A DNA stretch of 64,000 nt from a virus, in the IMG/VR virus record IMGVR_UViG_3300030107_004423, positions 1 to 64,000 of that record; one strand, 5' to 3'. This document shows, piece after piece, positions 1 to 64,000 of this stretch. Under the pieces are notes generated by a model. That model saw only the letters and a program-made list of their open reading frames with translations, had not been told where the DNA came from and did not search any database. Made by a program: the position numbers and the translations under genes. Positions within the stretch are counted from its first letter, which is position 1; the number at the start of each line of letters is the position of its first letter.

Positions 1-623
1 AAGCACCTCCTAAATCTATGAAAACAATGTTCTTACAGAATATAGTAAATATGTTCAAAAGAAACACTTATTTTGTAGAAATGGAGATGAGTCCACGTCA
101 AATGTGGATGAGATTTGTAATGATGGAGAATAATTGGGATGAAGAACAGTTAAAAGCACATTATAGTCAGTATGCTAATGGTATAAGTCAGCAATTTGAC
201 TGGTTAACTGTAGATTATAACAGTTGTTTCCCACATGAATTACAAAAACGTATAATGTTACTACCAAGAAAGCCTGAGATAGTTGTTATAGACCATATGG
301 GCTTGTTAAGAAGTCAAAAATCAGATAATAACATGAAAGTAGAGGAAGCTTCTCAAGCATTAATGGAGCTTGCTGTAAAGAATAACATTATCGTATTTGC
401 TGTATCTGAAATAACTAAATCAGCTTTTCAAGAAGGTATGAATATAGCTTCAGCGAAAGGTTCATTTAGAGTAGCTTATAACGCTAACAAAGTACTATCT
501 ATAACTCCATTTAAAGAAAAAGAGAGCAATCTTATTAGATCTTTAAGAATAGAAAGCACTGCAAATAGAGAGAAAGAACATCTTGATGTTAATCTTCCAG
601 TTAGAGGAGCTAAAATAGGATGA
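1..623 (+). CDS. Primase-helicase, C-terminal part (5' truncated by window)
   Basis: The reading frame is open to the left edge. The visible part starts in the nucleotide-binding loop (APPKSMKT) and contains the RecA-like helicase fold: an EMEMSPRQMW segment, a Walker B strand (EIVVIDHMGLL), then a SEITKSAFQEG segment. It is nearly identical to the C-terminal 207 residues of the complete gene at 53468-55216, with only a few substitutions. By that comparison it is the DnaB/RecA-family helicase half of a bifunctional primase-helicase acting at the replication fork. The internal ATG at 18 is not a real start. The stop overlaps the start of the next small gene. Confidence 0.9.
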   Translation, partial: APPKSMKTMFLQNIVNMFKRNTYFVEMEMSPRQMWMRFVMMENNWDEEQLKAHYSQYANGISQQFDWLTVDYNSCFPHELQKRIMLLPRKPEIVVIDHMGLLRSQKSDNNMKVEEASQALMELAVKNNIIVFAVSEITKSAFQEGMNIASAKGSFRVAYNANKVLSITPFKEKESNLIRSLRIESTANREKEHLDVNLPVRGAKIG

Positions 624-799
624 TACAGATAACAAAATGGATAAATGTCAATGAAAGGATATGGTATAGGGGAAACCTTATACCTGCCTTTGATTGGCTA
701 ACTAAGGAAAAGGTTAGATTAGAAAAACTTACACAAAAAAAGTGTGAAATTAGAACTGATAAAGGGCATATAGCTCTATTCAGAGAAAGGTTAAAATGA
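620..799 (+). CDS. Small conserved early protein, 59 aa
   Basis: The ATG overlaps the helicase stop codon (ATGA), and the stop overlaps the start of the DUF932 gene, so three genes are translationally coupled. The same 59-residue gene lies at 55213-55392 in the second copy. It begins MIQITKWI, keeps the PAFDWLT core and ends with ALFRERL plus one basic residue. That conservation with identical length shows it is a real gene. It is basic, has no membrane segment and no recognised domain. Function unknown; probably a replication accessory by position. Confidence 0.8.
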   Translation: MIQITKWINVNERIWYRGNLIPAFDWLTKEKVRLEKLTQKKCEIRTDKGHIALFRERLK

Positions 800-1578
800 A
801 GAACCCATACGCAGAAATACGCAAAGTACCTTTAAATTATCAAGGTATAGAATCTTCTGCTTATTCTGTCCAGTATAGAGAAGAAAATGACTGGAAAGAG
901 GCAGGAGTTGTAGGTAGTAAATATATGTTATTACCTAATAGCAAAGTAAAAGAAGCTGCAGATCAAGTAGCTAATGCTTCAAATATACAATTTGAGCAAG
1001 ATAAAACATTCTTTGATGGTAGAAGATATATATATTCTTTAAAATCAAATAGTGTAGTTGGAAATATAAAGCAAGGTGATGACCTAGCATTAGGTATTCA
1101 GTTTTGGAATAGCTATGATGGTAGCAAATCATTTGGATTTTCAATGTTATTATATAGATTAATATGTACCAATGGAATGATGAGCAAGAAATTCTTTAAT
1201 ACCTTTAGATTTAAGCACGAACCTAATAGTGAAGGCTGGGAAGAAAATCTAGATAAGGTTATTAATATTGTAAATTCTACTTCTGAAGGTAGTTTAAACA
1301 GTATGATAGGAAATCTAAGAAAATTAGATGACTTAAGAATTACTATGAAAGGACTGGGAACGATAAGACATGATCATCTTTCAGATATACCTTCTGGTAT
1401 ATGGGGAAATATCGTAGATAAATTCTCCGATCCTCATGGACAATATCATTCAGAAACTAGTGGTTGGGGATTATTGAATGCTGCAACAGATATATTGTGG
1501 CATAAAGATAAACCTACAATAGCTAGTTACAATCAGAATGCATCTATAGTAGATGGATTATGTAGAGCTGTATCATAA
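796..1578 (+). CDS. DUF932 family protein
   Basis: A 260-residue protein with the DUF932 signature: a central NSYDGS motif followed by RLICTNGM, then a charged helical C-terminal third ending in a WGLLNAATDILWH segment. DUF932 proteins are common in phages and plasmids near replication genes; their biochemical role is unknown. The start overlaps the preceding small gene. The second copy (55389-56174) is 261 residues and roughly three quarters identical. Downstream lie two structured RNA elements instead of the usual tight gene overlap. Confidence 0.85.
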   Translation: MKNPYAEIRKVPLNYQGIESSAYSVQYREENDWKEAGVVGSKYMLLPNSKVKEAADQVANASNIQFEQDKTFFDGRRYIYSLKSNSVVGNIKQGDDLALGIQFWNSYDGSKSFGFSMLLYRLICTNGMMSKKFFNTFRFKHEPNSEGWEENLDKVINIVNSTSEGSLNSMIGNLRKLDDLRITMKGLGTIRHDHLSDIPSGIWGNIVDKFSDPHGQYHSETSGWGLLNAATDILWHKDKPTIASYNQNASIVDGLCRAVS

Positions 1579-1590
1579 ATTGGTACCAAA

Positions 1591-1658
1591 GGACTGGCGG
1601 GAGACTGGCGTAATTAACCTCAGATAATATGCATGACGTATACCAGCATATCCAGTCC
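1591..1658 (+). ncRNA. Structured RNA element, type 1 (first copy only)
   Basis: A 7-bp perfect closing helix pairs GGACTGG (1591-1597) with CCAGTCC (1652-1658). Inside it CTGG (1605-1608) can pair with CCAG (1643-1646), enclosing a 5-bp hairpin 1628-1632/1638-1642 with one G-U pair. The whole unit is 68 nt, almost the size of the next element, and has no U-tract, so it is not a simple terminator. It lies in an insertion of about 85 bp absent from the second copy. A tRNA was considered and rejected because there is no T-loop. Regulatory leader or small RNA is inferred. Confidence 0.5.
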
Positions 1659-1672
1659 TATAACTTTCACAC

Positions 1673-1739
1673 GAGCAGGTACGCTTCATACCTTAAAGCA
1701 CATAATAAGTATAGCAACTTACCTAATAGCTGCCTGCTC
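1673..1739 (+). ncRNA. Conserved structured RNA element, type 2
   Basis: A 7-bp closing helix pairs GAGCAGG (1673-1679) with CCTGCTC (1733-1739). An inner 5-bp hairpin TAAGT/ACTTA (1706-1710, 1717-1721) has the loop ATAGCA. AGGTA (1677-1681) could instead pair with TACCT (1720-1724), an alternative fold. The second genome copy has the same element at 56185-56250: both helices, the loop and the flank CTTTCACAC are identical, while the stretch between the helices varies. This pattern indicates selection on RNA structure upstream of the coiled-coil gene. It has no U-tract. Confidence 0.65.
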
Positions 1740-1758
1740 AAATTTTAAAGGAGAATAA

Positions 1759-1986
1759 ATGGGAGTAAGACAAAGAGAGTATAGAGATAAAATAGGTGAT
1801 TGGGAAGATAAGTGTGATAACTATGAAGCAGGATTAAAAAACTTAAGAGAAAGAGTAGATACACTTGAAGAAAGATTAGCTCAAGCAGAGAGTATATTAA
1901 AGCTCATTCATTATGAATCTAATCCAGCTTATTTAGAAGGACTTAAAAATAAATACGATGAAATGTACGGAGTAGATGATGAGTAG
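1759..1986 (+). CDS. Small coiled-coil early protein, 75 aa
   Basis: ATG preceded by AAAGGAG about eight bases upstream. Residues about 20-50 are heptad-like and strongly charged (LRERVDTLEERLAQAE), predicting a coiled coil. The C-terminal third (IHYESNPAYLEGLK) is the most conserved part relative to the second copy at 56270-56497, which has the same length but only about 60 percent identity. Possibly an oligomerising accessory protein. No family recognised. Confidence 0.75.
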   Translation: MGVRQREYRDKIGDWEDKCDNYEAGLKNLRERVDTLEERLAQAESILKLIHYESNPAYLEGLKNKYDEMYGVDDE

Positions 1987-2212
1987 AAATGTATTTAAAG
2001 GAGAAGTTTCATCTTCTGAAAGAAAACCTAAGCATAGATATACTAAAGAAAAGATATACACCAAAGAATATTCAGGATGCAAAGATGCTTCATCTAGATT
2101 TATAAAGATGGCTAATAATGCATCTGACAATGGTAGATGTTGGTGGATATACAATTACATAATGGCTAATTCAAAATATAAAGGATATGGTAATGGAAAT
2201 AATAGGAGATAG
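1979..2212 (+). CDS. Small basic early protein
   Basis: This 77-residue protein overlaps the end of the coiled-coil gene. An ATG at 1976 is also possible, but the homologue at 56490-56708 begins MSKNV, matching the ATG at 1979. The conserved core is ASDNGRCWWIYNYIMANSKY near the C-terminus, rich in aromatic residues. The last residues extend into the following gene's start, unlike the second copy, which stops after YKGK. Function unknown. Confidence 0.7.
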   Translation: MSRNVFKGEVSSSERKPKHRYTKEKIYTKEYSGCKDASSRFIKMANNASDNGRCWWIYNYIMANSKYKGYGNGNNRR

Positions 2213-2564
2213 AATAGCAATAATGAAGAAGAAAAGAAACACAGACGTGGAAGAAGAATATCCAAGAATGTGTGACTCATTTGAATCTATAACCGATGAA
2301 ATGTTTGAGCTGTTTAAGAAGAAACAATCAGACTATGGACCTACCAATATAGGTATGGGTAGTCGTACTATAGAAACAGATGGAGATGTAGAGAGATCAA
2401 TGATAGGATTAACAGTTAGAATGAATGATAAAGTTCAAAGACTAATGAATCTTATTCTTGATAATAAAGACCCTCAAAATGAATCTATAGAAGATACATT
2501 AATAGATATAGCTAATTATGCTGTAATGGCAAAACTAGTTATAAATAAGGAATGGGGAAAATGA
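2193..2564 (+). CDS. DUF1599 / MazG-like protein
   Basis: A 123-residue protein matching the DUF1599 pattern (also called nucleotide modification associated domain 1): MFELFKKKQSDYGPTNIG, then IGL.VRMNDKVQRLMNL, then ESIEDTLIDIANYAVMAKLV. These helices with acidic residues resemble the all-alpha NTP pyrophosphatase (MazG) superfamily, so a role in nucleotide pools or modified bases is possible but not shown. The start at 2193 is chosen because the homologue at 56710 begins MEIIGD; an in-frame ATG six bases upstream also exists. Confidence 0.75.
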   Translation: MEIIGDRIAIMKKKRNTDVEEEYPRMCDSFESITDEMFELFKKKQSDYGPTNIGMGSRTIETDGDVERSMIGLTVRMNDKVQRLMNLILDNKDPQNESIEDTLIDIANYAVMAKLVINKEWGK

Positions 2565-2785
2565 AGATAGTAGCAAAACTATCTAAAGAGTATTATAATT
2601 GCTACATGTGTTCTTTTTCAGGTTTTGCAGATAGATATATTGTAGTCCCACATATAGTAGATACGGATAAAGAGTATACAATATGTACTTCATGCGCTAA
2701 AAGAGAACATGGTAGTAAAAATAAAGTTAAACTAATAGATGTCATAGAAGAAAGGACTAAAATATGGCTACAAAAGAAGCAATAA
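2561..2785 (+). CDS. Small zinc-ribbon-like protein
   Basis: 74 residues containing two CxxC pairs (CYMC near the N-terminus, CTSC about 30 residues later), a typical zinc-ribbon spacing. The start ATG overlaps the previous stop as ATGA, and GGGGA lies just upstream; an ATG at 2552 is an alternative. The second copy (57069-57293) keeps all four cysteines, supporting metal binding. Nucleic-acid binding is the usual role of such folds, but no specific function can be assigned. Confidence 0.75.
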   Translation: MKIVAKLSKEYYNCYMCSFSGFADRYIVVPHIVDTDKEYTICTSCAKREHGSKNKVKLIDVIEERTKIWLQKKQ

Positions 2786-3042
2786 AAAAGATACAAGATA
2801 AAGCTACAGAAGATTACAAAGGTAGAACTGAAGATCTTTACAATAAGAGTGCAATGCTAGAAGAAAAGATTATCAATGTAACAATATCATTAGATGCTGT
2901 TTCAAATAAAGTTAATAATCTAGATATTGATGGACTTAACAAATCTATTGAAGAGGTTAAATCTAGGATAGATGAAGTAGAAAAAATATTACGTGAACAT
3001 AGTCCATTAATTACTCAATTAAGAGGAAGGATTGGAATATGA
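2764..3042 (+). CDS. Coiled-coil early protein, 92 aa
   Basis: The start lies inside the zinc-ribbon gene. Residues about 25-80 show continuous heptads (LEEKIINVTISLDAVSNKV and following), predicting a long coiled coil, and the end LITQLRGRIGI matches the second copy's LITTMRGRMGV. The homologue (57272-57493) is 19 residues shorter in the coil, so length there is tolerated. Function unknown. Confidence 0.7.
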   Translation: MATKEAIKKIQDKATEDYKGRTEDLYNKSAMLEEKIINVTISLDAVSNKVNNLDIDGLNKSIEEVKSRIDEVEKILREHSPLITQLRGRIGI

Positions 3043-3254
3043 AGCAAAAGAAACCTACTAACAATGAGATAAAAACTGTTATTAGTAATATATTAATAGA
3101 ATTATCTCAAATGTCTGAATTTCTAAAAGGTTTAGATACATCATTTGCAGCTTATTTAGAGATGAAAGGTGATGCAGATAAATTAAATATATTCATCAAA
3201 GATAAAATAAAGGAGGCTAAAGATGCCCAGCAAAAGCAAAGCGAAGGGAAATAG
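3039..3254 (+). CDS. Small helical early protein, 71 aa
   Basis: The start overlaps the previous stop (ATGA). It is a highly helical protein with a strongly conserved centre (ELSQMSEFLKGLDTSFAAYL) shared with 57490-57708. Its last codons contain the AAAGGAGG ribosome binding site of the nuclease gene, whose start lies inside it, so the two are co-translated. No family recognised. Confidence 0.75.
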   Translation: MKQKKPTNNEIKTVISNILIELSQMSEFLKGLDTSFAAYLEMKGDADKLNIFIKDKIKEAKDAQQKQSEGK

Positions 3255-3549
3255 ATTCGAAAGAGAAATAGTTAAGATAGCTAAAGACAGAGGATTTGAA
3301 TCTCAAAGAGCGTGGGGATCTAATGGTCAAGCGTTAGGAATGCATGAAGAAGTAGATTTGACTTTAGGCGTAAATCCTAAAATGAAAATACAAGCTAAAT
3401 GCAGAAAGAGTATAGCTTCTTATCTTATACCTACAGAGCATGTAGATGCCGTAGTATGTAAAGAAGATAGAGGAGAGCCTTTAATAATAATGAGATTTTC
3501 CGATTGGCTTGATATGCATTGGGGAAATTGTATGGTGGAGGATAGATGA
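3223..3549 (+). CDS. PD-(D/E)XK nuclease, Holliday-junction-resolvase-like
   Basis: A 108-residue protein with the compact archaeal-Hjc/RecB-like nuclease layout: N-terminal basic KGNRFEREIV (Glu13), then EVDL (Asp45), then QAKCRK (Lys59), giving an E...D...QxK active-site set. The family cuts branched DNA, so it may resolve replication intermediates or trim DNA before packaging. Strong AAAGGAGG ribosome binding site. The homologue at 57677-58003 is about 85 percent identical and keeps all motif residues. Confidence 0.75.
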   Translation: MPSKSKAKGNRFEREIVKIAKDRGFESQRAWGSNGQALGMHEEVDLTLGVNPKMKIQAKCRKSIASYLIPTEHVDAVVCKEDRGEPLIIMRFSDWLDMHWGNCMVEDR

Positions 3550-3674
3550 ATAAAGTACAGCTCTATAGTATAAAGAAAAAACGACACGACAATAACAATA
3601 CTAACAGATTGGATTGGAAGATTGATAAGCTTCTAATTGCAGTCGATAAACTCCTAAGAAGACTAGGTGGTTAG
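3546..3674 (+). CDS. Small basic protein, 42 aa, end of early operon
   Basis: The ATG overlaps the nuclease stop. It begins MNKVQLYSIKKKR and ends DKLLRRLGG: a basic N-terminus and an amphipathic helix. It is the last gene before the convergent terminator. The second genome has an unrelated 69-residue membrane protein in this exact slot (58000-58209), so this is where the two early modules stop matching. Function unknown. Confidence 0.5.
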   Translation: MNKVQLYSIKKKRHDNNNTNRLDWKIDKLLIAVDKLLRRLGG

Positions 3675-3688
3675 TTAATTAAAGTGAA

Positions 3689-3715
3689 ATAGGGGGGAGC
3701 ATTGCTTCCCTCTAT
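3689..3715. terminator. Bidirectional terminator between converging operons
   Basis: A 12-bp stem (3689-3700 with 3704-3715, two G-U pairs) with a 3-nt loop lies between the converging early and late operons. The stop codon of the 1,034-aa late gene lies inside the right arm. T-runs are weak on both sides. The second genome has a different 9-bp hairpin in the same position. Confidence 0.7.
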
Positions 3716-6700
3716 GTTATTAAACTAGACATTGCTTCCATAGCTGCTTGTCTTTCAAATTCATCAAGTCCTTTGAATTTATCTCTTTTCTTTCTTTTCT
3801 TATCCTTAACACCAAAGAATTTTTTAATAGGCTTTGGAATCTTACCTCTTGCAATTTTACTCATATTTCTTTGATCTTTATCTGGAAATAATCCTAATTC
3901 TAAGAATGCTAAATCGGTAAAGCTACTGCCTTGTAAGAATGAAGGAATTGTATATGCAACAGTCCTGGCTAATTGAGCATTTATTATATTTAATTTAGAA
4001 TAAAGCTCCTCTCTTCTGTCTCCAGTCATATGTTTAAATGCAGTGTCAAAAGCTTCTTCTGTTCTAGGATCTACATTGCCATCTAAATTTGCTTTTGCAA
4101 CAAGTTCATATGCACTCATAATCATTGGAGCATTAGGACCAAGAAAATATTTACCTTTCTGTCCAAATGTTTGTCTTACATATTTCTTTATTATATCACC
4201 ATGTTCCATCTTTAAATGAGCTTTTCTACTCTTGTCATCAATTATAGTCTGTATTTGCTCTTCAGTTATTTTGCCTGAATGTAACATAGCTTGTATTTCA
4301 GCATGTAATAATAATGTCTCTCCTGTTTCTAAAACATCATTAGGCATTAATTTGGGAAGATTAACTTTACCAGCTATAGTAGCACCCCATATAAGGGCTT
4401 GTAACATACCAAATCTCATAGGCCTCATAAATTCTTCACTAGTAAAATCACCAGCTCTAGCAGAAAGTCCAGCTTCTTTTCCCCATTTATACATTAGATC
4501 TGTCATACTAAATCTATAATGAGCAAATTGACCTAATCCCATTTTAGCCATCATTGTGGCTTTACTTTCTTTTCCAGTAACACGTATAGCTTTAGCCTTA
4601 TTCCATTTAGCATATTCAAAATGCAAATCTAACACTCCAGAATAAGCTAATTCGCCAGCTTTATTTTCTATCCAATTAGACATTACTTTATCTGCATCTT
4701 TTCCATATCTTTCAACTAAATCTTTTTCAGTTATTATATAGTCATCACCTTTTTTACTTTTAATATCTGATTCATATCTTTTTAAGATTTGTTGCGCTCT
4801 CCAAGTAGAGCTAGTCTGTTCTAAATTACCATGAGCTAAGGCAAAACCCACATCAAATGTTCTTCCTCTATTCCAATCCTCAACCACTCTATGCATTCCA
4901 CCTGCAGATTTAGCTATATTACTAGAAACTCTAGCAGTAAATGCAGGATAACTATCTCCATGCTTAACTTGTAAATTTCCTTTTTCATCTACGAACATTT
5001 CATTATTATTCATATATGAATCTTCTAAAGCTCCCCTACTAGCTTCACTTATCTTTACATTCTCACCTTTTAAAGAATCAAAAGCGTTTGATGTCATATT
5101 TTTTCCATTAAACCATTGCAACCCATATTTAACTTTCTGTCTATTTACTTTAACTTGATTGCTTTCTGCTCCACCTACATTTTTATAAAATCTAGCAGAA
5201 TCACCAACAAAAGGAGCAGCAGCTTTAAATCCAAAATGAACCCACTCATATGCTCTTTGAGTACCATTTCTAGCGGCAGATCTTATATTTCCTCCCATTA
5301 ATCTAAAATATGTAACAGCTTGCATTGTTCTCATTATATTTTCTACTGTACTATCCCTTCTAGGATCTATTGTATACACATCATTATAAACATCTTCCAT
5401 TAATTGCAACATATCCATAGATGCTTCTTCCAGATCTTTTCTCCCAGCCTCTCTTGCAGGATTTAAATGCTCGTCTATAATTTTATTAGCAGCATTATTA
5501 AAATTGTCTTTAACATGTAATCTATAATTAAATATACCTACATCGCTTGCATATTTTTTAAGAAAGAAGTAAGGATCGTTATTGTATATATTATTCATTA
5601 AAGCAGTTCTAGGCTTTGCTACATTAACTATTCCATCCCAACTATCTAATTCATTTTTAATCTTAACATCTAAAGACATATCACCTCTATCTATAGAAGT
5701 TTCAATTTTTTGCAATGTTTTTATCATTCCAAGAGTATAATGAGACATATAATGAGGAGAGAAAGCTACTTTTTTATTAGTAGATATATCTTTAACATCA
5801 AATCCCATTCCTATAAAGTCTCTATTGCTTTGCATATCCTTATAGTCTATAGTTCTATTATTCTCATCTATATTCTTTTGAAATTCTATAGATTTTATCA
5901 AAGCAGATACCTTATCTATAGTACCATCAACCCATTTTAAATTTTCTTTATCTTTGGCCATTGATTTGATTTTTTGCAATCCCCTTACAAGACTAACAGA
6001 TGTAGATTTTCTTATCTGAATATAATTAGATTTCATTTTTTCTAAAGCTATTCTTTGTTTTGGCTTTAAATTGGGTATTGTAGCAATATCAGCGCCTTGT
6101 AATACATCATTCATTAACTCAAAAGCTTTACCTGATCCATCTTTATAAAATTTTTGAATCTCTAATTGATTCGCTCTTAATTTTGCTGCTACAGATGTTT
6201 TAGTTTTAAGATTCTCAGTGCTTAACCATTGATCGGATAAAGCATCGTATTCTTTTTGAAGTCTTGCTAATTTTTTTTGACCTCCAGATTTAAAAGATTT
6301 GCCTATTAAAGACTCTTCTCCTAAAGAAAGAGACAATACTTTCATATTTTGAAGAAATTCATTGATATTTTTATTAGCATTTGTACTAAAATCTCTATAA
6401 AATGAAGTTTCATCTACTAACCTTTTTTCAAATTTAGCTAATTCTGGGATATTTCTCATAGTTGCTCTAGGTAAATGAAATTTAGATGCAAAAATACCTT
6501 TTGGCTTTGATACTAATGAATCATAATATTTCAATCCTAATTCAAATTTTCTTATATGTCTATAATTTATAGGAAATTCAGATGGATCTAATGCTGGTAA
6601 ATGGGTGTATTTTTTCCAAAGCCATTCAAATGTTTCAAAATTATTCCAATTAGCATCTTTAACATTCTTATATTTACCTTTATCCCAATCGTAAGATATT

Positions 6701-6816
6701 TTATCAAGTCTATTGGCTATTATATCTTTGTCTTTTTGCTTTAATTTACTAAACCACTGATCATCACCCTCTAGTTTTTTAGCAAATGCATTTAATCCAC
6801 ATAAAAAAGCACTCAT
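3712..6816 (-). CDS. Large virion-associated protein next to the polymerase, 1034 aa
   Basis: Last gene of the late operon; its ATG is directly adjacent to the stop of the 2,980-aa gene. It is mostly helical, lysine-rich, with coiled-coil stretches around residues 180-330 and a very basic C-terminus (KDKKRKKRDKF). It is a distant homologue of the 905-aa protein at 58242-60959: shared spaced blocks include NN.....P.F.L..Y..DV..FN, then RNG...AY, then FEYA...KA.AI and Q..HY..S. Both sit directly after a giant polymerase-like gene, so it is probably a co-packaged or co-ejected partner. No enzymatic motif recognised. Confidence 0.65.
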   Translation of the reverse strand: MSAFLCGLNAFAKKLEGDDQWFSKLKQKDKDIIANRLDKISYDWDKGKYKNVKDANWNNFETFEWLWKKYTHLPALDPSEFPINYRHIRKFELGLKYYDSLVSKPKGIFASKFHLPRATMRNIPELAKFEKRLVDETSFYRDFSTNANKNINEFLQNMKVLSLSLGEESLIGKSFKSGGQKKLARLQKEYDALSDQWLSTENLKTKTSVAAKLRANQLEIQKFYKDGSGKAFELMNDVLQGADIATIPNLKPKQRIALEKMKSNYIQIRKSTSVSLVRGLQKIKSMAKDKENLKWVDGTIDKVSALIKSIEFQKNIDENNRTIDYKDMQSNRDFIGMGFDVKDISTNKKVAFSPHYMSHYTLGMIKTLQKIETSIDRGDMSLDVKIKNELDSWDGIVNVAKPRTALMNNIYNNDPYFFLKKYASDVGIFNYRLHVKDNFNNAANKIIDEHLNPAREAGRKDLEEASMDMLQLMEDVYNDVYTIDPRRDSTVENIMRTMQAVTYFRLMGGNIRSAARNGTQRAYEWVHFGFKAAAPFVGDSARFYKNVGGAESNQVKVNRQKVKYGLQWFNGKNMTSNAFDSLKGENVKISEASRGALEDSYMNNNEMFVDEKGNLQVKHGDSYPAFTARVSSNIAKSAGGMHRVVEDWNRGRTFDVGFALAHGNLEQTSSTWRAQQILKRYESDIKSKKGDDYIITEKDLVERYGKDADKVMSNWIENKAGELAYSGVLDLHFEYAKWNKAKAIRVTGKESKATMMAKMGLGQFAHYRFSMTDLMYKWGKEAGLSARAGDFTSEEFMRPMRFGMLQALIWGATIAGKVNLPKLMPNDVLETGETLLLHAEIQAMLHSGKITEEQIQTIIDDKSRKAHLKMEHGDIIKKYVRQTFGQKGKYFLGPNAPMIMSAYELVAKANLDGNVDPRTEEAFDTAFKHMTGDRREELYSKLNIINAQLARTVAYTIPSFLQGSSFTDLAFLELGLFPDKDQRNMSKIARGKIPKPIKKFFGVKDKKRKKRDKFKGLDEFERQAAMEAMSSLIT

Positions 6817-9800
6817 TTATTTGCTCCTATAACAATCTATTAAATTTCTTACTCTTTGTTGAGTATTTTCTTGTACTCCGCCACGATCACCTAAGTCTTG
6901 TCGTCTTAAAGCGTCTCGCTCACTAACAAACAACTTCTTCACTCCATATTGCCTTACATTTCCATCTTCAGTAGTAGCATATTCAGCTGTACCCCACTGT
7001 CTGTCTACAGGCAGTACAGGTTCTAATGCTTTTTGAGCTTTATATAATATAACAGGATCTATAAGTTTATCAGTAGTTGCATATTCTATCATAACTCTAG
7101 CTGCATTTTTTTGCATATCATTTCCAGCTTCTCTTATATCAAATACATCTTGAGTTAAATATGTTTCTTTTGTCATATGCCCATCTATACTAGCAGGCTC
7201 TGTATACATTCTAGATGTAAGTATTTGAGCATCTATATTTGGATTTTGAACCTTAGTATAATGAGCTGTTTTTAAATAGTTTATATCATCTAAAACATCT
7301 TTTGCATAATCATTATATCCACCATCAGGCCTATATTCACCTGTAGACAAGCTAGAAAGCAATCCAAGTACAGGTTCACTTAATCCATTTTCATAAAATA
7401 CATAGTCATATACAGCTTTCTTTTGATTTCCATCATTAACGCTTCTCATTGATACAATTTTATTAGATATATTAGGTATTAACATCCTCATTATCAAAGC
7501 TTTTCTTTTTATATCTGTCATCTCAGGATCATTAAATAGTCTATCATACAACAAAGCTCTTCTTTGTATCACAAAATCTTCTATTCCATACCTACCAACT
7601 TCTTTTGCATTACCTAATTCTATAAGCTCTTTTTGAATACTTTTATATTCACCTTTTATTCCATTATTAAGTTCATAGGAAGAAAGTGTTTTTATCATAG
7701 CTTCATCACCTGTTCCTTCTCTTATAGTAGGTAATCCAGCAAAAGCTTCAAATAAAGTTCTTAATCCTTTTTGTTCTTCACCATTAGTAGCTTCAAATCT
7801 TCTACCATTTTGTATTACTTTATCTTTAAATGATATATTTTGAATATTATATTTTCCTGGCCTTATAACTTCTTTTATCTTGCCATCAGCGCCTATAACT
7901 ACAAAAGGTTTTTTACTGTTATTCTTAAATGCTCCTGATTTTTCTGCTCTTTTTTGTAAAATAGGAATATTAGGCTTAATTGGATCTTCCCCCATCATAT
8001 ATGAAATAGATTCTTCCATCCCTATTCTTAACTCTTCTATATTAGATAGCCTTGCCCTCATACTTTTTAAATTTTCAGACTCTTCAACACTTTTTTCAAA
8101 TTTCTTAGACTTATCTATCTCAAATTTCAAATCTCTTTCTTGCTTTTTAAGCTCTAAAACTTTTAAAAATCTTGCCTCATCTCCAACATATTCTCTTAAA
8201 GCAGCATTAAATAATCTATTGTGTTTTTCAGCATCAGTTTTTCCTTGAACAGCAGCATATCCATTATCTATAAAATCAATTATTTGGTCTTGAATAGAGA
8301 ACCCTTTTCCATAAGCTCCTTGCCCTTTTAAAGTATTTAAATCTTCATAAGTTCTATGAAGTTCTTGCATAGCAATGTCATATGAATTTTTAGAATTATT
8401 AAAATAATTTCTAGCAGCTATTAAACTAGGCTCCATATTAATAGAAGGAGGTATTCCCCAATTCTTACTAGGATCTAATGTCATTCTATATAAATTAACA
8501 AAAGCATTATTATAACTTGATAATTTTGCAGATCTATCAACACCAGTAGCATCTGTCTCTACTCCTTGATTGTATTTTAAATATTTATTTAGAGGATCTA
8601 TTATCCTTGCTCTTATAGCATTTATAGCTGGTTGAAATCTAGAATCCATCATATCGACTTTATCTAAAAGCGTGAACATTCCAGGAGTATCTTCGTATCC
8701 AACTTGGAATAAACCATCCTTACCAAACCATACTTGATTTTGAATCTCTCTTATTTGCTTAACATTAGCTTTGGATGGAAGTCTTTTGTAAACATCTATA
8801 AACATTTTTGCAAGATTAGATATATTATCAACAGTAGCTACATAGTTATACTTAGAATTAAATCTTATTTGTATATTTGTCTTTGCCGCTTTGAACATTT
8901 TAGTTTCTTGAGTCAATATTACTGGATTTTCTCTAAACATATTTGCTAAATAAGTAGCTGTTTGATGCATTTTTATAAATTGACCCCTAGCCATATTAAC
9001 TTCATTCAATATCATATCATTTGTATATTCACCTTCAAATAGATTAGGCAATGTTTTTGCAAATTCACCTATTCCTACATTAGGATCAAATATTTTATTT
9101 AGAACACTAGAAGGATTTGTTTGTGATCCTGTAATATGTCCAGACAATTTATTTGCTTCTCTCCAAAATTTACCAGGAGCTGCAACATAATTAAATGATT
9201 TATCAAAATCAAAATCTGCGTCTTGTGGAGTTATAGCATCTGAATGATTCATTCTACTAACATTTCCAGCTTCTCTATCAACATATGATCTCATGTCATT
9301 GCCTTCTCCAGTGACTGCCATCTTGCTTATAACTATATCACCCATCATATTTCTAGGCTGTCTACTATTTAACATTCCTATTGCCATATCTTTATCATAA
9401 TTTTTTATAACTAGATTAGCATCATTTATTGTTGTATGGTTATCTATCAAATAATCATCGCCTGTTTTTAAGTTGTATACAGCATCTTCCTTAGAAACAG
9501 CTTTATTATATGTATTTTTAAGTGATTCTGATTTAGCTAAAATTCTACCATCATCAATGTCTATGTATTCACCCTTACTATTAATATATCTTCCTTCTAC
9601 TTGTAAAAATCTTTCTCCTTTTATATTTACAAGAAATCCATCTGCTACTCTTTTACCTACTATAAATTCACTAGCAGGTTCATATTCAACTCTTTGTATT
9701 ATAACATTATGAACTCCATTTAATTCAGGCTTAGTGCTATGAATAAATTTCTTCTGAGAGGCATAATAAGAAGGTAAAAATTCACCAAAAAACTGAACTA

Positions 9801-12800
9801 CAGGCCTATCATTTAGATCAGATCTAACTGTAATATCTAAATCTCCCATATCAGCAGTCATAACATCTAAAGAACCATCCTTAACTATACCACCAGCTAT
9901 AGAGCCATTATTTAGGTAGTATCCGATAAGATTATCTTCTAGCCTCCTTTGAGCCCAAGGTTCAATAACAAGGCCACCTCTAGTCAATATAGAGCTTATA
10001 GCGCTATTAACAACGGAAGGATCTCCTGTTTCTGCCTTAGCTCCTAATACTTTTTGAGCTAAACCAGTTCTATAATATGCATTGCTATACATATGAGATA
10101 CGCCTTGTCTATAATTTGCAAGTTTCTTTTCCACACCTATCCATTCAGATACTCCAGAATCATTAGACATATGCACTGCTGCATTTGCTCCAACCAAAGG
10201 ATCTTTTTGCTTAGATATAGTTCTTAAACTCATAGCATCAAGGGGAATTTCTGTTATTCTATTTGCATTTGTAATTCTACCAGCTTGACTTATATATTCA
10301 TGCCAAGGCTTATTAACATCAGTAGTGCCAGCAACTCCTGCATACCTATCTTCATATTGATCATTTTTACTACCTTTATAAGCATTTATTTTATTAGCAG
10401 ATTTAAATGTAAGAGCATCTATTCCTAAATCTGAAAGTATATCATCTAGTAATGGATTATATTTAAAGGCTGTTTTTGCAAACCATTCTTCAACCTTTCC
10501 ATAATCACTACTATTTGCATCTTCATAGGATACCTTAGAATGTGTTATTGTAGGCTTTATTGCTCCTGATTTAAAGCCTGTAACCTTTCCATTCATATCT
10601 GTCATAACCATATCAGGATGTAGACCTATCATAGCCATAGATGCTAAATAGAAATCTTTAGATACATACATTTCTCCATCTACTATTGATTTTGTAGTCT
10701 GCTCTATTCGTTCTATTTCTTTATCTCTATGAGTATCATCTATTAAGCCATCATTAAATTTCTTTTCTAATTGAGCTCTAGATCTATCTAATGAACTAAA
10801 TATATTTCCTATTATATTATCATTATTGTCTCTTAATACAGCCTCGTCATCTATAGAAAGAACTTTTAATTTTTTAAATTCTCCATTAGCTTGAGGCTCT
10901 AACCAATCTTTAACATCTTCATATACATTTTTAAATAAATCTGATTGAGATGTTCTATACATCATAGCTGTTTTTTCTCTATTGCTATCAGTTGGAACAT
11001 AACCATTTTTGGTTTCATTTAGCTTGTCTCTTTTAAATCTATCTTTAATATAGTCATGATCTAAATCTATAGCACCTTTGCCTACTACACGCTCTATAGC
11101 AGAAGGCATATTTAATATCATTCTTGCAAGCTTTATACCTTCTACTAAAGCATTGTCTCCAGAAACATCTCTTATTTGAGAAAGCTTATCATTTATAGCT
11201 CTATATTTATCTTGTGTAATATCTCCATCTAATATAGCTTCTAGAATTTTAAATAATCTACCATCAGCACTAAATTGAGCTTTAATATTTTCATGTAATG
11301 ATCCTGGATATTTATCTGTTCTAACTATTATAGATGTAGATTCATTCATAGGTATAGCTGTATATGTTTCATGCTGAGAAGGGGGATCATAATTTGTATC
11401 GTGTATTTTTGTATTATCTTGATATTTATACCAATCAGCTTTTCCTTGAGGATTAACAATTCTCATATTACCACTATCTAACGATGCATTAATATCATTT
11501 AATCCAAATCCGTTTATATTTCTTATAACATTTCCATCAGAATTTATAGCACTAGTTTCAGCTAAATAAATAAAGCTTTGATTAGGATCTAATGCTTTTA
11601 TAAGCCCTGTAAATCCTCTATTGTCAGTTTCTCCAACTACTTTATATCCTTGTATTAATCTAGGTCTCCCCTTAGTCAAATCTATTTTAAGAGTTTTTAT
11701 TGGCATCTTAGAAAAATAATTAGATGTTATGGCATAAACATCGCTATCTATCATATCTAAGCCAGGTTTATTTTCTGGTTTCAAATCATCTATAGCTATT
11801 TGCATTCTAAACTTCAAAGGATCAACTACAAATTTTTCAAAGTTTTTAACATCTAAAACAACTTCTCCTTGTTGATTTTCCAATGTTCTTATCATTTTTA
11901 ATACATTGGCTTTCAATCCAGGATTTTTAATATTATCAGGAGTAATTGCATATTCTCCTAATATTTCATTGACCAATGCTTTTAAGTCTTTAGCTTCTTT
12001 TTTGCCCATTCTATCTATAGCAAAAATTTCATCTAAACTCTTTGTTGGTATTTTATATTTAGATGCAAATTGAGCTGTAGTTATTTTCATTATTTTATCA
12101 TTTACATCTTTTTCGTGTATTTTATCAGCATACTTTGCTAATTCTTCTTTAACGAAGTCTTGAATATTGGATTCGTTTATAACTATTTTTTGTGCTTCAG
12201 ATTTTATATCTTCATTAACCCTAATAAGTTCTTCCATATAAGACATTCTATCTGAATTTCTAGGATTATAAGCTACTCTATTAAATATATCATTTATATC
12301 GCCATCTTTTCTGCTAATAGCTCTTAATAGATATGGATCATTCTGATCTAGAGCACTTTTAATAGTTTGCTTTAAATTTATAGTAACTTTTCGATCATCT
12401 AATAATTGCTGCAATTCTTTTTCGTATTTAGTTCTAGCTTTATCTGATATATTATCAACACCAAGTTCTATATTCTTAATTATGCCTATTTTTTGATCCA
12501 TATTAGATAGATATCCATCTAAATTCATAATCATAGATTTAGCTCTTGGTTGAGCCCAATCAGTCATAGCTACCTCTCCTGCAGCTAATGATTTTTGCAA
12601 AGAAGTTATCCAATCATCTGTAGTTGTTTCTACTAAATTATCCTTAAATTCTACTGGATGTTTTGATTTAGATATATTATCTACTAATTGCTTGTAGTGT
12701 TTATCTAAAGCATTGTACATAGATTCACTTATTTTATTACCTTTATATGCAGAAAGTAATTTCCTAGAAACACTGCCATAGTTAGGCATTACAGGCTTCA

Positions 12801-15759
12801 ACCCATCTTCTTGATAATTAAAGGTTATATCTTGCATTAATGTGACTAAGCTAGCCTTGGTATCTACCCCACCTGCTAAATCATCCATTCCAAGCCTTCT
12901 TAATGACTTTTGAATTATATAATTATTAAATTCATCATGCATCTTCTTATCTGAAAATAAATCACCTGTAACTGATTTTACTTTCTCCACCAATGCTTGA
13001 GCTTTATCCATCTGAATAACTCTAGGATTTTTTGTATTCAAGTCAGGATATAAAGATTTCATTGAAGAGTTTAATCTTTTAATAAATAAAGCTATCTCTC
13101 CATAATTTTCAGCATCTCCTTCAGGTTTTAATACTTGTACTTCACCTTTAGTTAATATATTTGCATTTATAGCATTTAAAATATCTCTTGCATCGTTTTG
13201 AGGAGCTCCATGTTCTTTTCCACCAGTTAATAATTCATATGCATTTCTTCTTTGTTTATGCCTTAATACTCTATTATATGGTATAGCCCATGAATCACTT
13301 ACAAGTATAAATGGATCAAGCTCTTGATTTTTTTGCCAATTCTCTCCCCAACTATGACTCATCAATCTTTCTGACGCACCTTTCCATGAATCGTGAGCAA
13401 TAGCTATATTTTCTTGAGATAACATAGCTTTATCTACAGATATAGGATCTCCTGGTTGAATCCAATTATTTTTAAGTCCTTGTCCATATATAACTGATAT
13501 AGCTTCATCTACAACTCTATCTCCAAAATCAACAGAAGACAAATCAGGCATTCTTATTACGCCATTTTCATCGTTATAAGCTATGTCTAGCTTTTCCATT
13601 ACATCTATTAAAAAATCTCTTTGTATTTGTTGAGGAATGTTTATAGCTTGAGATAATCTTTTATCCATCCATTCTTCTAATTGATATGATAAATTGTTAG
13701 CTGTTAACTTAGTCCCATCAAACTTTATAGAAGATATTTTAGTTACTACTTCCATAGCTTGGTCAGGAGTTAAATTATTTATATTTATTCCTTCAGCACC
13801 ATTAGCATCATATTCTTTTAATATTTTCTCTGCAATTAGTAATTTCTCATAAAATGGTAAAGTTTCATCATAGCTTAATTTGCCATCCTTCACCAAGTCA
13901 GCCATTGCTTTATTGAACGATGTATTTAAATCAGCCCCTGCTACACCACCATCATCTGGGAATTTAGACATAATTTCTTTTATTTCTGAAAACTCTTTAC
14001 TGCCATCTAAGGTTGTTTTTATTACATTTTTACCTTCAGCATAATTATCTAGCTTAGAATTTCCATAAGCATTTACTATTTCATTCAAACCAATAGGATC
14101 ATCTATTCCAAATGTCTTAAGACTTCCTACTATTTCTTTTAATTGTTGAGATTTAAATTTACTATATCTTTCTATATTACCTGTTTCAAATAATTTGTTA
14201 AAGTATTTCCCATCCATTTTAGCATGAAAACTATGAGGCTTTCTGGTAAAGAACATTGCTGTCCATATATTGGCTACTTGTTCTTCCCTTGTAGCTCCTA
14301 ATGCTTCTGAGGCATTGTCCATAGACCATCCTTTTTGATTAAAAGACATGGCCATTCTAGGAGCATTCATAGCTACTACACCAGCAGACATTCTAGGTAA
14401 AGATGCAATCATATCAGTAGTAAATTCTCTAGCCCAATATGCAGGAGCTTTTAATACAAATTCTGATCTAGCAGCACTTAACATTTCTCTCATTGCTTTT
14501 GTGCTTTCTTCATCAGTCGCATCTACCCACCATTGTTTACCACCTCCTCCAGCAGCATTCTTTGTAAATTTCTTACCCAAATTAGTACTTAGATATTTTC
14601 CTGATATTTCATCCATAGCAGTTAATTGATATCTTAATTCTTTATTTGTGTAATCCTTTATAGGCTTCCAATATGATTTGAATGAATTTCTAACCAAGCT
14701 GCCAAGCCTACCTAAATGACTAGCTTGAGTACCACCTTTTAAGAATGATATAGGACCCATTGCAGAGTAATACATACTTTCTGTTATAGCTTCATTATAC
14801 CATGCATTAAAAGATTTTCCTGCATCTATATCGTAATCACCAGTATAATAAGGTTGCTGATTTTCATTAAAATCTACTCCAAACATTTTAGTTTGAGCCA
14901 TTTTAGATGCAGCTCTAACTGAAGCCATTCCAAATCCAATAGCCGCATCATATGCCGCTGCTCCTAATATAGCACCTGTTTTAGGTCCTGCTCCTGGGAT
15001 TTTCCTTCCAAGCATCTGTAATATAGCAAATGCATCATCAGGATTATTCTTCATTACTATATCTACAGTCTCTTTAGCAATACCCTCTACTAATTCTTCA
15101 TCTCCAAGTTTTAATATATCTGTTATATTTTCTTTTATACCCTCTTTAAATACATCTTTATATACTTCTCTAGAAACATTACCTTCTATAGCATTTATTA
15201 CATTAGAATCAGATTGAACATCATAAGCATCATCTATTATTTTTCTAGTTTTATTCTTTGTAAGGGTTTCGGTTAAATTTATACCTTTCTTTGAAGGCAT
15301 TTTAGATGCAATACCTATTAAATCTTCAACAGAAGTTGCCTTTGCTAGCCCAGGAACATTCATAAGTAATTTACTTCCACCTCTTATTCCTGCACTAACT
15401 GTTTTAGCAGCTAATGTTAATGGACTTAACATACCTGCAACTTGACCTACGGTTGCACCAGCTCTAGCGGCTCCTGTCATTTCTTCGTATTCAACTCCAG
15501 GAGATAATCCTAAAGAAAACATATCCTCCATAGTTGTTACATCTTCACCTTTATATATTTCTTCTTTTGCAACGTCAGATGCTCCAGGTATACCAAGTAA
15601 AGCTTCATCAGCAGCCTTCCAAAGCGCTTGTCCTAAGAAGTCATATACTGCACTGCCTGTAGTAGTTCTTTTTATTTCAGGAGCAATCTCTTCTCTATTT
15701 AATCTTTCTTGTATTACTTCCCAAGTTATATCATCTCTACTTTTATCTTGACTGCTCAT
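6817..15759 (-). CDS. Giant virion protein, candidate two-barrel RNA polymerase, 2980 aa
   Basis: Residues 2133-2186 hold an RQP block followed 49 residues later by ADFDFDK (Asp2182, 2184, 2186). This copies the R-x-P ... NADFDGDQM layout of the catalytic double-psi barrel of cellular RNA polymerase beta-prime, where three Asp residues bind the catalytic Mg. crAss-like phages carry such polymerases as very long virion proteins with DxDxD variants. The counterpart at 60959-64000 has DWDGDH in the same place with about the same distance to the C-terminus (798 versus 792 residues). N-terminal Gly/Ala-rich hydrophobic stretches (about 97-127 and 255-285) could help membrane passage during ejection. 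Position among late internal-protein genes fits packaging. The start overlaps the previous stop. Polymerase activity is inference; the size, late location and motif are what is seen. Confidence 0.7.
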   Translation of the reverse strand: MSSQDKSRDDITWEVIQERLNREEIAPEIKRTTTGSAVYDFLGQALWKAADEALLGIPGASDVAKEEIYKGEDVTTMEDMFSLGLSPGVEYEEMTGAARAGATVGQVAGMLSPLTLAAKTVSAGIRGGSKLLMNVPGLAKATSVEDLIGIASKMPSKKGINLTETLTKNKTRKIIDDAYDVQSDSNVINAIEGNVSREVYKDVFKEGIKENITDILKLGDEELVEGIAKETVDIVMKNNPDDAFAILQMLGRKIPGAGPKTGAILGAAAYDAAIGFGMASVRAASKMAQTKMFGVDFNENQQPYYTGDYDIDAGKSFNAWYNEAITESMYYSAMGPISFLKGGTQASHLGRLGSLVRNSFKSYWKPIKDYTNKELRYQLTAMDEISGKYLSTNLGKKFTKNAAGGGGKQWWVDATDEESTKAMREMLSAARSEFVLKAPAYWAREFTTDMIASLPRMSAGVVAMNAPRMAMSFNQKGWSMDNASEALGATREEQVANIWTAMFFTRKPHSFHAKMDGKYFNKLFETGNIERYSKFKSQQLKEIVGSLKTFGIDDPIGLNEIVNAYGNSKLDNYAEGKNVIKTTLDGSKEFSEIKEIMSKFPDDGGVAGADLNTSFNKAMADLVKDGKLSYDETLPFYEKLLIAEKILKEYDANGAEGININNLTPDQAMEVVTKISSIKFDGTKLTANNLSYQLEEWMDKRLSQAINIPQQIQRDFLIDVMEKLDIAYNDENGVIRMPDLSSVDFGDRVVDEAISVIYGQGLKNNWIQPGDPISVDKAMLSQENIAIAHDSWKGASERLMSHSWGENWQKNQELDPFILVSDSWAIPYNRVLRHKQRRNAYELLTGGKEHGAPQNDARDILNAINANILTKGEVQVLKPEGDAENYGEIALFIKRLNSSMKSLYPDLNTKNPRVIQMDKAQALVEKVKSVTGDLFSDKKMHDEFNNYIIQKSLRRLGMDDLAGGVDTKASLVTLMQDITFNYQEDGLKPVMPNYGSVSRKLLSAYKGNKISESMYNALDKHYKQLVDNISKSKHPVEFKDNLVETTTDDWITSLQKSLAAGEVAMTDWAQPRAKSMIMNLDGYLSNMDQKIGIIKNIELGVDNISDKARTKYEKELQQLLDDRKVTINLKQTIKSALDQNDPYLLRAISRKDGDINDIFNRVAYNPRNSDRMSYMEELIRVNEDIKSEAQKIVINESNIQDFVKEELAKYADKIHEKDVNDKIMKITTAQFASKYKIPTKSLDEIFAIDRMGKKEAKDLKALVNEILGEYAITPDNIKNPGLKANVLKMIRTLENQQGEVVLDVKNFEKFVVDPLKFRMQIAIDDLKPENKPGLDMIDSDVYAITSNYFSKMPIKTLKIDLTKGRPRLIQGYKVVGETDNRGFTGLIKALDPNQSFIYLAETSAINSDGNVIRNINGFGLNDINASLDSGNMRIVNPQGKADWYKYQDNTKIHDTNYDPPSQHETYTAIPMNESTSIIVRTDKYPGSLHENIKAQFSADGRLFKILEAILDGDITQDKYRAINDKLSQIRDVSGDNALVEGIKLARMILNMPSAIERVVGKGAIDLDHDYIKDRFKRDKLNETKNGYVPTDSNREKTAMMYRTSQSDLFKNVYEDVKDWLEPQANGEFKKLKVLSIDDEAVLRDNNDNIIGNIFSSLDRSRAQLEKKFNDGLIDDTHRDKEIERIEQTTKSIVDGEMYVSKDFYLASMAMIGLHPDMVMTDMNGKVTGFKSGAIKPTITHSKVSYEDANSSDYGKVEEWFAKTAFKYNPLLDDILSDLGIDALTFKSANKINAYKGSKNDQYEDRYAGVAGTTDVNKPWHEYISQAGRITNANRITEIPLDAMSLRTISKQKDPLVGANAAVHMSNDSGVSEWIGVEKKLANYRQGVSHMYSNAYYRTGLAQKVLGAKAETGDPSVVNSAISSILTRGGLVIEPWAQRRLEDNLIGYYLNNGSIAGGIVKDGSLDVMTADMGDLDITVRSDLNDRPVVQFFGEFLPSYYASQKKFIHSTKPELNGVHNVIIQRVEYEPASEFIVGKRVADGFLVNIKGERFLQVEGRYINSKGEYIDIDDGRILAKSESLKNTYNKAVSKEDAVYNLKTGDDYLIDNHTTINDANLVIKNYDKDMAIGMLNSRQPRNMMGDIVISKMAVTGEGNDMRSYVDREAGNVSRMNHSDAITPQDADFDFDKSFNYVAAPGKFWREANKLSGHITGSQTNPSSVLNKIFDPNVGIGEFAKTLPNLFEGEYTNDMILNEVNMARGQFIKMHQTATYLANMFRENPVILTQETKMFKAAKTNIQIRFNSKYNYVATVDNISNLAKMFIDVYKRLPSKANVKQIREIQNQVWFGKDGLFQVGYEDTPGMFTLLDKVDMMDSRFQPAINAIRARIIDPLNKYLKYNQGVETDATGVDRSAKLSSYNNAFVNLYRMTLDPSKNWGIPPSINMEPSLIAARNYFNNSKNSYDIAMQELHRTYEDLNTLKGQGAYGKGFSIQDQIIDFIDNGYAAVQGKTDAEKHNRLFNAALREYVGDEARFLKVLELKKQERDLKFEIDKSKKFEKSVEESENLKSMRARLSNIEELRIGMEESISYMMGEDPIKPNIPILQKRAEKSGAFKNNSKKPFVVIGADGKIKEVIRPGKYNIQNISFKDKVIQNGRRFEATNGEEQKGLRTLFEAFAGLPTIREGTGDEAMIKTLSSYELNNGIKGEYKSIQKELIELGNAKEVGRYGIEDFVIQRRALLYDRLFNDPEMTDIKRKALIMRMLIPNISNKIVSMRSVNDGNQKKAVYDYVFYENGLSEPVLGLLSSLSTGEYRPDGGYNDYAKDVLDDINYLKTAHYTKVQNPNIDAQILTSRMYTEPASIDGHMTKETYLTQDVFDIREAGNDMQKNAARVMIEYATTDKLIDPVILYKAQKALEPVLPVDRQWGTAEYATTEDGNVRQYGVKKLFVSERDALRRQDLGDRGGVQENTQQRVRNLIDCYRSK

Positions 15760-16556
15760 TTAGCCCCTTCTTCTAAATATTTAACTAATTGTTCATGCGT
15801 TAAAAGGTTGTTTTTTAATACTTTCCCTACGCCAGATTCTTTATGCAATATAGTACCAAGTTCTGCTTGTTTGTTAATTAGAGCATTATACTCTTCTTTG
15901 GCTTCTATTTCAGGTGCATATTCATAGCTCGTTGAATCTCTTGAATCATAAGCCTTTCTTAATAATTCCTTTGTTTCTTTTATACCTTCATTTGCAAATC
16001 CAAATTCTTGGTTTTCTGGATCCCAATACCAATCTCTATTTTCTATATTTTCAAGACCTTTTAAAGCAAATATATCTGTCAACCCAAGAATTGCTTGTGC
16101 TGGAGCTCCTGGGATAATATTAAAAAGTGAATATTTACTTCTTTCATCAAACTCTTTTCTTTGTTGTGTTATAGCATCAGTTAAATTGGCTATTTTTAAA
16201 GAATCTAATGATTTTTGCTGTTGATACTCATCCATATTTAAAGCTAAAGTTTCATCATTAAACCTTGATAATGCTTTTTCATTTTCAGAAAATTGCCTTA
16301 GTGTTTCTAATAATTTAGCATCTGTATGTTTAGTGGATACACTGAAAGCTTTTGATTCTGGATTTCCATATTCTATAGCAACAGTTTCTAATAAATGCTG
16401 ATTTATAATTTCTTTAGATCCTGGCACCATATCAATATATTCTTTTACAGGCATCTTGCTTTTAGCACCCAAAGTACCTGATTCTAAAAATTCAATCTTC
16501 TTGTCATAAGATGAAATATTTTGAAATCTTTTTAATAAAGCTGTTATATTATCCAT
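15756..16556 (-). CDS. Putative internal virion protein, 266 aa
   Basis: Overlaps its neighbours by one to four bases on both sides, so it is translated with them. The protein is helical and charged, with a short hydrophobic patch near residues 144-160 (SLFNIIPGAPAQAILGLTDI) that could be membrane-active. No family recognised. Lying between the nozzle-type gene and the giant polymerase-like gene, it is probably packaged in the virion or ejected. This is inferred from position only. Confidence 0.6.
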   Translation of the reverse strand: MDNITALLKRFQNISSYDKKIEFLESGTLGAKSKMPVKEYIDMVPGSKEIINQHLLETVAIEYGNPESKAFSVSTKHTDAKLLETLRQFSENEKALSRFNDETLALNMDEYQQQKSLDSLKIANLTDAITQQRKEFDERSKYSLFNIIPGAPAQAILGLTDIFALKGLENIENRDWYWDPENQEFGFANEGIKETKELLRKAYDSRDSTSYEYAPEIEAKEEYNALINKQAELGTILHKESGVGKVLKNNLLTHEQLVKYLEEGAK

Positions 16557-17770
16557 TATTCAGCTCCTAAATTTCCAATTATTCTATCAAATTCATCTTC
16601 TTGTATTGTATCATCAACTTGGCCTTCATCTAAAATTCCTTCATTTCTAAAGTCATATAATAATGATTGTGTATATAATACATTTTCTGCTTCTGCAAAG
16701 TTTTTAAATAAGCCATTGAATCCAAAGATCCTTTGAGCTACTTGCTGTATTTCATCTTTGTTATCAGCCTTACTGTAATGTTCGTATGCTTTTTGTACTC
16801 CCTCATGATAAGCTGTAAAATCTCCTGGAGTATATTTGCCTTCCATTTTAGATCCTGCTGCCAATTTAAACATCATATCATATTCATCATATAGAGAATC
16901 GCTAATAGGCACTCCATATAATACTGATAAGTCTTGCATAATATCTGCTTTAAGCGTTGCAGATTGCATTAATGGTTCATTTTGATTAGCAGGAAGATCA
17001 TCATACTTTTCATCATTAGCAGCAAAATTATATGCATCAACCATTGATTTACCACTAGTTGTTTTGGCACTTGAAATTCTTTGTTTGTACCAATCACGTG
17101 ATTTGTCTGGTCCAGATCCTTCAGTTTTTCCTTTATAGTAATTATATTTTTGCTCACTTATTTTTTGTTTATAGTCTGTAGATTGCAAAGTAGATAAAGC
17201 TGTTTGGATAGATCCTGGATTAGCTTGGAAATATTCTTCTACCTGTGGAGTTACAGCATCTTCTCCATAAAATGCTTTAAAAGCATCGATATTAATATCT
17301 TGAACATCCCATCCAGTAAGATCAGAACCTCCTGTAGGCCCAGCTCCACCTGCCATTATATTCTTAGCTTTTCTTACATCATCAACTAATACACCACTCA
17401 TAATATCAGTTTTAGTAGCAAAATTCATAGCTTGATCGCTATAATAGTCAGCCCTAGCTGCATAATCATCTGCTTTAACTGTACTAATATCATCTAATAC
17501 TTTTAATGATTTATTTGTTTTAAACATATCATTTAATTTTTCAAGACTTAATCCAGTCTCTAGATATTTTTGTCTAGTCTCATTATAAAGTCTTTCATTT
17601 CTTATTGATTCTGTTTTTGCATCTTGATATAAAGATAGGTTAGCTTGATACTCTCTTTCATCTTCTCTTATCTGCTTGTTATGTTCTAATTGAGCCATTG
17701 CAATGCTATATTGTTGCATTAGCTTAGGAAGATCATCTATCAGTTCTTTTAAATCACTTTTATAGCCCAT
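16556..17770 (-). CDS. Putative internal virion protein, 404 aa
   Basis: A helical protein with a long charged helix at residues about 20-90 (QLEHNKQIREDEREYQANL), a Gly-rich break near 140 (IMAGGAGPTGG) and a mainly acidic C-terminus. No catalytic motif, signal peptide or membrane segment. The late position next to other large helical proteins suggests an ejected or core protein, as in other short-tailed phages. Function unknown. Confidence 0.6.
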   Translation of the reverse strand: MGYKSDLKELIDDLPKLMQQYSIAMAQLEHNKQIREDEREYQANLSLYQDAKTESIRNERLYNETRQKYLETGLSLEKLNDMFKTNKSLKVLDDISTVKADDYAARADYYSDQAMNFATKTDIMSGVLVDDVRKAKNIMAGGAGPTGGSDLTGWDVQDINIDAFKAFYGEDAVTPQVEEYFQANPGSIQTALSTLQSTDYKQKISEQKYNYYKGKTEGSGPDKSRDWYKQRISSAKTTSGKSMVDAYNFAANDEKYDDLPANQNEPLMQSATLKADIMQDLSVLYGVPISDSLYDEYDMMFKLAAGSKMEGKYTPGDFTAYHEGVQKAYEHYSKADNKDEIQQVAQRIFGFNGLFKNFAEAENVLYTQSLLYDFRNEGILDEGQVDDTIQEDEFDRIIGNLGAE

Positions 17771-17782
17771 ATTAATGTATCC

Positions 17783-18955
17783 TTAATCTTTCATATTTCT
17801 TTTGAAGTTTTTATATGCTTTGTCCGTTCCATCTATTTTAGTAATAATATTTCTATATTCATCTAATATGAATCTAGGATTAGATTTAAATTTAGCAGCT
17901 AATTTCATACATTTACTATAATTTAATGCAAATCCAATAACACTTGTATATTCTACAAAGAACTTTGTTATTCTATGAGACTTTTTTCCTTTAATAACAT
18001 TTATCCATTTATCTAAAATAAATCGCTTTATTAATTTTGCAAATCGCTTATTTTTCAACATAAGATTTGCCACAGGTTTCCAAGTCATTTGATAGCCTAA
18101 CCATTTAACATTACCTAAAAATTCCTTGTGTTGTGTTTTTAATCTCCAAGATACAAATTGCATCATTTGACTAGAGCTAATTAATCCTTGTTTATATGCT
18201 GCAGTGGAAAGAACGCAAGTTCCACCACCACCACCGCCACCATCATCAGCAGATTCGCTTTCTAATGCTGTTCTAATATCTGTATAAAATTTATCTAATT
18301 GAGTATCTTTTTCACCAGCAATAAAATCTTCTAATGTAATTCTTGCTGTATCCGCCCTAGTTTCTAATCCTGGCCCTATATCTCTTTCTTTACCAGCAAT
18401 ATTAATAGCACTAGTTTTCATTTTTTCGCCATAATCCCCTAACAAACTATCTTTTGCTTGATCTAGATATTCTAATACTCCCCCTGTTTTCGCCATACCA
18501 CTTTCAGTATATACTGTATCTAAAGTCGATCTGTAATTTTTCCATTCTGTACCAAAGTCAGTTTGTGTGCCTTCTCTTTGAAATAATAATTTATTTAAAT
18601 CTCCAACATAAGTTTGTCTATCTAATTCAATTCCTTCTAATTGCTCTCCATATAAATCTTCTTTAGCTGCCCACATAGTAGGATCTAATGGTTTTATAGG
18701 ATGGTCACCTTCTATACCCCATGATTTAAGAAATTCATCTAAAGTACCTTCTTCCTGTCTTTTATATATTGCTTCCCAATTTTCATATGGCATATTTGCA
18801 TCCATAGTTCCAGTTTCTATATAGCCTGATATAGCATCTATATATTGTTGCATATTTGCACCAGTAAGCGGATTTGGTAAATTTGAACCTCCTCCCCAAT
18901 TAGGGTCAGTATAATCTCCACCACCTCCAGGATCTATATCGTAATTCATATTCAT
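17783..18955 (-). CDS. Virion protein with Gly-linker and CxLSTAAY domain, 390 aa
   Basis: AAGGAGG lies just upstream of the ATG. Three parts are visible: an N-terminal Gly/Asp/Pro-rich stretch, an acidic helical middle, and after a Gly7 linker (residues 239-245) a basic C-terminal domain opening with CVLSTAAYKQGLIS (Cys247). This opening resembles the CFIATAAYG-type motif that often follows Gly-linkers in exported or virion proteins. The last 140 residues are very lysine-rich, possibly DNA-binding. Function not known; internal or tail-tip protein by position. Confidence 0.6.
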   Translation of the reverse strand: MNMNYDIDPGGGGDYTDPNWGGGSNLPNPLTGANMQQYIDAISGYIETGTMDANMPYENWEAIYKRQEEGTLDEFLKSWGIEGDHPIKPLDPTMWAAKEDLYGEQLEGIELDRQTYVGDLNKLLFQREGTQTDFGTEWKNYRSTLDTVYTESGMAKTGGVLEYLDQAKDSLLGDYGEKMKTSAINIAGKERDIGPGLETRADTARITLEDFIAGEKDTQLDKFYTDIRTALESESADDGGGGGGGTCVLSTAAYKQGLISSSQMMQFVSWRLKTQHKEFLGNVKWLGYQMTWKPVANLMLKNKRFAKLIKRFILDKWINVIKGKKSHRITKFFVEYTSVIGFALNYSKCMKLAAKFKSNPRFILDEYRNIITKIDGTDKAYKNFKRNMKD

Positions 18956-18966
18956 TTTAGGCCTCC

Positions 18967-19614
18967 TTAATATATATCTTTTTTAAATTTTATTAAATCT
19001 TTTGTTGATTCGTTCCCTCTAACAGGCAGCATTCCGCTAAATTTAATATTTTCATTAGCTCCTGATATTCTATCTGCTACATTCATTGCAGTATCAGTAG
19101 TTAAAGGTAATCTATCTACATCTATATTTCCACCCTTACCAAATATAGACATCAAATCTTCTTTTATATTTGACACCTTCTTAAGTTCTAGAGGGCCTGG
19201 TGCTTCACCTGTTAACTCGCTCATATATTTAGAAGTCATCCCTTTTCCAACTCCTTTTATACTAGAGCCTATTAAGCTTTCTGTACTCAAAGGATCTAAA
19301 GAGCTTTCATAAGTAGATTGCAAATCTTGTCTAAATCTAGGGTCTTTAGGCATATCACCAGCAAATAGATTTCCTATTGATTTTCCAAGAACATCACCAC
19401 CAGCTTGTTTAACTCCTTGAGCAATAAAACCTCCACCAGGAATAAGATAATTTAAAGCTAGTGTAGTAAATAAACTCCCTGCAGATTGGAATAATCCTGC
19501 ATTCTCTATATAATCTTGTAGCTTTTGAAAATAATCTATTTTATCTGAAGTATGTTTTGTTTTCTTAGCATAATATTGACCGCTAGACTTTCTTTCATAT
19601 TTATTCCCTGCCAT
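18967..19614 (-). CDS. Putative internal virion protein with hydrophobic segments, 215 aa
   Basis: Basic N-terminus (MAGNKYERKSSGQYYAKKTK), then a Gly/Ala-rich hydrophobic region at residues about 40-83 (LFTTLALNYLIPGGGFIAQG), then a charged C-terminal half. Such an amphipathic or hydrophobic segment without a signal peptide is usual in small ejection proteins that insert in the host envelope. No family recognised. Confidence 0.6.
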   Translation of the reverse strand: MAGNKYERKSSGQYYAKKTKHTSDKIDYFQKLQDYIENAGLFQSAGSLFTTLALNYLIPGGGFIAQGVKQAGGDVLGKSIGNLFAGDMPKDPRFRQDLQSTYESSLDPLSTESLIGSSIKGVGKGMTSKYMSELTGEAPGPLELKKVSNIKEDLMSIFGKGGNIDVDRLPLTTDTAMNVADRISGANENIKFSGMLPVRGNESTKDLIKFKKDIY

Positions 19615-19626
19615 TGTAACCTCTCT

Positions 19627-20346
19627 TTAAAATGTTCTATTGCTTGTATTTAATTCTGGATCTTGAGCTGATACAGAGCCCCTTGTCTTTATTGTCTCAG
19701 CTATATTCCATCTATATACTACTGTTATATTAGTATCATCCATATTATCAGGAGTTGTAAGTTTTACAGAATATATCTTTCCCTTTGTTAATGCATTAGT
19801 ACCTGAATCCATAGTACCTAATTTCATTTCATGTACTGTGTTTGCAGCCAAATCTACAATCTCTTGTTTTGTACAAACAGGAGACTTAGCTACAGGCAAT
19901 TCAGTGCCATCACTTTGCTCAAATATTTCGTATTTTAATGGAGTAGTACCATCCGATATAGCATTCTCTGATCTAAACAATATCTTCATTATATGACCAT
20001 TGTATGGAGCTAATAAAGTCAAATGTTCATTAGCACCTGTTAGTGCTGTTCCTTCTGAAGTAGTTTGACTACTTAAAGGAATATAAGCAGTAGTACCAGC
20101 TCTATTAAAATTACATGTATGTACTCCATAAGTATATATAGGTTTAATCATACCTCTATCTCTAGTCACTTTATTATAATTTCTTTTGTATATAGTATTT
20201 TCAACTCTAACATATTCAACTAAACCTTCTTTAGTTACTCTTAACTCTGGAACTCCAATAGATAAATCAGAAAGACTAGGAACTCCTCTTCTTATTACTA
20301 GTTTATCTTGCTTTCTTTTTAACTTATTTCTTAAAGTTTTATCCAT
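19627..20346 (-). CDS. Tail-associated structural protein, 239 aa
   Basis: After a basic N-terminus the sequence turns beta-rich (residues about 70-230, many Thr/Val/Tyr strands), like tail or receptor-adaptor proteins. The start overlaps the stop of the nozzle-type gene by one base, suggesting the two products are made together and may assemble together. No family can be named. Confidence 0.55.
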   Translation of the reverse strand: MDKTLRNKLKRKQDKLVIRRGVPSLSDLSIGVPELRVTKEGLVEYVRVENTIYKRNYNKVTRDRGMIKPIYTYGVHTCNFNRAGTTAYIPLSSQTTSEGTALTGANEHLTLLAPYNGHIMKILFRSENAISDGTTPLKYEIFEQSDGTELPVAKSPVCTKQEIVDLAANTVHEMKLGTMDSGTNALTKGKIYSVKLTTPDNMDDTNITVVYRWNIAETIKTRGSVSAQDPELNTSNRTF

Positions 20347-23300
20347 TAAATATTTTTCAACCTGTAAACTATAGATATATCATGTATTTTAAATGTACTT
20401 GGAACTTTAACAGATCCAGATTCTATTTTAAATCTTATAGAATAAGCATTAGTTATTTTAGCAGAAGGCTTTAATACAGCTATATGATCTCCTGCAGCAC
20501 CTTCTAAATTACTATCAAATTGCAACCAACTACCAGTATTATTTACCATATAAACTACATCTGCATTTAAACTTGTACCTCCAGAATAAGCTATTATTAA
20601 TTTGTATATATTCTTTCTTACTCCTGGAAATCCTAAATCATAATCTTTTGTTCTTATATCTAAATCACCTACTATAACATGCTGAGAATCATCAGTCCAT
20701 TTAAAAACACTAGTATCACTAGTTGCTGTAGTGTTGCTAGTTTGAGTTATAAGCATTGTATTTGCACCATAAACTAGATCACTATTACCATCTACAACAA
20801 AATTAGTCTTATATGCATCTACAACTCTTGTTTCTTCTAATGATTGCTGAGATCCTCTTGTCCATGATTTACTTATTGTATCATAAATAAAGCATCTTGG
20901 GTCTGTTGTACTACCACTAGATATATCATCATAAACTATTATATGTGGACCTTTTGGAAAGAATCCTACCATAGGTGTTAATTCTGTTTCACCACTACCT
21001 GAATCTGATTTGTCTGCAACTAAAAAATCTTTCCATGTAGATAAGTCTATAACTCTTCCACCTTCTTCTCCTTCTTTGACAAATAAATCTTTTACATCTT
21101 CTCCATTATAATTAAATACTCCTAAATTATTTGCCCATGTAACTCCAAGAGAAGTTCTTGCTACACTAGCAGAATGCTTTACTCCCTTATACATAATAGT
21201 ATCTTCCATAGTGGTTTTACCATCTGCATCTATACTTAATATATGTAGCTTATTCTTTTTAAATTGTAATATTCTATCCCCATAAGATTCTAAATGTACT
21301 ACCTCATCTCCATCTTGGATAGAAGCTTCATCTATCATATTTGAAGTAAATACATCATACCTATTAGGCCTAGATTTAATCATAGCATCAGGCATTTGAG
21401 TTTCATTACCTTCTCTATCTTTTATAGTAACATTACCTATAACAACTCTTCTACCTAATATAGCTGCTGTTTTAAATTTTATTTCTAGATTTGGGTCTAC
21501 TATATCATAACCAGTATTATCTTCATATGTTATTAATTCTGAGGGAGTAAATAAAGGCTCAGTCTCAGTATATAAAACTTCAGGATTAGTTTGCTCGGCT
21601 CCATTTGAATATCCTATAGCATGTTGCCATCCTTTAGTTGCATAAGTACCAGTAGACATATCCTTTATGCCTTTGTATAAATCAACTTCAGCTTGTAAAT
21701 ACCAAGTACTTGTACCAGCTTCTCTCATATATATATTTACACCTGTAATTCTATCATTCCAATACTTCAATTCATTGACACCTGTATACACACGTATAGA
21801 TGCTTTATTACTAGTAAAGTTTCCATTCATTATATTGCCTAATTCATTACTAGTACCAAGACTTCCAGCTGTATCTCCATCGAAATTAAAGTGTGGATCT
21901 CCACTACTATTTTGAATAACATGCAAAGAAGATTCTTGTCCAGTAGGATTTTCATTATCATATATCAAACTATAAGCACAATTCCATACTCTATCCCATC
22001 CAGCTCCTTCGTCATTTTCAGTAGTATATAAAGCTATATCATCAGCATCTCCATTAGCACTATATAGCCTTACATGTATAGCATGTTTTTCAGAAGGCAC
22101 ACTTCCGTAATTTGTTGCAGTACTACTTCCACCTGATCCATCTAAATCTGTCCCTGGATGTGTATTGCCACCTGATCCTGTTGATCTTGCAAGTACTGTA
22201 AATTCTGAGCTATGATCATTAGTCAATAACTCAGAAGGCCCTTTTACTTCTGCATCACCAGTATGCCAACCTTCAATTTTATATGATTGATCTACAGGAT
22301 AAGGACTTCCACTTCCTTTATCTGTTGTATAATTAGTGCTAGATGCTGCGTGTCTATTCCCTGTATAATATCTTTCTTTATTTATGTATCCTAACCATTG
22401 TGTTGTATTAGAACCTGATGCATCTGAACATCTTATAGCTCCATCCATATTATAATATACATGCTTAGCACCTGCAGTAGATCCCATGTCTAATACATTT
22501 GTGGATGACCAACTACTTAAGCTGTTATCATCAAAATACTTACTATGAACAAAGCTATCTGCATCCCCACTTGCATCACCTAGTATTAAATAATCATCTG
22601 TAGTATTAGTTTGATCTACAATTCTTAAATCTAAAGCTTCCATTATAAAAGATGGTCCAAATGTCAATGTTTGATTTGAGTTCGTTGCTGTAGTATCTGC
22701 ACTTACTTTAAATAAAGTTGCACTTATTATTTTTATAATAGTGCTGCCTGCTGCTATTCCTGTACCACTAACTGTCATACCTACAGCTAAATTTGCTGTG
22801 CTGTCACATTGAACTACATGAGGATCACTTCCAAAAGTATCTTCAGAGCTTAAAGCTGAAGAATTAGTATCACAAGTAGCATCTGTAAATGAAGTGCTAG
22901 TTGCTGTTATTTTAAAATCACAACTACCATCATTAACATCAGCATGAGATGTAACTAATACTTGATGAGTTCCAGGGGTACTTTTTCCAGCTAAAGCTAC
23001 ATTATCAGCAGCAAAAAATCCTGCACCACCAGCTAATACTAATGTATCTATTGTTCCTGCTACTTGTCTTAATTGATATGTAAAGAGATATGTAACACCA
23101 CCAGTTGGTGTCTTTGTCCATTTACCATCTATATCTTGTACTATTGTATTAGCACTAGCATTATGTTGATATAATATTTGAGTAGAGCTCCTACTAAATC
23201 CATTAGCAACAACCCAATCAGTGCCATTATCAAAACTTGAATAGCTATTAATAAGCATATTTCCTATAGAAAGATTTGCATATCTTTTATCATGAGGAAA

Positions 23301-23786
23301 TCTATGTAAACCATATCCTGGATTTATAGTAACTGTTGGTACTGTAGAATTAGCACCTTGTAAAGTAGCTACAACTAAATCAGCTGTATTAGATGTACTG
23401 CCAGGATCAGTAAATCTTATAGCTTCATCTACAACATACCCATTGCCTGGATTTGCTATTTCAAATGTAGGAATACCAGAAACATTTGTTGTTACCTTTA
23501 CACGTAAGCCAACTCCACTACCACTAGTACTTGTTTGTAAAAATGCTGTATGAGTTTGACTAGCCTGCCAAAGCCCGCTAGGAGTTGGAGTCAAATCATC
23601 TACAGTAAGTACACCAGTATCGCTAGAGCTATGAGCAATAGTACCACCCATAGTTCTGATTGTACCTTTCCTATCTACCATTATATCATCAGCTTTATAT
23701 AATTCATTTTCAGCTAAATCTCTAATGTTAGTATGGGTATTTAATCCACCAGAAAAATCTATTTGCTTAAATATATCTTTAGGCAT
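20346..23786 (-). CDS. Tail nozzle / stabilisation-type protein, 1146 aa
   Basis: The N-terminus (FSGGLNTHTNIRDLAENELY followed by D..V...G.I.T..G) has the layout found in podovirus tail tubular B / P22 gp10-like tail proteins. The C-terminal third (YGDRILQFKKNKLHIL, then ANNLGVFNYNG) fits the repeated blades of the propeller in these proteins. The middle is long and beta-rich. Residues 61-143 form a small module (VDDLTPTPS ... GYVVDEAIRFTDPG) that also occurs inside the tail fibre at 37106-42574. It likely forms the tail tube end below the connectors. A structured RNA lies just upstream. Confidence 0.7.
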   Translation of the reverse strand: MPKDIFKQIDFSGGLNTHTNIRDLAENELYKADDIMVDRKGTIRTMGGTIAHSSSDTGVLTVDDLTPTPSGLWQASQTHTAFLQTSTSGSGVGLRVKVTTNVSGIPTFEIANPGNGYVVDEAIRFTDPGSTSNTADLVVATLQGANSTVPTVTINPGYGLHRFPHDKRYANLSIGNMLINSYSSFDNGTDWVVANGFSRSSTQILYQHNASANTIVQDIDGKWTKTPTGGVTYLFTYQLRQVAGTIDTLVLAGGAGFFAADNVALAGKSTPGTHQVLVTSHADVNDGSCDFKITATSTSFTDATCDTNSSALSSEDTFGSDPHVVQCDSTANLAVGMTVSGTGIAAGSTIIKIISATLFKVSADTTATNSNQTLTFGPSFIMEALDLRIVDQTNTTDDYLILGDASGDADSFVHSKYFDDNSLSSWSSTNVLDMGSTAGAKHVYYNMDGAIRCSDASGSNTTQWLGYINKERYYTGNRHAASSTNYTTDKGSGSPYPVDQSYKIEGWHTGDAEVKGPSELLTNDHSSEFTVLARSTGSGGNTHPGTDLDGSGGSSTATNYGSVPSEKHAIHVRLYSANGDADDIALYTTENDEGAGWDRVWNCAYSLIYDNENPTGQESSLHVIQNSSGDPHFNFDGDTAGSLGTSNELGNIMNGNFTSNKASIRVYTGVNELKYWNDRITGVNIYMREAGTSTWYLQAEVDLYKGIKDMSTGTYATKGWQHAIGYSNGAEQTNPEVLYTETEPLFTPSELITYEDNTGYDIVDPNLEIKFKTAAILGRRVVIGNVTIKDREGNETQMPDAMIKSRPNRYDVFTSNMIDEASIQDGDEVVHLESYGDRILQFKKNKLHILSIDADGKTTMEDTIMYKGVKHSASVARTSLGVTWANNLGVFNYNGEDVKDLFVKEGEEGGRVIDLSTWKDFLVADKSDSGSGETELTPMVGFFPKGPHIIVYDDISSGSTTDPRCFIYDTISKSWTRGSQQSLEETRVVDAYKTNFVVDGNSDLVYGANTMLITQTSNTTATSDTSVFKWTDDSQHVIVGDLDIRTKDYDLGFPGVRKNIYKLIIAYSGGTSLNADVVYMVNNTGSWLQFDSNLEGAAGDHIAVLKPSAKITNAYSIRFKIESGSVKVPSTFKIHDISIVYRLKNI

Positions 23787-23804
23787 TCTTCTTCCTTAAA
23801 ATTA

Positions 23805-23895
23805 TACTGGATGGGGTATATTCAACAATGATAGACCCACATGAACTTAAAGGAGTAGTGAACTTTTGCGGTTCAGTACATACCCCATACCAGTA
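23805..23895 (-). promoter_or_regulatory. Long intergenic hairpin before the nozzle gene
   Basis: A 15-bp stem with one bulged base pairs 23805-23819 with 23880-23895. Its loop contains a second hairpin of 5 bp (TGAAC/GTTCA, 7-nt loop). It fills most of the only gap in this part of the late operon. There is no T-run on the late-transcript side, so an RNA processing or mRNA-stabilising structure that sets nozzle protein levels is more likely than a terminator. Confidence 0.55.
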
Positions 23896-23905
23896 ATATT
23901 TAAGT

Positions 23906-24085
23906 TTACTTGAGGATGACACCTTTAACCACAGCCTCAACTGATTCATAAATAGCTTCTATTATCTTTCCTTCAGTTTTTTCATTGATAATAGGTATAT
24001 TTATATTCTCATTTAACTCTTTAACCATTTTAGCTTTCATTTCATCATTAAAGATGTAGTTTGCTATCATATCCTTCATGTCCAT
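23906..24085 (-). CDS. Small late protein, 59 aa
   Basis: ATG with AGGAGA about seven bases upstream. The product starts MDMKDMIANYIF and is helical and charged, with alternating Lys and Glu and no membrane segment. It lies at the end of a cluster of tiny genes between phosphoesterase and nozzle genes. Too short for a family call; the ribosome binding site and fit between neighbours support it. Confidence 0.65.
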   Translation of the reverse strand: MDMKDMIANYIFNDEMKAKMVKELNENINIPIINEKTEGKIIEAIYESVEAVVKGVILK

Positions 24086-24095
24086 TTAACTTCTC

Positions 24096-24200
24096 CTATT
24101 TGCTTGACCATTCTCGCCATTTAATCTTAACAGCTATATAGCATATCCATATAGGTATTGATATAAATATACTCTTCACTATAGCTATTAATAATTCCAT
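24096..24200 (-). CDS. Tiny membrane protein, 34 aa
   Basis: The ATG overlaps the preceding stop as TAATG. The peptide is almost entirely one hydrophobic helix (LLIAIVKSIFISIPIWICYI) with a basic Trp-containing tail. Single-helix peptides of this size in late operons are often lysis regulators or membrane-located accessory proteins, but nothing specific can be shown. Confidence 0.5.
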   Translation of the reverse strand: MELLIAIVKSIFISIPIWICYIAVKIKWREWSSK

Positions 24201-24430
24201 TATTGATTCTTCCAATATCTTTTTCTAGCCTTTGCTTCAAAATAATTATCAGTAGAATCTTCTGGAGCTAAGATGTATTTATCATTTATTAAATAAAAAT
24301 CATCTTCTTCCCAACTACACACTAATCCTTCACTATCGTAATGCTCTTCAATCCTTGGATACATACAATTTAATCCTTCACCAATAATAGTAAAGGATAT
24401 TGCATATGTAAGATAAGTAGTAAAATCCAT
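24200..24430 (-). CDS. Small late protein, 76 aa
   Basis: Starts at the last base of the preceding stop (TAATG coupling). The N-terminal 20 residues are moderately hydrophobic (YLTYAISFTIIGEG), followed by an acidic Tyr/Asp/Glu-rich part with two cysteines. Could be peripheral to the membrane. No family recognised. Confidence 0.6.
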   Translation of the reverse strand: MDFTTYLTYAISFTIIGEGLNCMYPRIEEHYDSEGLVCSWEEDDFYLINDKYILAPEDSTDNYFEAKARKRYWKNQ

Positions 24431-24891
24431 TACTTTTTACCTCTTTTTAATGGTTTGTCGCTTCCCCATACTGCATCTTTATCAGTCTGTAATTCACACG
24501 TAGTTCCACCATCTCCACCAACTTCAACAACTTTATCATTTAATTTAACTTTCATTGGAGCTTTAGTTAAAACATAGTCCATTAATTTTTCTAGAGAATG
24601 GTTTGCAGCTTCATTAGCTTTAGCAGCATCTGATGGCTTTTCAGGTGGTGCAGTCATTTGTTGCAATACATTTATAAGACCTAAAGTAACAGTTGAAACT
24701 AAACCAGTAACTACAGCTAAAGCCTCAGACTTAAGGTAATAAGCAGAACCTACAAGAACTCCAACCATAATCATAATAGCTGGTACTGATTGTATTCCTA
24801 CATAATATCGTAGTGAATCAGCCATCATCCTTTTCTTAACTGCCCTCTCTTTTTTAATCTTATCTATTTCTTCTTTACTTAACTGAGCCAT
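24430..24891 (-). CDS. Two-helix membrane protein, holin candidate, 153 aa
   Basis: A basic N-terminus (KKERAVKKRM), two adjacent membrane helices at residues 36-53 and 57-77 separated by a short KSEA turn, then a long soluble C-terminal domain with a Gly-rich stretch. Two-helix membrane proteins with cytoplasmic tails occur among phage holins, and a second small holin-like gene lies upstream. However, the tail is long for a holin and the endolysin is 10 kb away, so another membrane role is possible. Confidence 0.5.
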   Translation of the reverse strand: MAQLSKEEIDKIKKERAVKKRMMADSLRYYVGIQSVPAIMIMVGVLVGSAYYLKSEALAVVTGLVSTVTLGLINVLQQMTAPPEKPSDAAKANEAANHSLEKLMDYVLTKAPMKVKLNDKVVEVGGDGGTTCELQTDKDAVWGSDKPLKRGKK

Positions 24892-25666
24892 TTATCATTT
24901 CTCCCCATACGCTAGTTTTACCTTTTATTATTTCTACTACCTCTACTTTGAAATCACCATTCTTAAACCAATCAACTATAGCAAATGCATGATTCCAATT
25001 ATGTAAATTACCTTTAAGCCATGTATTAGCTTCTGACTTCATATCCTTTAAACATCCAAGACTCCATGCTGACTGAGTACCACCTAATCCAGTCTCTGTA
25101 AATCTCTGTAAATCATGTGTATGTCCATATATAATATTTTCCTTATACGCTGATAAATGCTTTTTAGCGTGATGTATAGGAACATAATCACCATGTGTAA
25201 AGTTTAATTTGCCTATTTTGAGCTTATTAGTGCTTATATAGGGCCAATACTCATAACCTCTATCATCTAGCCTTAAAGCCTTTTTAGTCTCATATTGCGG
25301 CAAATATGGATGTTTATGTACAAAGTTATCCAACCATACTTCATGATTACCTTGTATGAAATGCCTTTCAGTACAATTTACTTTATTCAAAGAGCTGTCT
25401 ATAATATCCATACCTTTGTTAACCTGTCTCACTTCTTTGTTTAACATTGGTATTAAAACTTCTAATGGAGGTTTTTCTTTGTGCCTCCAGTGATGCGGAC
25501 TGAATGTTTCCCATTCACCTGTATCACCTAAATCTATATAGATATCGGGTCCTACTAACTCTATTGCTTTACATACTACATTTATTGCTTTTTTATCGTG
25601 TAACGGGAAATGCTTATCTGGTGTAACTATAGCTCTTTTTATTACACCATTTTTAACATTAGGCAT
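24875..25666 (-). CDS. Calcineurin-like metallophosphoesterase
   Basis: A 263-residue protein with the full metallophosphoesterase set: DKH (Asp17, His19), GD (Asp48), GNHE (106-109), HGD (158-160) and GHTH (181-184), which bind two metal ions. Substrate unknown; phage members may act on nucleotides, phosphoproteins or nucleic acid ends. AGGAGG precedes the ATG. It sits in the late operon amid small membrane proteins, unusual for an enzyme and perhaps linked to lysis or capsid maturation. Confidence 0.85.
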   Translation of the reverse strand: MPNVKNGVIKRAIVTPDKHFPLHDKKAINVVCKAIELVGPDIYIDLGDTGEWETFSPHHWRHKEKPPLEVLIPMLNKEVRQVNKGMDIIDSSLNKVNCTERHFIQGNHEVWLDNFVHKHPYLPQYETKKALRLDDRGYEYWPYISTNKLKIGKLNFTHGDYVPIHHAKKHLSAYKENIIYGHTHDLQRFTETGLGGTQSAWSLGCLKDMKSEANTWLKGNLHNWNHAFAIVDWFKNGDFKVEVVEIIKGKTSVWGEMINGSVK

Positions 25667-25674
25667 ATAGCCTC

Positions 25675-25821
25675 CTATTTTATCTCTTTAAATATCTTTA
25701 TACACATATAGATAAATGTTGCAACCCCAACTAGTAAGCTTACCACTGGTGGTACCATTTCCATAAAAGATATCCAAAAACCTCCCATTCCAACTCCTGC
25801 TGTTCTTAATGTATCTGCCAT
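25675..25821 (-). CDS. Small membrane protein, holin-like, 48 aa
   Basis: The ATG overlaps the stop of the upstream connector gene (TAATG). The N-terminal half is polar with MGGFWISFMEMV; one membrane helix follows (PPVVSLLVGVATFIYMCIKI), ending in a basic tail FKEIK. This resembles short single-span holins or anti-holins of short-tailed phages. Size and topology support it, but no sequence signature proves lysis function. Confidence 0.55.
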   Translation of the reverse strand: MADTLRTAGVGMGGFWISFMEMVPPVVSLLVGVATFIYMCIKIFKEIK

Positions 25822-26954
25822 TATCTTATTCCTACTTTAGGAGCTTGTATTTGCCTTATAGTCTTAATTAAACTCCCATCGTACTTATCTATTTTCTTAT
25901 AAAATTCTTTCATATAATATTCTTTAGCCTTAAACTCTCCTTGATCTTCCATAGCCCTAGCTTTCATATAGCATATTATAGCTCTACAAAGATATGGTGG
26001 TAAATCTAAATCAAAGTCCTCATCTTCCATTACATTTACATCACTAACTAAATAACAATGATCTCTATATGCGCCATATATTAAAGCGCTAGAATTAGCA
26101 ACTGCTGTAGTGTTAGGACTAGTATCAACATATTCTTCTTCTACGCTTGTAATGCCTGCAGATTCATCTAATACTATAGGAACATAAACTTTATTTTTTA
26201 TATACATTTGATGTTCTTCTTCTTGAGATCCATCTCCAACATCTATTGAATGTACTTGCCATAATCCTGCATTTAAAGTTGTAGTATTGTATATATAAAT
26301 ATAATCACCAGCCTCAAATATATTACCAAGCCATATATTGCTAGCATTATTTGCATTAATCTTAGATAAAACAACTCCGCTTGTAGATAATGCTTCAGCT
26401 CCTATGTCTATATTAGAAGATCCTGTAACACCTGCTACTGTTTGGTTTACTTTTGTATAAGTTTGTATTAATCCGCCATTATCTACAGCTTGTACTTTAT
26501 GAATACCATTCCATCTTGTGCTGTTTTTAATAAGTATATTTTCATTTACTGCTACTGCGCTATAAGGAGAGGATCCCCAATTAGGAGCAGTAGAAAGATG
26601 ACTTCTAATAAATGAAAGGTATCCATCCTTTACAGTCCATCCATTTAACCAGAATTTATTAGACATATTTTTTAATTCATCGCTTACCCAATATGTAGGA
26701 GAATAAGCATATTCTATTTCTAAGCCATTTGTAATAGTCTCTAAAGGACTTTGCCATTCTTCAAAAGAACCTATAGAGCTACCACCACTACTTGGTATCC
26801 ATTGACCGCCAGCAGCTTCACAAGCATCTTTAGTTGTATGGCTTCCTACAGTACAATGAGCTACAGCTTTAAATCCAGAAGATGATCTACTTTCAGATTC
26901 TACTATAGCAAGTTTATTACCTCTTATATAATATGCATATTTTTTAAATGCCAT
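25821..26954 (-). CDS. Putative connector / tail adaptor protein, 377 aa
   Basis: The start MAFKKYAYYIRGN at 26954 is preferred: AGGAG lies seven bases upstream and the overlap with the preceding gene is only 11 bp; an adjacent ATG at 26957 is possible. The central part is beta-rich. The C-terminal helices (PPYLCRAIICYMKARAMEDQ, KEYYMKEFYKKIDKY) resemble connector-type tails. A short Cys-containing insert (CTVGSHTTKDACEAAGGQW) occurs near residue 32. Its place after two other connector candidates suggests it joins portal and nozzle. Confidence 0.5.
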   Translation of the reverse strand: MAFKKYAYYIRGNKLAIVESESRSSSGFKAVAHCTVGSHTTKDACEAAGGQWIPSSGGSSIGSFEEWQSPLETITNGLEIEYAYSPTYWVSDELKNMSNKFWLNGWTVKDGYLSFIRSHLSTAPNWGSSPYSAVAVNENILIKNSTRWNGIHKVQAVDNGGLIQTYTKVNQTVAGVTGSSNIDIGAEALSTSGVVLSKINANNASNIWLGNIFEAGDYIYIYNTTTLNAGLWQVHSIDVGDGSQEEEHQMYIKNKVYVPIVLDESAGITSVEEEYVDTSPNTTAVANSSALIYGAYRDHCYLVSDVNVMEDEDFDLDLPPYLCRAIICYMKARAMEDQGEFKAKEYYMKEFYKKIDKYDGSLIKTIRQIQAPKVGIR

Positions 26955-27225
26955 CATTATCTCCTCTAGCAGGCTTATAAATACTTCTAGGTATACTTTC
27001 GTATTCATTTTCTGAATTATTTTGATTTTTACATCTAATATCTATAATTTTAATAGCATTATGAGGTATATCATAATATCTTTGATCTTTTTTTAAATCT
27101 TGTCTTTCTACTTCAATATGGGTCTCGCTTTTTAAATTTATTTCTTCCAAAGCATCTTCAATATAAGCTATAGCTAGTCCAGTTTGATTCATACCAGCTC
27201 TTTCCATTAATTTTTGAACTTTCAT
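26944..27225 (-). CDS. Small connector-like protein, 93 aa
   Basis: The start overlaps the previous stop by one base. The middle has the pattern found in head-completion proteins: an N-terminal helix, then ALEEINLKSETHIEVE and a YYDIPHNAIKIIDIRC strand. It is short, soluble and coupled on both sides to connector candidates, so a head-tail joining role is plausible. Not proven by any catalytic or binding motif. Confidence 0.45.
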   Translation of the reverse strand: MKVQKLMERAGMNQTGLAIAYIEDALEEINLKSETHIEVERQDLKKDQRYYDIPHNAIKIIDIRCKNQNNSENEYESIPRSIYKPARGDNDGI

Positions 27226-27926
27226 TATCTACCGCCTCTTTGTTGTTTTTGTTGTGGAGGTTTTCCAAAAGAATTGCTATAGTCTGCTTTTAAAGATTCT
27301 AAATGAGTATTTAAAGTTCTTGCCAATTCACTATCTTCCTCTGTTATGTTAATTTCTGCAATCTTAGCTTCTATTGATCTTATAGCTGCAAAAGTAACTA
27401 CTAAATATACCATTTCTGCAGGAAAATACTTAACATCATCATGAGTATTATTTAAAGCTACACCATTACCATCTACTGGACTATTATTAATATAGTACAC
27501 TTCAATACCATTATTACTACTTGGAACAGGATATACATTTACAATACCAGTATCATCTAATACATAAGCAGGATGATATTGAGATGCATAATGTATGCTA
27601 TCTTTATCTACTACTCTTGATTGTAGAGCTACACTTACTTTTCTACACTCTCTCCATGCAGTAGATCCATCTGAACTTCCATCAGCTCCAGCTTCCCTTA
27701 AAACTGTAAGTATCTTTGCTCTACCTATTTCTATTCCTTGAGAATCACTTGCAGTTTTTCTTATAAAAAGATCAGCATCTTGAGGTCTTGATGCTATAAT
27801 TTTATTAGTAACATCTATAACACCATCTCTTAAGAATTGACTTAATTCTGTATTGTCTGGAGTAGTACCACTATCAGATATTGTTATTCCTGTTAAAGCT
27901 GATACTTGTGAATTAAAATTTGCCAT
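27225..27926 (-). CDS. Head-tail connector protein candidate, 233 aa
   Basis: The layout matches gp4/tail tubular A-like adaptors: an N-terminal helix LSQFLRDGVIDVTNKIIASR, a mixed strand core (VLDDTGIVNVYPVPSSNNGI) and two C-terminal helices (MVYLVVTFAAIRSIEAKIAE and following), ending in Gln/Gly/Arg. AGGAG lies seven bases upstream of the ATG. A strong hairpin precedes it. Assignment by layout and order, portal - scaffold - capsid - decoration - connectors. Confidence 0.6.
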   Translation of the reverse strand: MANFNSQVSALTGITISDSGTTPDNTELSQFLRDGVIDVTNKIIASRPQDADLFIRKTASDSQGIEIGRAKILTVLREAGADGSSDGSTAWRECRKVSVALQSRVVDKDSIHYASQYHPAYVLDDTGIVNVYPVPSSNNGIEVYYINNSPVDGNGVALNNTHDDVKYFPAEMVYLVVTFAAIRSIEAKIAEINITEEDSELARTLNTHLESLKADYSNSFGKPPQQKQQRGGR

Positions 27927-27940
27927 TTATCTCCTAAGGC

Positions 27941-27984
27941 GCCCGCCCTCCTAGAAGAACCCATATCATTCCAGGAGAGCGAGC
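27941..27984. promoter_or_regulatory. GC-rich intergenic hairpin before connector genes
   Basis: A 12-bp stem (27941-27952 with 27973-27984, three G-U pairs when read on the late strand) is by far the most GC-rich structure in this part. On the plus strand it is followed by TTTTT, so it would terminate antisense transcription. On the late strand no T-run follows, so it more likely protects or processes the mRNA between highly expressed capsid genes and connectors. Confidence 0.55.
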
Positions 27985-28015
27985 TTTTTAGTTTGTTAGT
28001 TAACTGTTATGCATC

Positions 28016-28612
28016 CTATGTTGTTGCAAATGCCCCTGTAGCCGCTGAACCACCATTACCTTGGTTGCCCCCTACGCATTCTACATGCCATTTACTACCA
28101 TTGAAAACAAACGTTAGTTTGGTGCCAATTCCCCAGCCGCCATTTGTAGCGCCTGTTAAATTCAAGAAATCGTCACCAGTTCCGTCTGCTATATCTATAG
28201 TATATCCAGCACCAGCAGCAACTGCTGTTTGCTTTAATACATATGATGTAGCAGCAAAGAACTCACCTGCTGTTCCATACTTATGAACTGCCGAATCAGC
28301 TAAAGCTGCGATATATAATACTACTATCTTATCGCCAACTGTAGAACTAGCAGCTGCAGGCAGTGTATATGCCGCAGCATCTGTATCATTTAGATGATAT
28401 GTTGTATTTGCTGCTAATGCTCCTGCAGCTGTTAATGCAGTTACGCTAGTATGAATACCAACACCTTTATTGATTTCATTAGCAGTAACTGTTAAATCAC
28501 TAACTACACCAAAATCAGTTTCTGATATTGTCGCAAGCTCTTTAACTTCATCATAGGTAATCTCAGAGTCTGAGTGACCAGCTAACCAGTATTTTCCTTT
28601 ACTTTGAGCCAT
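28016..28612 (-). CDS. Virion decoration-like protein, 198 aa
   Basis: An Ala/Thr/Gly-rich beta protein. Residues 60-110 (TALTAAGALAANTTYHLNDT, then AAYTLPAA) and the end GSKWHVECVGGN look like a small beta-sandwich of the type repeatedly seen in capsid or fibre decoration proteins. It and the next gene follow the capsid gene with good ribosome binding sites, as expected of abundant virion proteins. Exact location unknown. Confidence 0.55.
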   Translation of the reverse strand: MAQSKGKYWLAGHSDSEITYDEVKELATISETDFGVVSDLTVTANEINKGVGIHTSVTALTAAGALAANTTYHLNDTDAAAYTLPAAASSTVGDKIVVLYIAALADSAVHKYGTAGEFFAATSYVLKQTAVAAGAGYTIDIADGTGDDFLNLTGATNGGWGIGTKLTFVFNGSKWHVECVGGNQGNGGSAATGAFATT

Positions 28613-28626
28613 TGTCTACCTCCTTA

Positions 28627-29244
28627 TTATACTGTTGAGAATGCAAGTGAACCATTAACTGATCCGTCACCAAGTTCAACGCCTCTAAAAGCAGGTGTCC
28701 AAACGCCTTCTTCTTCGCAAAAGAAAGCCCATTCTGCACCAGTCATTGTTTGATTATTAGTTGCACTACCTGCATAAGTAAGAGTATTATTCCCAAATGC
28801 TATATTTACAATAGTGCCGCCTGCCATACCTACAGTTGGAGTATTGACAGAGTGGTAATTAGGAGACATTACAGTTCCTGCACCAGCTCCACCAGCAGCA
28901 ACATTCAAGTTCCCAGCTTTGAATGTTTCTCCTGAAGCGCATGATATAACGTGATTCTGACCGCCATCAAATTGAGCAGCATGTCTGTATACAGTCAATC
29001 CGCCTACTTTAGCAGCAGGAAGAGTTGTTGCAGCAGCACCTGTGTCAGCTACACCAAGAGACTCGCAGAGTTGACCATCAACTAATGTTATTCCACTTCT
29101 TGATTTGGCTTCTGTTGTATCAGCAGCTAATTGTATAGTTAGGTGTCCAAAATTCCAAGAATTTAAAGCAAGTTTATTTTCCCAAAACTTAGCACTAACC
29201 ATATGGCCATCAAATGAATTTTGTCCGTATAATGGATTTGCCAT
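28627..29244 (-). CDS. Virion decoration-like protein, 205 aa
   Basis: Ala/Gly/Thr-rich, beta-strand-rich protein directly after the capsid gene with a strong AAGGAGG site. It begins MANPLYGQNSF and contains LPAAKVGGLTVYRH, then a GGAGAGTVMSPNYHS region. No family recognised. The composition and place suggest an outer capsid decoration or head fibre base. Confidence 0.55.
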   Translation of the reverse strand: MANPLYGQNSFDGHMVSAKFWENKLALNSWNFGHLTIQLAADTTEAKSRSGITLVDGQLCESLGVADTGAAATTLPAAKVGGLTVYRHAAQFDGGQNHVISCASGETFKAGNLNVAAGGAGAGTVMSPNYHSVNTPTVGMAGGTIVNIAFGNNTLTYAGSATNNQTMTGAEWAFFCEEEGVWTPAFRGVELGDGSVNGSLAFSTV

Positions 29245-29259
29245 TTTAAACCTCCTTTA

Positions 29260-30819
29260 TTAAGTCCAGATAGAATGAGTCTCAGGACAGCACCATTCCA
29301 TTCCAGCTTCAGTTAAGATTTGATCTACTCTACGATCGACCCCAGAGTTCTCTAATGTTTGAACTCCTACGTAGACTGATGTATCTCTATTAAGACCGTT
29401 ACCAACTAATGGTCTGTATGCACAATATTTCATATTAATACCAAGCATTTTAACTTGAGTACCATCTAAATGAACATTACGTGCAACATTAATATCTCCA
29501 TATACAGTTGATATAGTAGTAACATCAATACCGAATACTTTTTTCTTATTAGCTATTGAAAAATCAGCTCTATAGTTAGAAGAAAGCTCTAGATTATTTC
29601 TAAAGTATCCAGATAATTTATGCATCCAATTAAATACTTCTGTAGAACAGAAGAAGATAGTTGAAGAAGCATTATTATATCTAGGATCTAACATTGCTGA
29701 AAGATCATCTAAGAAATCATCTTGAGTTTTAGTTGCTATTGCAAGGCTAAAAGTATTACCATATGTTGAAATATAGTTTACAGCACCTTCAGTAGTATTA
29801 TATGTACTATTTTGACTACCAAAAAGCATTGCATTTTCAATATCCCATTTATGTTCAATCAGCTTTTCTTTCCAGATACGTGCCCACTCATTACCTTCAT
29901 ACTTAAGAACTGTAGCTCTATCAGTATTGTTCATCACACATGATGTTTTGAAGATTTGAGTTTGGCCTGTAGCTGTTACATAAGGCTGATCTTGCCATGT
30001 TTCGGGATATCCACTACCAGCTGCAAAAGCACTACCAACAACATATGATTTAAAGCCTTCCATATATTCAGTACTCTTAGCTACTGTAGTAACACTAGCA
30101 TCTGCACCCAATCCAGCGCCAGTAGGACTATCTGCTGAAGTATCATCAGTAGTACCTGCTGCAGATGTAAATACTATACTTGAAGCACCCTTAACACAAG
30201 TAACATTTAATATAGCTTTATTAATTACACTTGAATTTGCTGTTGCAGAATCAGGATGAGAATCCAAATCAACTGAATTTACTTTCCATAAAGTGTATCC
30301 TGAAACAGTACCAGCTGTTGAATTTCCTGTGCTAGAAGCATGAGGAACTTTGATTATTTGACCAGGAATAAAGAACAATGGTTGTGTACCTTTAGCTCCT
30401 TCATGATAATCAACTGTTTTTCCATATATATTACCTTGATTACCGTTATTATTATAATCAGTAAAAAAGCTCATAGTATATACATTACCTTCAGCTGGAG
30501 ATAATGCTCCATTATTAGCTGATGTTGTAGGTATAGCTGCTGATGTTGTACTTAAATCAGCTAAATAGCCATACCTTTTAGTGTATGAAGATCTCTTCTC
30601 TGTAAATTTAAAAGAAGGATCATCAGTAGGCTTCTTAGAAACCTTACTCAAGAAACGGAAAAACGGATCTTGCGCTAAAGAAAGTTCTGATACCATATCA
30701 CCGAAGTTATACTTTCTTCGTAAAGCACCAGTACTTAAACTAGTAGCGGATCCAGTTCTGCCGTCATTATAAGTACCAGAAGTATAATTACTTCCAGTTA
30801 CGTTTAGAATGTCAGACAT
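29260..30819 (-). CDS. Major capsid protein candidate
   Basis: 519 residues in the expected slot, immediately after the scaffold gene and before decoration proteins. It starts MSDILNVTGSNYTSG; the segment MVSELSLAQDPFFRFLSKV is typical of the N-arm of coat proteins, and the sequence then runs through a Ser/Thr-rich insertion to a core with a long helix (DDFLDDLSAMLDPRYNNASS) and the conserved-looking end EAGMEWCCPETHSIW. This fits a HK97-type coat protein with an insertion domain. Its ribosome binding site is inside a hairpin. Confidence 0.75.
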   Translation of the reverse strand: MSDILNVTGSNYTSGTYNDGRTGSATSLSTGALRRKYNFGDMVSELSLAQDPFFRFLSKVSKKPTDDPSFKFTEKRSSYTKRYGYLADLSTTSAAIPTTSANNGALSPAEGNVYTMSFFTDYNNNGNQGNIYGKTVDYHEGAKGTQPLFFIPGQIIKVPHASSTGNSTAGTVSGYTLWKVNSVDLDSHPDSATANSSVINKAILNVTCVKGASSIVFTSAAGTTDDTSADSPTGAGLGADASVTTVAKSTEYMEGFKSYVVGSAFAAGSGYPETWQDQPYVTATGQTQIFKTSCVMNNTDRATVLKYEGNEWARIWKEKLIEHKWDIENAMLFGSQNSTYNTTEGAVNYISTYGNTFSLAIATKTQDDFLDDLSAMLDPRYNNASSTIFFCSTEVFNWMHKLSGYFRNNLELSSNYRADFSIANKKKVFGIDVTTISTVYGDINVARNVHLDGTQVKMLGINMKYCAYRPLVGNGLNRDTSVYVGVQTLENSGVDRRVDQILTEAGMEWCCPETHSIWT

Positions 30820-30821
30820 TT

Positions 30822-30852
30822 GTCTATCTCCTTTGTTAAGTTCGAGATAGAC
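30822..30852 (-). promoter_or_regulatory. Hairpin holding the capsid gene ribosome binding site
   Basis: A perfect 9-bp stem pairs GTCTATCTC (30852-30844 on the late strand) with GAGATAGAC (30830-30822), with a 13-nt loop. The AAAGGAG Shine-Dalgarno sequence runs from the loop into the 3' arm, and the capsid ATG follows two bases after the stem. When folded, the site would be partly masked. Confidence 0.65.
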
Positions 30853-30869
30853 TTAATTATTATATAAGC

Positions 30870-31796
30870 CTACCCAAACAAGTTATCAACTTTATTATCA
30901 AAGCCTAAGATATTATCAAAGACATCTCTGTCTACTGATTGATCTTTACTACCTTGATTATTTGCTCCTGATGCGGTTGTAGGCATATTTCTAACATTTT
31001 GCATTTGATTTAACATATCTTGCTTAGTAGCATTTGCTACATTAGCATTTGTCTTGTCTTTATTTAATAAATAATGTATATCATCTAAAGTCATAGTATG
31101 TTTTTTTGCATCTTCTTTAAACTGTGCAAATTGTTCATCAGACATATTATTCTTTTGCTTAAATTCTTGCTCTTGTTGAACTTTTATTCTTTGTTGTCCA
31201 GCTTGTACAGCTTTTGTTTGTTCAGTTTTGATCATTTGCTGAACTCTGTTTTGAACCATACCGTCAACATGGGCATTCATAAGCTTAGCACTGTCTGAAT
31301 CTGGATTTGACATAGCTTCTTGTGCATCAAATACAAAATCCTCTTCGAGATCTAATTTTTGTTGTATAGTTTGAGAAGGCTTACCTCCACTAACTAAATA
31401 ATCTCTAACATGCTCTACTAAACCACCATCTTTTTTCATAGCTTCAAGAACAGGTACGAAAGCTTCTACTTCCTTATACTGATCTCTCCACTTAACAGCT
31501 TCTCTGCTACTATCTTTGTAGCGTGTTTCCCAGTCTGTGCTGTTATCAGGCTGAGCACTTTCCACATTATCGGAGCCAACTTGTTGATTATCGTAGGTTA
31601 CCTGTGCGGGGCTACTATCTTGTTGGGTTGCCTCAGTGTTGTCTATAATGCCGCCATTAACGACATTTTCTAGTTCATTAAAGAAATCGCTGGAGCCTGA
31701 AGTAGATTCTGGTACTGCTGATTCTGCTTGTTCAAATGAATCAGCTTGCATTCCTATTTCAGGGTTACCTTGACTTTCTTGTTGGTTGTCTATCAT
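30870..31796 (-). CDS. Scaffolding protein candidate, 308 aa
   Basis: Acidic, Gln/Ser-rich N-terminal 90 residues, then helices with coiled-coil character (residues about 90-220, TEQTKAVQAGQQRIKVQQEQ) and a low-complexity C-terminus. This composition and its place between portal and capsid genes are classic for an internal scaffold. AAGGAG precedes the ATG. A weak AT-rich 7-bp hairpin (31816-31822 with 31830-31836) separates it from the portal gene. Confidence 0.75.
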   Translation of the reverse strand: MIDNQQESQGNPEIGMQADSFEQAESAVPESTSGSSDFFNELENVVNGGIIDNTEATQQDSSPAQVTYDNQQVGSDNVESAQPDNSTDWETRYKDSSREAVKWRDQYKEVEAFVPVLEAMKKDGGLVEHVRDYLVSGGKPSQTIQQKLDLEEDFVFDAQEAMSNPDSDSAKLMNAHVDGMVQNRVQQMIKTEQTKAVQAGQQRIKVQQEQEFKQKNNMSDEQFAQFKEDAKKHTMTLDDIHYLLNKDKTNANVANATKQDMLNQMQNVRNMPTTASGANNQGSKDQSVDRDVFDNILGFDNKVDNLFG

Positions 31797-31831
31797 TTAT
31801 TCTCCTTTTGGATAAATTAAACCATTGTAGT

Positions 31832-34135
31832 TTAATCATTCTTTTTGCTATTTTGCAAATTGTTTTTCATATTCTGTAATATATCGCCTTGTCTTGCTTT
31901 ATTTAACTCGGCATTATTGCTCATTACATTCTGCAGAAGTTTTTGTTTTGCTTCTGTTTCTGTGAATTGCTTGCCCATTTGAGATTTAACTTCTTCTTTC
32001 TTTTTATTTATCTCAACATCGGCTTGCATTACTTTTTGTTTGATACCAGCTTGTACCAACTGCCTTTCAAGCGTCTCAATAGTGCCATCTTTGTCTTTAA
32101 CAGCTTCGGATAATTGTTGTATCTGTCCTTGAAGTTGCGCATATAATGATTTCCTTTTTACTATATTTTCTTTGTTTTTAATATCAGTTTCAGCTAATAC
32201 AGCAATATCATCAACAACTCCAAGTTGCATTAATTGCTTTAGCTCTTCTAAATAAGCCCATCTATTAACAGGCATAGTAGAACCTGATACTATTCTTATA
32301 TCAAATTTCTGAGCACTGATATCCATAGATTTTCCTATAGCTTCTCCCATATCATTATATATTGGAATATTAATTTCTTGATTCTTTCCTTCTTGTATTG
32401 CAGAAGGTTGTATTATTCTAAATCTTTTATTTGCAGTATAAACAGATTGACACATCTGGACAACTATATCACCTAATTGTTTTAATGCAGGTTCAATAGA
32501 TGTATGCATCCATTGTTTAATCCTTCTTGTTCCGTATTCATCTAAAGCTAACATACCTCTATATGTTTCACTAGCTCCTCCAGAATCTCCCATCATAGAG
32601 CTATATATACCTGCTAAATATTCCATATCACCTTTACCTTCTTGTACTATTTGAAAGAAAGCATTTGCTAATGGTGCAGGCATAACAGGTGTTGGTTTTT
32701 CTACTCCTGGCCTAATAGGTAACAAAGCTCCTGGACTTGCAGAATATTTTTCCCATATATCTGCATCTAAAGAACCTTCTTCATACATCCATCTTAATGA
32801 TGATCCTAATGAGGCATTATGAACCATTATTTGATGAGCCTTATTAATTTCTTGTTGCTTTCCTATCAAAGGAGCTACAGCACTTATAGGAAATGGTGTC
32901 CCTGTCCATTTAAAATGGAATGGAACTATAGGATATTCTTTAATAGTATCAGGTAAAATATATTCATATAACAATTTGTCACTAGCTGTACAAGTTTGCT
33001 TTATTCTAGTATCATAAAATTGAATAGTATCTACTATATTTTCTGCTATAGTAGGGTCTTTTAATAGTATTTTATATTCTTTTTCACTTATAATCTGATT
33101 TTCTATTTTAGATGCTTCTGCTTGCAATTTACTCATACATTCTTTTTGAAATGCTTGTATTTGATCCTGCATAAGTTTTTTAGCTTTTTCCATTTCTAAA
33201 TTGTATCTTTCAGGAAGCATTTGACCAGACTGAACTGCTTGTTCCATTTTAGCTTGTTGTTCCATTAATTGAACTTGCATTTCATTGGCCATTTCTTTGA
33301 CCATAACCTCACATTGTTGCTTTATAGCTTCTAACTCTTGTTTATTAGGTGGTATTCTATAAAATAAATTTATATAGGATATCTTGACTTTCTCATATGT
33401 TTCAAAAAATTCTACAAGTTGTTCCATCTCACCATCAGAAGTTATACCAAATGAATTTTGCTCATTATGATCATTATGCATAAATAATTTTTGATCATCA
33501 TCTCCCAAAGGTCTTTCTGTATAAGTATTATTATTATCTTCAGCAGATGCTTGTAATATTTTTCTTTTTGATCCTGGAAATAGTTTTATTAAATGAGATT
33601 TAGGCAATACTTTTCTTATCATAATAAAAGAAGCATCTTTAAATAGCATATCTCTAGACTTAGGATCTACAAATAAATCAAATGGCTCTGGTTGTTGTAT
33701 GATTACTTCTCCCATTCCATTATCTGCATCTTTATCTACAGATACTAACATATAGCCTACACCTTTTGTAATACTATCATTTATGGCATTGTTATAAAGT
33801 GTCCCTCCATTAGAATAATCCCATACATAATCAGTTAAATCAGAAACGACAGAAGCAACATCAGTATCGCTCCCTTCAGTTCCTATAGCTTGCCATCTAG
33901 GATTATTATCAGTAGCATAAAAATTTAACATTTCAACTACAGGTAATATCCTATTAATAGTAAATGTAGGCATACCTTGTTCTTCTAATAACTCTTTTTC
34001 ATTATGAGTTAATTGTTCATCATGAGCAAATTCATAACCTTTTTGGTTAATATTCTCCCATTGTTTTCTAGTAAAGTTATTAGCTAGATTATATAAAGAC
34101 CTTATTTCACCTACTCTTTTATTTTGCTTTGCCAT
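31832..34135 (-). CDS. Portal protein, P22-like
   Basis: 767 residues, the size range of P22-type portals. The N-terminal motif PTFTINRILPVVEMLNFYATDNNPRW, here read in pieces, and the following WDYS segment with VGYMLVSVDKD and EPFDLFVDPKSRD are the hallmark wing/clip pattern of this family. Long Gln-rich helices at residues about 255-360 and at the C-terminus (about 690-767) would form the crown and barrel. It forms the ring at the unique capsid vertex through which DNA and virion proteins pass. Confidence 0.85.
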   Translation of the reverse strand: MAKQNKRVGEIRSLYNLANNFTRKQWENINQKGYEFAHDEQLTHNEKELLEEQGMPTFTINRILPVVEMLNFYATDNNPRWQAIGTEGSDTDVASVVSDLTDYVWDYSNGGTLYNNAINDSITKGVGYMLVSVDKDADNGMGEVIIQQPEPFDLFVDPKSRDMLFKDASFIMIRKVLPKSHLIKLFPGSKRKILQASAEDNNNTYTERPLGDDDQKLFMHNDHNEQNSFGITSDGEMEQLVEFFETYEKVKISYINLFYRIPPNKQELEAIKQQCEVMVKEMANEMQVQLMEQQAKMEQAVQSGQMLPERYNLEMEKAKKLMQDQIQAFQKECMSKLQAEASKIENQIISEKEYKILLKDPTIAENIVDTIQFYDTRIKQTCTASDKLLYEYILPDTIKEYPIVPFHFKWTGTPFPISAVAPLIGKQQEINKAHQIMVHNASLGSSLRWMYEEGSLDADIWEKYSASPGALLPIRPGVEKPTPVMPAPLANAFFQIVQEGKGDMEYLAGIYSSMMGDSGGASETYRGMLALDEYGTRRIKQWMHTSIEPALKQLGDIVVQMCQSVYTANKRFRIIQPSAIQEGKNQEINIPIYNDMGEAIGKSMDISAQKFDIRIVSGSTMPVNRWAYLEELKQLMQLGVVDDIAVLAETDIKNKENIVKRKSLYAQLQGQIQQLSEAVKDKDGTIETLERQLVQAGIKQKVMQADVEINKKKEEVKSQMGKQFTETEAKQKLLQNVMSNNAELNKARQGDILQNMKNNLQNSKKND

Positions 34136-34395
34136 GTGTTATCCTTTTTAAAGTTCCAATAAACGTAGTGATTACATATAGTATCGCTATCGCATATAAA
34201 TTCAATATTGTGTGCATAATGCACATGATCAGCACTGCAATAATCAGGACAAAAGTAGGAGCTGCTCCAAGGATGTACAACAGTGACCATTTCACCAAGC
34301 CTATTGTTTCCTTTAAAAGGCTTATCCTTGATTTTATGCTGAACATATCCTGCCACATATGCTAAAACTCCTAATATTACAAATTGCTTAATCAC
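34111..34395 (-). CDS. Small membrane-anchored Cys/His-rich protein, 94 aa
   Basis: A GTG start at 34395 overlaps the endolysin stop. An N-terminal hydrophobic helix (VILGVLAYVAGYVQ) is followed by a soluble part with HPWSSSYFCPDYCSADHVHY, rich in Cys and His and probably metal-binding. A 79-residue hydrophobic frame (34119-34358) overlaps it in another frame; I prefer this one because of the start/stop overlap and its motif-like composition. The lysis-cassette position suggests an envelope role. Confidence 0.5.
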   Translation of the reverse strand: MIKQFVILGVLAYVAGYVQHKIKDKPFKGNNRLGEMVTVVHPWSSSYFCPDYCSADHVHYAHNIEFICDSDTICNHYVYWNFKKDNTWQSKIKE

Positions 34396-34780
34396 GTATT
34401 TCGAAATGTGGAAAGTCATCAAACTTATTATCCTGCACTTCAAAATCTTGGTCCCAATCTCCACCCCAGCGAAGATTTACACCCATACTTTTTCCTATTC
34501 CAATGACAAAGCCCGCAAAAAGAGTTTGACGCTCCCTGTCAGCCCAATCAACAGGATAAGGAGTAATGTCCACAGCCCTAGATGGATCAGCATTATGGCG
34601 ACCATTTGGGTACTTGACTTTAGTCTTACCTTCTTCAAATAATTTATCTTGTCTTTCTTGGCTTCTATGCCCTTCGAGTACTGAGCAATCCACGTGTTTA
34701 ATAACTTCATTCATTACATCCTGTAATTTTTGGTCGCATGTTGCTAACCTTTCTTTTGATCTTTTTCCAAATTTAGGCAT
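34388..34780 (-). CDS. Endolysin, M15-family peptidase
   Basis: 130 residues with the M15 zinc peptidase pattern (VanY / L-Ala-D-Glu endopeptidase type): GHRSQERQ near residue 38, His62 with Asp71 in HNADPSRAVDI, and a C-terminal PHFE with His125. The enzyme cuts the peptide bridge of peptidoglycan to release progeny. GGAGG lies just upstream of the ATG. It has no signal peptide, so it needs a holin; candidates lie immediately upstream (34933-35088). Confidence 0.85.
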   Translation of the reverse strand: MPKFGKRSKERLATCDQKLQDVMNEVIKHVDCSVLEGHRSQERQDKLFEEGKTKVKYPNGRHNADPSRAVDITPYPVDWADRERQTLFAGFVIGIGKSMGVNLRWGGDWDQDFEVQDNKFDDFPHFEIRD

Positions 34781-34863
34781 TAATACCCTCCATATTTCCT
34801 AGTTCTTTTACTTGTTGTTGTCTTTTTTTTCTTTGGTTTCGATGCCTTTCTTTTGTAAGCCAT
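34780..34863 (-). CDS. Tiny basic peptide, 27 aa
   Basis: ATG preceded by TAGGAGA about eight bases away; the stop overlaps the endolysin start as TAATG. The peptide, MAYKRKASKPKKKKTTTSKR plus a short tail RTRKYGGY-like end, is almost only Lys, Arg and Thr. Coupling and the good site support translation. It may bind nucleic acid or the anionic membrane. It overlaps the end of the 42-aa gene in another frame. Confidence 0.55.
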   Translation of the reverse strand: MAYKRKASKPKKKKTTTSKRTRKYGGY

Positions 34864-34936
34864 TGAATATTCTCCTATAGTTTTCTTCAAAATCTTTTGA
34901 CCATTTTACTCTATACTTATCACCTTTACCATTCAT
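34808..34936 (-). CDS. Small charged protein, 42 aa
   Basis: The ATG overlaps the stop of the candidate holin gene (ATGA). It begins MNGKGDKYRVKWSKDFEENY and continues as a helical, basic peptide. No clear Shine-Dalgarno site; translation would depend on coupling. It contains the ribosome binding site for the 27-aa gene. Could be a lysis accessory protein or non-functional; uncertain. Confidence 0.4.
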   Translation of the reverse strand: MNGKGDKYRVKWSKDFEENYRRIFNGLQKKGIETKEKKDNNK

Positions 34937-35088
34937 ATTTTGTCTATAACCTTTTTCATTATTATTTTACCTACCCATAATATAGCTATAACTCCTACCA
35001 CAGTTACAACATCTAATGTATGATTCCCGCTATCACTTTTTATAGATCCTACTGGAGTTTCTATACTGAATTGTCTTTCCTCTGTCAT
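34933..35088 (-). CDS. Candidate holin, 51 aa
   Basis: Starts at the terminase stop codon (ATGA). About 25 polar N-terminal residues lead into one membrane helix (VVTVVGVIAILWVG) followed by a basic tail KIIMKKVIDKI. Single-span proteins of this shape directly upstream of an endolysin are usually holins. There is no sequence signature beyond topology and neighbourhood. Confidence 0.55.
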   Translation of the reverse strand: MTEERQFSIETPVGSIKSDSGNHTLDVVTVVGVIAILWVGKIIMKKVIDKI

Positions 35089-36638
35089 GCTGTAACCCAG
35101 CTTCTTGCTTTTGGTTTTTTCTTATACCAACCTTCCTTAGACTCTTTATAATCTTGTGGAGGATGCGCATACTTACACGCATAGGCCAAAGCGTCAATCG
35201 TATCGTCATGTGCCATCCTCGGACCAAAAGTAATAATTTCCCTATGTAAATCATACTGAGACTTTTTAATATGAACTTGCCCCACTGCAAACCTTTGTGC
35301 AAGTATTTCTTGAATCCTGTCCCGCTTTGACATACGAGTTCCAGGCTTTTCTTCTTTAAACGGTATAATAAATTCATTTCTCCTCCTCATTTCAGCTCTG
35401 ATAGCTTGAAAGATAGGCTTTGACATAGTTGTATCTTCAATAGTAAATAAAGTAGGATTATAAAATTTAGCATATTCAAATATATAATCAACTATTCCTT
35501 TTTTGCCAGTACCTGGTACTCCCAATACAGGTAATGTTCTATTTCTGATATAATCTAAAACATATAAATTATTGTCTGGAGTGACTGCAACAACGATGAT
35601 AACACTGAAATCCGAATTACGCCTTGCTGAATCAGTTGCTGGATCAACACCAACAAATATATTACATGGTTTTGCATCATCCCCATCTGGTATAATAAAT
35701 TTAAGCCCACTTTCATCCTCCTGAATAAATTGTCCGTCCCAATATTTAATATGATCTCTTGTGAAAATAGAATCTTCTTCACTTTGGACTTCCATCATAT
35801 ATTCTTGATAAAACTTTTGAGGCTGACCAGAGTCTTGGTAAAATTTCTTTTTTCTCTCCATTTCTTCATGACCAAACCAAGAAGGCCAAAGAGGTGTTCC
35901 ATCATCTTGTAAAGCTTTATATGTTATAACTTTCCAAGCAAAATCCTCTTTTTCTTTCTTAGCTTTTTCATGACCTATTAAAATCTTTTGTATAAAAGCA
36001 TCAAAATGCACAGGAGTTCCATTTATACGCAATCTCCCTGTTTTAGGTTCAAGTGCGGGGAATACCACAGCTGTAACAAGATTGCTTATTTTAGACCTTG
36101 ATTCTGGCGTAATTGTATTATTTTCATCTTCAAAGTCATCAAGTATAATAAGATCATATCTTTTATGTAGCTTAGCCCCGCCACGAATACCTGATAAATT
36201 AGATTTACTAATAAGCTTACAGTTATTCTTAAGTTCGATATCATCTTCTGTCCATTTCCTGCCTTTTAAATTTCCAAAATAATATTTTATTTTATCATTA
36301 TATTCCAAATGATATTTGATATAATCTAGGTTGGGGACTGATATTTTAGAACTAGCAGCCACCCAACCATAGAATAAGGGTTCTTGTGTAAAGCAAAAGT
36401 CTTGCATTATATTACACTTAGTTAATACTGTTTTGCCGTGTCCTCTTGGCAATATAACAGCTAACTGTCTAACACTAGTATCAGATAAAGAATCAGCTAC
36501 TTCATAATGAAAGAATGGACTTTCAGATCTCATAAAATCTTCAGGTAAAAATAATTTACCAAAAGCTATAAGATCTTTACTAGCTAGCCTTAAATCTTCT
36601 TCAGCCTTACTAACGTTATGTGTATTAATATTACTCAA
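35085..36638 (-). CDS. Terminase large subunit
   Basis: 517 residues with both terminase domains. ATPase: Walker A PRGHGKT (64-70), Walker B YDLIILDDFE (161-170). Nuclease: VGVDPATDS (Asp332), IEDT (Glu401, Asp402) and AHDDTIDALAY (Asp482). It pumps DNA into the prohead through the portal and cuts the concatemer. Unusually, it lies about 9 kb downstream of the small subunit, with a tail fibre cluster between them. Confidence 0.95.
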   Translation of the reverse strand: MSNINTHNVSKAEEDLRLASKDLIAFGKLFLPEDFMRSESPFFHYEVADSLSDTSVRQLAVILPRGHGKTVLTKCNIMQDFCFTQEPLFYGWVAASSKISVPNLDYIKYHLEYNDKIKYYFGNLKGRKWTEDDIELKNNCKLISKSNLSGIRGGAKLHKRYDLIILDDFEDENNTITPESRSKISNLVTAVVFPALEPKTGRLRINGTPVHFDAFIQKILIGHEKAKKEKEDFAWKVITYKALQDDGTPLWPSWFGHEEMERKKKFYQDSGQPQKFYQEYMMEVQSEEDSIFTRDHIKYWDGQFIQEDESGLKFIIPDGDDAKPCNIFVGVDPATDSARRNSDFSVIIVVAVTPDNNLYVLDYIRNRTLPVLGVPGTGKKGIVDYIFEYAKFYNPTLFTIEDTTMSKPIFQAIRAEMRRRNEFIIPFKEEKPGTRMSKRDRIQEILAQRFAVGQVHIKKSQYDLHREIITFGPRMAHDDTIDALAYACKYAHPPQDYKESKEGWYKKKPKARSWVTA

Positions 36639-36849
36639 CTATTTCTGCTTCTTCCTCTTTTTCAGATGTTTCTTCACCAATAAGTCCTTGAAGAACTTCT
36701 ATAGCTCCTAAACATCTTTTAGCTAACTCATCTGCAGCCGCTCTATCTTGAATAGCTTTATTATATTGAGTTACTACAGATTCAAGCTCAGGCTTTAAAT
36801 CTTCTTTTTTTATAATATCTTCTACTTGTGGGTCTTGTTTTTTACTCAT
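36631..36849 (-). CDS. Small acidic protein, 72 aa
   Basis: Overlaps both neighbours (8 bp into terminase, 4 bp with the upstream gene). A short helical protein with a Lys/Asp-rich N-terminus and a Glu-rich end (GEETSEKEEEAEIVE). The pattern KRCLGAIEVLQGL suggests a single amphipathic helix. Possibly a terminase or fibre accessory by position. No family recognised. Confidence 0.6.
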   Translation of the reverse strand: MSKKQDPQVEDIIKKEDLKPELESVVTQYNKAIQDRAAADELAKRCLGAIEVLQGLIGEETSEKEEEAEIVE

Positions 36850-37109
36850 AGTGCTTTTATATCCTTTATTATTTCTGTTAATGCATCTTTTTTTGTTGTT
36901 AATTCAGAAATTTCAGCTTCAATACTTGCTTTATCTGATTCATAATGATGAAGCTCTACTTCAGACTTATTATCAGCTAAAGCAGTGCCTGTTTCACTAT
37001 CCCATCTTTTTTGTGTTAGATAGTAACGAGTAATTCCATCACTATCATCAGCTTTACTAAAACTTACTGCTGATTTACTTTTTAAACTTACATAGTTTTT
37101 TATATTCAT
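36846..37109 (-). CDS. Small protein after the tail fibre, 87 aa
   Basis: Overlaps the fibre stop by 4 bp. N-terminal beta part (NYVSLKSKSAVSFSKADDSD, YYLTQKRWD) followed by a C-terminal coiled coil (IEAEISELTTKKDALTEIIK). This resembles small chaperones or adaptors made with fibres. The coupling suggests it helps fibre assembly; no known family can be assigned. Confidence 0.55.
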   Translation of the reverse strand: MNIKNYVSLKSKSAVSFSKADDSDGITRYYLTQKRWDSETGTALADNKSEVELHHYESDKASIEAEISELTTKKDALTEIIKDIKAL

Positions 37110-40100
37110 TTCAATCTCCTTTTTAATTCATTAACTTCTTTAGATAATTCTTGCACTGCTTTAATAAGAGGCACAACTAATGCTGAATATTGTATTCCTT
37201 GTTTTCCATTTGCATCTTCTGACCAACCACTAAAACTTGTACCACTTTTTTCTATTGTTTCTTTTACTTCTTGTGCAATTAATCCGTCCCAAACCTTTTC
37301 ATCATCAAACTCATCTCTAACACCATCTTCATATCTTTTTTCTCGTATCTCTTTATCCCAATCGGCAGGGTGTAATTTTTTATATTTTCTTGGCTTTAAA
37401 TCATTTATAAAATCTAATCCTAATGTATTATTTTCTATATCTTTTTTAATTCTTTTATCTGAATCTATAGTCCAATCTACTTGGATATTAGCATTAGCAA
37501 TAGAAGCATTACCTATTTTAACACTATTTAATGCTGTTGTTGTTGCTTGATAGCCTATACAAATTTGATTATCAGCATCTGCATCAAAAGCTACATCTGA
37601 ACCAACACCTGTATTATTTGCACCTGTAGTAATTCCATCACCTGCTTGATATCCTACCATCGTATTTTCATTGCCTGTAGTTAATGTATCTAATGCTTCA
37701 TCACCTATTCCAACATTTTTATCACCTGATAAATTCATATATCCTGCTTTAGTACCAATTAAAACATTTTGATTAGCAGTACAATGTCCTGCATCAGCAC
37801 CTACATTGCCTGACATAGCGTTCCAACCTAATATTACATTTTCATAACCTGTATTACTATCTGCATCATCACTTTCACCATTTCTAAAAGCTGAAGAACC
37901 TATTGCTATATTTCTACCTGCACCACTTGCTCCTGTTGATTTGTATCTTCCTGCTTGATAGCCAATATATACATTATCATTTGATGTAGTGTTTTCATAT
38001 CCTGCTGTATATCCTAAAAAGAAATTATATTGCCCTGTTGTATTTTTATAACCTGCATCAGAACCTATACCTGTATTAAAACTTGCTGTAGATGTGTACA
38101 ATGCTCTGCGACCCATTGCTACATTGTAGCCACCTGTTACATTAGTACTTAACGATTTTGGACCAACTGCTGTATTGTAATTTCCTGTAGTGATATTTTG
38201 CCCTGCCTCATCTCCTACTAATGTATTACCTACACCATATGTTAAATCAACACCTGCATTATATCCGATTGCTACTTGTCTATCTGTTTCGCTTAATGTA
38301 GCATTTACTACTACTACTGCTGTATTTGATGTACCTGCGTGTGGGTCTGTAAATGTTAATTCATCATCTGATTTATATCCGTACCCTGCTGTATTAACTG
38401 TAAATGTAGGATTTCCTGAACCATCAGTTTCTATATCAAATGTTGCTCCTGTTCCATTTACCGAATCATCACTTGTTGCTGGTATATTTGTATGTGATTG
38501 ACCTGGTTCCCAAGCATCTGATGGTGTTGGAGTGGTATCATCTACTGTACTTATTCCACCACTTACTCTTAAATTTTTAAATGCTCCTACTCCTATAGCA
38601 ACACAACCTGTTTGACCACTATAAGAACCCATAGCATTACCTATAGCTACTACATTACTTGCATTAAATACATTACTACCAGCACCACTACCAATCATGG
38701 TATTTAAATTACCTAATACATTTCCACCTGCACCTGCACCTATTAAAGTATTTTGTTTAGCAGTAGTCATATCAGTACCTGCATAAGCACCAATTACAGT
38801 ATTGTTGTATGATGATGCTGATGTTCCAAGTATTAATGTATCTGAAGAAGCTATATAATTACTTAAACTATATAATGCTCTATATCCAATAGCAATATTT
38901 CTTTCACCTGAATATGCAGCCATTCCACCACCATCACCATAACCTCTTAATCTATTAGCACCCTTACCTGCACCAAGCGTTTCGTAACCTAATGCAATGT
39001 TATTATTAGCAGTTGTTACATATTTACCTGCTGATTGACCAAGAAAAAATGAAAATTGCGTAGACGTAGCACTTTCACCTGCACTATTACCTATACATAC
39101 ATTATACCCACTTCCATCATAATTTTGAAGTTTTAATGAGTTTTTTCCAATCGCTATATTATCACTACCTGTATCTTCTGTCTTTAGTGCTTCATATCCT
39201 ATAGCAATATTATTTGAACCTGTTAAATTTTTACTTAATGTACTACTTCCAATCCCTATATTTTTTTCTGCTGTAAAATTAACAGCCGATTCAGAACCTG
39301 TAGCAAAATTATCTCCCATTGATTTGTAACCAAAAGCAATATTATCTGATGCGCTTAATGTAGCTGAAGCATAATTAGTAGCTTCGTGATAAGTTCCATT
39401 GACAAAAGCATAAGCACCCATAGCAATATTATAATTACCTGTCTTGTGATTTTGACCTGCAAAAGTACCACAATAAAAATTATCTGCACCTGTTGTTGTG
39501 CTTCTACCTGCTTGGCTACCAAGCGCTGTATTTCTATTCCCTGTAGTTAAATCATTTAAAGCATAATTACCTATAGCAGTGCAATTCATATAATTAGAAG
39601 CAGTTGTTCCATATAATGAACCGTGTCCTATACTTATATTTCCTCTATTACTTGAGCCTGTATTATCTCCTAAAGTGCCATAATTATATCCTGCACTATT
39701 GCCTATATGTATATAATCTGCTGAATAGTTACCATATGCAGTTTGCCAACCTACTGCTACAGTTCCACGAGCATTTAAAGCATTCCTACCTGCTTCATAT
39801 CCTAATGCTGTCGATTTAAAAGGCACTCCATCTCCTTTTGTGTTGCTATGCCCTTTTAATGAATAATAGCCTACTGCTGTATTACTATGCCCTGTTGTTG
39901 TAGTGTCGCCTGAATATGCTCCTATATATGTATTTCCATCTGCTGTTGTTATTTCTTCACCTGAATATGCCCCTAAAAATACATTTTTTTCCCCTGTAGA
40001 TAAAGAAGTCCCTGAATAAGAACCAACAGCAACATTTTTATCTGCTGTAAATGCTGTAGATGTTCCAACATTATCAGAATGTCCTAAACTTTTATATCCA

Positions 40101-42574
40101 ACAGCCACATTATCAGATGCATCATTATCTGCCCAACCTACACTACCATCTCCATTAGGGTCTTCTGTATTATAGCCACCTCTCATTGCTTCGTTGCCTA
40201 TAATTGTATTTCTTGCACCACCTCCTAAATATGCTCCTGCAAAATATCCTATACCTGTACTTGTTGCTCCTGACCTATATAAAGCATAATTACCTATAGC
40301 AGTACCACCTGTTTGTGTTGTTATAGCACCTAATGCAGATTTACCAATACACATATTACCAGAACCTGAAGTGATTAATGCTCCTGCTCCTGCTCCTAAT
40401 GCTACATTTTGTGAGCCACTTGATATATCTCCTAATGCAACCTTACCAATAGCTGTATTTTCTCCACCTGTAAATGCACTTGAATTTGCAGTTCCCATAG
40501 CACTGTACCCTAAAGCTACATTACCACTGCAATTATTATCTCCATAACTATTAGCACTTGTTCCGTTTCTACCTGCTCTTGCACCTACAAAAACATTATA
40601 TCCTAATTGTGAAGCACCTGAATATCCCCAAGTTTCTCCTGCTTTATCTCCAATAAAAACATTCCAACCTGTATTTGAACCACCTCTTACTTGATATCCT
40701 GCTTGATATCCAATAGCTACTGTACCATAATCACTTCGACTTGCAGTCATATTTACTAAAGATTCATACCCTATTGATACATTTCTTGAACCTGTTAAAT
40801 TTTCACTTAATGCTTTAGTACCTATAGCAACATTCTTTTCTCCTGTAAAATTAGCTACATCATCTCCATAATTATGTCCCATTGCATAATGACCAATAGC
40901 AATATTATCTTCGCCTGTATTATTACCTTTATCATCTGATTCACCATTTATTAAAGCATAATTTCCTATAGATATATTCCAATCTGATGCAGTTCTATAT
41001 CTACCTGATACATAGCCAATAGCAATATTATCATCTCCTGATTGCATATCTATCATAGAATGAGTACCAATAGCTGTACATCTATGAGCATCTTGAATAT
41101 GTTGCATAGATGTATTTCCAATAGCTATGCTGTTTTGTGCTGTAAAATTAGTTTCACCTTGCCCTTGCATAGAAGCATAACCAATAGCTACATTTTGATA
41201 TCCTGTATTATTAGCAGGTGCTGTACTATGTCCGTGTGTCATAGAAAATACACCAATAGCTACATTATATGAGCCAAGATTTATATCACTTGTTCTATCT
41301 GCACCACCTAAATATCTACCTGCTTGTTTCCCTAAAAAGAAATTAGCATCTCCATATTGACATTGATATCCTGCTTGATATCCTATTGCTACATTACCAA
41401 ATGTTTGCTGATTATTTCCTGACGACTCTGTACCTGCATCAAGCAATGCTTGATAACCTATAGCAACATTAGAATTAGAATATCTATTGTCTTTTAATGT
41501 TTCATAGCCTAAAGCCATATTATAACTTGCAGTGATTGCATTTAATAATGATGATTGACCTATAGCTACATTACTTGTGCCTGTAATAAAAGCATTCACA
41601 CCTTGCGAATTATCAGAATCATATAATGCCTTTTGGTAACCATACATAGCTTGGTCGCCAATAGCTACATTACTACCTGCTCCTCTTAAATTTCCTAATG
41701 TTTGAAATCCTATAGCTACATTTTTATCATCAGCACCATCATTAGCATTCATCAATGCACCCCTACCAATAGCTACATTTCGTTCAGGGTCTGTATCTCC
41801 TGTCATTACAGAATGCATAGCTTGATAGCCTATTATTACGCTACTTTGTCTTGCTAAAGAAATATTATTATATTGACCTAATTCTAAATATTGATTTCCT
41901 GATACTCCGTGTACAGTTAATGCTACATTTGCAGTATTTTTATCTCTTAAATAAATAGAATTTGCACCAATACCAAATTGCCAAGTATCATATGTATCTC
42001 TTGCTATTTCAAATGGTCTTGCTAAACTCGATGTTCCACTTATCTGTACTTCGCCATCTTCATATACTATAAGCCTATTATTTCCACCACTCATTAATGT
42101 TAATTGTATAGCATTGCCTGATGTATAATCAGTTAAATTAATTCTACCTCTTGATGTTGCATTAGCAAATATACTTACATTGACTGCTTGTGCATCACCT
42201 GTAAATGCTAAATTTTGATAATCACCACCAGCAGCTTTTGATATAGCAACAGATCCTCCAAATGTAGTTGTGTTAGTACTTGGGTCCATTGCCATAAGTA
42301 CACTTGAAGTTAATGCAGAACCATTAGATATTTTTAATATATCTGAATCACTATTATCTACACCTACAGACCAAGATTCATCAGCTGTTTTCATTTCAAT
42401 AGCTGCATCACCAGAACCTGTTTGTTCTACTTTTAGGGAGGGTACAGTACTATCATTAGACTTTAATACATCTAATATATAATCTGTATCTACAGCTGTT
42501 TTACCAACAGCAATAGCCTTCTGTCCACTTACGGGACTAGGAGTGCTTATAAATCCGCCACCAATTAACGCCAT
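37106..42574 (-). CDS. Tail fibre with S74 chaperone domain, 1822 aa
   Basis: The N-terminal 200 residues are beta-rich and probably attach to the virion. Residues about 220-1690 are dozens of short repeats of the type N.AIGY.A....TG..N, the left-handed beta-roll repeat of YadA-like and fibre shafts. A non-repeat module at about 1343-1427 matches one in the nozzle-type protein. The C-terminus is an intramolecular chaperone (peptidase S74): SDKRIKKDI with Ser1705 and Lys1710, then a final coiled coil. In known cases the chaperone cuts itself off after trimer folding. It should bind the host surface. Confidence 0.9.
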   Translation of the reverse strand: MALIGGGFISTPSPVSGQKAIAVGKTAVDTDYILDVLKSNDSTVPSLKVEQTGSGDAAIEMKTADESWSVGVDNSDSDILKISNGSALTSSVLMAMDPSTNTTTFGGSVAISKAAGGDYQNLAFTGDAQAVNVSIFANATSRGRINLTDYTSGNAIQLTLMSGGNNRLIVYEDGEVQISGTSSLARPFEIARDTYDTWQFGIGANSIYLRDKNTANVALTVHGVSGNQYLELGQYNNISLARQSSVIIGYQAMHSVMTGDTDPERNVAIGRGALMNANDGADDKNVAIGFQTLGNLRGAGSNVAIGDQAMYGYQKALYDSDNSQGVNAFITGTSNVAIGQSSLLNAITASYNMALGYETLKDNRYSNSNVAIGYQALLDAGTESSGNNQQTFGNVAIGYQAGYQCQYGDANFFLGKQAGRYLGGADRTSDINLGSYNVAIGVFSMTHGHSTAPANNTGYQNVAIGYASMQGQGETNFTAQNSIAIGNTSMQHIQDAHRCTAIGTHSMIDMQSGDDNIAIGYVSGRYRTASDWNISIGNYALINGESDDKGNNTGEDNIAIGHYAMGHNYGDDVANFTGEKNVAIGTKALSENLTGSRNVSIGYESLVNMTASRSDYGTVAIGYQAGYQVRGGSNTGWNVFIGDKAGETWGYSGASQLGYNVFVGARAGRNGTSANSYGDNNCSGNVALGYSAMGTANSSAFTGGENTAIGKVALGDISSGSQNVALGAGAGALITSGSGNMCIGKSALGAITTQTGGTAIGNYALYRSGATSTGIGYFAGAYLGGGARNTIIGNEAMRGGYNTEDPNGDGSVGWADNDASDNVAVGYKSLGHSDNVGTSTAFTADKNVAVGSYSGTSLSTGEKNVFLGAYSGEEITTADGNTYIGAYSGDTTTTGHSNTAVGYYSLKGHSNTKGDGVPFKSTALGYEAGRNALNARGTVAVGWQTAYGNYSADYIHIGNSAGYNYGTLGDNTGSSNRGNISIGHGSLYGTTASNYMNCTAIGNYALNDLTTGNRNTALGSQAGRSTTTGADNFYCGTFAGQNHKTGNYNIAMGAYAFVNGTYHEATNYASATLSASDNIAFGYKSMGDNFATGSESAVNFTAEKNIGIGSSTLSKNLTGSNNIAIGYEALKTEDTGSDNIAIGKNSLKLQNYDGSGYNVCIGNSAGESATSTQFSFFLGQSAGKYVTTANNNIALGYETLGAGKGANRLRGYGDGGGMAAYSGERNIAIGYRALYSLSNYIASSDTLILGTSASSYNNTVIGAYAGTDMTTAKQNTLIGAGAGGNVLGNLNTMIGSGAGSNVFNASNVVAIGNAMGSYSGQTGCVAIGVGAFKNLRVSGGISTVDDTTPTPSDAWEPGQSHTNIPATSDDSVNGTGATFDIETDGSGNPTFTVNTAGYGYKSDDELTFTDPHAGTSNTAVVVVNATLSETDRQVAIGYNAGVDLTYGVGNTLVGDEAGQNITTGNYNTAVGPKSLSTNVTGGYNVAMGRRALYTSTASFNTGIGSDAGYKNTTGQYNFFLGYTAGYENTTSNDNVYIGYQAGRYKSTGASGAGRNIAIGSSAFRNGESDDADSNTGYENVILGWNAMSGNVGADAGHCTANQNVLIGTKAGYMNLSGDKNVGIGDEALDTLTTGNENTMVGYQAGDGITTGANNTGVGSDVAFDADADNQICIGYQATTTALNSVKIGNASIANANIQVDWTIDSDKRIKKDIENNTLGLDFINDLKPRKYKKLHPADWDKEIREKRYEDGVRDEFDDEKVWDGLIAQEVKETIEKSGTSFSGWSEDANGKQGIQYSALVVPLIKAVQELSKEVNELKRRLK
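37500..41900 (-). repeat. Degenerate repeats coding for the fibre beta-roll
   Basis: The fibre gene is built of many short, imperfect units coding N-V-A-I-G-Y-type turns with Gly/Thr/Asn links. On the plus strand they show as recurring CCTATAGCTACATT-like strings. The limits are approximate. Unit length varies, so these are diverged protein repeats and not a DNA array such as CRISPR. Confidence 0.8.
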
Positions 42575-42583
42575 ATTATTCCT

Positions 42584-42913
42584 TTAACAAAGTATCATTC
42601 GCACAGTAGCATTGGTAGAGCCATCTCTTCTCCAATGCAAATAAATAGTCTTACCCAATCCTTTAGGTATTTTCATAGATGATATACCTAATGGTATCTT
42701 TAAATCATTAGTATCACTGCAATTAGTAGTAGCTTGATTGTCAAATAATATATCTATAGGAGATGAAGCATCTATTATTGCTATATGATGATTAGAAACA
42801 TCTACATGTTGTGTAGTAGTATCTGTAGTAGTAACTGCTGTTTGTACATCCCATATAGCTGAAGTATCTACATTAACTGCTTCTTGTGTTGAATATTTTC
42901 CAAGTACACTCAT
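42584..42913 (-). CDS. Small beta-rich virion protein, 109 aa
   Basis: Thr/Asp/Val-rich with alternating strands (VDVSNHHIAIIDASSPIDIL, KTIYLHWRRDGSTNATVRM). Shares general layout with the 99-aa protein at 43399-43698: N-terminal SVLGKYSTQE / AKGMQKYTVQES and a strand pair ending in a basic or aromatic turn. Probably a decoration or fibre-base protein. No family recognised. Confidence 0.6.
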   Translation of the reverse strand: MSVLGKYSTQEAVNVDTSAIWDVQTAVTTTDTTTQHVDVSNHHIAIIDASSPIDILFDNQATTNCSDTNDLKIPLGISSMKIPKGLGKTIYLHWRRDGSTNATVRMILC

Positions 42914-42922
42914 TAATACTCC

Positions 42923-43396
42923 TTATTGTAATATATGTATATAACAATTAGTAAATCCTGTTATAGTAGTATCTTTGTCTCCTGAAAATATATCTCTGAT
43001 TACTAATCTAGTAAATGCAGTATTTGCAGCTGCCATATGATAGGCACCTACTGTATTTCCAGAATCAGTATATACAGTTAAAACACTATTAGTTCCTCCG
43101 CCATCTGTTTGAGATGATAAAAATACTCCAATATTTCCACCAGACTCTATTGAATTTATATTAAAATCATAAGTAACTACAATTTGCTCTGCATGACTTG
43201 GTATTGTAAATGCATCTGAATATACCATCCAATCATCATCATTATCGATAACATCCCAACCTAATCCTCCACTAACTTCAGAAAATGTATCTACATCGCT
43301 TTGACTCCAACTTGAAAAAGCTGTAAGATCTATAGTATTGATAAGTTTAAATGGAGTATTTCTTTGATTAATTGCGCTACTACTTAATCCTAACAT
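42923..43396 (-). CDS. Beta-sandwich-like virion protein, 157 aa
   Basis: A Ser/Thr/Asp-rich protein with jelly-roll character (residues 20-157, for example DDDWMVYSDAFTIPSHAEQI then YDFNINSIESGGNIGVFL). Such folds are common in fibre tips and head decorations and may bind sugars, but no binding residues can be identified. It lies between two other small beta proteins, so all three may build one appendage. Confidence 0.55.
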   Translation of the reverse strand: MLGLSSSAINQRNTPFKLINTIDLTAFSSWSQSDVDTFSEVSGGLGWDVIDNDDDWMVYSDAFTIPSHAEQIVVTYDFNINSIESGGNIGVFLSSQTDGGGTNSVLTVYTDSGNTVGAYHMAAANTAFTRLVIRDIFSGDKDTTITGFTNCYIHILQ

Positions 43397-43398
43397 AA

Positions 43399-43698
43399 TT
43401 AACCTCTATATACTATTGCTGCATCACCACTTCCAACAGTAACTCCAGACCATCTACCATATATAGTAACTCCTGCTGGAACTTCTATTGTACTGCATGT
43501 ATCCCAATAATCTGTATCTTCCGATGTTAAAGTTAAAGTTGCAGCACCAACTCCAGATGTAGTTCCAAGACTAGTAACTGCTATATATGTATTAGCATTT
43601 ACAGTAGCATTAGTTACATAATCGTAACCTGATTGACCTAGACCTATGTTTTGAGATTCTTGTACAGTATACTTCTGCATACCTTTTGCGTAAGCCAT
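43399..43698 (-). CDS. Small beta-rich virion protein, 99 aa
   Basis: AGGAGG lies a few bases upstream of the ATG. The sequence is a compact beta protein (TYIAVTSLGTTSGVGAATLT, then VPAGVTIYGRWSGV). Composition and size match decoration or fibre-base proteins. Unknown family. A small hairpin directly upstream may influence its translation. Confidence 0.6.
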   Translation of the reverse strand: MAYAKGMQKYTVQESQNIGLGQSGYDYVTNATVNANTYIAVTSLGTTSGVGAATLTLTSEDTDYWDTCSTIEVPAGVTIYGRWSGVTVGSGDAAIVYRG

Positions 43699-43709
43699 AT
43701 TATCCTCCT

Positions 43710-43739
43710 GCCCTAAGCACTGGCTGTGCGTGAATGGGC
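43710..43739 (-). promoter_or_regulatory. Short hairpin upstream of the 99-aa gene
   Basis: Outer GCCC/GGGC arms (43710-43713, 43736-43739) enclose an inner GCAC/GTGC stem (43717-43720, 43725-43728). It sits just before the AGGAGG site of the downstream gene. No T-run follows on the late strand. Possible mRNA processing or translation-modulating structure; only 4-bp stems, so weak. Confidence 0.3.
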
Positions 43740-43756
43740 TTGTTTGTTGTTATTAA

Positions 43757-44233
43757 CTATACCTTTAAAAACTGTAAAGGTTTTCTAAATTCTTCTAAAG
43801 TCATATCTTTATTAAAAGATTTAAACTTGCCTGACTTAATTAAATCTATAGCTATCTTATTATTCCATATACTAGTAGCTTTTGCTTCATCATCATCCCA
43901 TGGAATATTTTCACTATCTTTTTTATGGTACTCTTCTAACCAATTAGCTAGCTTAGGACCAAATACATTATACAGCTCTAATAATCCATAATAGGATTTA
44001 AGAGCTTCTTTCTCTCCTTCAGGCATACTATCATATAATTTAAGATGATCTTCTACATCCTTTACAGGATCCATCTCCATCATCTTGTCATTTAAAAATG
44101 CAAGCAATGCTTGACTTGAATCTTTTTCTTCAGCTACAGGTTCTTCTTTAACTTCTTCTTTAAATATATCTAAGTCCATATCATCTTTAGTAGCTTCATT
44201 CATTTGATTAAATGCAGATACATTTGCGTCCAT
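43757..44233 (-). CDS. Acidic helical late protein, 158 aa
   Basis: Glu/Asp-rich protein (KEEVKEEPVAEEKDSSQALL) with helices and Trp-containing segments near the C-terminus (WLEEYHKKDSENIPWDDDEA). No membrane segment, no catalytic motif. Located between terminase small subunit and structural genes; could be an assembly helper. No family recognised. Confidence 0.6.
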   Translation of the reverse strand: MDANVSAFNQMNEATKDDMDLDIFKEEVKEEPVAEEKDSSQALLAFLNDKMMEMDPVKDVEDHLKLYDSMPEGEKEALKSYYGLLELYNVFGPKLANWLEEYHKKDSENIPWDDDEAKATSIWNNKIAIDLIKSGKFKSFNKDMTLEEFRKPLQFLKV

Positions 44234-44237
44234 TTAT

Positions 44238-44993
44238 TTAATATCCTGCTTCTTCTATTTCTGGTAATAAAAAAGGAGCTGCTCTGCCTAACCTTTTATT
44301 AGGATTTAATTGCTCTGCAATTTTTTGAGGAAACGGTTTAAGTGGATTTAATTGCTCTGCAATTTCTTGAGGAAATGGTTTAAGTTTTCCAAGATCTTTT
44401 ATATTTGGAACTCTGCCTATTGTTTCAACCCATTGATTTCTTAACAGTTCTGTTTCTATTATATCTGCCTCTCTTCTAAGATTTTCAATATCTTTATATT
44501 TACCCGCCAAAGGACTTCTAAGGCTTCCTGGTCTTCCAAAAGCATCTGACATCCTACCTTTATTTGTCATTTCTATAGCTAAATCATCAGCTTTTTTTAG
44601 TCTATCTAAATAAGATTTTTGCATCATCCCAACTTCTTTTTTACTATATAAAGCAGGCTTTTTAGACATTCCAGTTGCCATTTTCATAATATCATCTTTA
44701 GACATTTTTTGAGCTACAGGCAAATATGATTTTAAAAGGTTTTTTATATTATTTATTTTAGTTGCTTGATTTACAGCTTTAGCAGCGCTTCCTCCTCCAG
44801 CCAAAGAAAGTATCATATTTAGAGCTTCTCCTGAATATTCTGGCATTTGTAAAGCATCATCGAATATTTCTGGGAATAATCTTCCACCTTCTGGAAACCA
44901 AGCATTATCAGATGTAGTTCCCCATTCCCCTTGGTTATCTTCTGCTCCAGCAGTCATTTGCCCAAATGCATATTTATTTACTTCATTAGTCAT
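44238..44993 (-). CDS. Late protein with internal 14-aa tandem repeat, 251 aa
   Basis: The ATG at 44993 with GGGAG seven bases upstream is preferred to a TTG at 44999. A Gly/Ala-rich hydrophobic stretch (residues about 55-75, ALNMILSLAGGGSAAKAV) precedes a helical, basic region. Near the end LKPFPQEIAEQLNP occurs twice in tandem with one change. This may be an internal or membrane-interacting virion protein; function unknown. Confidence 0.6.
   Translation of the reverse strand: MTNEVNKYAFGQMTAGAEDNQGEWGTTSDNAWFPEGGRLFPEIFDDALQMPEYSGEALNMILSLAGGGSAAKAVNQATKINNIKNLLKSYLPVAQKMSKDDIMKMATGMSKKPALYSKKEVGMMQKSYLDRLKKADDLAIEMTNKGRMSDAFGRPGSLRSPLAGKYKDIENLRREADIIETELLRNQWVETIGRVPNIKDLGKLKPFPQEIAEQLNPLKPFPQKIAEQLNPNKRLGRAAPFLLPEIEEAGY
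44302..44385 (-). repeat. 42-bp tandem duplication
   Basis: Two adjacent 42-bp units (44302-44343 and 44344-44385) differ at a few bases and keep the reading frame, coding two copies of a 14-residue segment in the 251-aa protein. Confidence 0.8.
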
Positions 44994-45007
44994 TTCCAAC
45001 TCCCTAT

Positions 45008-45610
45008 CTATTTTTTTCTATTAGGAACATTATGTAAAAATTCAATTATATCTCTTTCTTTAATTTTTAATGCATCTGCAGGATTTTCTGTTCCTAACAC
45101 TCTTTTAGCAAAATCCTTTCTTGCTTGACTTTCCTTTTTTAGTCGTTCATCTATTTCTTTTTTTCTAAGATTAGCATCTGAGATAGTATATATAATCTGC
45201 ATAATATTATCTTGTGCTTGATATCCCTCTTCCCTAGCTTTGTATAAATAATCGTCTAAATCTTTAGCTAAAGTTGCGTACATCATATCACCAACATTAG
45301 CTTTTTTAGCTCTATCTACAGCTTTTTTATCTTTAATATCATAATAATCATCAGATTCAGAATCCCAATAATCTTTAAGAAGACTTTGAGTTGTAGCAGA
45401 GCCTTCTCCATAATCTTGTCTATATCTATCAGTAGCTAATTGATTTGCACCTACTCCCCAACCCATTAAATCTAAAAATCTTTCGTCATATTTAGGATAT
45501 CCAGGTATTTTGTCTATTTCCATATCTAAGGGATAACCATGTTTCATGTTAAATAATCGTGACTCTAACGATTCTTTATTATTTTTATACTCATCATAAT
45601 CATTAGCCAT
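45008..45610 (-). CDS. Helical late protein, 200 aa
   Basis: AAGGAG precedes the ATG and the gene overlaps the terminase small subunit stop by 8 bp. The protein is hydrophilic and helical, with Tyr/Asp/Lys-rich blocks (DSESDDYYDIKDKKAVDRAK) and a basic end HNVPNRKK. No family recognised. The position directly after terminase small subunit suggests an assembly or packaging accessory. Confidence 0.6.
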   Translation of the reverse strand: MANDYDEYKNNKESLESRLFNMKHGYPLDMEIDKIPGYPKYDERFLDLMGWGVGANQLATDRYRQDYGEGSATTQSLLKDYWDSESDDYYDIKDKKAVDRAKKANVGDMMYATLAKDLDDYLYKAREEGYQAQDNIMQIIYTISDANLRKKEIDERLKKESQARKDFAKRVLGTENPADALKIKERDIIEFLHNVPNRKK

Positions 45611-46340
45611 TTCCTAACTCCTTTGGTCTTTCTGCCGCTTCTAGAGTATCATCTGAAAAACCCTTAAATACAGCACCTGTTAATTGAGTAACTTGCGTCT
45701 TATTCTTATCTTCCATATCCATAATATCAGCAAGCTTAAATAAAGCTTTCAACTTAGTATCATCCTTAGCCTCTTCTTTATCTATTACTCCCTTTATCTC
45801 TCTTAGTATATAACCTTCGTCTATACCTAATTCTTCCATATGGGGTTTTAATTCTTCTTTCATACTACTTAATATCCTCGTTGTTTTCATTAATTTAGTG
45901 GCCTTCATACCTGCATAATGTGGATCATTAGTAGGAAAAGCCTCTAAATAAGCTTTCTTTGGATCCATACCTTTACTCACATATTGCACAAATAAGGCCT
46001 CTTTACCAGATAAGGTCTGTCTTTTCTCTACTCTTTCATTACGTTCTAGGTTTCCACCTATACTATATATATTTACTCTTTTAGAGCTATCCAGCTTCTT
46101 CTTATCTGATACTATAAATGTCCCAGTACATGTCCCTATATAATGGACACACCTATCAGCACCACGTGCCTTCATCATCTTACCTTTACGTAAGATCTGA
46201 AGTACCGCACCATCATCAGCTAACACCCAGTCACCTATAATACCATCTCTCCAATTACGTAGATAAACAAAGTCATCTGGTAATTCGTCAATGGAATCAA
46301 ATACTGTGTGTTCTATTTTCCTTATTCTGTAGTTTCTCAT
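45603..46340 (-). CDS. Terminase small subunit
   Basis: 245 residues. The N-terminal 105 residues are a beta-rich extra domain (GDWVLADDGAVLQILRKGKM, CTGTFIVSDKKKL). Residues about 108-210 match the small-subunit DNA-binding region: LSGKEALFVQYVSKGMDPKK, AYLEAFPTND, then helices ending LKALFKLADIMDM. It recognises the packaging site and loads the large subunit. There is no AGGAG; a strong hairpin stands right before the start. Confidence 0.75.
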   Translation of the reverse strand: MRNYRIRKIEHTVFDSIDELPDDFVYLRNWRDGIIGDWVLADDGAVLQILRKGKMMKARGADRCVHYIGTCTGTFIVSDKKKLDSSKRVNIYSIGGNLERNERVEKRQTLSGKEALFVQYVSKGMDPKKAYLEAFPTNDPHYAGMKATKLMKTTRILSSMKEELKPHMEELGIDEGYILREIKGVIDKEEAKDDTKLKALFKLADIMDMEDKNKTQVTQLTGAVFKGFSDDTLEAAERPKELGNG

Positions 46341-46345
46341 AGGCT

Positions 46346-46363
46346 CAAGGCCGCCAGGCCTTG
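46346..46363 (-). promoter_or_regulatory. Hairpin directly upstream of terminase small subunit
   Basis: A perfect 7-bp stem (CAAGGCC/GGCCTTG) with a 4-nt loop ends five bases before the start codon of the terminase small subunit. No T-run follows, and no other ribosome binding site is visible. It may limit ribosome access, keeping the protein low, or be a processing site. Confidence 0.5.
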
Positions 46364-46371
46364 GTAAATAA

Positions 46372-46551
46372 TTAAGCTAATCCCAGAATATTGCTATCAA
46401 GTTCTAATAACATTCTTGCCATCTCTTCTGGGCATAAAACATCTTTATCATCTATTGTAAATATAAGCTCTTCTTCATCAAGATATTCATCAATCTCACA
46501 ACCATCTCCATTATCATCATATTTAATAGTCAGATTATATTCCTTCTTCAT
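46372..46551 (-). CDS. Small acidic protein, 59 aa, first late gene
   Basis: ATG at 46551 with a perfect AGGAGG six bases upstream. The product starts MKKEYNLTIKYDDNG and is strongly acidic (DEYLDEEELIFTIDDKD), with a helical end ARMLLELDSN. It is the first gene read leftward from the control region. Acidic small proteins in this position can be DNA mimics or regulators, but nothing specific is shown. Confidence 0.65.
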   Translation of the reverse strand: MKKEYNLTIKYDDNGDGCEIDEYLDEEELIFTIDDKDVLCPEEMARMLLELDSNILGLA

Positions 46552-46799
46552 AAGTCCTCCTGGATATAGTTCTCCCTGAGAGTTTCAAACTTTTAACTTT
46601 AAATTTCCTCTAGAGCCAGTCATATCTCCCTTACTCTAGATTTATATTAAAGCAGTTTTTATCGGTTATTGGGGACCCCTCAGTTAACTATATTGATAAC
46701 CTACAACCCAACTTCTGACCCTACCAGCAGAACGATTCTCACGTGTACCTTAAGGGTGATAACTATATTTCAATAATTACCGATGCGATAATATAATCT

Positions 46800-46828
46800 T
46801 TGATATTGGTATTTTACAAATGATATTT
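46800..46828 (+). promoter_or_regulatory. Candidate early promoter
   Basis: TTGATA at 46800-46805 followed after 16-17 bases by GATATT/ATATTT gives a host-type -35/-10 arrangement facing the early operon. The start would fall near 46835, on the TGTAATAAAGGTT motif. The -10 is imperfect; assignment is tentative. Confidence 0.35.
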
Positions 46829-46835
46829 TTGGAAT

Positions 46836-46856
46836 TGTAATAAAGGTTTTAAAAAA
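46836..46856 (+). promoter_or_regulatory. Shared 21-bp motif, copy 1
   Basis: TGTAATAAAGGTT followed by TTAAAAAA. The same string with one change occurs at 51857-51877, again in a gap between early genes. It could be a phage promoter element or protein-binding site. Confidence 0.35.
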
Positions 46857-46892
46857 TGTGGCATTTTGGTGTGTGGTCTTTTATATAGAGGT

Positions 46893-46913
46893 ACCCCCTT
46901 ATCAGGGGTTTTT
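46893..46913 (+). terminator. Attenuator-like terminator in the early leader
   Basis: ACCCC/GGGGT arms with a 7-nt loop followed by a run of T lie 70 bases before the first early gene. Read rightward it looks like an intrinsic terminator inside the leader, which would limit early transcription or stop antisense read-in. Confidence 0.55.
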
Positions 46914-46985
46914 CGTTATCACGATTTCGTTATTTTTCATTTGTATTTTTTTTGATTAATTAATTCATAAGAATAAGGAGAGCCA

Positions 46986-47267
46986 ATGGCACTAGAAAAT
47001 GAAGTAGAAGTTGTAGAAGATAACAAGTATGCTAATGCTTTAGATAGTCAGCTGCATAGAGAGTATGATGATGGTAAGGCTGAGTATAAGCAAGCTATTA
47101 AGTTATGTCATAGTAAAGCAGAACGTAGAAGAGTTACTAATCTATACATGGAAGACTTGATGGATCTAGCAATAGATGCACAAGAAGAGCAAGATTGGGA
47201 ACTTAGAGCTACTATTAATCTAAGGATTAAAGCTTTACAACGTAGGGTTTATGCTGGTAATAGGTAA
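46986..47267 (+). CDS. First early protein, 93 aa
   Basis: AAGGAGA eight bases upstream of the ATG. The product is highly charged and helical (EDNKYANALDSQLHREYDDG, then CHSKAERRRVTNLYMEDLMD), ending in a basic patch RIKALQRRVYAGNR. First product of the early operon, so it may act on host functions. No family recognised. Confidence 0.75.
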   Translation: MALENEVEVVEDNKYANALDSQLHREYDDGKAEYKQAIKLCHSKAERRRVTNLYMEDLMDLAIDAQEEQDWELRATINLRIKALQRRVYAGNR

Positions 47268-47269
47268 TG

Positions 47270-47302
47270 GTATAGGGGAATATTCATTTATTCCCTTTAT
47301 AC
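47270..47302 (+). terminator. Terminator after the first early gene
   Basis: A 12-bp stem with one bulge (47270-47281 with 47290-47302) and a short loop, followed by TTCTTATT. It would partly stop transcription after the first gene. The 47303-47472 gap that follows shows no gene, only AT-rich sequence with ACACAT repeats. Confidence 0.6.
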
Positions 47303-47472
47303 TTCTTATTCATATGGTTAGCGTGGACATGATAATGACGCACACATTAGTTATTATTACACCAACTTATACCACACATATACACATTAATAAGCACTTC
47401 CATGCAATTATCTTAGGCAACCAATAAGAACATAAAAAGATAGCCATTAATAATAAGATAAGGAGATGTAAT

Positions 47473-47685
47473 ATGTATTTGTATGAGGTGTTTATGATAG
47501 TTGAGTCAACTGCTCTTACTGCAATATTAAACACTAAGTTAGTCAAAGTGGCAAATGTCATGGCGAAGAACTCAAGTTATGCTTGTCGTAGAGCTAGGTT
47601 ACATTATGATATTGAATCTGAACAGCAATTAGTTGCCTATCAGAGGGTGAGATATAATCATCCAATCATAGATGATGATGACTAA
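47473..47685 (+). CDS. Small early protein, 70 aa
   Basis: AAGGAGA eight bases upstream. The N-terminal half is hydrophobic (MYLYEVFMIVESTALTAILN), which might dip into the membrane; the rest is basic, with an acidic end HPIIDDDD. Early position suggests a host take-over role. Unknown family. Confidence 0.65.
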   Translation: MYLYEVFMIVESTALTAILNTKLVKVANVMAKNSSYACRRARLHYDIESEQQLVAYQRVRYNHPIIDDDD

Positions 47686-47696
47686 ATTAACTCCTT

Positions 47697-47719
47697 GGGG
47701 GATGGAGAGAAATTCCCCC
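47697..47719 (+). terminator. Weak terminator-like hairpin
   Basis: GGGGGA (47697-47702) can pair with TCCCCC (47714-47719) around an 11-nt loop, followed by TTAATTATT. Stem is short; partial terminator likely. Confidence 0.4.
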
Positions 47720-47752
47720 CTTAATTATTAATTAAAAGAAAAGGAGTAGTAA

Positions 47753-48031
47753 ATGTTCGTAAAATTACAAGTAAATAAGTTTTATAACTTAAATGAAATA
47801 AGATCAGTTGAGATAGTACCATTTGATAGTCTAGGTACAGATTTAAATAGATCATACATAGCAATATATTATGTAGAAAGACATCCTGATGGTGAATTAA
47901 ATGACACATTATATTATGGTGATGATTGTAAGCATGATAATAATCAGTTTAGAAAGGACGTTGAAGAGATTTATAGAGCTACACACACTAAGATGTGGAC
48001 AGCTGATCGCCAAGCATTTAAATTTGAATAA
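47753..48031 (+). CDS. Early protein, 92 aa
   Basis: AAGGAG seven bases upstream. Beta-rich N-terminal half (VKLQVNKFYNLNEIRSVEIV, SYIAIYYVERHPDGELNDTL) and a helical C-terminus (QFRKDVEEIYRATHTKMW). No family recognised. It ends immediately before the large structured RNA candidate. Confidence 0.7.
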   Translation: MFVKLQVNKFYNLNEIRSVEIVPFDSLGTDLNRSYIAIYYVERHPDGELNDTLYYGDDCKHDNNQFRKDVEEIYRATHTKMWTADRQAFKFE

Positions 48032-48032
48032 T

Positions 48033-48640
48033 AGTAGCCTGTGAGCTATCTTCAAGGGAGAGTGAGGTAAGTACGATTGCTCCTTTCGCTTACCTCCTCC
48101 TGCAGTTTTAATATTATCTACCATAATAGATATTTGAATCATAGACTTTTGGGGAAAGGTTGGTGATCTAGTATTGTGTTCTGACCGAAGATTATGGTAG
48201 TAATAAAGCCCTCTTAATAGCCAAGTGTTGTATGAATAGATATTGGAGTGTCTATAAGTACAAATTTACCACAAAGCCGTGACTTGAGAGGGTATAATTT
48301 AAGGGCATAAGAATATCTACAAAATGTTATTATAAAGACATTTATAATGGGCTAGTAGATAACACCATACTGATGAGTATGTGGCTCTTATGTCCTAAAC
48401 ATTACACTCTAGAGCTAAGAGTGGAGTAGGTTAATGGCACAAGCTCTGATGGTTGAATCCTGGGATATATATTGATCAACTTATGAATGCTGTTAGCTAG
48501 GGTATGTAAATGTATTAATAACAATGCAATAGGCGGAAGGACAACACGAGAGTGATAACAAATACCGATGAGCAACAATGAACATAAATTTCACAGGTTA
48601 TCCTCCATTAATACAGCCTGTGATGTACATAGAAAAGAGG
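48033..48640 (+). ncRNA. Large structured RNA candidate, about 600 nt
   Basis: No gene fits between 48031 and 48646, yet pairing is dense. Helices seen by eye: 48064-48071/48089-48096 (8 bp); 48118-48127/48191-48200 (10 bp) enclosing 48145-48150/48155-48160; 48209-48217/48284-48292 (9 bp) enclosing 48236-48242/48249-48255; 48303-48312/48386-48395 (10 bp) enclosing 48314-48320/48355-48361, 48329-48336/48341-48348 and 48366-48370/48377-48381; 48405-48410/48418-48423; 48451-48456/48476-48481; 48591-48597/48617-48623. TCACAGG at 48591 could also pair with 48038-48044, closing the whole domain. Nested multibranch layout and length fit the large ornate phage RNAs (GOLLD, ROOL, OLE class), but membership cannot be tested here. 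It is transcribed with the early operon. A group I intron is less likely because no flanking gene is interrupted. Confidence 0.7.
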
Positions 48641-48645
48641 TAGCA

Positions 48646-48798
48646 ATGAATAAAGATAGATGGTATGAGTATTGTGATGATATTGGTTGTATATGTCAAG
48701 GCCGTGATTATGAAATAATTAAACATAACATGCTAGACGGATGGTCAAGAGAAATGTCTGAAGCATTGTTAGGTGAACATAAATATGGAGGTATGTAA
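48646..48798 (+). CDS. Small early protein, 50 aa
   Basis: GAGG eight bases upstream of the ATG; an upstream in-frame ATG (48568) lies inside the structured RNA and is not used here. The sequence MNKDRWYEYCDDIGCICQGR has three cysteines near the N-terminus, perhaps metal-binding. Overlaps the next start (TAATG). Unknown function. Confidence 0.6.
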   Translation: MNKDRWYEYCDDIGCICQGRDYEIIKHNMLDGWSREMSEALLGEHKYGGM

Positions 48799-48905
48799 TG
48801 ACAGATGCAATGTATGATTTATTATATATTATAGATATAGTATCGCAATGTGTATTAAGTGGGAGTATTATGATGTATGTTGTATATCATATAATAAAGA
48901 AATGA
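48798..48905 (+). CDS. Tiny membrane protein, 35 aa
   Basis: GGAGG lies eight bases upstream and the start overlaps the previous stop. The peptide is mainly one hydrophobic segment (LLYIIDIVSQCVLSGSIMMY) with a basic end. Early single-helix membrane peptides may affect the host envelope or defence, but this is speculation. Confidence 0.55.
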   Translation: MTDAMYDLLYIIDIVSQCVLSGSIMMYVVYHIIKK

Positions 48906-49174
48906 ATAAATTAGATAATGTTAGTAAATATTATTTATTAATGGATTACTATTTATTAAGCTTTATGTTCGCTGACTATAAGAATGATAATAGATACTCA
49001 CTGATAGTTAAAGAGCTAAATAGGAGATATAATATGATACCCTGCAAATGTATACAATGTGATATAGATATAGAGGATGCAACAGAAGCATTTTGTGAGA
49101 AATGTTTAAAGCGTGGTCCTAAAGATAAACTTAAAAAACTAATAAGAAAGGGAGTAGTTAATGAAAGAAGATAG
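48902..49174 (+). CDS. Zinc-finger-like early protein, 90 aa
   Basis: The ATG overlaps the previous stop (ATGA). The N-terminal half is helical (YYLLMDYYLLSFMFADYKND); the C-terminal half holds a metal-binding pattern CKCIQC ... CEKC, then a basic tail. This type binds zinc and often nucleic acid. An earlier start at 48848 in the same frame is less likely because it lies inside the membrane peptide gene. Confidence 0.6.
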   Translation: MNKLDNVSKYYLLMDYYLLSFMFADYKNDNRYSLIVKELNRRYNMIPCKCIQCDIDIEDATEAFCEKCLKRGPKDKLKKLIRKGVVNERR

Positions 49175-49475
49175 AGTATATTGGCTGCAAGGCTGGGAAG
49201 GTAGAGTAATTCAAGGTGGTTTATATCGTAGTGATATAGCTGCAGTAATTAAACTACAAGAACAACATATAAATGGTCATGTAGTAGGTATTAAAATAAG
49301 TGAGAAAGAATCAGGTAAAGATAATTATACAATTCAATTTATAATAAATACCGAAGATCAAATAGCTACTAATTATGAAAACAAAAAAGAGATGAATAAG
49401 CAATACGATGATAAACATAGAACTACTGAATTTACAGAAGGCAAGTTATTTAAAGAGGATGATGATAATGTATAA
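49161..49475 (+). CDS. Early protein, 104 aa
   Basis: GGGAG eight bases upstream; it starts inside the zinc-finger-like gene. Beginning MKEDRVYWLQGWEGRVIQGG, it looks beta-rich to residue 65, then turns charged and acidic (KLFKEDDDNV). No recognised domain. Confidence 0.65.
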   Translation: MKEDRVYWLQGWEGRVIQGGLYRSDIAAVIKLQEQHINGHVVGIKISEKESGKDNYTIQFIINTEDQIATNYENKKEMNKQYDDKHRTTEFTEGKLFKEDDDNV

Positions 49476-49617
49476 AAAAGATAACGAAAAATGGGAAGAA
49501 GTACCAATGGAAGATTTATGGGAAGATGGTGAATTAACTGAACAAGAGGTAGCAACTACATTATTTGTAAGAGTAAGGAATCAAGGTATTTGGAAAATAA
49601 TAAGGAGAATACAATGA
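49468..49617 (+). CDS. Small early protein, 49 aa
   Basis: Starts just before the previous stop, with a GAGG site upstream. Acidic N-terminal half (WEEVPMEDLWEDGELTEQEV) and basic C-terminal end (GIWKIIRRIQ), a possible helix-turn-helix-sized fold but too short to say. Overlaps the next gene as ATGA. Confidence 0.55.
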   Translation: MYKKDNEKWEEVPMEDLWEDGELTEQEVATTLFVRVRNQGIWKIIRRIQ

Positions 49618-49910
49618 GTTATTACAATACTAACAAGTTGATGGGTAAAGATCTAGAAACAGCTATTAATAAAGCTAAATCACAGGAATCACAGCTAGAG
49701 CTACACATGAAAGTTAACTCTAATAATAGCTACACACCATTTCAATTACAAGAAGCATTTATTACAGATTATAATATAATATTTCCTATAACATCTGTAC
49801 GTAGAGCTTTAACTAACCTTACTAATAATAATATTCTTATTAAAAGTGAGAAAACAGTCATTGGTGATTATGGTAGTCCTAATCATACATGGCAATATAA
49901 GGAGAAATAA
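49614..49910 (+). CDS. Winged-helix-like early protein, 98 aa
   Basis: AAGGAGA seven bases upstream. The central and C-terminal part (YTPFQLQEAFITDYNIIFPI, TSVRRALTNLTNNNILIKSE, then a YGSPNHTWQYK wing) has the layout of a winged helix-turn-helix, so it may bind DNA as a small regulator or replication factor. Family not named; inference from pattern. Confidence 0.6.
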   Translation: MSYYNTNKLMGKDLETAINKAKSQESQLELHMKVNSNNSYTPFQLQEAFITDYNIIFPITSVRRALTNLTNNNILIKSEKTVIGDYGSPNHTWQYKEK

Positions 49911-50095
49911 TGGCACTTGGAGAAGTTAGAAAGCGTACTATTACTATGTACGATAAAATGATTAAATATTATAAAAATAACATTGGAGAGATAAGTGAAT
50001 ATGGCAATACTGTTATTACTGAAGATCTAATAAAGAATATTGAAAAGAGAAGATCTGAATTGTCTGAAACTTATGATAGCCGATGGGTAAGATAA
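49910..50095 (+). CDS. Small helical early protein, 61 aa
   Basis: Coupled to the previous gene by TAATG and AAGGAG upstream. Basic and helical (EVRKRTITMYDKMIKYYKNN; LIKNIEKRRSELSETYDSRW). No family recognised. Confidence 0.6.
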   Translation: MALGEVRKRTITMYDKMIKYYKNNIGEISEYGNTVITEDLIKNIEKRRSELSETYDSRWVR

Positions 50096-50253
50096 AATCT
50101 TATTACTGGAAAGAAAGCATATCATTTGATGATAGTTTAAATGACTATTTATATTATATGCATGTTAAAGAACAACAAGAAAAAGGAGAACGTAGTGAAG
50201 CAAAAATACGTAAAGTATCAACAAGGAGATGTGTTGATGTTAAGAATAAATGA
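50083..50253 (+). CDS. Possible small basic protein, 56 aa
   Basis: Starts inside the preceding gene without a clear ribosome binding site and overlaps the next gene by 59 bases. Product MGKIKSYYWKESISFDDSLN with a basic end. The gap it fills would otherwise be empty, and its reading frame is uninterrupted. Could be spurious. Confidence 0.35.
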   Translation: MGKIKSYYWKESISFDDSLNDYLYYMHVKEQQEKGERSEAKIRKVSTRRCVDVKNK

Positions 50254-50626
50254 TAATGAAGAAATGATGGACTCATTTATTAAGTTTAATGGTAAAAGTA
50301 CCATTCATAGTAGAAAAAATCCAAAAGAATCATCTGTTGCTACATTAGCATTGGGTGAGGCAACTGGACATCATCATTCTATAGATGTAATGCATGATGA
50401 AAATAAAGATGTAGAAGTTACTAGACACTTTAATAATTGGGGATGGAATAATAGAAATAATCAAGGCTTAGGTCGAGTTCCTGAATATTTTGAAGTATCT
50501 GGCTCTGAAGCAACTATTAAGCATCAAGAACATGAAGCTATTACATTACCAGAAGGTGTTTATAGAGTTAGAATAGTTAAAGAATATGATCCATTCTCTA
50601 ACACAGTAAGTGGGGTAGCAGACTAA
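50195..50626 (+). CDS. Conserved phage protein, 143 aa
   Basis: A GTG start at 50195 has AAGGAG six bases upstream, better than an ATG at 50141. The sequence pattern QGDVLM, then EATGHHHSIDV and near the end LPEGVYRVRIVKEYDPFSN matches a widespread phage/bacterial protein with two conserved His stretches, possibly a metal-binding small beta-barrel. No established function. Coupled to the next gene by TAATG. Confidence 0.65.
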   Translation: MKQKYVKYQQGDVLMLRINDNEEMMDSFIKFNGKSTIHSRKNPKESSVATLALGEATGHHHSIDVMHDENKDVEVTRHFNNWGWNNRNNQGLGRVPEYFEVSGSEATIKHQEHEAITLPEGVYRVRIVKEYDPFSNTVSGVAD

Positions 50627-51651
50627 TGTATAAAAATATAAAAACACTTATGAGGCATGGTAAAGTAAATGAAGCTCTTATCTGTAGAGGTGGTGCTAAA
50701 TTCATGTATAATATGTTTTATTTTGTCAAAATGGCTAAAAATAAGATAAATGTATACAAAGGCAATACATGGCAACAAGGAAAGTATGTAAAAACTCCTG
50801 TAGCTAAATTAACCAATGAATATATTATGTTATGTCCAAGAACTGCTTCTGAAAGATATAATAGACCTCCTGATGAAGCTCAAATAGCTAGAAAATGGGA
50901 TATCTGGGATATTGGATCATTCTTATCTCTTAATCTATTATATAATACTTATACTAGATATAGCAGAGGATATGACATAGTACATGCAAATGGTAATGAG
51001 TTTATTCCATTTTCAAATAAAATGAAGTTTGATTGGAATGGAAAGCTAATATCTAAAATACCTAAATGGGCTAATGAAAAGTATAATCAATATTTAGATG
51101 AAGATAAGTCTATTAGAAATAATGGTGCTAAAGCTAGATATCATGATAAGAAAGCTATTGAAAGATATGAGGCTTCTGAAGGTAATTTTGAATATATACC
51201 TATTGATGATGTATTTAAGCATCGTAATTCAGATAGAAGGCGTAGATTAATAAATCACTTTGGTATAGAACAAGTATTGTCTCCATATAAGCAAAATGTA
51301 TTAGATAAAGCTACTGTTAATGGACTACCATATGAATTGGTACAAATAACAATACCATTATCATGGAGTGAATGGTCAGGACAATCACAAACAGTTCATC
51401 CAGACAAAGTATGTACATATCTTAAAATGACCAATCCTAGTACAGGAGAGTATCATTTAGAAGGTGTTGCTACTAAAGCTGATAATAACTGGGATCATAT
51501 AGCTGATCTTACTGTTAAATCTGCTCTTGCATGGAGAGATGGTGAAAATGAAAATACTAGATTCACCCCACTTGATATGCCTGATGGAGTAGCTGAACAT
51601 GATGGTGGATTGTCTGATTATGCTTATGTAGAGCCTACAACATTAACCTAA
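50626..51651 (+). CDS. Conserved phage protein, 341 aa
   Basis: Starts on the previous stop. The N-terminal two thirds are basic and aromatic. The C-terminal part (YELVQITIPLSWSEWSGQSQ, TYLKMTNPSTGEYHLEGVAT, then VKSALAWRDGE) resembles a domain often found beside the 143-aa protein type, suggesting they work together. No catalytic motif and no established function. Confidence 0.6.
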   Translation: MYKNIKTLMRHGKVNEALICRGGAKFMYNMFYFVKMAKNKINVYKGNTWQQGKYVKTPVAKLTNEYIMLCPRTASERYNRPPDEAQIARKWDIWDIGSFLSLNLLYNTYTRYSRGYDIVHANGNEFIPFSNKMKFDWNGKLISKIPKWANEKYNQYLDEDKSIRNNGAKARYHDKKAIERYEASEGNFEYIPIDDVFKHRNSDRRRRLINHFGIEQVLSPYKQNVLDKATVNGLPYELVQITIPLSWSEWSGQSQTVHPDKVCTYLKMTNPSTGEYHLEGVATKADNNWDHIADLTVKSALAWRDGENENTRFTPLDMPDGVAEHDGGLSDYAYVEPTTLT

Positions 51652-51661
51652 GGAGGGTTAC

Positions 51662-51826
51662 ATGACAGAGGAGATGATGATAACTGATAATAAAGATGGT
51701 GTTATTGCAACACGTAATCGCATATCAGTTACTGTTGATAGAGAGAGCAACGTAGTTTCAATGAAAGACCTAGAGTATACTTTTGAAGATATATTTGCTT
51801 TGGCAGATAAACTTAAAAACATTTAG
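51662..51826 (+). CDS. Small early protein, 54 aa
   Basis: A near-perfect AAGGAGG seven bases upstream. Product MTEEMMITDNKDGVIATRNR, beta-rich middle and helical end (YTFEDIFALADKLKNI). It is the last gene before a strong terminator. Function unknown. Confidence 0.65.
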   Translation: MTEEMMITDNKDGVIATRNRISVTVDRESNVVSMKDLEYTFEDIFALADKLKNI

Positions 51827-51850
51827 AGGTAATTTGAATTGAAGCTACAT

Positions 51851-51890
51851 GGGAGGTGTAATAAAGGTTGTAAAAAACCCTGCACCTCCC
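51851..51890 (+). terminator. Intrinsic terminator, early operon part 1
   Basis: GGGAGGTGTA (51851-51860) pairs with TGCACCTCCC (51881-51890), 10 bp with one G-U, followed by CCTTTTCTCTTT. The 20-nt loop carries the second copy of the TGTAATAAAGGTT motif. Confidence 0.8.
51857..51877 (+). promoter_or_regulatory. Shared 21-bp motif, copy 2
   Basis: Same as 46836-46856 except one base. It lies in the stem and loop of the terminator, unlike copy 1, which lies in the early leader. Confidence 0.35.
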
Positions 51891-51900
51891 CCTTTTCTCT

Positions 51901-51930
51901 TTGATAGATATCATGAAAGTATTATATTAT
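51901..51930 (+). promoter_or_regulatory. Candidate sigma70-type promoter for replication genes
   Basis: TTGATA (51901-51906) with TATATT (51923-51928, 16-base spacer) or TATTAT (51925-51930, 18-base spacer), directly after the terminator and before the next gene. It fits re-starting transcription for the replication block. Tentative. Confidence 0.45.
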
Positions 51931-51934
51931 GCAG

Positions 51935-52096
51935 ATGGAAAACAACCAAGAATATAATATTGATGATGAAATTATAAAGGTCTATTTAAAAGTTTATTTA
52001 AATGCTTTAGAACTAAAAAAAGACCCTAAAGTCATAAACATTATTCAAAAGAGAATGATGTTTTTAGTAAAAAGAAAAAGAATAGATAATAATTAA
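51935..52096 (+). CDS. Small basic helical protein, 53 aa
   Basis: Product MENNQEYNIDDEIIKVYLKV then a helical, basic end (IIQKRMMFLVKRKRI). No clear ribosome binding site; an ATG at 51929 is also in frame. It may be read from a start very close to the promoter. Unknown family. Confidence 0.45.
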   Translation: MENNQEYNIDDEIIKVYLKVYLNALELKKDPKVINIIQKRMMFLVKRKRIDNN

Positions 52097-52097
52097 A

Positions 52098-52160
52098 TCC
52101 AGTATGGGAATCCATGCTATAAGGAACTAGACATCCATAGAAGATTCCGTCTAGGCTGGT
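52098..52160 (+). ncRNA. Three-helix RNA element before the ERF gene
   Basis: GTATGG/CCATGC (52102-52107, 52112-52117) with a GAAT loop, CTAGAC/GTCTAG (52127-52132, 52149-52154), and CCAG/CTGG (52099-52102, 52156-52159) closing both. GGAA (52123) and TTCC (52145) offer an alternative pairing. Its size (about 63 nt) is like the elements at 1591, 1673 and 56185. Probably a leader controlling the ERF gene. Confidence 0.5.
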
Positions 52161-52191
52161 ATATTATCTAATTTCACAACAGGAGAACCCA

Positions 52192-52656
52192 ATGGAAGAA
52201 CAATCGCAAGAAGTAATTCCTGCTGTCCAACAGGTCCCGCCAGAAAACACGAACTCTGAGTGGAAATCTGACCAAATCGACAAGCTAGCAGGAGCTTTAG
52301 CAAAGGCACAGTCTGAAATAAGAGGTGCAGCTAAGAAAAGTAAAAATCCATTCTTTAATAGTAATTATGCTGATTTACATACAGTAATAGAATCTTGTAT
52401 GCCACAATTAAGCAAGAATGGTATATCTGTAGTTCAAGGAACTGATTTCAATAGAACAGATGGATGGTTTGTAACAACAATGTTGATGCATTCATCAGGA
52501 CAATGGATAAAGAGTAGTTGTAAGATCATATTAGGCCCAAAGCAGGATATTCAAGCATTAGGTAGCGCAATAACATATGGTAGAAGATATGGATTGTCAT
52601 CTATAGCTGGTATAGGTCAATTTGATGATGATGGTAATAGTATTTCAAAAAAATAA
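52192..52656 (+). CDS. erf: ERF-family single-strand annealing protein
   Basis: 154 residues with the ERF pattern: LAGALAKAQSEIRGAAKKSK, NPFFNSNYADLHTVIESCMP, LSKNGISVVQ, LMHSSGQW, IQALGSAITYGRRYGLSSIA and the DDDGN end. ERF proteins coat ssDNA and anneal complementary strands in phage recombination. AGGAG lies eight bases upstream. It is followed directly by the DUF669 protein, its usual partner in many phages. Confidence 0.9.
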   Translation: MEEQSQEVIPAVQQVPPENTNSEWKSDQIDKLAGALAKAQSEIRGAAKKSKNPFFNSNYADLHTVIESCMPQLSKNGISVVQGTDFNRTDGWFVTTMLMHSSGQWIKSSCKIILGPKQDIQALGSAITYGRRYGLSSIAGIGQFDDDGNSISKK

Positions 52657-52667
52657 AGGAGAGCTAA

Positions 52668-53216
52668 ATGGCTATTAAGACAATGTCTGCCTCAACTGGA
52701 GGTGGAAGTAAATATTCTGAAGGGTGGCATGAAGCTACTATATCTAAAGCAGAATATGGTGACTGGAATGGTAAAAAGTATCTAGAAGTATGGTTTGATG
52801 GTTATGGTGAGTACCAAACTATGAAAGTTTGGGAAACTATAAGTTCAAAAGATAATGAAGAATTTGCTATAGCTAGAGTATTTAAATATGCTCAAGCAGG
52901 CATTATAGCAGTTCTTGATGATCCTACTGGCAAAAGACCAATAATTCAATTTGACGATGAGGCTCAAGGATTAGTAGGTAAGAATGTATCTATATACTTA
53001 TATCCTGATCCAAAGAAACCTCAGTATAATAGAATATCTAGTGAATGTGCACCTATTCCAGGAAAATATGAGCATATGACATTCAGTGAAGACATTTGTA
53101 ATAGTATTCAAACTGGTGCAGCTAAGAGATTAGAAACATATTTAGCTAAAAAAGCTAATAATGTTACAGTCCCAGTTACAGAAACTAATACACAATCAGC
53201 TGATATCCCTTTCTAA
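52668..53216 (+). CDS. DUF669 protein, likely ssDNA-binding, SSB-type tail
   Basis: 182 residues matching the DUF669 layout (GWHEATISKAEYGDWNGKKY, then EVWFDGYGEYQTMKVWETIS and a long beta-rich middle). The C-terminal end is SADIPF, as in bacterial SSB, whose acidic DIPF tip recruits partner proteins. Together with ERF and the primase-helicase this suggests the phage's own ssDNA-binding protein. AAAGGAGA precedes the ATG. Confidence 0.75.
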   Translation: MAIKTMSASTGGGSKYSEGWHEATISKAEYGDWNGKKYLEVWFDGYGEYQTMKVWETISSKDNEEFAIARVFKYAQAGIIAVLDDPTGKRPIIQFDDEAQGLVGKNVSIYLYPDPKKPQYNRISSECAPIPGKYEHMTFSEDICNSIQTGAAKRLETYLAKKANNVTVPVTETNTQSADIPF

Positions 53217-53239
53217 AAGATATAAAGGTAAAGTAATTA

Positions 53240-53277
53240 GGGGATATAAGTTTTAGCCGACCCAATGTCCCCTTTTT
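53240..53277 (+). terminator. Intrinsic terminator after DUF669
   Basis: An 8-bp stem (GGGGATAT 53240-53247 with ATGTCCCC 53265-53272, one G-U) followed by TTTTT. It would reduce transcription into the primase-helicase genes or mark the end of an mRNA. Confidence 0.8.
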
Positions 53278-53292
53278 ACATTAAGGAGAATA

Positions 53293-53475
53293 ATGAAATT
53301 AAAAAAAGCAATAGAAAATCTATTAATTATGTATATGCCTGAAGAGAAAAGACACTTTGAAGAATCTTCTAAAATGGCTATGGATCATAATATAGATGTA
53401 GGTGAAAATGATCATATATATTTCTCCTTTTATAGACTAAAGATTGGTTTAGAGAGAGGAGAATTTGATGATTAA
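53293..53475 (+). CDS. Small early protein, 60 aa
   Basis: AAGGAG eight bases upstream. Helical start (MKLKKAIENLLIMYMPEEKR) and an acidic C-terminus ending FDD. It overlaps the primase-helicase start, so they are co-translated. Function unknown. Confidence 0.6.
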   Translation: MKLKKAIENLLIMYMPEEKRHFEESSKMAMDHNIDVGENDHIYFSFYRLKIGLERGEFDD

Positions 53476-55216
53476 AGAGTTTGCATTTGGATTATCAAAT
53501 AGACATCACTTTAGTGATTCAGCAGATATGGAGAAGTATGCTGGTATGGCTCAAGATACATTTATGTCACTGTATGATTATGATGCTCATGTGGTAGATT
53601 ATGTAAAGAAAAATCATACATTATCATCTTATGATGGGATGCTTTACATGCCTAATGAATATATATTAGATGTAGATGGTTCAAACTCAGAAGAAGCGAG
53701 ACAGGCAGCTATTGGTTTGACTATACTATTAGATGATATGTGCATACCATACCAGTTGTATTTCTCAGGAACAGGATTTCATTTAGGAATACCTGAAGCT
53801 GCATTTAGATGGAAACCATCACCTGATTTGCATTTAAAAGTAAAAGATGAGATGAAAGCACAAGGAATATATGAATATGCTGATGCATCGGTATCAGATA
53901 AAACAAGGCTTATTCGAATTGTCAATACTTTGAATAGTAAATCTAAGTTATGGAAAATACCATTAAAACCAAGTGAGTTACATGGAACTATAGATACTAT
54001 ATTAGAACTTGCAAAAACTAAACGCTCAACATATGAATGGAACACAGCTGTTAGAGATAATGACTGTGAACCAGTATTTGACGTATTGAAAAGAAAAACT
54101 GTAGCTAGTGATAAAACATTTGAAACAGTAACTCTTGGCAGAAACCCTGATCCTATATGGTATACTTGTGTACAAAAGATGGTAGCAGGTAGTGCTCAAG
54201 GATCAAGACATCAGATAGCTTTACGCATAGCAGCACATTTGCGTTGGAGATATCCAGAGCATATGGTAAGATTGGTAATGGAAGATTGGAGACAAAGAGT
54301 TGATCTTAAATCACACCCATTTACTAAAGCTGAAATGGATAAAATAGTTACTGATTGTTATGAAGGTCATAATGGTAATGGATATAACTATGGTTGTTCA
54401 GATATTTGGATGGATAAATATTGTAGTACTAATTGTAGGCTTTATAAGTCTAAGAAATCACAAAATACTATGGATGCTAAAGCCATGGAAAAGGAATTAG
54501 TTGATTTTCTTACTACAAATCATGATCCTATAAATATAGGCAAACCTTATGGACAAGATTTCCCTGTTTATCCAGGAGAAGTAGTAATTATACAGGCACC
54601 TCCTAAATCTATGAAAACAATGTTCTTACAGAATATAGTTAATATGTTCAAAAGAAACACTTATTTTGTAGAAATGGAGATGAGTCCACGTCAAATGTGG
54701 ATGAGATTTGTAATGATGGAGAATGATTGGGATGAAAAACAGTTAAAAGACCATTATAGTCAATATGCTAATGGTATAAGTCAGCAATTTGACTGGTTAA
54801 CTGTAGATTATAACAGTTGTTTTCCACATGAATTACAAAAACGTATAATGTTACTACCAAGAAAGCCTGAAATAGTAGTTATAGACCATATGGGCTTATT
54901 AAGAAGTCAAAAATCAGATAATAATATGAAAGTAGAGGAAGCTTCACAAGCATTAATGGAACTTGCTGTAAAAAATAATATTATCGTATTTGCTGTATCT
55001 GAAATAACTAAATCAGCTTTTCAAGAAGGTATGAATATAGCTTCAGCAAAAGGTTCATTTAGAGTAGCTTATAATGCAAATAAAGTGCTATCTATTACTC
55101 CATTTAAGGAGAAAGAGACTAATTTAATTAGATCTTTAAGGATAGAAAGTACAGCTAATAGAGAAAAAGAGCATCTTGATGTTAATTTACCTGTTAAAGG
55201 AGCTAAAATAGGATGA
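53468..55216 (+). CDS. AEP primase fused to DnaB-type helicase, 582 aa
   Basis: The ATG at 53468 has AGGAGA upstream; a TTG three bases earlier is less likely. N-terminal half: archaeo-eukaryotic primase motifs, LDVDGS (Asp68, Asp70), SGTGFHL (His105), and KTRLIR near residue 147. Middle: a Cys-containing PriCT-like stretch (YGCSDIWMDKYCSTNC). C-terminal half: a RecA-like helicase with loop APPKSMKT (377-384) and EIVVIDHMGLL. It makes primers and unwinds DNA at the fork. The P-loop lacks the usual glycines but keeps Lys-Thr. Partial near-identical copy at 1-623. Confidence 0.85.
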   Translation: MIKEFAFGLSNRHHFSDSADMEKYAGMAQDTFMSLYDYDAHVVDYVKKNHTLSSYDGMLYMPNEYILDVDGSNSEEARQAAIGLTILLDDMCIPYQLYFSGTGFHLGIPEAAFRWKPSPDLHLKVKDEMKAQGIYEYADASVSDKTRLIRIVNTLNSKSKLWKIPLKPSELHGTIDTILELAKTKRSTYEWNTAVRDNDCEPVFDVLKRKTVASDKTFETVTLGRNPDPIWYTCVQKMVAGSAQGSRHQIALRIAAHLRWRYPEHMVRLVMEDWRQRVDLKSHPFTKAEMDKIVTDCYEGHNGNGYNYGCSDIWMDKYCSTNCRLYKSKKSQNTMDAKAMEKELVDFLTTNHDPINIGKPYGQDFPVYPGEVVIIQAPPKSMKTMFLQNIVNMFKRNTYFVEMEMSPRQMWMRFVMMENDWDEKQLKDHYSQYANGISQQFDWLTVDYNSCFPHELQKRIMLLPRKPEIVVIDHMGLLRSQKSDNNMKVEEASQALMELAVKNNIIVFAVSEITKSAFQEGMNIASAKGSFRVAYNANKVLSITPFKEKETNLIRSLRIESTANREKEHLDVNLPVKGAKIG

Positions 55217-55392
55217 TACAGATAACAAAATGGATAGATCCACATGATAAGGTATGGCATAAAGGTAAACTTGTGCCTGCCTTTGATTGGCTAACAGATC
55301 TACAAGTAAAACTAGAAAAGTTAACTAAAAAAAGAGTAACAATAAGAACTGATGAAGGCAAAGTAGCTTTATTCAGAGAAAGGTTAAGATGA
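55213..55392 (+). CDS. Small conserved early protein, 59 aa (copy 2)
   Basis: The same length and overlaps as 620-799: ATG at the helicase stop, end on the DUF932 start. MIQITKWI at the start, PAFDWLT in the middle and RTDEGKVALFRERLR at the end. About 70 percent identical to copy 1, a constraint that supports a real, functional protein. Confidence 0.8.
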   Translation: MIQITKWIDPHDKVWHKGKLVPAFDWLTDLQVKLEKLTKKRVTIRTDEGKVALFRERLR

Positions 55393-56174
55393 AGAACCCA
55401 TACGCAGAAATGCGAAAAGTACCTTTGAATTATGAAGGTATTCAATCATCTGCTTACTCTGTTCAATACCAAGAATCTCTTGATGAATGGAAAGAGGCAG
55501 GAGTTGTAGGTAATAATTACATGTTATTACCAAATATTAAAGTAAAAGAAGCTGCTGATGAAGTAGCTTTATTATCAAATATCCCATTTGAACATGATAA
55601 AACATTCTTTGATGGCAAAAGATATGTATATTCATTAAGATCTACAAACATTATAGGTAATGTTAAACCAGGAGATGATATGGCATTAGGTATTCAATTC
55701 TGGAATAGCTATGACGGCAGTAGATCCTTTGGATTCTCTATGATGCTTTATAGATTAATATGTACTAATGGTATGCTAAGTAAACAATACTTTAATACTT
55801 TTAGATTTAAACATGAACCAAATAGCAATGGATGGGAAGAAAGCTTAAATCAAGTAGTCAATACTATTAATTCCACATCTCAAAATGGTCTTGATAGTAT
55901 GATAGGAAAATTAAAAAAGCTTGATAATCTTAAAATAACATCTAAAGAACTAGGTAGAATTAGACATAAACATCTTTCTGATATACCGTCTGGTTTATGG
56001 GGAAATATTATAGATAGATTCTTAGATCCTTCTAAAGAATATCATTCAGAAACTAGTGGATGGGGATTACTTAATGCTGCTACAGATATATTGTGGCATA
56101 AAGATAAACCTACAATAGCTAGCTATAATCAGAATGCATCTATAGTAGATGGATTGTGTAAAGCAATATCATAA
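55389..56174 (+). CDS. DUF932 family protein (copy 2)
   Basis: 261 residues, homologue of 796-1578. Keeps NSYDGS...RLICTNGM and the C-terminal WGLLNAATDILWHKDKPTIA end. It has one extra residue in the N-terminal part. The start overlaps the small conserved gene. Function of DUF932 remains unknown; it lies between replication genes in both genomes. Confidence 0.85.
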   Translation: MKNPYAEMRKVPLNYEGIQSSAYSVQYQESLDEWKEAGVVGNNYMLLPNIKVKEAADEVALLSNIPFEHDKTFFDGKRYVYSLRSTNIIGNVKPGDDMALGIQFWNSYDGSRSFGFSMMLYRLICTNGMLSKQYFNTFRFKHEPNSNGWEESLNQVVNTINSTSQNGLDSMIGKLKKLDNLKITSKELGRIRHKHLSDIPSGLWGNIIDRFLDPSKEYHSETSGWGLLNAATDILWHKDKPTIASYNQNASIVDGLCKAIS

Positions 56175-56184
56175 ACTTTCACAC

Positions 56185-56250
56185 GAGCAGGTACGCTTCT
56201 TATAAAACGCCAATAATAAGTATAGCAACTTACCTAATAGCTGCCTGCTC
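56185..56250 (+). ncRNA. Conserved structured RNA element, type 2 (copy 2)
   Basis: GAGCAGG (56185-56191) pairs with CCTGCTC (56244-56250); inner TAAGT/ACTTA hairpin (56217-56221, 56228-56232) with loop ATAGCA. Both helices and loop match the element at 1673-1739, with differences confined to the stretch between 56198 and 56213. Confidence 0.65.
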
Positions 56251-56269
56251 AACAATTTAAAGGAGAACA

Positions 56270-56497
56270 ATGGGAGTACGTTTTAGAGAAACCAAAGATA
56301 AAATAGGTGATTATAAAGATAGTATGGATAATATTAACGAATCTATAAAAACCTTGAAAGAGAAAATAGAAATTCTTGAAGAAAGGTTAAGTAAGGCTGA
56401 AGGTATTATCAAAATTATTCATTATGAATCAAACCCAGCATATCTTGAAGGTTTAAAATTTAAATACGAAGAAATGTATGGAGACAAAAATGAGTAA
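56270..56497 (+). CDS. Small coiled-coil early protein, 75 aa (copy 2)
   Basis: AAAGGAG seven bases upstream. Heptads in NESIKTLKEKIEILEERLSK; conserved end HYESNPAYLEGLKFKYEEMY. Same length as 1759-1986 but more diverged than neighbours, typical of a coil under loose sequence constraint. Confidence 0.75.
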   Translation: MGVRFRETKDKIGDYKDSMDNINESIKTLKEKIEILEERLSKAEGIIKIIHYESNPAYLEGLKFKYEEMYGDKNE

Positions 56498-56708
56498 AAA
56501 TGTATTAAAAGGTGAAATGGATAATGTAGAAAGAAGATCTAGCGCCAGAAAAACATACAATAAGGAAAGAATATATAGTAAAGAATATGCTTCATGCAAA
56601 GATGCTAATACTAGATTTATGAAGATGGCTAATTTAGCTTCTGATAATGGTAGATGTTGGTGGATATATAACTATATAATGGCTAATTCAAAATACAAAG
56701 GAAAATAA
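56490..56708 (+). CDS. Small basic early protein, 72 aa (copy 2)
   Basis: Begins MSKNVLKGEMDN, inside the end of the coiled-coil gene; the aromatic core SDNGRCWWIYNYIMANSKYK is shared with 1979-2212. It ends five residues earlier than copy 1 and does not overlap the next gene. Confidence 0.7.
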   Translation: MSKNVLKGEMDNVERRSSARKTYNKERIYSKEYASCKDANTRFMKMANLASDNGRCWWIYNYIMANSKYKGK

Positions 56709-56709
56709 T

Positions 56710-57072
56710 ATGGAAATAATAGGAGATGTTATAAAAAAACGTCAAAATCTAAGTGTAGAAGATGAATATCCCAGAATGTGTGATTCATTTGAACATATTA
56801 CTGATGAAATGTTTGAATTGTTTAAAAAGAAACAGTCAGACTACGGTCCTACAAATATAGGTATGGGTAATCGTACTATAGAAACAGATGAAGATGTTCA
56901 AAGATCAATGATAGGATTGGTTGTTAGAATGAATGATAAAGTTCAAAGACTAATGAATCTTGTTCTTGACCGTAAAGATCCACAAAATGAATCTGTAGAA
57001 GATACATTGATAGATATAGCTAATTATGCAGTAATGGCTAAATTAGTTATGGATAAAGAGTGGGGAAAATGA
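56710..57072 (+). CDS. DUF1599 / MazG-like protein (copy 2)
   Basis: 120 residues starting MEIIGDVIKKRQNL. It keeps MFELFKKKQSDYGPTNIGMG, the MNDKVQRLMNL helix and the DTLIDIANYAVMAKLV end of the family. The N-terminal linker is shorter than in copy 1 (2193-2564). Possible nucleotide-related enzyme; active-site acids are conserved between copies. Confidence 0.75.
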   Translation: MEIIGDVIKKRQNLSVEDEYPRMCDSFEHITDEMFELFKKKQSDYGPTNIGMGNRTIETDEDVQRSMIGLVVRMNDKVQRLMNLVLDRKDPQNESVEDTLIDIANYAVMAKLVMDKEWGK

Positions 57073-57293
57073 AGATAGTTGCTAAGCTATCTAAAGAGCA
57101 TTATAATTGTTATATGTGTTCTTTTTCAGGATATGCAGAAAGATATATTGTAGTTCCACATATAGTAGATACAGATAAAGAATATACAATATGTAGTGCA
57201 TGTGCTAAAAGAGAACATGGTAGTAAAAATAAAGTTAAATTATTAGATGTCATAGAAGAAAGGACAAAAACATGGCTACAAAAAAAGCAATAA
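57069..57293 (+). CDS. Small zinc-ribbon-like protein (copy 2)
   Basis: Homologue of 2561-2785 with CYMC and CSAC pairs at the same spacing. Only a few substitutions in 74 residues. ATGA overlap with the upstream gene. Confidence 0.75.
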   Translation: MKIVAKLSKEHYNCYMCSFSGYAERYIVVPHIVDTDKEYTICSACAKREHGSKNKVKLLDVIEERTKTWLQKKQ

Positions 57294-57493
57294 AAGAAGT
57301 TCAAGAAAAAGCTGAAAAACACCATAAAAATAGAGTTGATCAACTTTTCACTATGTTTGAATCTCATGGTGAGATGCTTGCAGATCATATAGGCTATATA
57401 AATGATATAAATAAAAGAATTGATGAATTAGAGTCTGAATTAAATCAGAGTAAGGCATTAATTACCACTATGAGAGGAAGAATGGGAGTATGA
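57272..57493 (+). CDS. Coiled-coil early protein, 73 aa (copy 2)
   Basis: A shorter version of 2764-3042: basic start MATKKAIKEVQEKAEKHHKN, coil DINKRIDELESELNQSKALI, end TTMRGRMGV. About 19 residues of coil are missing compared with copy 1. Confidence 0.7.
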   Translation: MATKKAIKEVQEKAEKHHKNRVDQLFTMFESHGEMLADHIGYINDINKRIDELESELNQSKALITTMRGRMGV

Positions 57494-57708
57494 AGCAGAG
57501 AACAAAACCTACACGTAATGAGATAAAAACTGTATTAAATAATATGTTAATAGAAATGTCTCAAATGTCTGAATTTCTTAAAGGATTAGACACTTCATTT
57601 GCAGCTTATTTAGAGATGAAAGGTGATGGAGATAAATTAAATAAATTCATTAAAGCTAAGATAAAGGAGGCTAAGGATGCCCAGCAAGAGCAAAGCAAAG
57701 GGGAATAG
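57490..57708 (+). CDS. Small helical early protein, 72 aa (copy 2)
   Basis: Homologue of 3039-3254 with the identical central helix MSQMSEFLKGLDTSFAAYLE and an AAAGGAGG site for the nuclease in its last codons. Function unknown. Confidence 0.75.
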   Translation: MKQRTKPTRNEIKTVLNNMLIEMSQMSEFLKGLDTSFAAYLEMKGDGDKLNKFIKAKIKEAKDAQQEQSKGE

Positions 57709-58003
57709 GTTTGAAAGAGAAATAGTTAAGATAGCTAAGGAGCATGGATTTGAATCTAGAAGAGCATGGGGATCAAATGGTCAAGCTTTAGGAATGCATG
57801 AAGAAGTAGATCTAACTCTAGGTAAAAATCCTGAACTTAAAATACAGGCTAAATGTAGAAAGAGTATAGCTTCTTATCTTATCCCTAGTGAGCATGTAGA
57901 TGCAGTAGTTTGCAAGGAAGACAGAGGTGAACCCTTGATGATAATGAGATTAAATGATTGGCTCAATATGTTTTGGGTTAACTGTATGACGGAGGATAGA
58001 TGA
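57677..58003 (+). CDS. PD-(D/E)XK nuclease, resolvase-like (copy 2)
   Basis: 108 residues, about 85 percent identical to 3223-3549. Keeps Glu13 (NRFEREIV), Asp45 (HEEVDLTLG) and Lys59 (IQAKCRK). Changes cluster in the last 20 residues. It probably acts on branched replication intermediates. Confidence 0.75.
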   Translation: MPSKSKAKGNRFEREIVKIAKEHGFESRRAWGSNGQALGMHEEVDLTLGKNPELKIQAKCRKSIASYLIPSEHVDAVVCKEDRGEPLMIMRLNDWLNMFWVNCMTEDR

Positions 58004-58209
58004 AACAGCTGTTAAAATTAGGAGATCATACATTCTTTGGATTAAGTTTGTTAAAATTAGATTTAAGGCAAAATGTATATGTTCTTATGATAACATTGAT
58101 ATTTTTTACTTTTGATTTTTCATTTAGAAAATGGGGAGTAAGAATAGGAATGTCAAGTGGCGACTCTGAAGTATTTTTTAAAATACACTTAGGAGCTCAA
58201 TGGAGTTAA
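58000..58209 (+). CDS. Small membrane protein, 69 aa
   Basis: ATGA overlap with the nuclease gene. A hydrophobic helix (VYVLMITLIFFTFDFSF) at residues 26-42 is followed by a basic and then a polar tail ending IHLGAQWS. It occupies the slot held by an unrelated 42-aa gene at 3546-3674, so the modules diverge here. Confidence 0.5.
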   Translation: MKQLLKLGDHTFFGLSLLKLDLRQNVYVLMITLIFFTFDFSFRKWGVRIGMSSGDSEVFFKIHLGAQWS

Positions 58210-58219
58210 TTAATCAATT

Positions 58220-58247
58220 AAGTAGGGATAGTTATCTGTCCCTACTT
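58220..58247. terminator. Bidirectional terminator between converging operons (genome 2)
   Basis: A perfect 9-bp stem AAGTAGGGA (58220-58228) with TCCCTACTT (58239-58247) and a 10-nt loop. The late gene's stop codon lies in the right arm, as at 3689-3715. Confidence 0.75.
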
Positions 58248-60959
58248 TCCTCTTAATTCTTCAGATAAAGCTATTAACTTTAAACTACCACTTTGATTTT
58301 TCTTTTTATTAAGCTTAAAAGGTTTAAATCCTAAGTACTCTTTAGATGCTTTATTTATAGCCTTTCTATTATCTTTTATCCAAGAACGTGGATATAAGCC
58401 TAATTCATGCCTAACTATATCCATACCTCTTCCATCACGTATAGCAGGCCCAGTTTTTGTCATCCACCTTGCAAACTCAGTATTTAATTTATTCCACATA
58501 TTTCTTTTTTCTACAGTATCTATTCTTTTCTTTGGGCCAACCCAATCAGGAACATCACCTTCTCCATAATAATCTATATAACCTGTAAGCATTCTTTGCC
58601 AATTTTCATCTGGCATTTTATATAGTTGAAGTGCATTTAACCCATATAATATATCGCCTACTAAAGGCCCTGTATAATCATTTATTAACCCTCTTTTTCC
58701 TTCTAGTTCTTTAGGGGGTTTTTTAGATTTTAACGTCTTTCTACCTTGAACATTTGCTTTAAATTCTTCTACTGGAAGAGTTAGATAATCTTTCATATCT
58801 CTAATTCTTCTTACAGTATCATTCTCTAATAAATTATTAAAATCTAAGTTAAATCCTACAGATAAAGCTTGTACAGCTGTATATATTCCTGCAAATCTTA
58901 AAGCTTGTCTTAATTCAGGAGCATCCCATTGAGCTGATAAGGCAGCATCTTTAGCTCCATGCAATATTTTAGATTGAAGATTTAAAAATGACATAGGATA
59001 ATGTAAAAATTGGAACACCATCTCACCAGTAGCAGTAGCATAATCTCTACCTTTCATTTTAGGAAGTCCATCAGGACCAATTTCACCTGCAGGAGCAGTA
59101 CCACCTATAGCTCTTGCTTTAGCATGTGATGCATATTCAAAAGCAAAAGCATTAACAGATTTTAATGCAAATCTAGTGGCCATTTGCTGTATTTTACGGT
59201 TATTAGCTGAATCTAATTTTTCTATAGCATTATAATCTGTAGGTTTTAATATATTATGATCTTTTAAAGATTCATAAGCTTGAACCCATGCAATTCTAAA
59301 CATCCATTTACGAGTAGCATTCTCAGTAAACCTATGGAATACCAAAGATTTACCTACTACATTATCTATCATAGGATCTAAAGTTTTTAAAACTCCTCTA
59401 TCTCTATATGTAACCTTATTTTTTACTGGATCAAATATAATATCACTTTGATTAACAGAAGAAGGTATTAATCCTTCAGCTACTAATTCTCTACCACCTT
59501 CTGCGAATTTAAATCCCTGCTCCGTTTCTATTTTAGTAAGCATAGATTCATAATGAGAATTATATTTTCCTATAGCAGCTGTAGCACTAGATATACCATT
59601 TTCTGCAAAGAAGTAGGCAGCACTAGCACCATTTCTTATAGCTCCTGTAACAGACAATCCCATAGATTTTAAAGTTTCAGCTGCCATTAAACCTCTAACC
59701 ATAGCATTTACATAATTAGGTCTTTCTAAGTTTCCTTTAGTAGCTACTTGAAAAGTATCCTCAAGATATCCTCTCATACTTCTTATAAATTCAGGATTAG
59801 TATCATCTTTTTGAAATTTTCTTATAGCTGGTAAATATTGTTCTTGTATAAAATTGATTTTATTAAAAGCTATTACATCTTTAGAGTAGTTAGTCAGTAT
59901 AAAGAATGGATTCTTACTCCATGAATTATTTAAAAGCTCGTTACGAGATTTAGCAGCATCTGGTATCATAGTTTCTATTTTATCAACCACAACTCCTAAA
60001 GCAGTGTCAGCCTCATTTCCTTTTTTTGCTTCTAATGCTTGCCTCATTTTATAATTAACCTCAACTATATTATCCATTATATAGTGAGGAAGATAACCAC
60101 CTTCTTTAATTCCCTTGCCTATCTTTTCTTTGGCTTGTCTGATTCTTTCTACATATTTTTGGCCTGTCTTAGGAAGTAACGGACTATCATAAACCATTTT
60201 AACTACATTTTCCATTCTATCTAATCCATTTATTAATACTTTTCCCATATTATCCAATAAAGATCTAGATTCTTTTACAGCTAAAATAACATTCCTATCA
60301 TATTTAGTGCCTCTTTGAGTATTTTTTAAGAAATTAGTATTATCCATCTCCATTAAAGATATATAATCATTAATTACTTCATCTCCATATTTAGTAAATA
60401 AATCGTTATATTCTTTTGTATATTCAGTGTTAACACCTTCATCACCTTCAACCATTATAAGTCTTTCCAGGTCAGCTAATCTTTTTTGGTATTTTTTTAC
60501 TTCTTTTTTAGATTTGCCTGTTTTTAATATTAAAGCATTTCTTATATGACTAGCTATAGATTTAGATGTTGTTAAATATTGATCTAAATTATTACGTTCA
60601 TAGTTAATAGCTTCATTTACTTTTTCATAAAATACTCTTGTTACTGGAGAATAGTTAGCTATAGCATCAGATACATAAAAATATCTTTTAAAAGTACCTA
60701 TTTTTCTATACTTGTAATTATATTCTATGTTATCTATTTCTTTTTTCATTCTATTTATCATACCTTCTGAGAAATTAAAATCACTGCTAAAAGGAATTTT
60801 AAATAAATGTTCAGATACATCATTTATATATAACTCAGCATTTCTATCATTAGGACTAGACCCACCTATTTTCCCAATACTTTTAGATAGCTTTTTGTTC
60901 CAATGACTAACGACATCTTCAAATCTTTTATTTGGTACACCGTAAAAACAATCTATCAT
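58242..60959 (-). CDS. Large virion-associated protein, 905 aa (genome 2)
   Basis: A distant homologue of the 1,034-aa protein at 3712-6816, shown by spaced blocks in the same order: PHYI, LLNNSWSKNPFFILTNYSKD, KSMGLSVTGAIRNGASAAYF, FEYASHAKARAI and FQFLHYPMSFL. It starts with MIDCFYGVPN, is helical and basic. Its start shares a base with the polymerase-like gene's stop. The pair is kept together in both genomes, so they probably act together in the virion. Confidence 0.65.
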   Translation of the reverse strand: MIDCFYGVPNKRFEDVVSHWNKKLSKSIGKIGGSSPNDRNAELYINDVSEHLFKIPFSSDFNFSEGMINRMKKEIDNIEYNYKYRKIGTFKRYFYVSDAIANYSPVTRVFYEKVNEAINYERNNLDQYLTTSKSIASHIRNALILKTGKSKKEVKKYQKRLADLERLIMVEGDEGVNTEYTKEYNDLFTKYGDEVINDYISLMEMDNTNFLKNTQRGTKYDRNVILAVKESRSLLDNMGKVLINGLDRMENVVKMVYDSPLLPKTGQKYVERIRQAKEKIGKGIKEGGYLPHYIMDNIVEVNYKMRQALEAKKGNEADTALGVVVDKIETMIPDAAKSRNELLNNSWSKNPFFILTNYSKDVIAFNKINFIQEQYLPAIRKFQKDDTNPEFIRSMRGYLEDTFQVATKGNLERPNYVNAMVRGLMAAETLKSMGLSVTGAIRNGASAAYFFAENGISSATAAIGKYNSHYESMLTKIETEQGFKFAEGGRELVAEGLIPSSVNQSDIIFDPVKNKVTYRDRGVLKTLDPMIDNVVGKSLVFHRFTENATRKWMFRIAWVQAYESLKDHNILKPTDYNAIEKLDSANNRKIQQMATRFALKSVNAFAFEYASHAKARAIGGTAPAGEIGPDGLPKMKGRDYATATGEMVFQFLHYPMSFLNLQSKILHGAKDAALSAQWDAPELRQALRFAGIYTAVQALSVGFNLDFNNLLENDTVRRIRDMKDYLTLPVEEFKANVQGRKTLKSKKPPKELEGKRGLINDYTGPLVGDILYGLNALQLYKMPDENWQRMLTGYIDYYGEGDVPDWVGPKKRIDTVEKRNMWNKLNTEFARWMTKTGPAIRDGRGMDIVRHELGLYPRSWIKDNRKAINKASKEYLGFKPFKLNKKKNQSGSLKLIALSEELRGK

Positions 60960-63900
60960 TATCTACATGATCTCCTTCTATCTATTTGGTTTTCTTTCCA
61001 ATTTCTAAACATATTTCTTACTCTTTTTTGATCTACTTGACCCTCAGGAACAACTGTAGTTCTAACTGTTTGCCCTACACCAGCTTTTATAAGAGAAGCT
61101 TCCATGTCAGGAGTGATTATACCTGATAATATGTCAACTAGTGGTTGATTAGCTCCTTCTGGTAAAGCATAGTCTTTTAAAAATAAGGAACTTTTATTTA
61201 ATTTCCTAGTAGTTTCATTGCTTCTTCCAGATATAAAATCTTTATGTTCATTATACTCAGATACTATCATAGTAGCTTCATCATGATGTCCATTTTTATG
61301 CAAGTAATTAAACACTTCTGTAAATATCTTTTTATTCATTCTTAATATAGGCATAGGAGTATCGCCTTCTGCATACTCTCTAGCTATAATATCAGGTCTT
61401 AAAAGCATTTTAGCTTTATAATATATTAAAGAACCACTTTCGCCTAATTCTTTTATTATATATTGAGGTCCTAATACTTGTCCATTTAAGTCTGTAATAT
61501 TATTCTTAAAAAACTTAGATAGCTCTAATTCTTTTCTCATATGATAATTATTAAATATATCTTCAGCTAAAGCTCCTGTTTGTCTATATTCTCTTAAAGC
61601 ATTTTTCCAACCATCCATAATAGTTTTTCTAGTTTGAGCTGCCACAGATTCATATTTTCCATAAGTAGCTCTATCTACAAAATTCATAGGTAGAGAATTA
61701 TATGTAAAGTTCCAAGCATAACCATCTAAAGCTGAATCTCTAGTAATTCTTGTTCCTACTATTGGTTGTTGTAATATTAAATGCTTTCCTCTTAAATTTT
61801 TAGATCTTTGACCAGGAGAAACTGTTTGTACAAATTGCAATGCATCAAAATTTGGAACTCCATCAGTATATAATTTCCCTACTACTTTATATATAACATG
61901 ATCTTTATTATAATCTTGGTTATAATATTTAGGAGTTCTTCCATCTTTATTAGGTTTGAAGTCTTTTATGTATTTTTTCTGATTATCTTTGATATTCTTT
62001 AATACTTCATTTCCTCTTAAAGTCTCTATAATAGTCTTTGCACTTGATATATTATTTAATAAATCTGTAGTATGTTCTATTATAGCTCTATTACCTGACT
62101 TCATTCCCATGTGATAATTTAACTTGTTATGTAGGAAATTTTCTTCACTTATTAATAGATCATGCACTAATGAAGCTTTTTCAGCATTTCTAGGTAAGTA
62201 TCCTATTTCATCCAATTTTAACAATGTTTCTCCATTTGCTATCATTTCTGAATCTGTAATGCCTAGTACTCTCATCATAGCTATGTCATTTAAAAGCTTG
62301 TCTGTACCTATTTTATAATTACTGATATTAGGATTATCCCAAGCATTGTCAATTTCAGTAGATTTAAACATTTGTTTTTTTACTATCTCATCCATAACAA
62401 CGCCTATGTTGTTTTTTCTTATAGCTTCTGTAATACTTTTAGCGCCAAATTTTATAACATTATTTCTTGGTCTTATTTTCCCTTGTAATGCTAATATCTT
62501 TAACTCATCTATATCTCTAGCTGTTACATCTGATTTTTTTCCAGTTTTAGGATCTGCCTCAACTGAAAAGAAAAGAGGTACTAATTCATTAAGTTTATTG
62601 TTAATGTCTACATCAGCTCTTTTATACTTTCTTACCAAATTAGTAAAAACAACTTGATTAGGATTGCTAAAGAATCTTCTCATATCAGAATATCTTTGTT
62701 GTATATCCCAAGAAGTAGCTTTCTTAGGTCCCATATCTCCATATATTTGATTAAATATGGCTGCAGGTTGCTTTAATATATTTATAACTTCATATACTAT
62801 ATCTCTATGAACGCTATTTTCTGGATGATTAAACATCTTTCCTGTTAGATCAGTTTCACCATCACCATATATCATATAGTCTAACCCTTTATCACCAGCT
62901 ATTTTGTCGCTTAGATTTGCTATAAAGTCAACTACACTCTGATTACCTTTTTCTAATCTGTTAAACATACCTTTGTTATTGACTAGAGTATTTACATCAT
63001 AATCAAAATTATCTTTCATTCTTTTTCCATCTATGGAGAAATCATTTAGATACATCCATTCTATAGCACTTTGCATTCCAATTACTTTTCCAACTTGCAT
63101 AGAATCAAAATGTATTTTTTGTTTTAATTCTGATATATCATTAGAGCTAACAGTTCCTGCAGGTAATAATCTACCATCATTATCTTTTCCTATTCCATAT
63201 ATATTTGCTTTTCTAGGTGTAGATTCTAATACAGGATATTCCTCTTGAAAACTTGCCATCTTAAAAGAATGCTTTAAAAATTCTTTAGTTTCTTTAGTAG
63301 AATAATCATGAGTATGTCTTACATGATCCCCATCCCAATCACCTTGAGCATTAGCTCTAGAGTCATATGAATTTAATTTAAATGCTGTACCTATTCCTGA
63401 GTCTTGCTTTCTAACTCTTACAGGCATAAAATCAGAAGGACCTTTTCTAGGACCTCTTTCAACATTTATAACCAATCCAAAGTTGTTATTTTTCAATCCT
63501 TTCCATCCTTGTGTATTCATGGATTTTTGTATAAATTTTTGAACTCCTGCAATAGAAGGAGCTCCTCCTTCTCCACCCATAACAGCATGTATTTTTTGAC
63601 GAGATTTATTTTTAAATATAGCATCTAAATACTCTACAAATTCAGCTACTTTTTTAGGTACCTTAATATTTTTATCAGCATCTATAGATACTCTATTTCC
63701 ATCTTTGTCTAATACATTAGTTCTATAGCCCGCATCTTGATATTCCATTAAAGGATTATATATATTTGTAAATTTGCCATTCTCGTAATTAAATGTATAA
63801 TCTATATCGTTATCTCTAAATACAAAAGAAAGCTCTTTCATGCTATGCACAGGCATAAAATCAGCGTCTGCACCCATAACAGCTTCACCTAACTGTATTC

Positions 63901-64000
63901 TAGCAGTACTTTTCACATCTCCCGCTTGATCATATATATCTAATCCTATAGGATTTTTAGAATTTAAATCAGGTATTATAAATGGATATGCAAATTTAGG
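60959..64000 (-). CDS. Giant virion protein, candidate two-barrel RNA polymerase (C-terminal part; genome 2)
   Basis: The frame is open to the right window edge; the GTG at 63916 is internal, because in-frame codons continue upstream without a stop. Motif block: ERGPRKGPSDFMPVRVRKQD, then 20 residues later NAQGDWDGDHVRH with Asp at 63340, 63334 and 63328. This is close to the NADFDGDQMAVH loop of RNA polymerase beta-prime. About 792 residues follow the motif, as in the 2,980-aa homologue (798). Outside the motif identity is low. The rest of the gene lies beyond the window. Confidence 0.7.
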   Translation of the reverse strand, partial: PKFAYPFIIPDLNSKNPIGLDIYDQAGDVKSTARIQLGEAVMGADADFMPVHSMKELSFVFRDNDIDYTFNYENGKFTNIYNPLMEYQDAGYRTNVLDKDGNRVSIDADKNIKVPKKVAEFVEYLDAIFKNKSRQKIHAVMGGEGGAPSIAGVQKFIQKSMNTQGWKGLKNNNFGLVINVERGPRKGPSDFMPVRVRKQDSGIGTAFKLNSYDSRANAQGDWDGDHVRHTHDYSTKETKEFLKHSFKMASFQEEYPVLESTPRKANIYGIGKDNDGRLLPAGTVSSNDISELKQKIHFDSMQVGKVIGMQSAIEWMYLNDFSIDGKRMKDNFDYDVNTLVNNKGMFNRLEKGNQSVVDFIANLSDKIAGDKGLDYMIYGDGETDLTGKMFNHPENSVHRDIVYEVINILKQPAAIFNQIYGDMGPKKATSWDIQQRYSDMRRFFSNPNQVVFTNLVRKYKRADVDINNKLNELVPLFFSVEADPKTGKKSDVTARDIDELKILALQGKIRPRNNVIKFGAKSITEAIRKNNIGVVMDEIVKKQMFKSTEIDNAWDNPNISNYKIGTDKLLNDIAMMRVLGITDSEMIANGETLLKLDEIGYLPRNAEKASLVHDLLISEENFLHNKLNYHMGMKSGNRAIIEHTTDLLNNISSAKTIIETLRGNEVLKNIKDNQKKYIKDFKPNKDGRTPKYYNQDYNKDHVIYKVVGKLYTDGVPNFDALQFVQTVSPGQRSKNLRGKHLILQQPIVGTRITRDSALDGYAWNFTYNSLPMNFVDRATYGKYESVAAQTRKTIMDGWKNALREYRQTGALAEDIFNNYHMRKELELSKFFKNNITDLNGQVLGPQYIIKELGESGSLIYYKAKMLLRPDIIAREYAEGDTPMPILRMNKKIFTEVFNYLHKNGHHDEATMIVSEYNEHKDFISGRSNETTRKLNKSSLFLKDYALPEGANQPLVDILSGIITPDMEASLIKAGVGQTVRTTVVPEGQVDQKRVRNMFRNWKENQIDRRRSCR

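Follow-up and report, generated by a model that had tools for sequence, protein, structure and literature searches.

A giant late phage protein of the crAss gp66 kind is predicted to be a single-chain two-barrel RNA polymerase

The 64,000-nucleotide stretch of viral DNA analysed here (the window; positions 1 to 64,000 of IMG/VR record IMGVR_UViG_3300030107_004423) encodes a 2,980-residue protein whose family probably belongs to an already known kind of enzyme, the single-chain two-barrel RNA polymerases of phages, with gp66 of the crAss-like phages as its nearest member. Conservation, the fold match and an independent profile match to both motif blocks together lead to this assignment. Homology, fold and conserved residues are thus supported, and the polymerase reading of an earlier note on this DNA held up: gp66 is the first-ranked fold match, both barrels are matched by profile in the same order, and the invariant lysines, the R-x-P and the DxDxD are all in place. 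Activity, packaging, injection and use of early promoters we infer by analogy with gp66, and the complete proposal, a DNA-dependent gp66-like polymerase that would be packaged, injected and put to early transcription, is in our judgement probable. The gene, its downstream neighbour and two N-terminal features are as follows.

6817..15759, minus strand: giant ORF of 2,980 aa; single-chain two-barrel RNA polymerase by prediction, extended N-terminally by ~1,500 residues (ORF call, AlphaFold2, Foldseek)
15385..15441, minus strand: Gly/Ala-rich hydrophobic stretch, residues 107-125 (hydropathy 1.27)
14917..14973, minus strand: Gly/Ala-rich hydrophobic stretch, residues 263-281 (hydropathy 1.45)
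3712..6816, minus strand: partner ORF (1,034 aa), with a homologue immediately 3' of the giant in 12/12 relatives

The giant ORF begins with ATG, shares 4 bases with the ORF upstream of it, abuts the downstream ORF and is located at the end of a long minus-strand late operon. It is the longest ORF in the window. Its description as lying among internal virion proteins gained no support from the upstream neighbours, which gave no informative matches, although the terminase, portal and capsid genes are found farther up the same strand. The Gly/Ala-rich hydrophobic stretches reported near the N-terminus are present, but their mean hydropathy is only 1.27 and 1.45. The partner ORF had no match in Pfam, and its product is the strongest candidate for packaging together with the giant. 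Its homologues (L096-L104) are conserved, measure ~1,000 aa and are always encoded directly 3' of the giant.

Relatives of the giant were sought in IMG/VR. Searching for the bare protein with short patterns missed the family, and a degenerate DNA pattern for DADFDFDK recovered it, in 12 contigs that each carry a giant ORF and share the context RQPRN..D.VI...GN...N..DA....DADFDFDK; the complete giant ORFs of the relatives are about 2,965-3,121 aa long. Further relatives were obtained with the pattern PQDADFD, which leaves the fourth position free, and fall into two groups, RQPRN...DFD[F/M/L]DKSF and LR[T/Q/V]P...DFDLDKS. A two-motif scan put the number of IMG/VR contigs encoding the core at 43 or more. 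Three members lack DADFD (L115 has DADYDFD, L116 and L123 have DSDFDMD) and were therefore recovered through the second motif. One scan of the GTDB species genomes yielded no relative of the giant, and hence no host from that source.

The fold of the C-proximal part was predicted with AlphaFold2 and the family alignment. Residues 1466-2650 gave a pLDDT of 80.6 and a pTM of 0.74, and residues 1680-2350 a pLDDT of 78.5 and a pTM of 0.77; in both models the catalytic DxDxD loop is of low confidence locally (block pLDDT 54-58). When the 1680-2350 model was compared with the PDB using Foldseek, the first-ranked match was 6VR4, gp66 of phage phi14:2 (probability 0.99, E 0.010, TM 0.32), with RDR2 second (0.90) and largest-subunit chains of RNA polymerase I after it. 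For the longer model the first place went to maize RDR2 (0.85), ahead of RNA polymerase I and II chains, so that two-barrel polymerases head both lists. The significant matches of the longer model in BFVD were unnamed viral proteins and then crAss-like proteins. RDR2 and QDE-1 are cellular, RNA-templated polymerases of eukaryotic RNA interference with a DxDGD motif, and the resemblance of RDR2 to the giant is one of fold, with no match at the sequence level. Each single fold or profile score for the giant is modest. The core and its motifs map as follows.

8710..10722, minus strand: catalytic core, residues 1680-2350 (AlphaFold2 model; top PDB match 6VR4, phi14:2 gp66)
10453..10683, minus strand: motifs of the beta-like (lysine) barrel, VDGEMYVS 1693-1700, GFKSGAIKP 1728-1736 and KTAFKYNP 1762-1769 (conservation; hhalign to gp66)
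10384..10410, minus strand: TFKSANKIN 1784-1792, counterpart of the gp66-family F-S-A-x-K-V-G (K1790 in 28/28)
9349..9366, minus strand: SRQPRN 2132-2137, containing the R-x-P of the beta'-like barrel (33/33 members have R2133 and P2135)
9196..9228, minus strand: PQDADFDFDKS 2178-2188, predicted metal-binding DxDxD (conservation)

We then compared profiles directly, using for gp66 an alignment of 12 sequences (phi14:2 gp66 and 11 homologues). With hhalign the family block VDGE.Y(V/L)S...IKP...KTA...P...VDAITFKSANKIN was placed on gp66 tDAQ.yit...K...K.A...P...IDMVTFESAVKVG, with a score of 51.5 and a probability of 33% (P 0.0012 for the full length and 4.5e-4 for the core), whereas the highest control scores were 19.6 (12 column shuffles) and 19.4 (reversed profile). 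A second alignment falls on the DxDxD loop, colinear with gp66. The N-terminal 1,500 residues of the family gave no match to gp66 in hhalign, and YonO gave no signal against the family by the same method, neither profile similarity nor its DNDGD motif being found. When the family profile was run against PDB sequences with hmmsearch, the sole matches were Wza polysaccharide exporters (E 0.007), recognised through 'QDADFDLDK', which we judged to be a chance mimic. Wza chains in the PDB (26gs, 9xgv and 9r60) carry 'KDVIKQQDADFDLDKMVNV', a near-copy of the catalytic loop that could mislead motif searches.

The likeness to gp66 extends to gene position. Both proteins are encoded by late structural genes at the end of a late operon with another large gene after them, and in both the lysine-barrel block precedes the DxDxD. 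The two differ in size (2,180 aa for gp66 and about 3,000 aa for the giant, whose long N-terminal part is the one lacking a gp66 profile match), in genome length (~100 kb for the gp66 phages and ~55 kb for those of the giant) and in the neighbouring gene, since profile comparison did not match the partner ORF at 3712-6816 to the crAss gene next to gp66. gp66 is a virion enzyme that is translocated into the host and transcribes the early genes (PMC7886860), and the phi14:2 record, where it is tagged gp077, lists it as a virion protein according to mass spectrometry. Because its core is related to this packaged polymerase, the giant probably starts phage transcription on infection; that it is injected and transcribes early genes is plausible, given the gp66 analogy and the position of the gene. 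On this view the structural operon would yield the protein late in infection, the particle would take it up together with the partner protein or next to it, and it would enter the host along with the DNA, to transcribe early genes at a stage when host RNA polymerase is not yet required. Packaging and delivery would most likely be the task of the ~1,500-residue N-terminal part with its Gly/Ala-rich hydrophobic stretches. The catalytic core would comprise residues about 1680-2350, with an N-proximal barrel supplying the invariant lysines K1735, K1762 and perhaps K1790. A second barrel would contribute both the R-x-P (2133-2135) and the loop DFDFD (2182-2186), in which two catalytic magnesium ions would be bound by the three aspartates. 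In the early region, sigma-70-like sites occur at chance level (79 against 70.6 +/- 8.7), and a search for repeats there found nothing clear.

A two-barrel polymerase might also be made during infection for middle or late genes and never be injected, like P23-45 gp64 or YonO, and P23-45 does have two two-barrel RNAPs, one a virion enzyme and the other not (PMC10770324). We regard this as unlikely for the giant, whose gene closes the structural operon, beside giant neighbours and far from the early genes, whose closest fold is that of a virion enzyme, and whose ~3,000 residues and hydrophobic N-terminal stretches contrast with the 839 residues of YonO.

Residues R2133, P2135, D2182, D2184, D2186, K2187 and S2188 are invariant in 33/33 aligned members, and the upstream lysines are invariant wherever the sequences cover them (K1735 in 26/26, K1762 in 28/28 and K1790 in 28/28). 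For most members the three aspartates were part of the search pattern, and the R-x-P and the lysines lie outside it. The form DxD[F/L/M]D is kept in 43/43 homologous contigs, and in 33/33 aligned members the fourth residue is F, L or M, followed by K. The earlier note had remarked that this motif lacks the usual Gly. That is correct with respect to cellular RNA polymerases and YonO (DNDGD), but not with respect to the closest relative, gp66, whose motif GSDFDIDK (DFDID, residues 1361-1365, where the giant has DFDFD) likewise has a hydrophobic fourth residue followed by K, nor to its crAss homologues, which have DFDVD, DLDVD or DYDID. The missing Gly is thus a trait common to the branch and no aberration. 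The same residue, together with the N-terminal half of the giant, which is likewise conserved among relatives, could be taken to indicate a catalytically dead or repurposed two-barrel protein with an internal structural or ejection role. We give this reading little credence, because the three aspartates, the R-x-P and the lysines are invariant down to members only 17% identical to the window protein, the lowest identity observed, and because a hydrophobic residue is common to gp66-type enzymes.

The RQP at residues 2133-2135 (9355-9363) and the aspartates D2182, D2184 and D2186 (codons 9202-9216) are located where the earlier note had placed them. By itself, without the relatives, this motif is weak evidence: DxDxD occurs 4 times in the giant against 1.46 expected by chance (7.9% Asp), and 4.9% of shuffled giant sequences contain an RxP followed by DxDxD at 35-60 residues. 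With the relatives added, it lies far beyond chance. The whole protein had no match in Pfam, PHROGs or PDB sequences (phmmer), nor in INPHARED (tblastn against 50,697 phage records), and as far as these libraries show, the literature being that of open-access papers, the giants are a real but uncatalogued family. That the motif is coincidental in a large ejection protein without a polymerase fold, as its near-chance frequency and the absence of Pfam, PHROG or PDB sequence matches might suggest, is very improbable and already largely refuted by the hhalign controls and Foldseek, with conservation, the fold match and the two colinear profile matches all speaking for the gp66-like polymerase.

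The phage itself encodes a terminase (phrog_38), a P22-like portal and an SU10-like capsid protein. The terminase is nearest to those of Alicyclobacillus, Vibrio ICP2 and Roseobacter phages (~25%) and the portal to that of VvAW1, which places the phage at a distance from all isolates and outside Crassvirales. The window also encodes, at 37106-42574, a tail-spike-like protein of 1,822 aa, in which NVAIGY-type repeats are numerous and which has PHROG matches to tail spike and virion structural proteins.

The full record measures 82,923 bases and is composite. Bases 1-3550, which hold early genes, are repeated at about 54,595-58,004 with 82-85% nucleotide identity, and the late genes past 58,242 (record 58242-82923; L003, L004) repeat the first late module in order, some stretches being ~88% identical and others highly divergent. 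These repeats indicate a unit of ~54.6 kb, after which there follows either another, related phage or an arrangement in tandem. The relative G005 (52.6 kb) has a single giant, and it appears to be circularly permuted, since both ends of its record fall within the partner gene. The second module contributes two further features to the window.

60959..64000, minus strand: 3' part of a second giant ORF (P0002; 2,830 aa as a whole, continuing to record position 69451), with DWDGD at 63326-63340 (residues 2038-2042)
58242..60959, minus strand: partner-ORF homologue (905 aa) downstream of the second giant (E 1e-17)

The second giant matches the family in its N-terminal third (hhalign E 1e-18, 18% identity) and is very divergent in the core; its lysine-barrel motif is similar by eye, and the second alignment is weak and unsupported (P 0.059). 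It probably comes from a second related phage, and this composite record is no basis for claiming that one genome carries two polymerases.

Several other phage polymerases invite comparison with the giant. YonO of Bacillus phage SPbeta is likewise a single-chain two-barrel phage RNAP. The virion RNA polymerase of phage N4 is also giant (~3,500 aa) and injected, but it is T7-like, whereas the predicted fold of the window giant is two-barrel. In Thermus phage P23-45, gp96 is a tail-tape-fused vRNAP, that is, a two-barrel RNAP inside a giant structural protein (PMC10770324); its description sets it apart from the giant, the RNAP being N-terminal with DFDGD in gp96 and C-proximal with DFD[F/L/M]D in the giant. 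Another giant phage ORF (2,855 aa), at 1098-9665 on the minus strand of L092 and also in L082, carries HRQPIAKVTG...LDGDWDGDHG, i.e. RxP and DxDGD. It has no significant profile match to the family of the window giant and, judged from these motifs, is possibly a further uncatalogued two-barrel RNA polymerase.

The family extends the crAss-type single-chain two-barrel polymerases to phages outside Crassvirales, in a protein of ~3,000 residues that Pfam, PHROGs, PDB sequences and INPHARED do not recognise. Its 43 relatives form a set in which to study the tolerance of a catalytic loop for different residues (F, L, M, I, V or G) at a single position. The two joined phages share 82-85% identity in matched early DNA against ~18% aligned identity in the N-terminal third of their giants, and have DFDFD and DWDGD, respectively. 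We tentatively raise the possibility that ~55-kb phages outside Crassvirales carry an exchangeable polymerase cassette made of the giant and its partner. If so, the virion polymerase would be replaceable while the early genes stay, and promoter recognition by injected two-barrel polymerases would become directly testable. In all, the finding suggests that early transcription by an injected RNA polymerase of the cellular type is commoner among phages with short genomes than is known.
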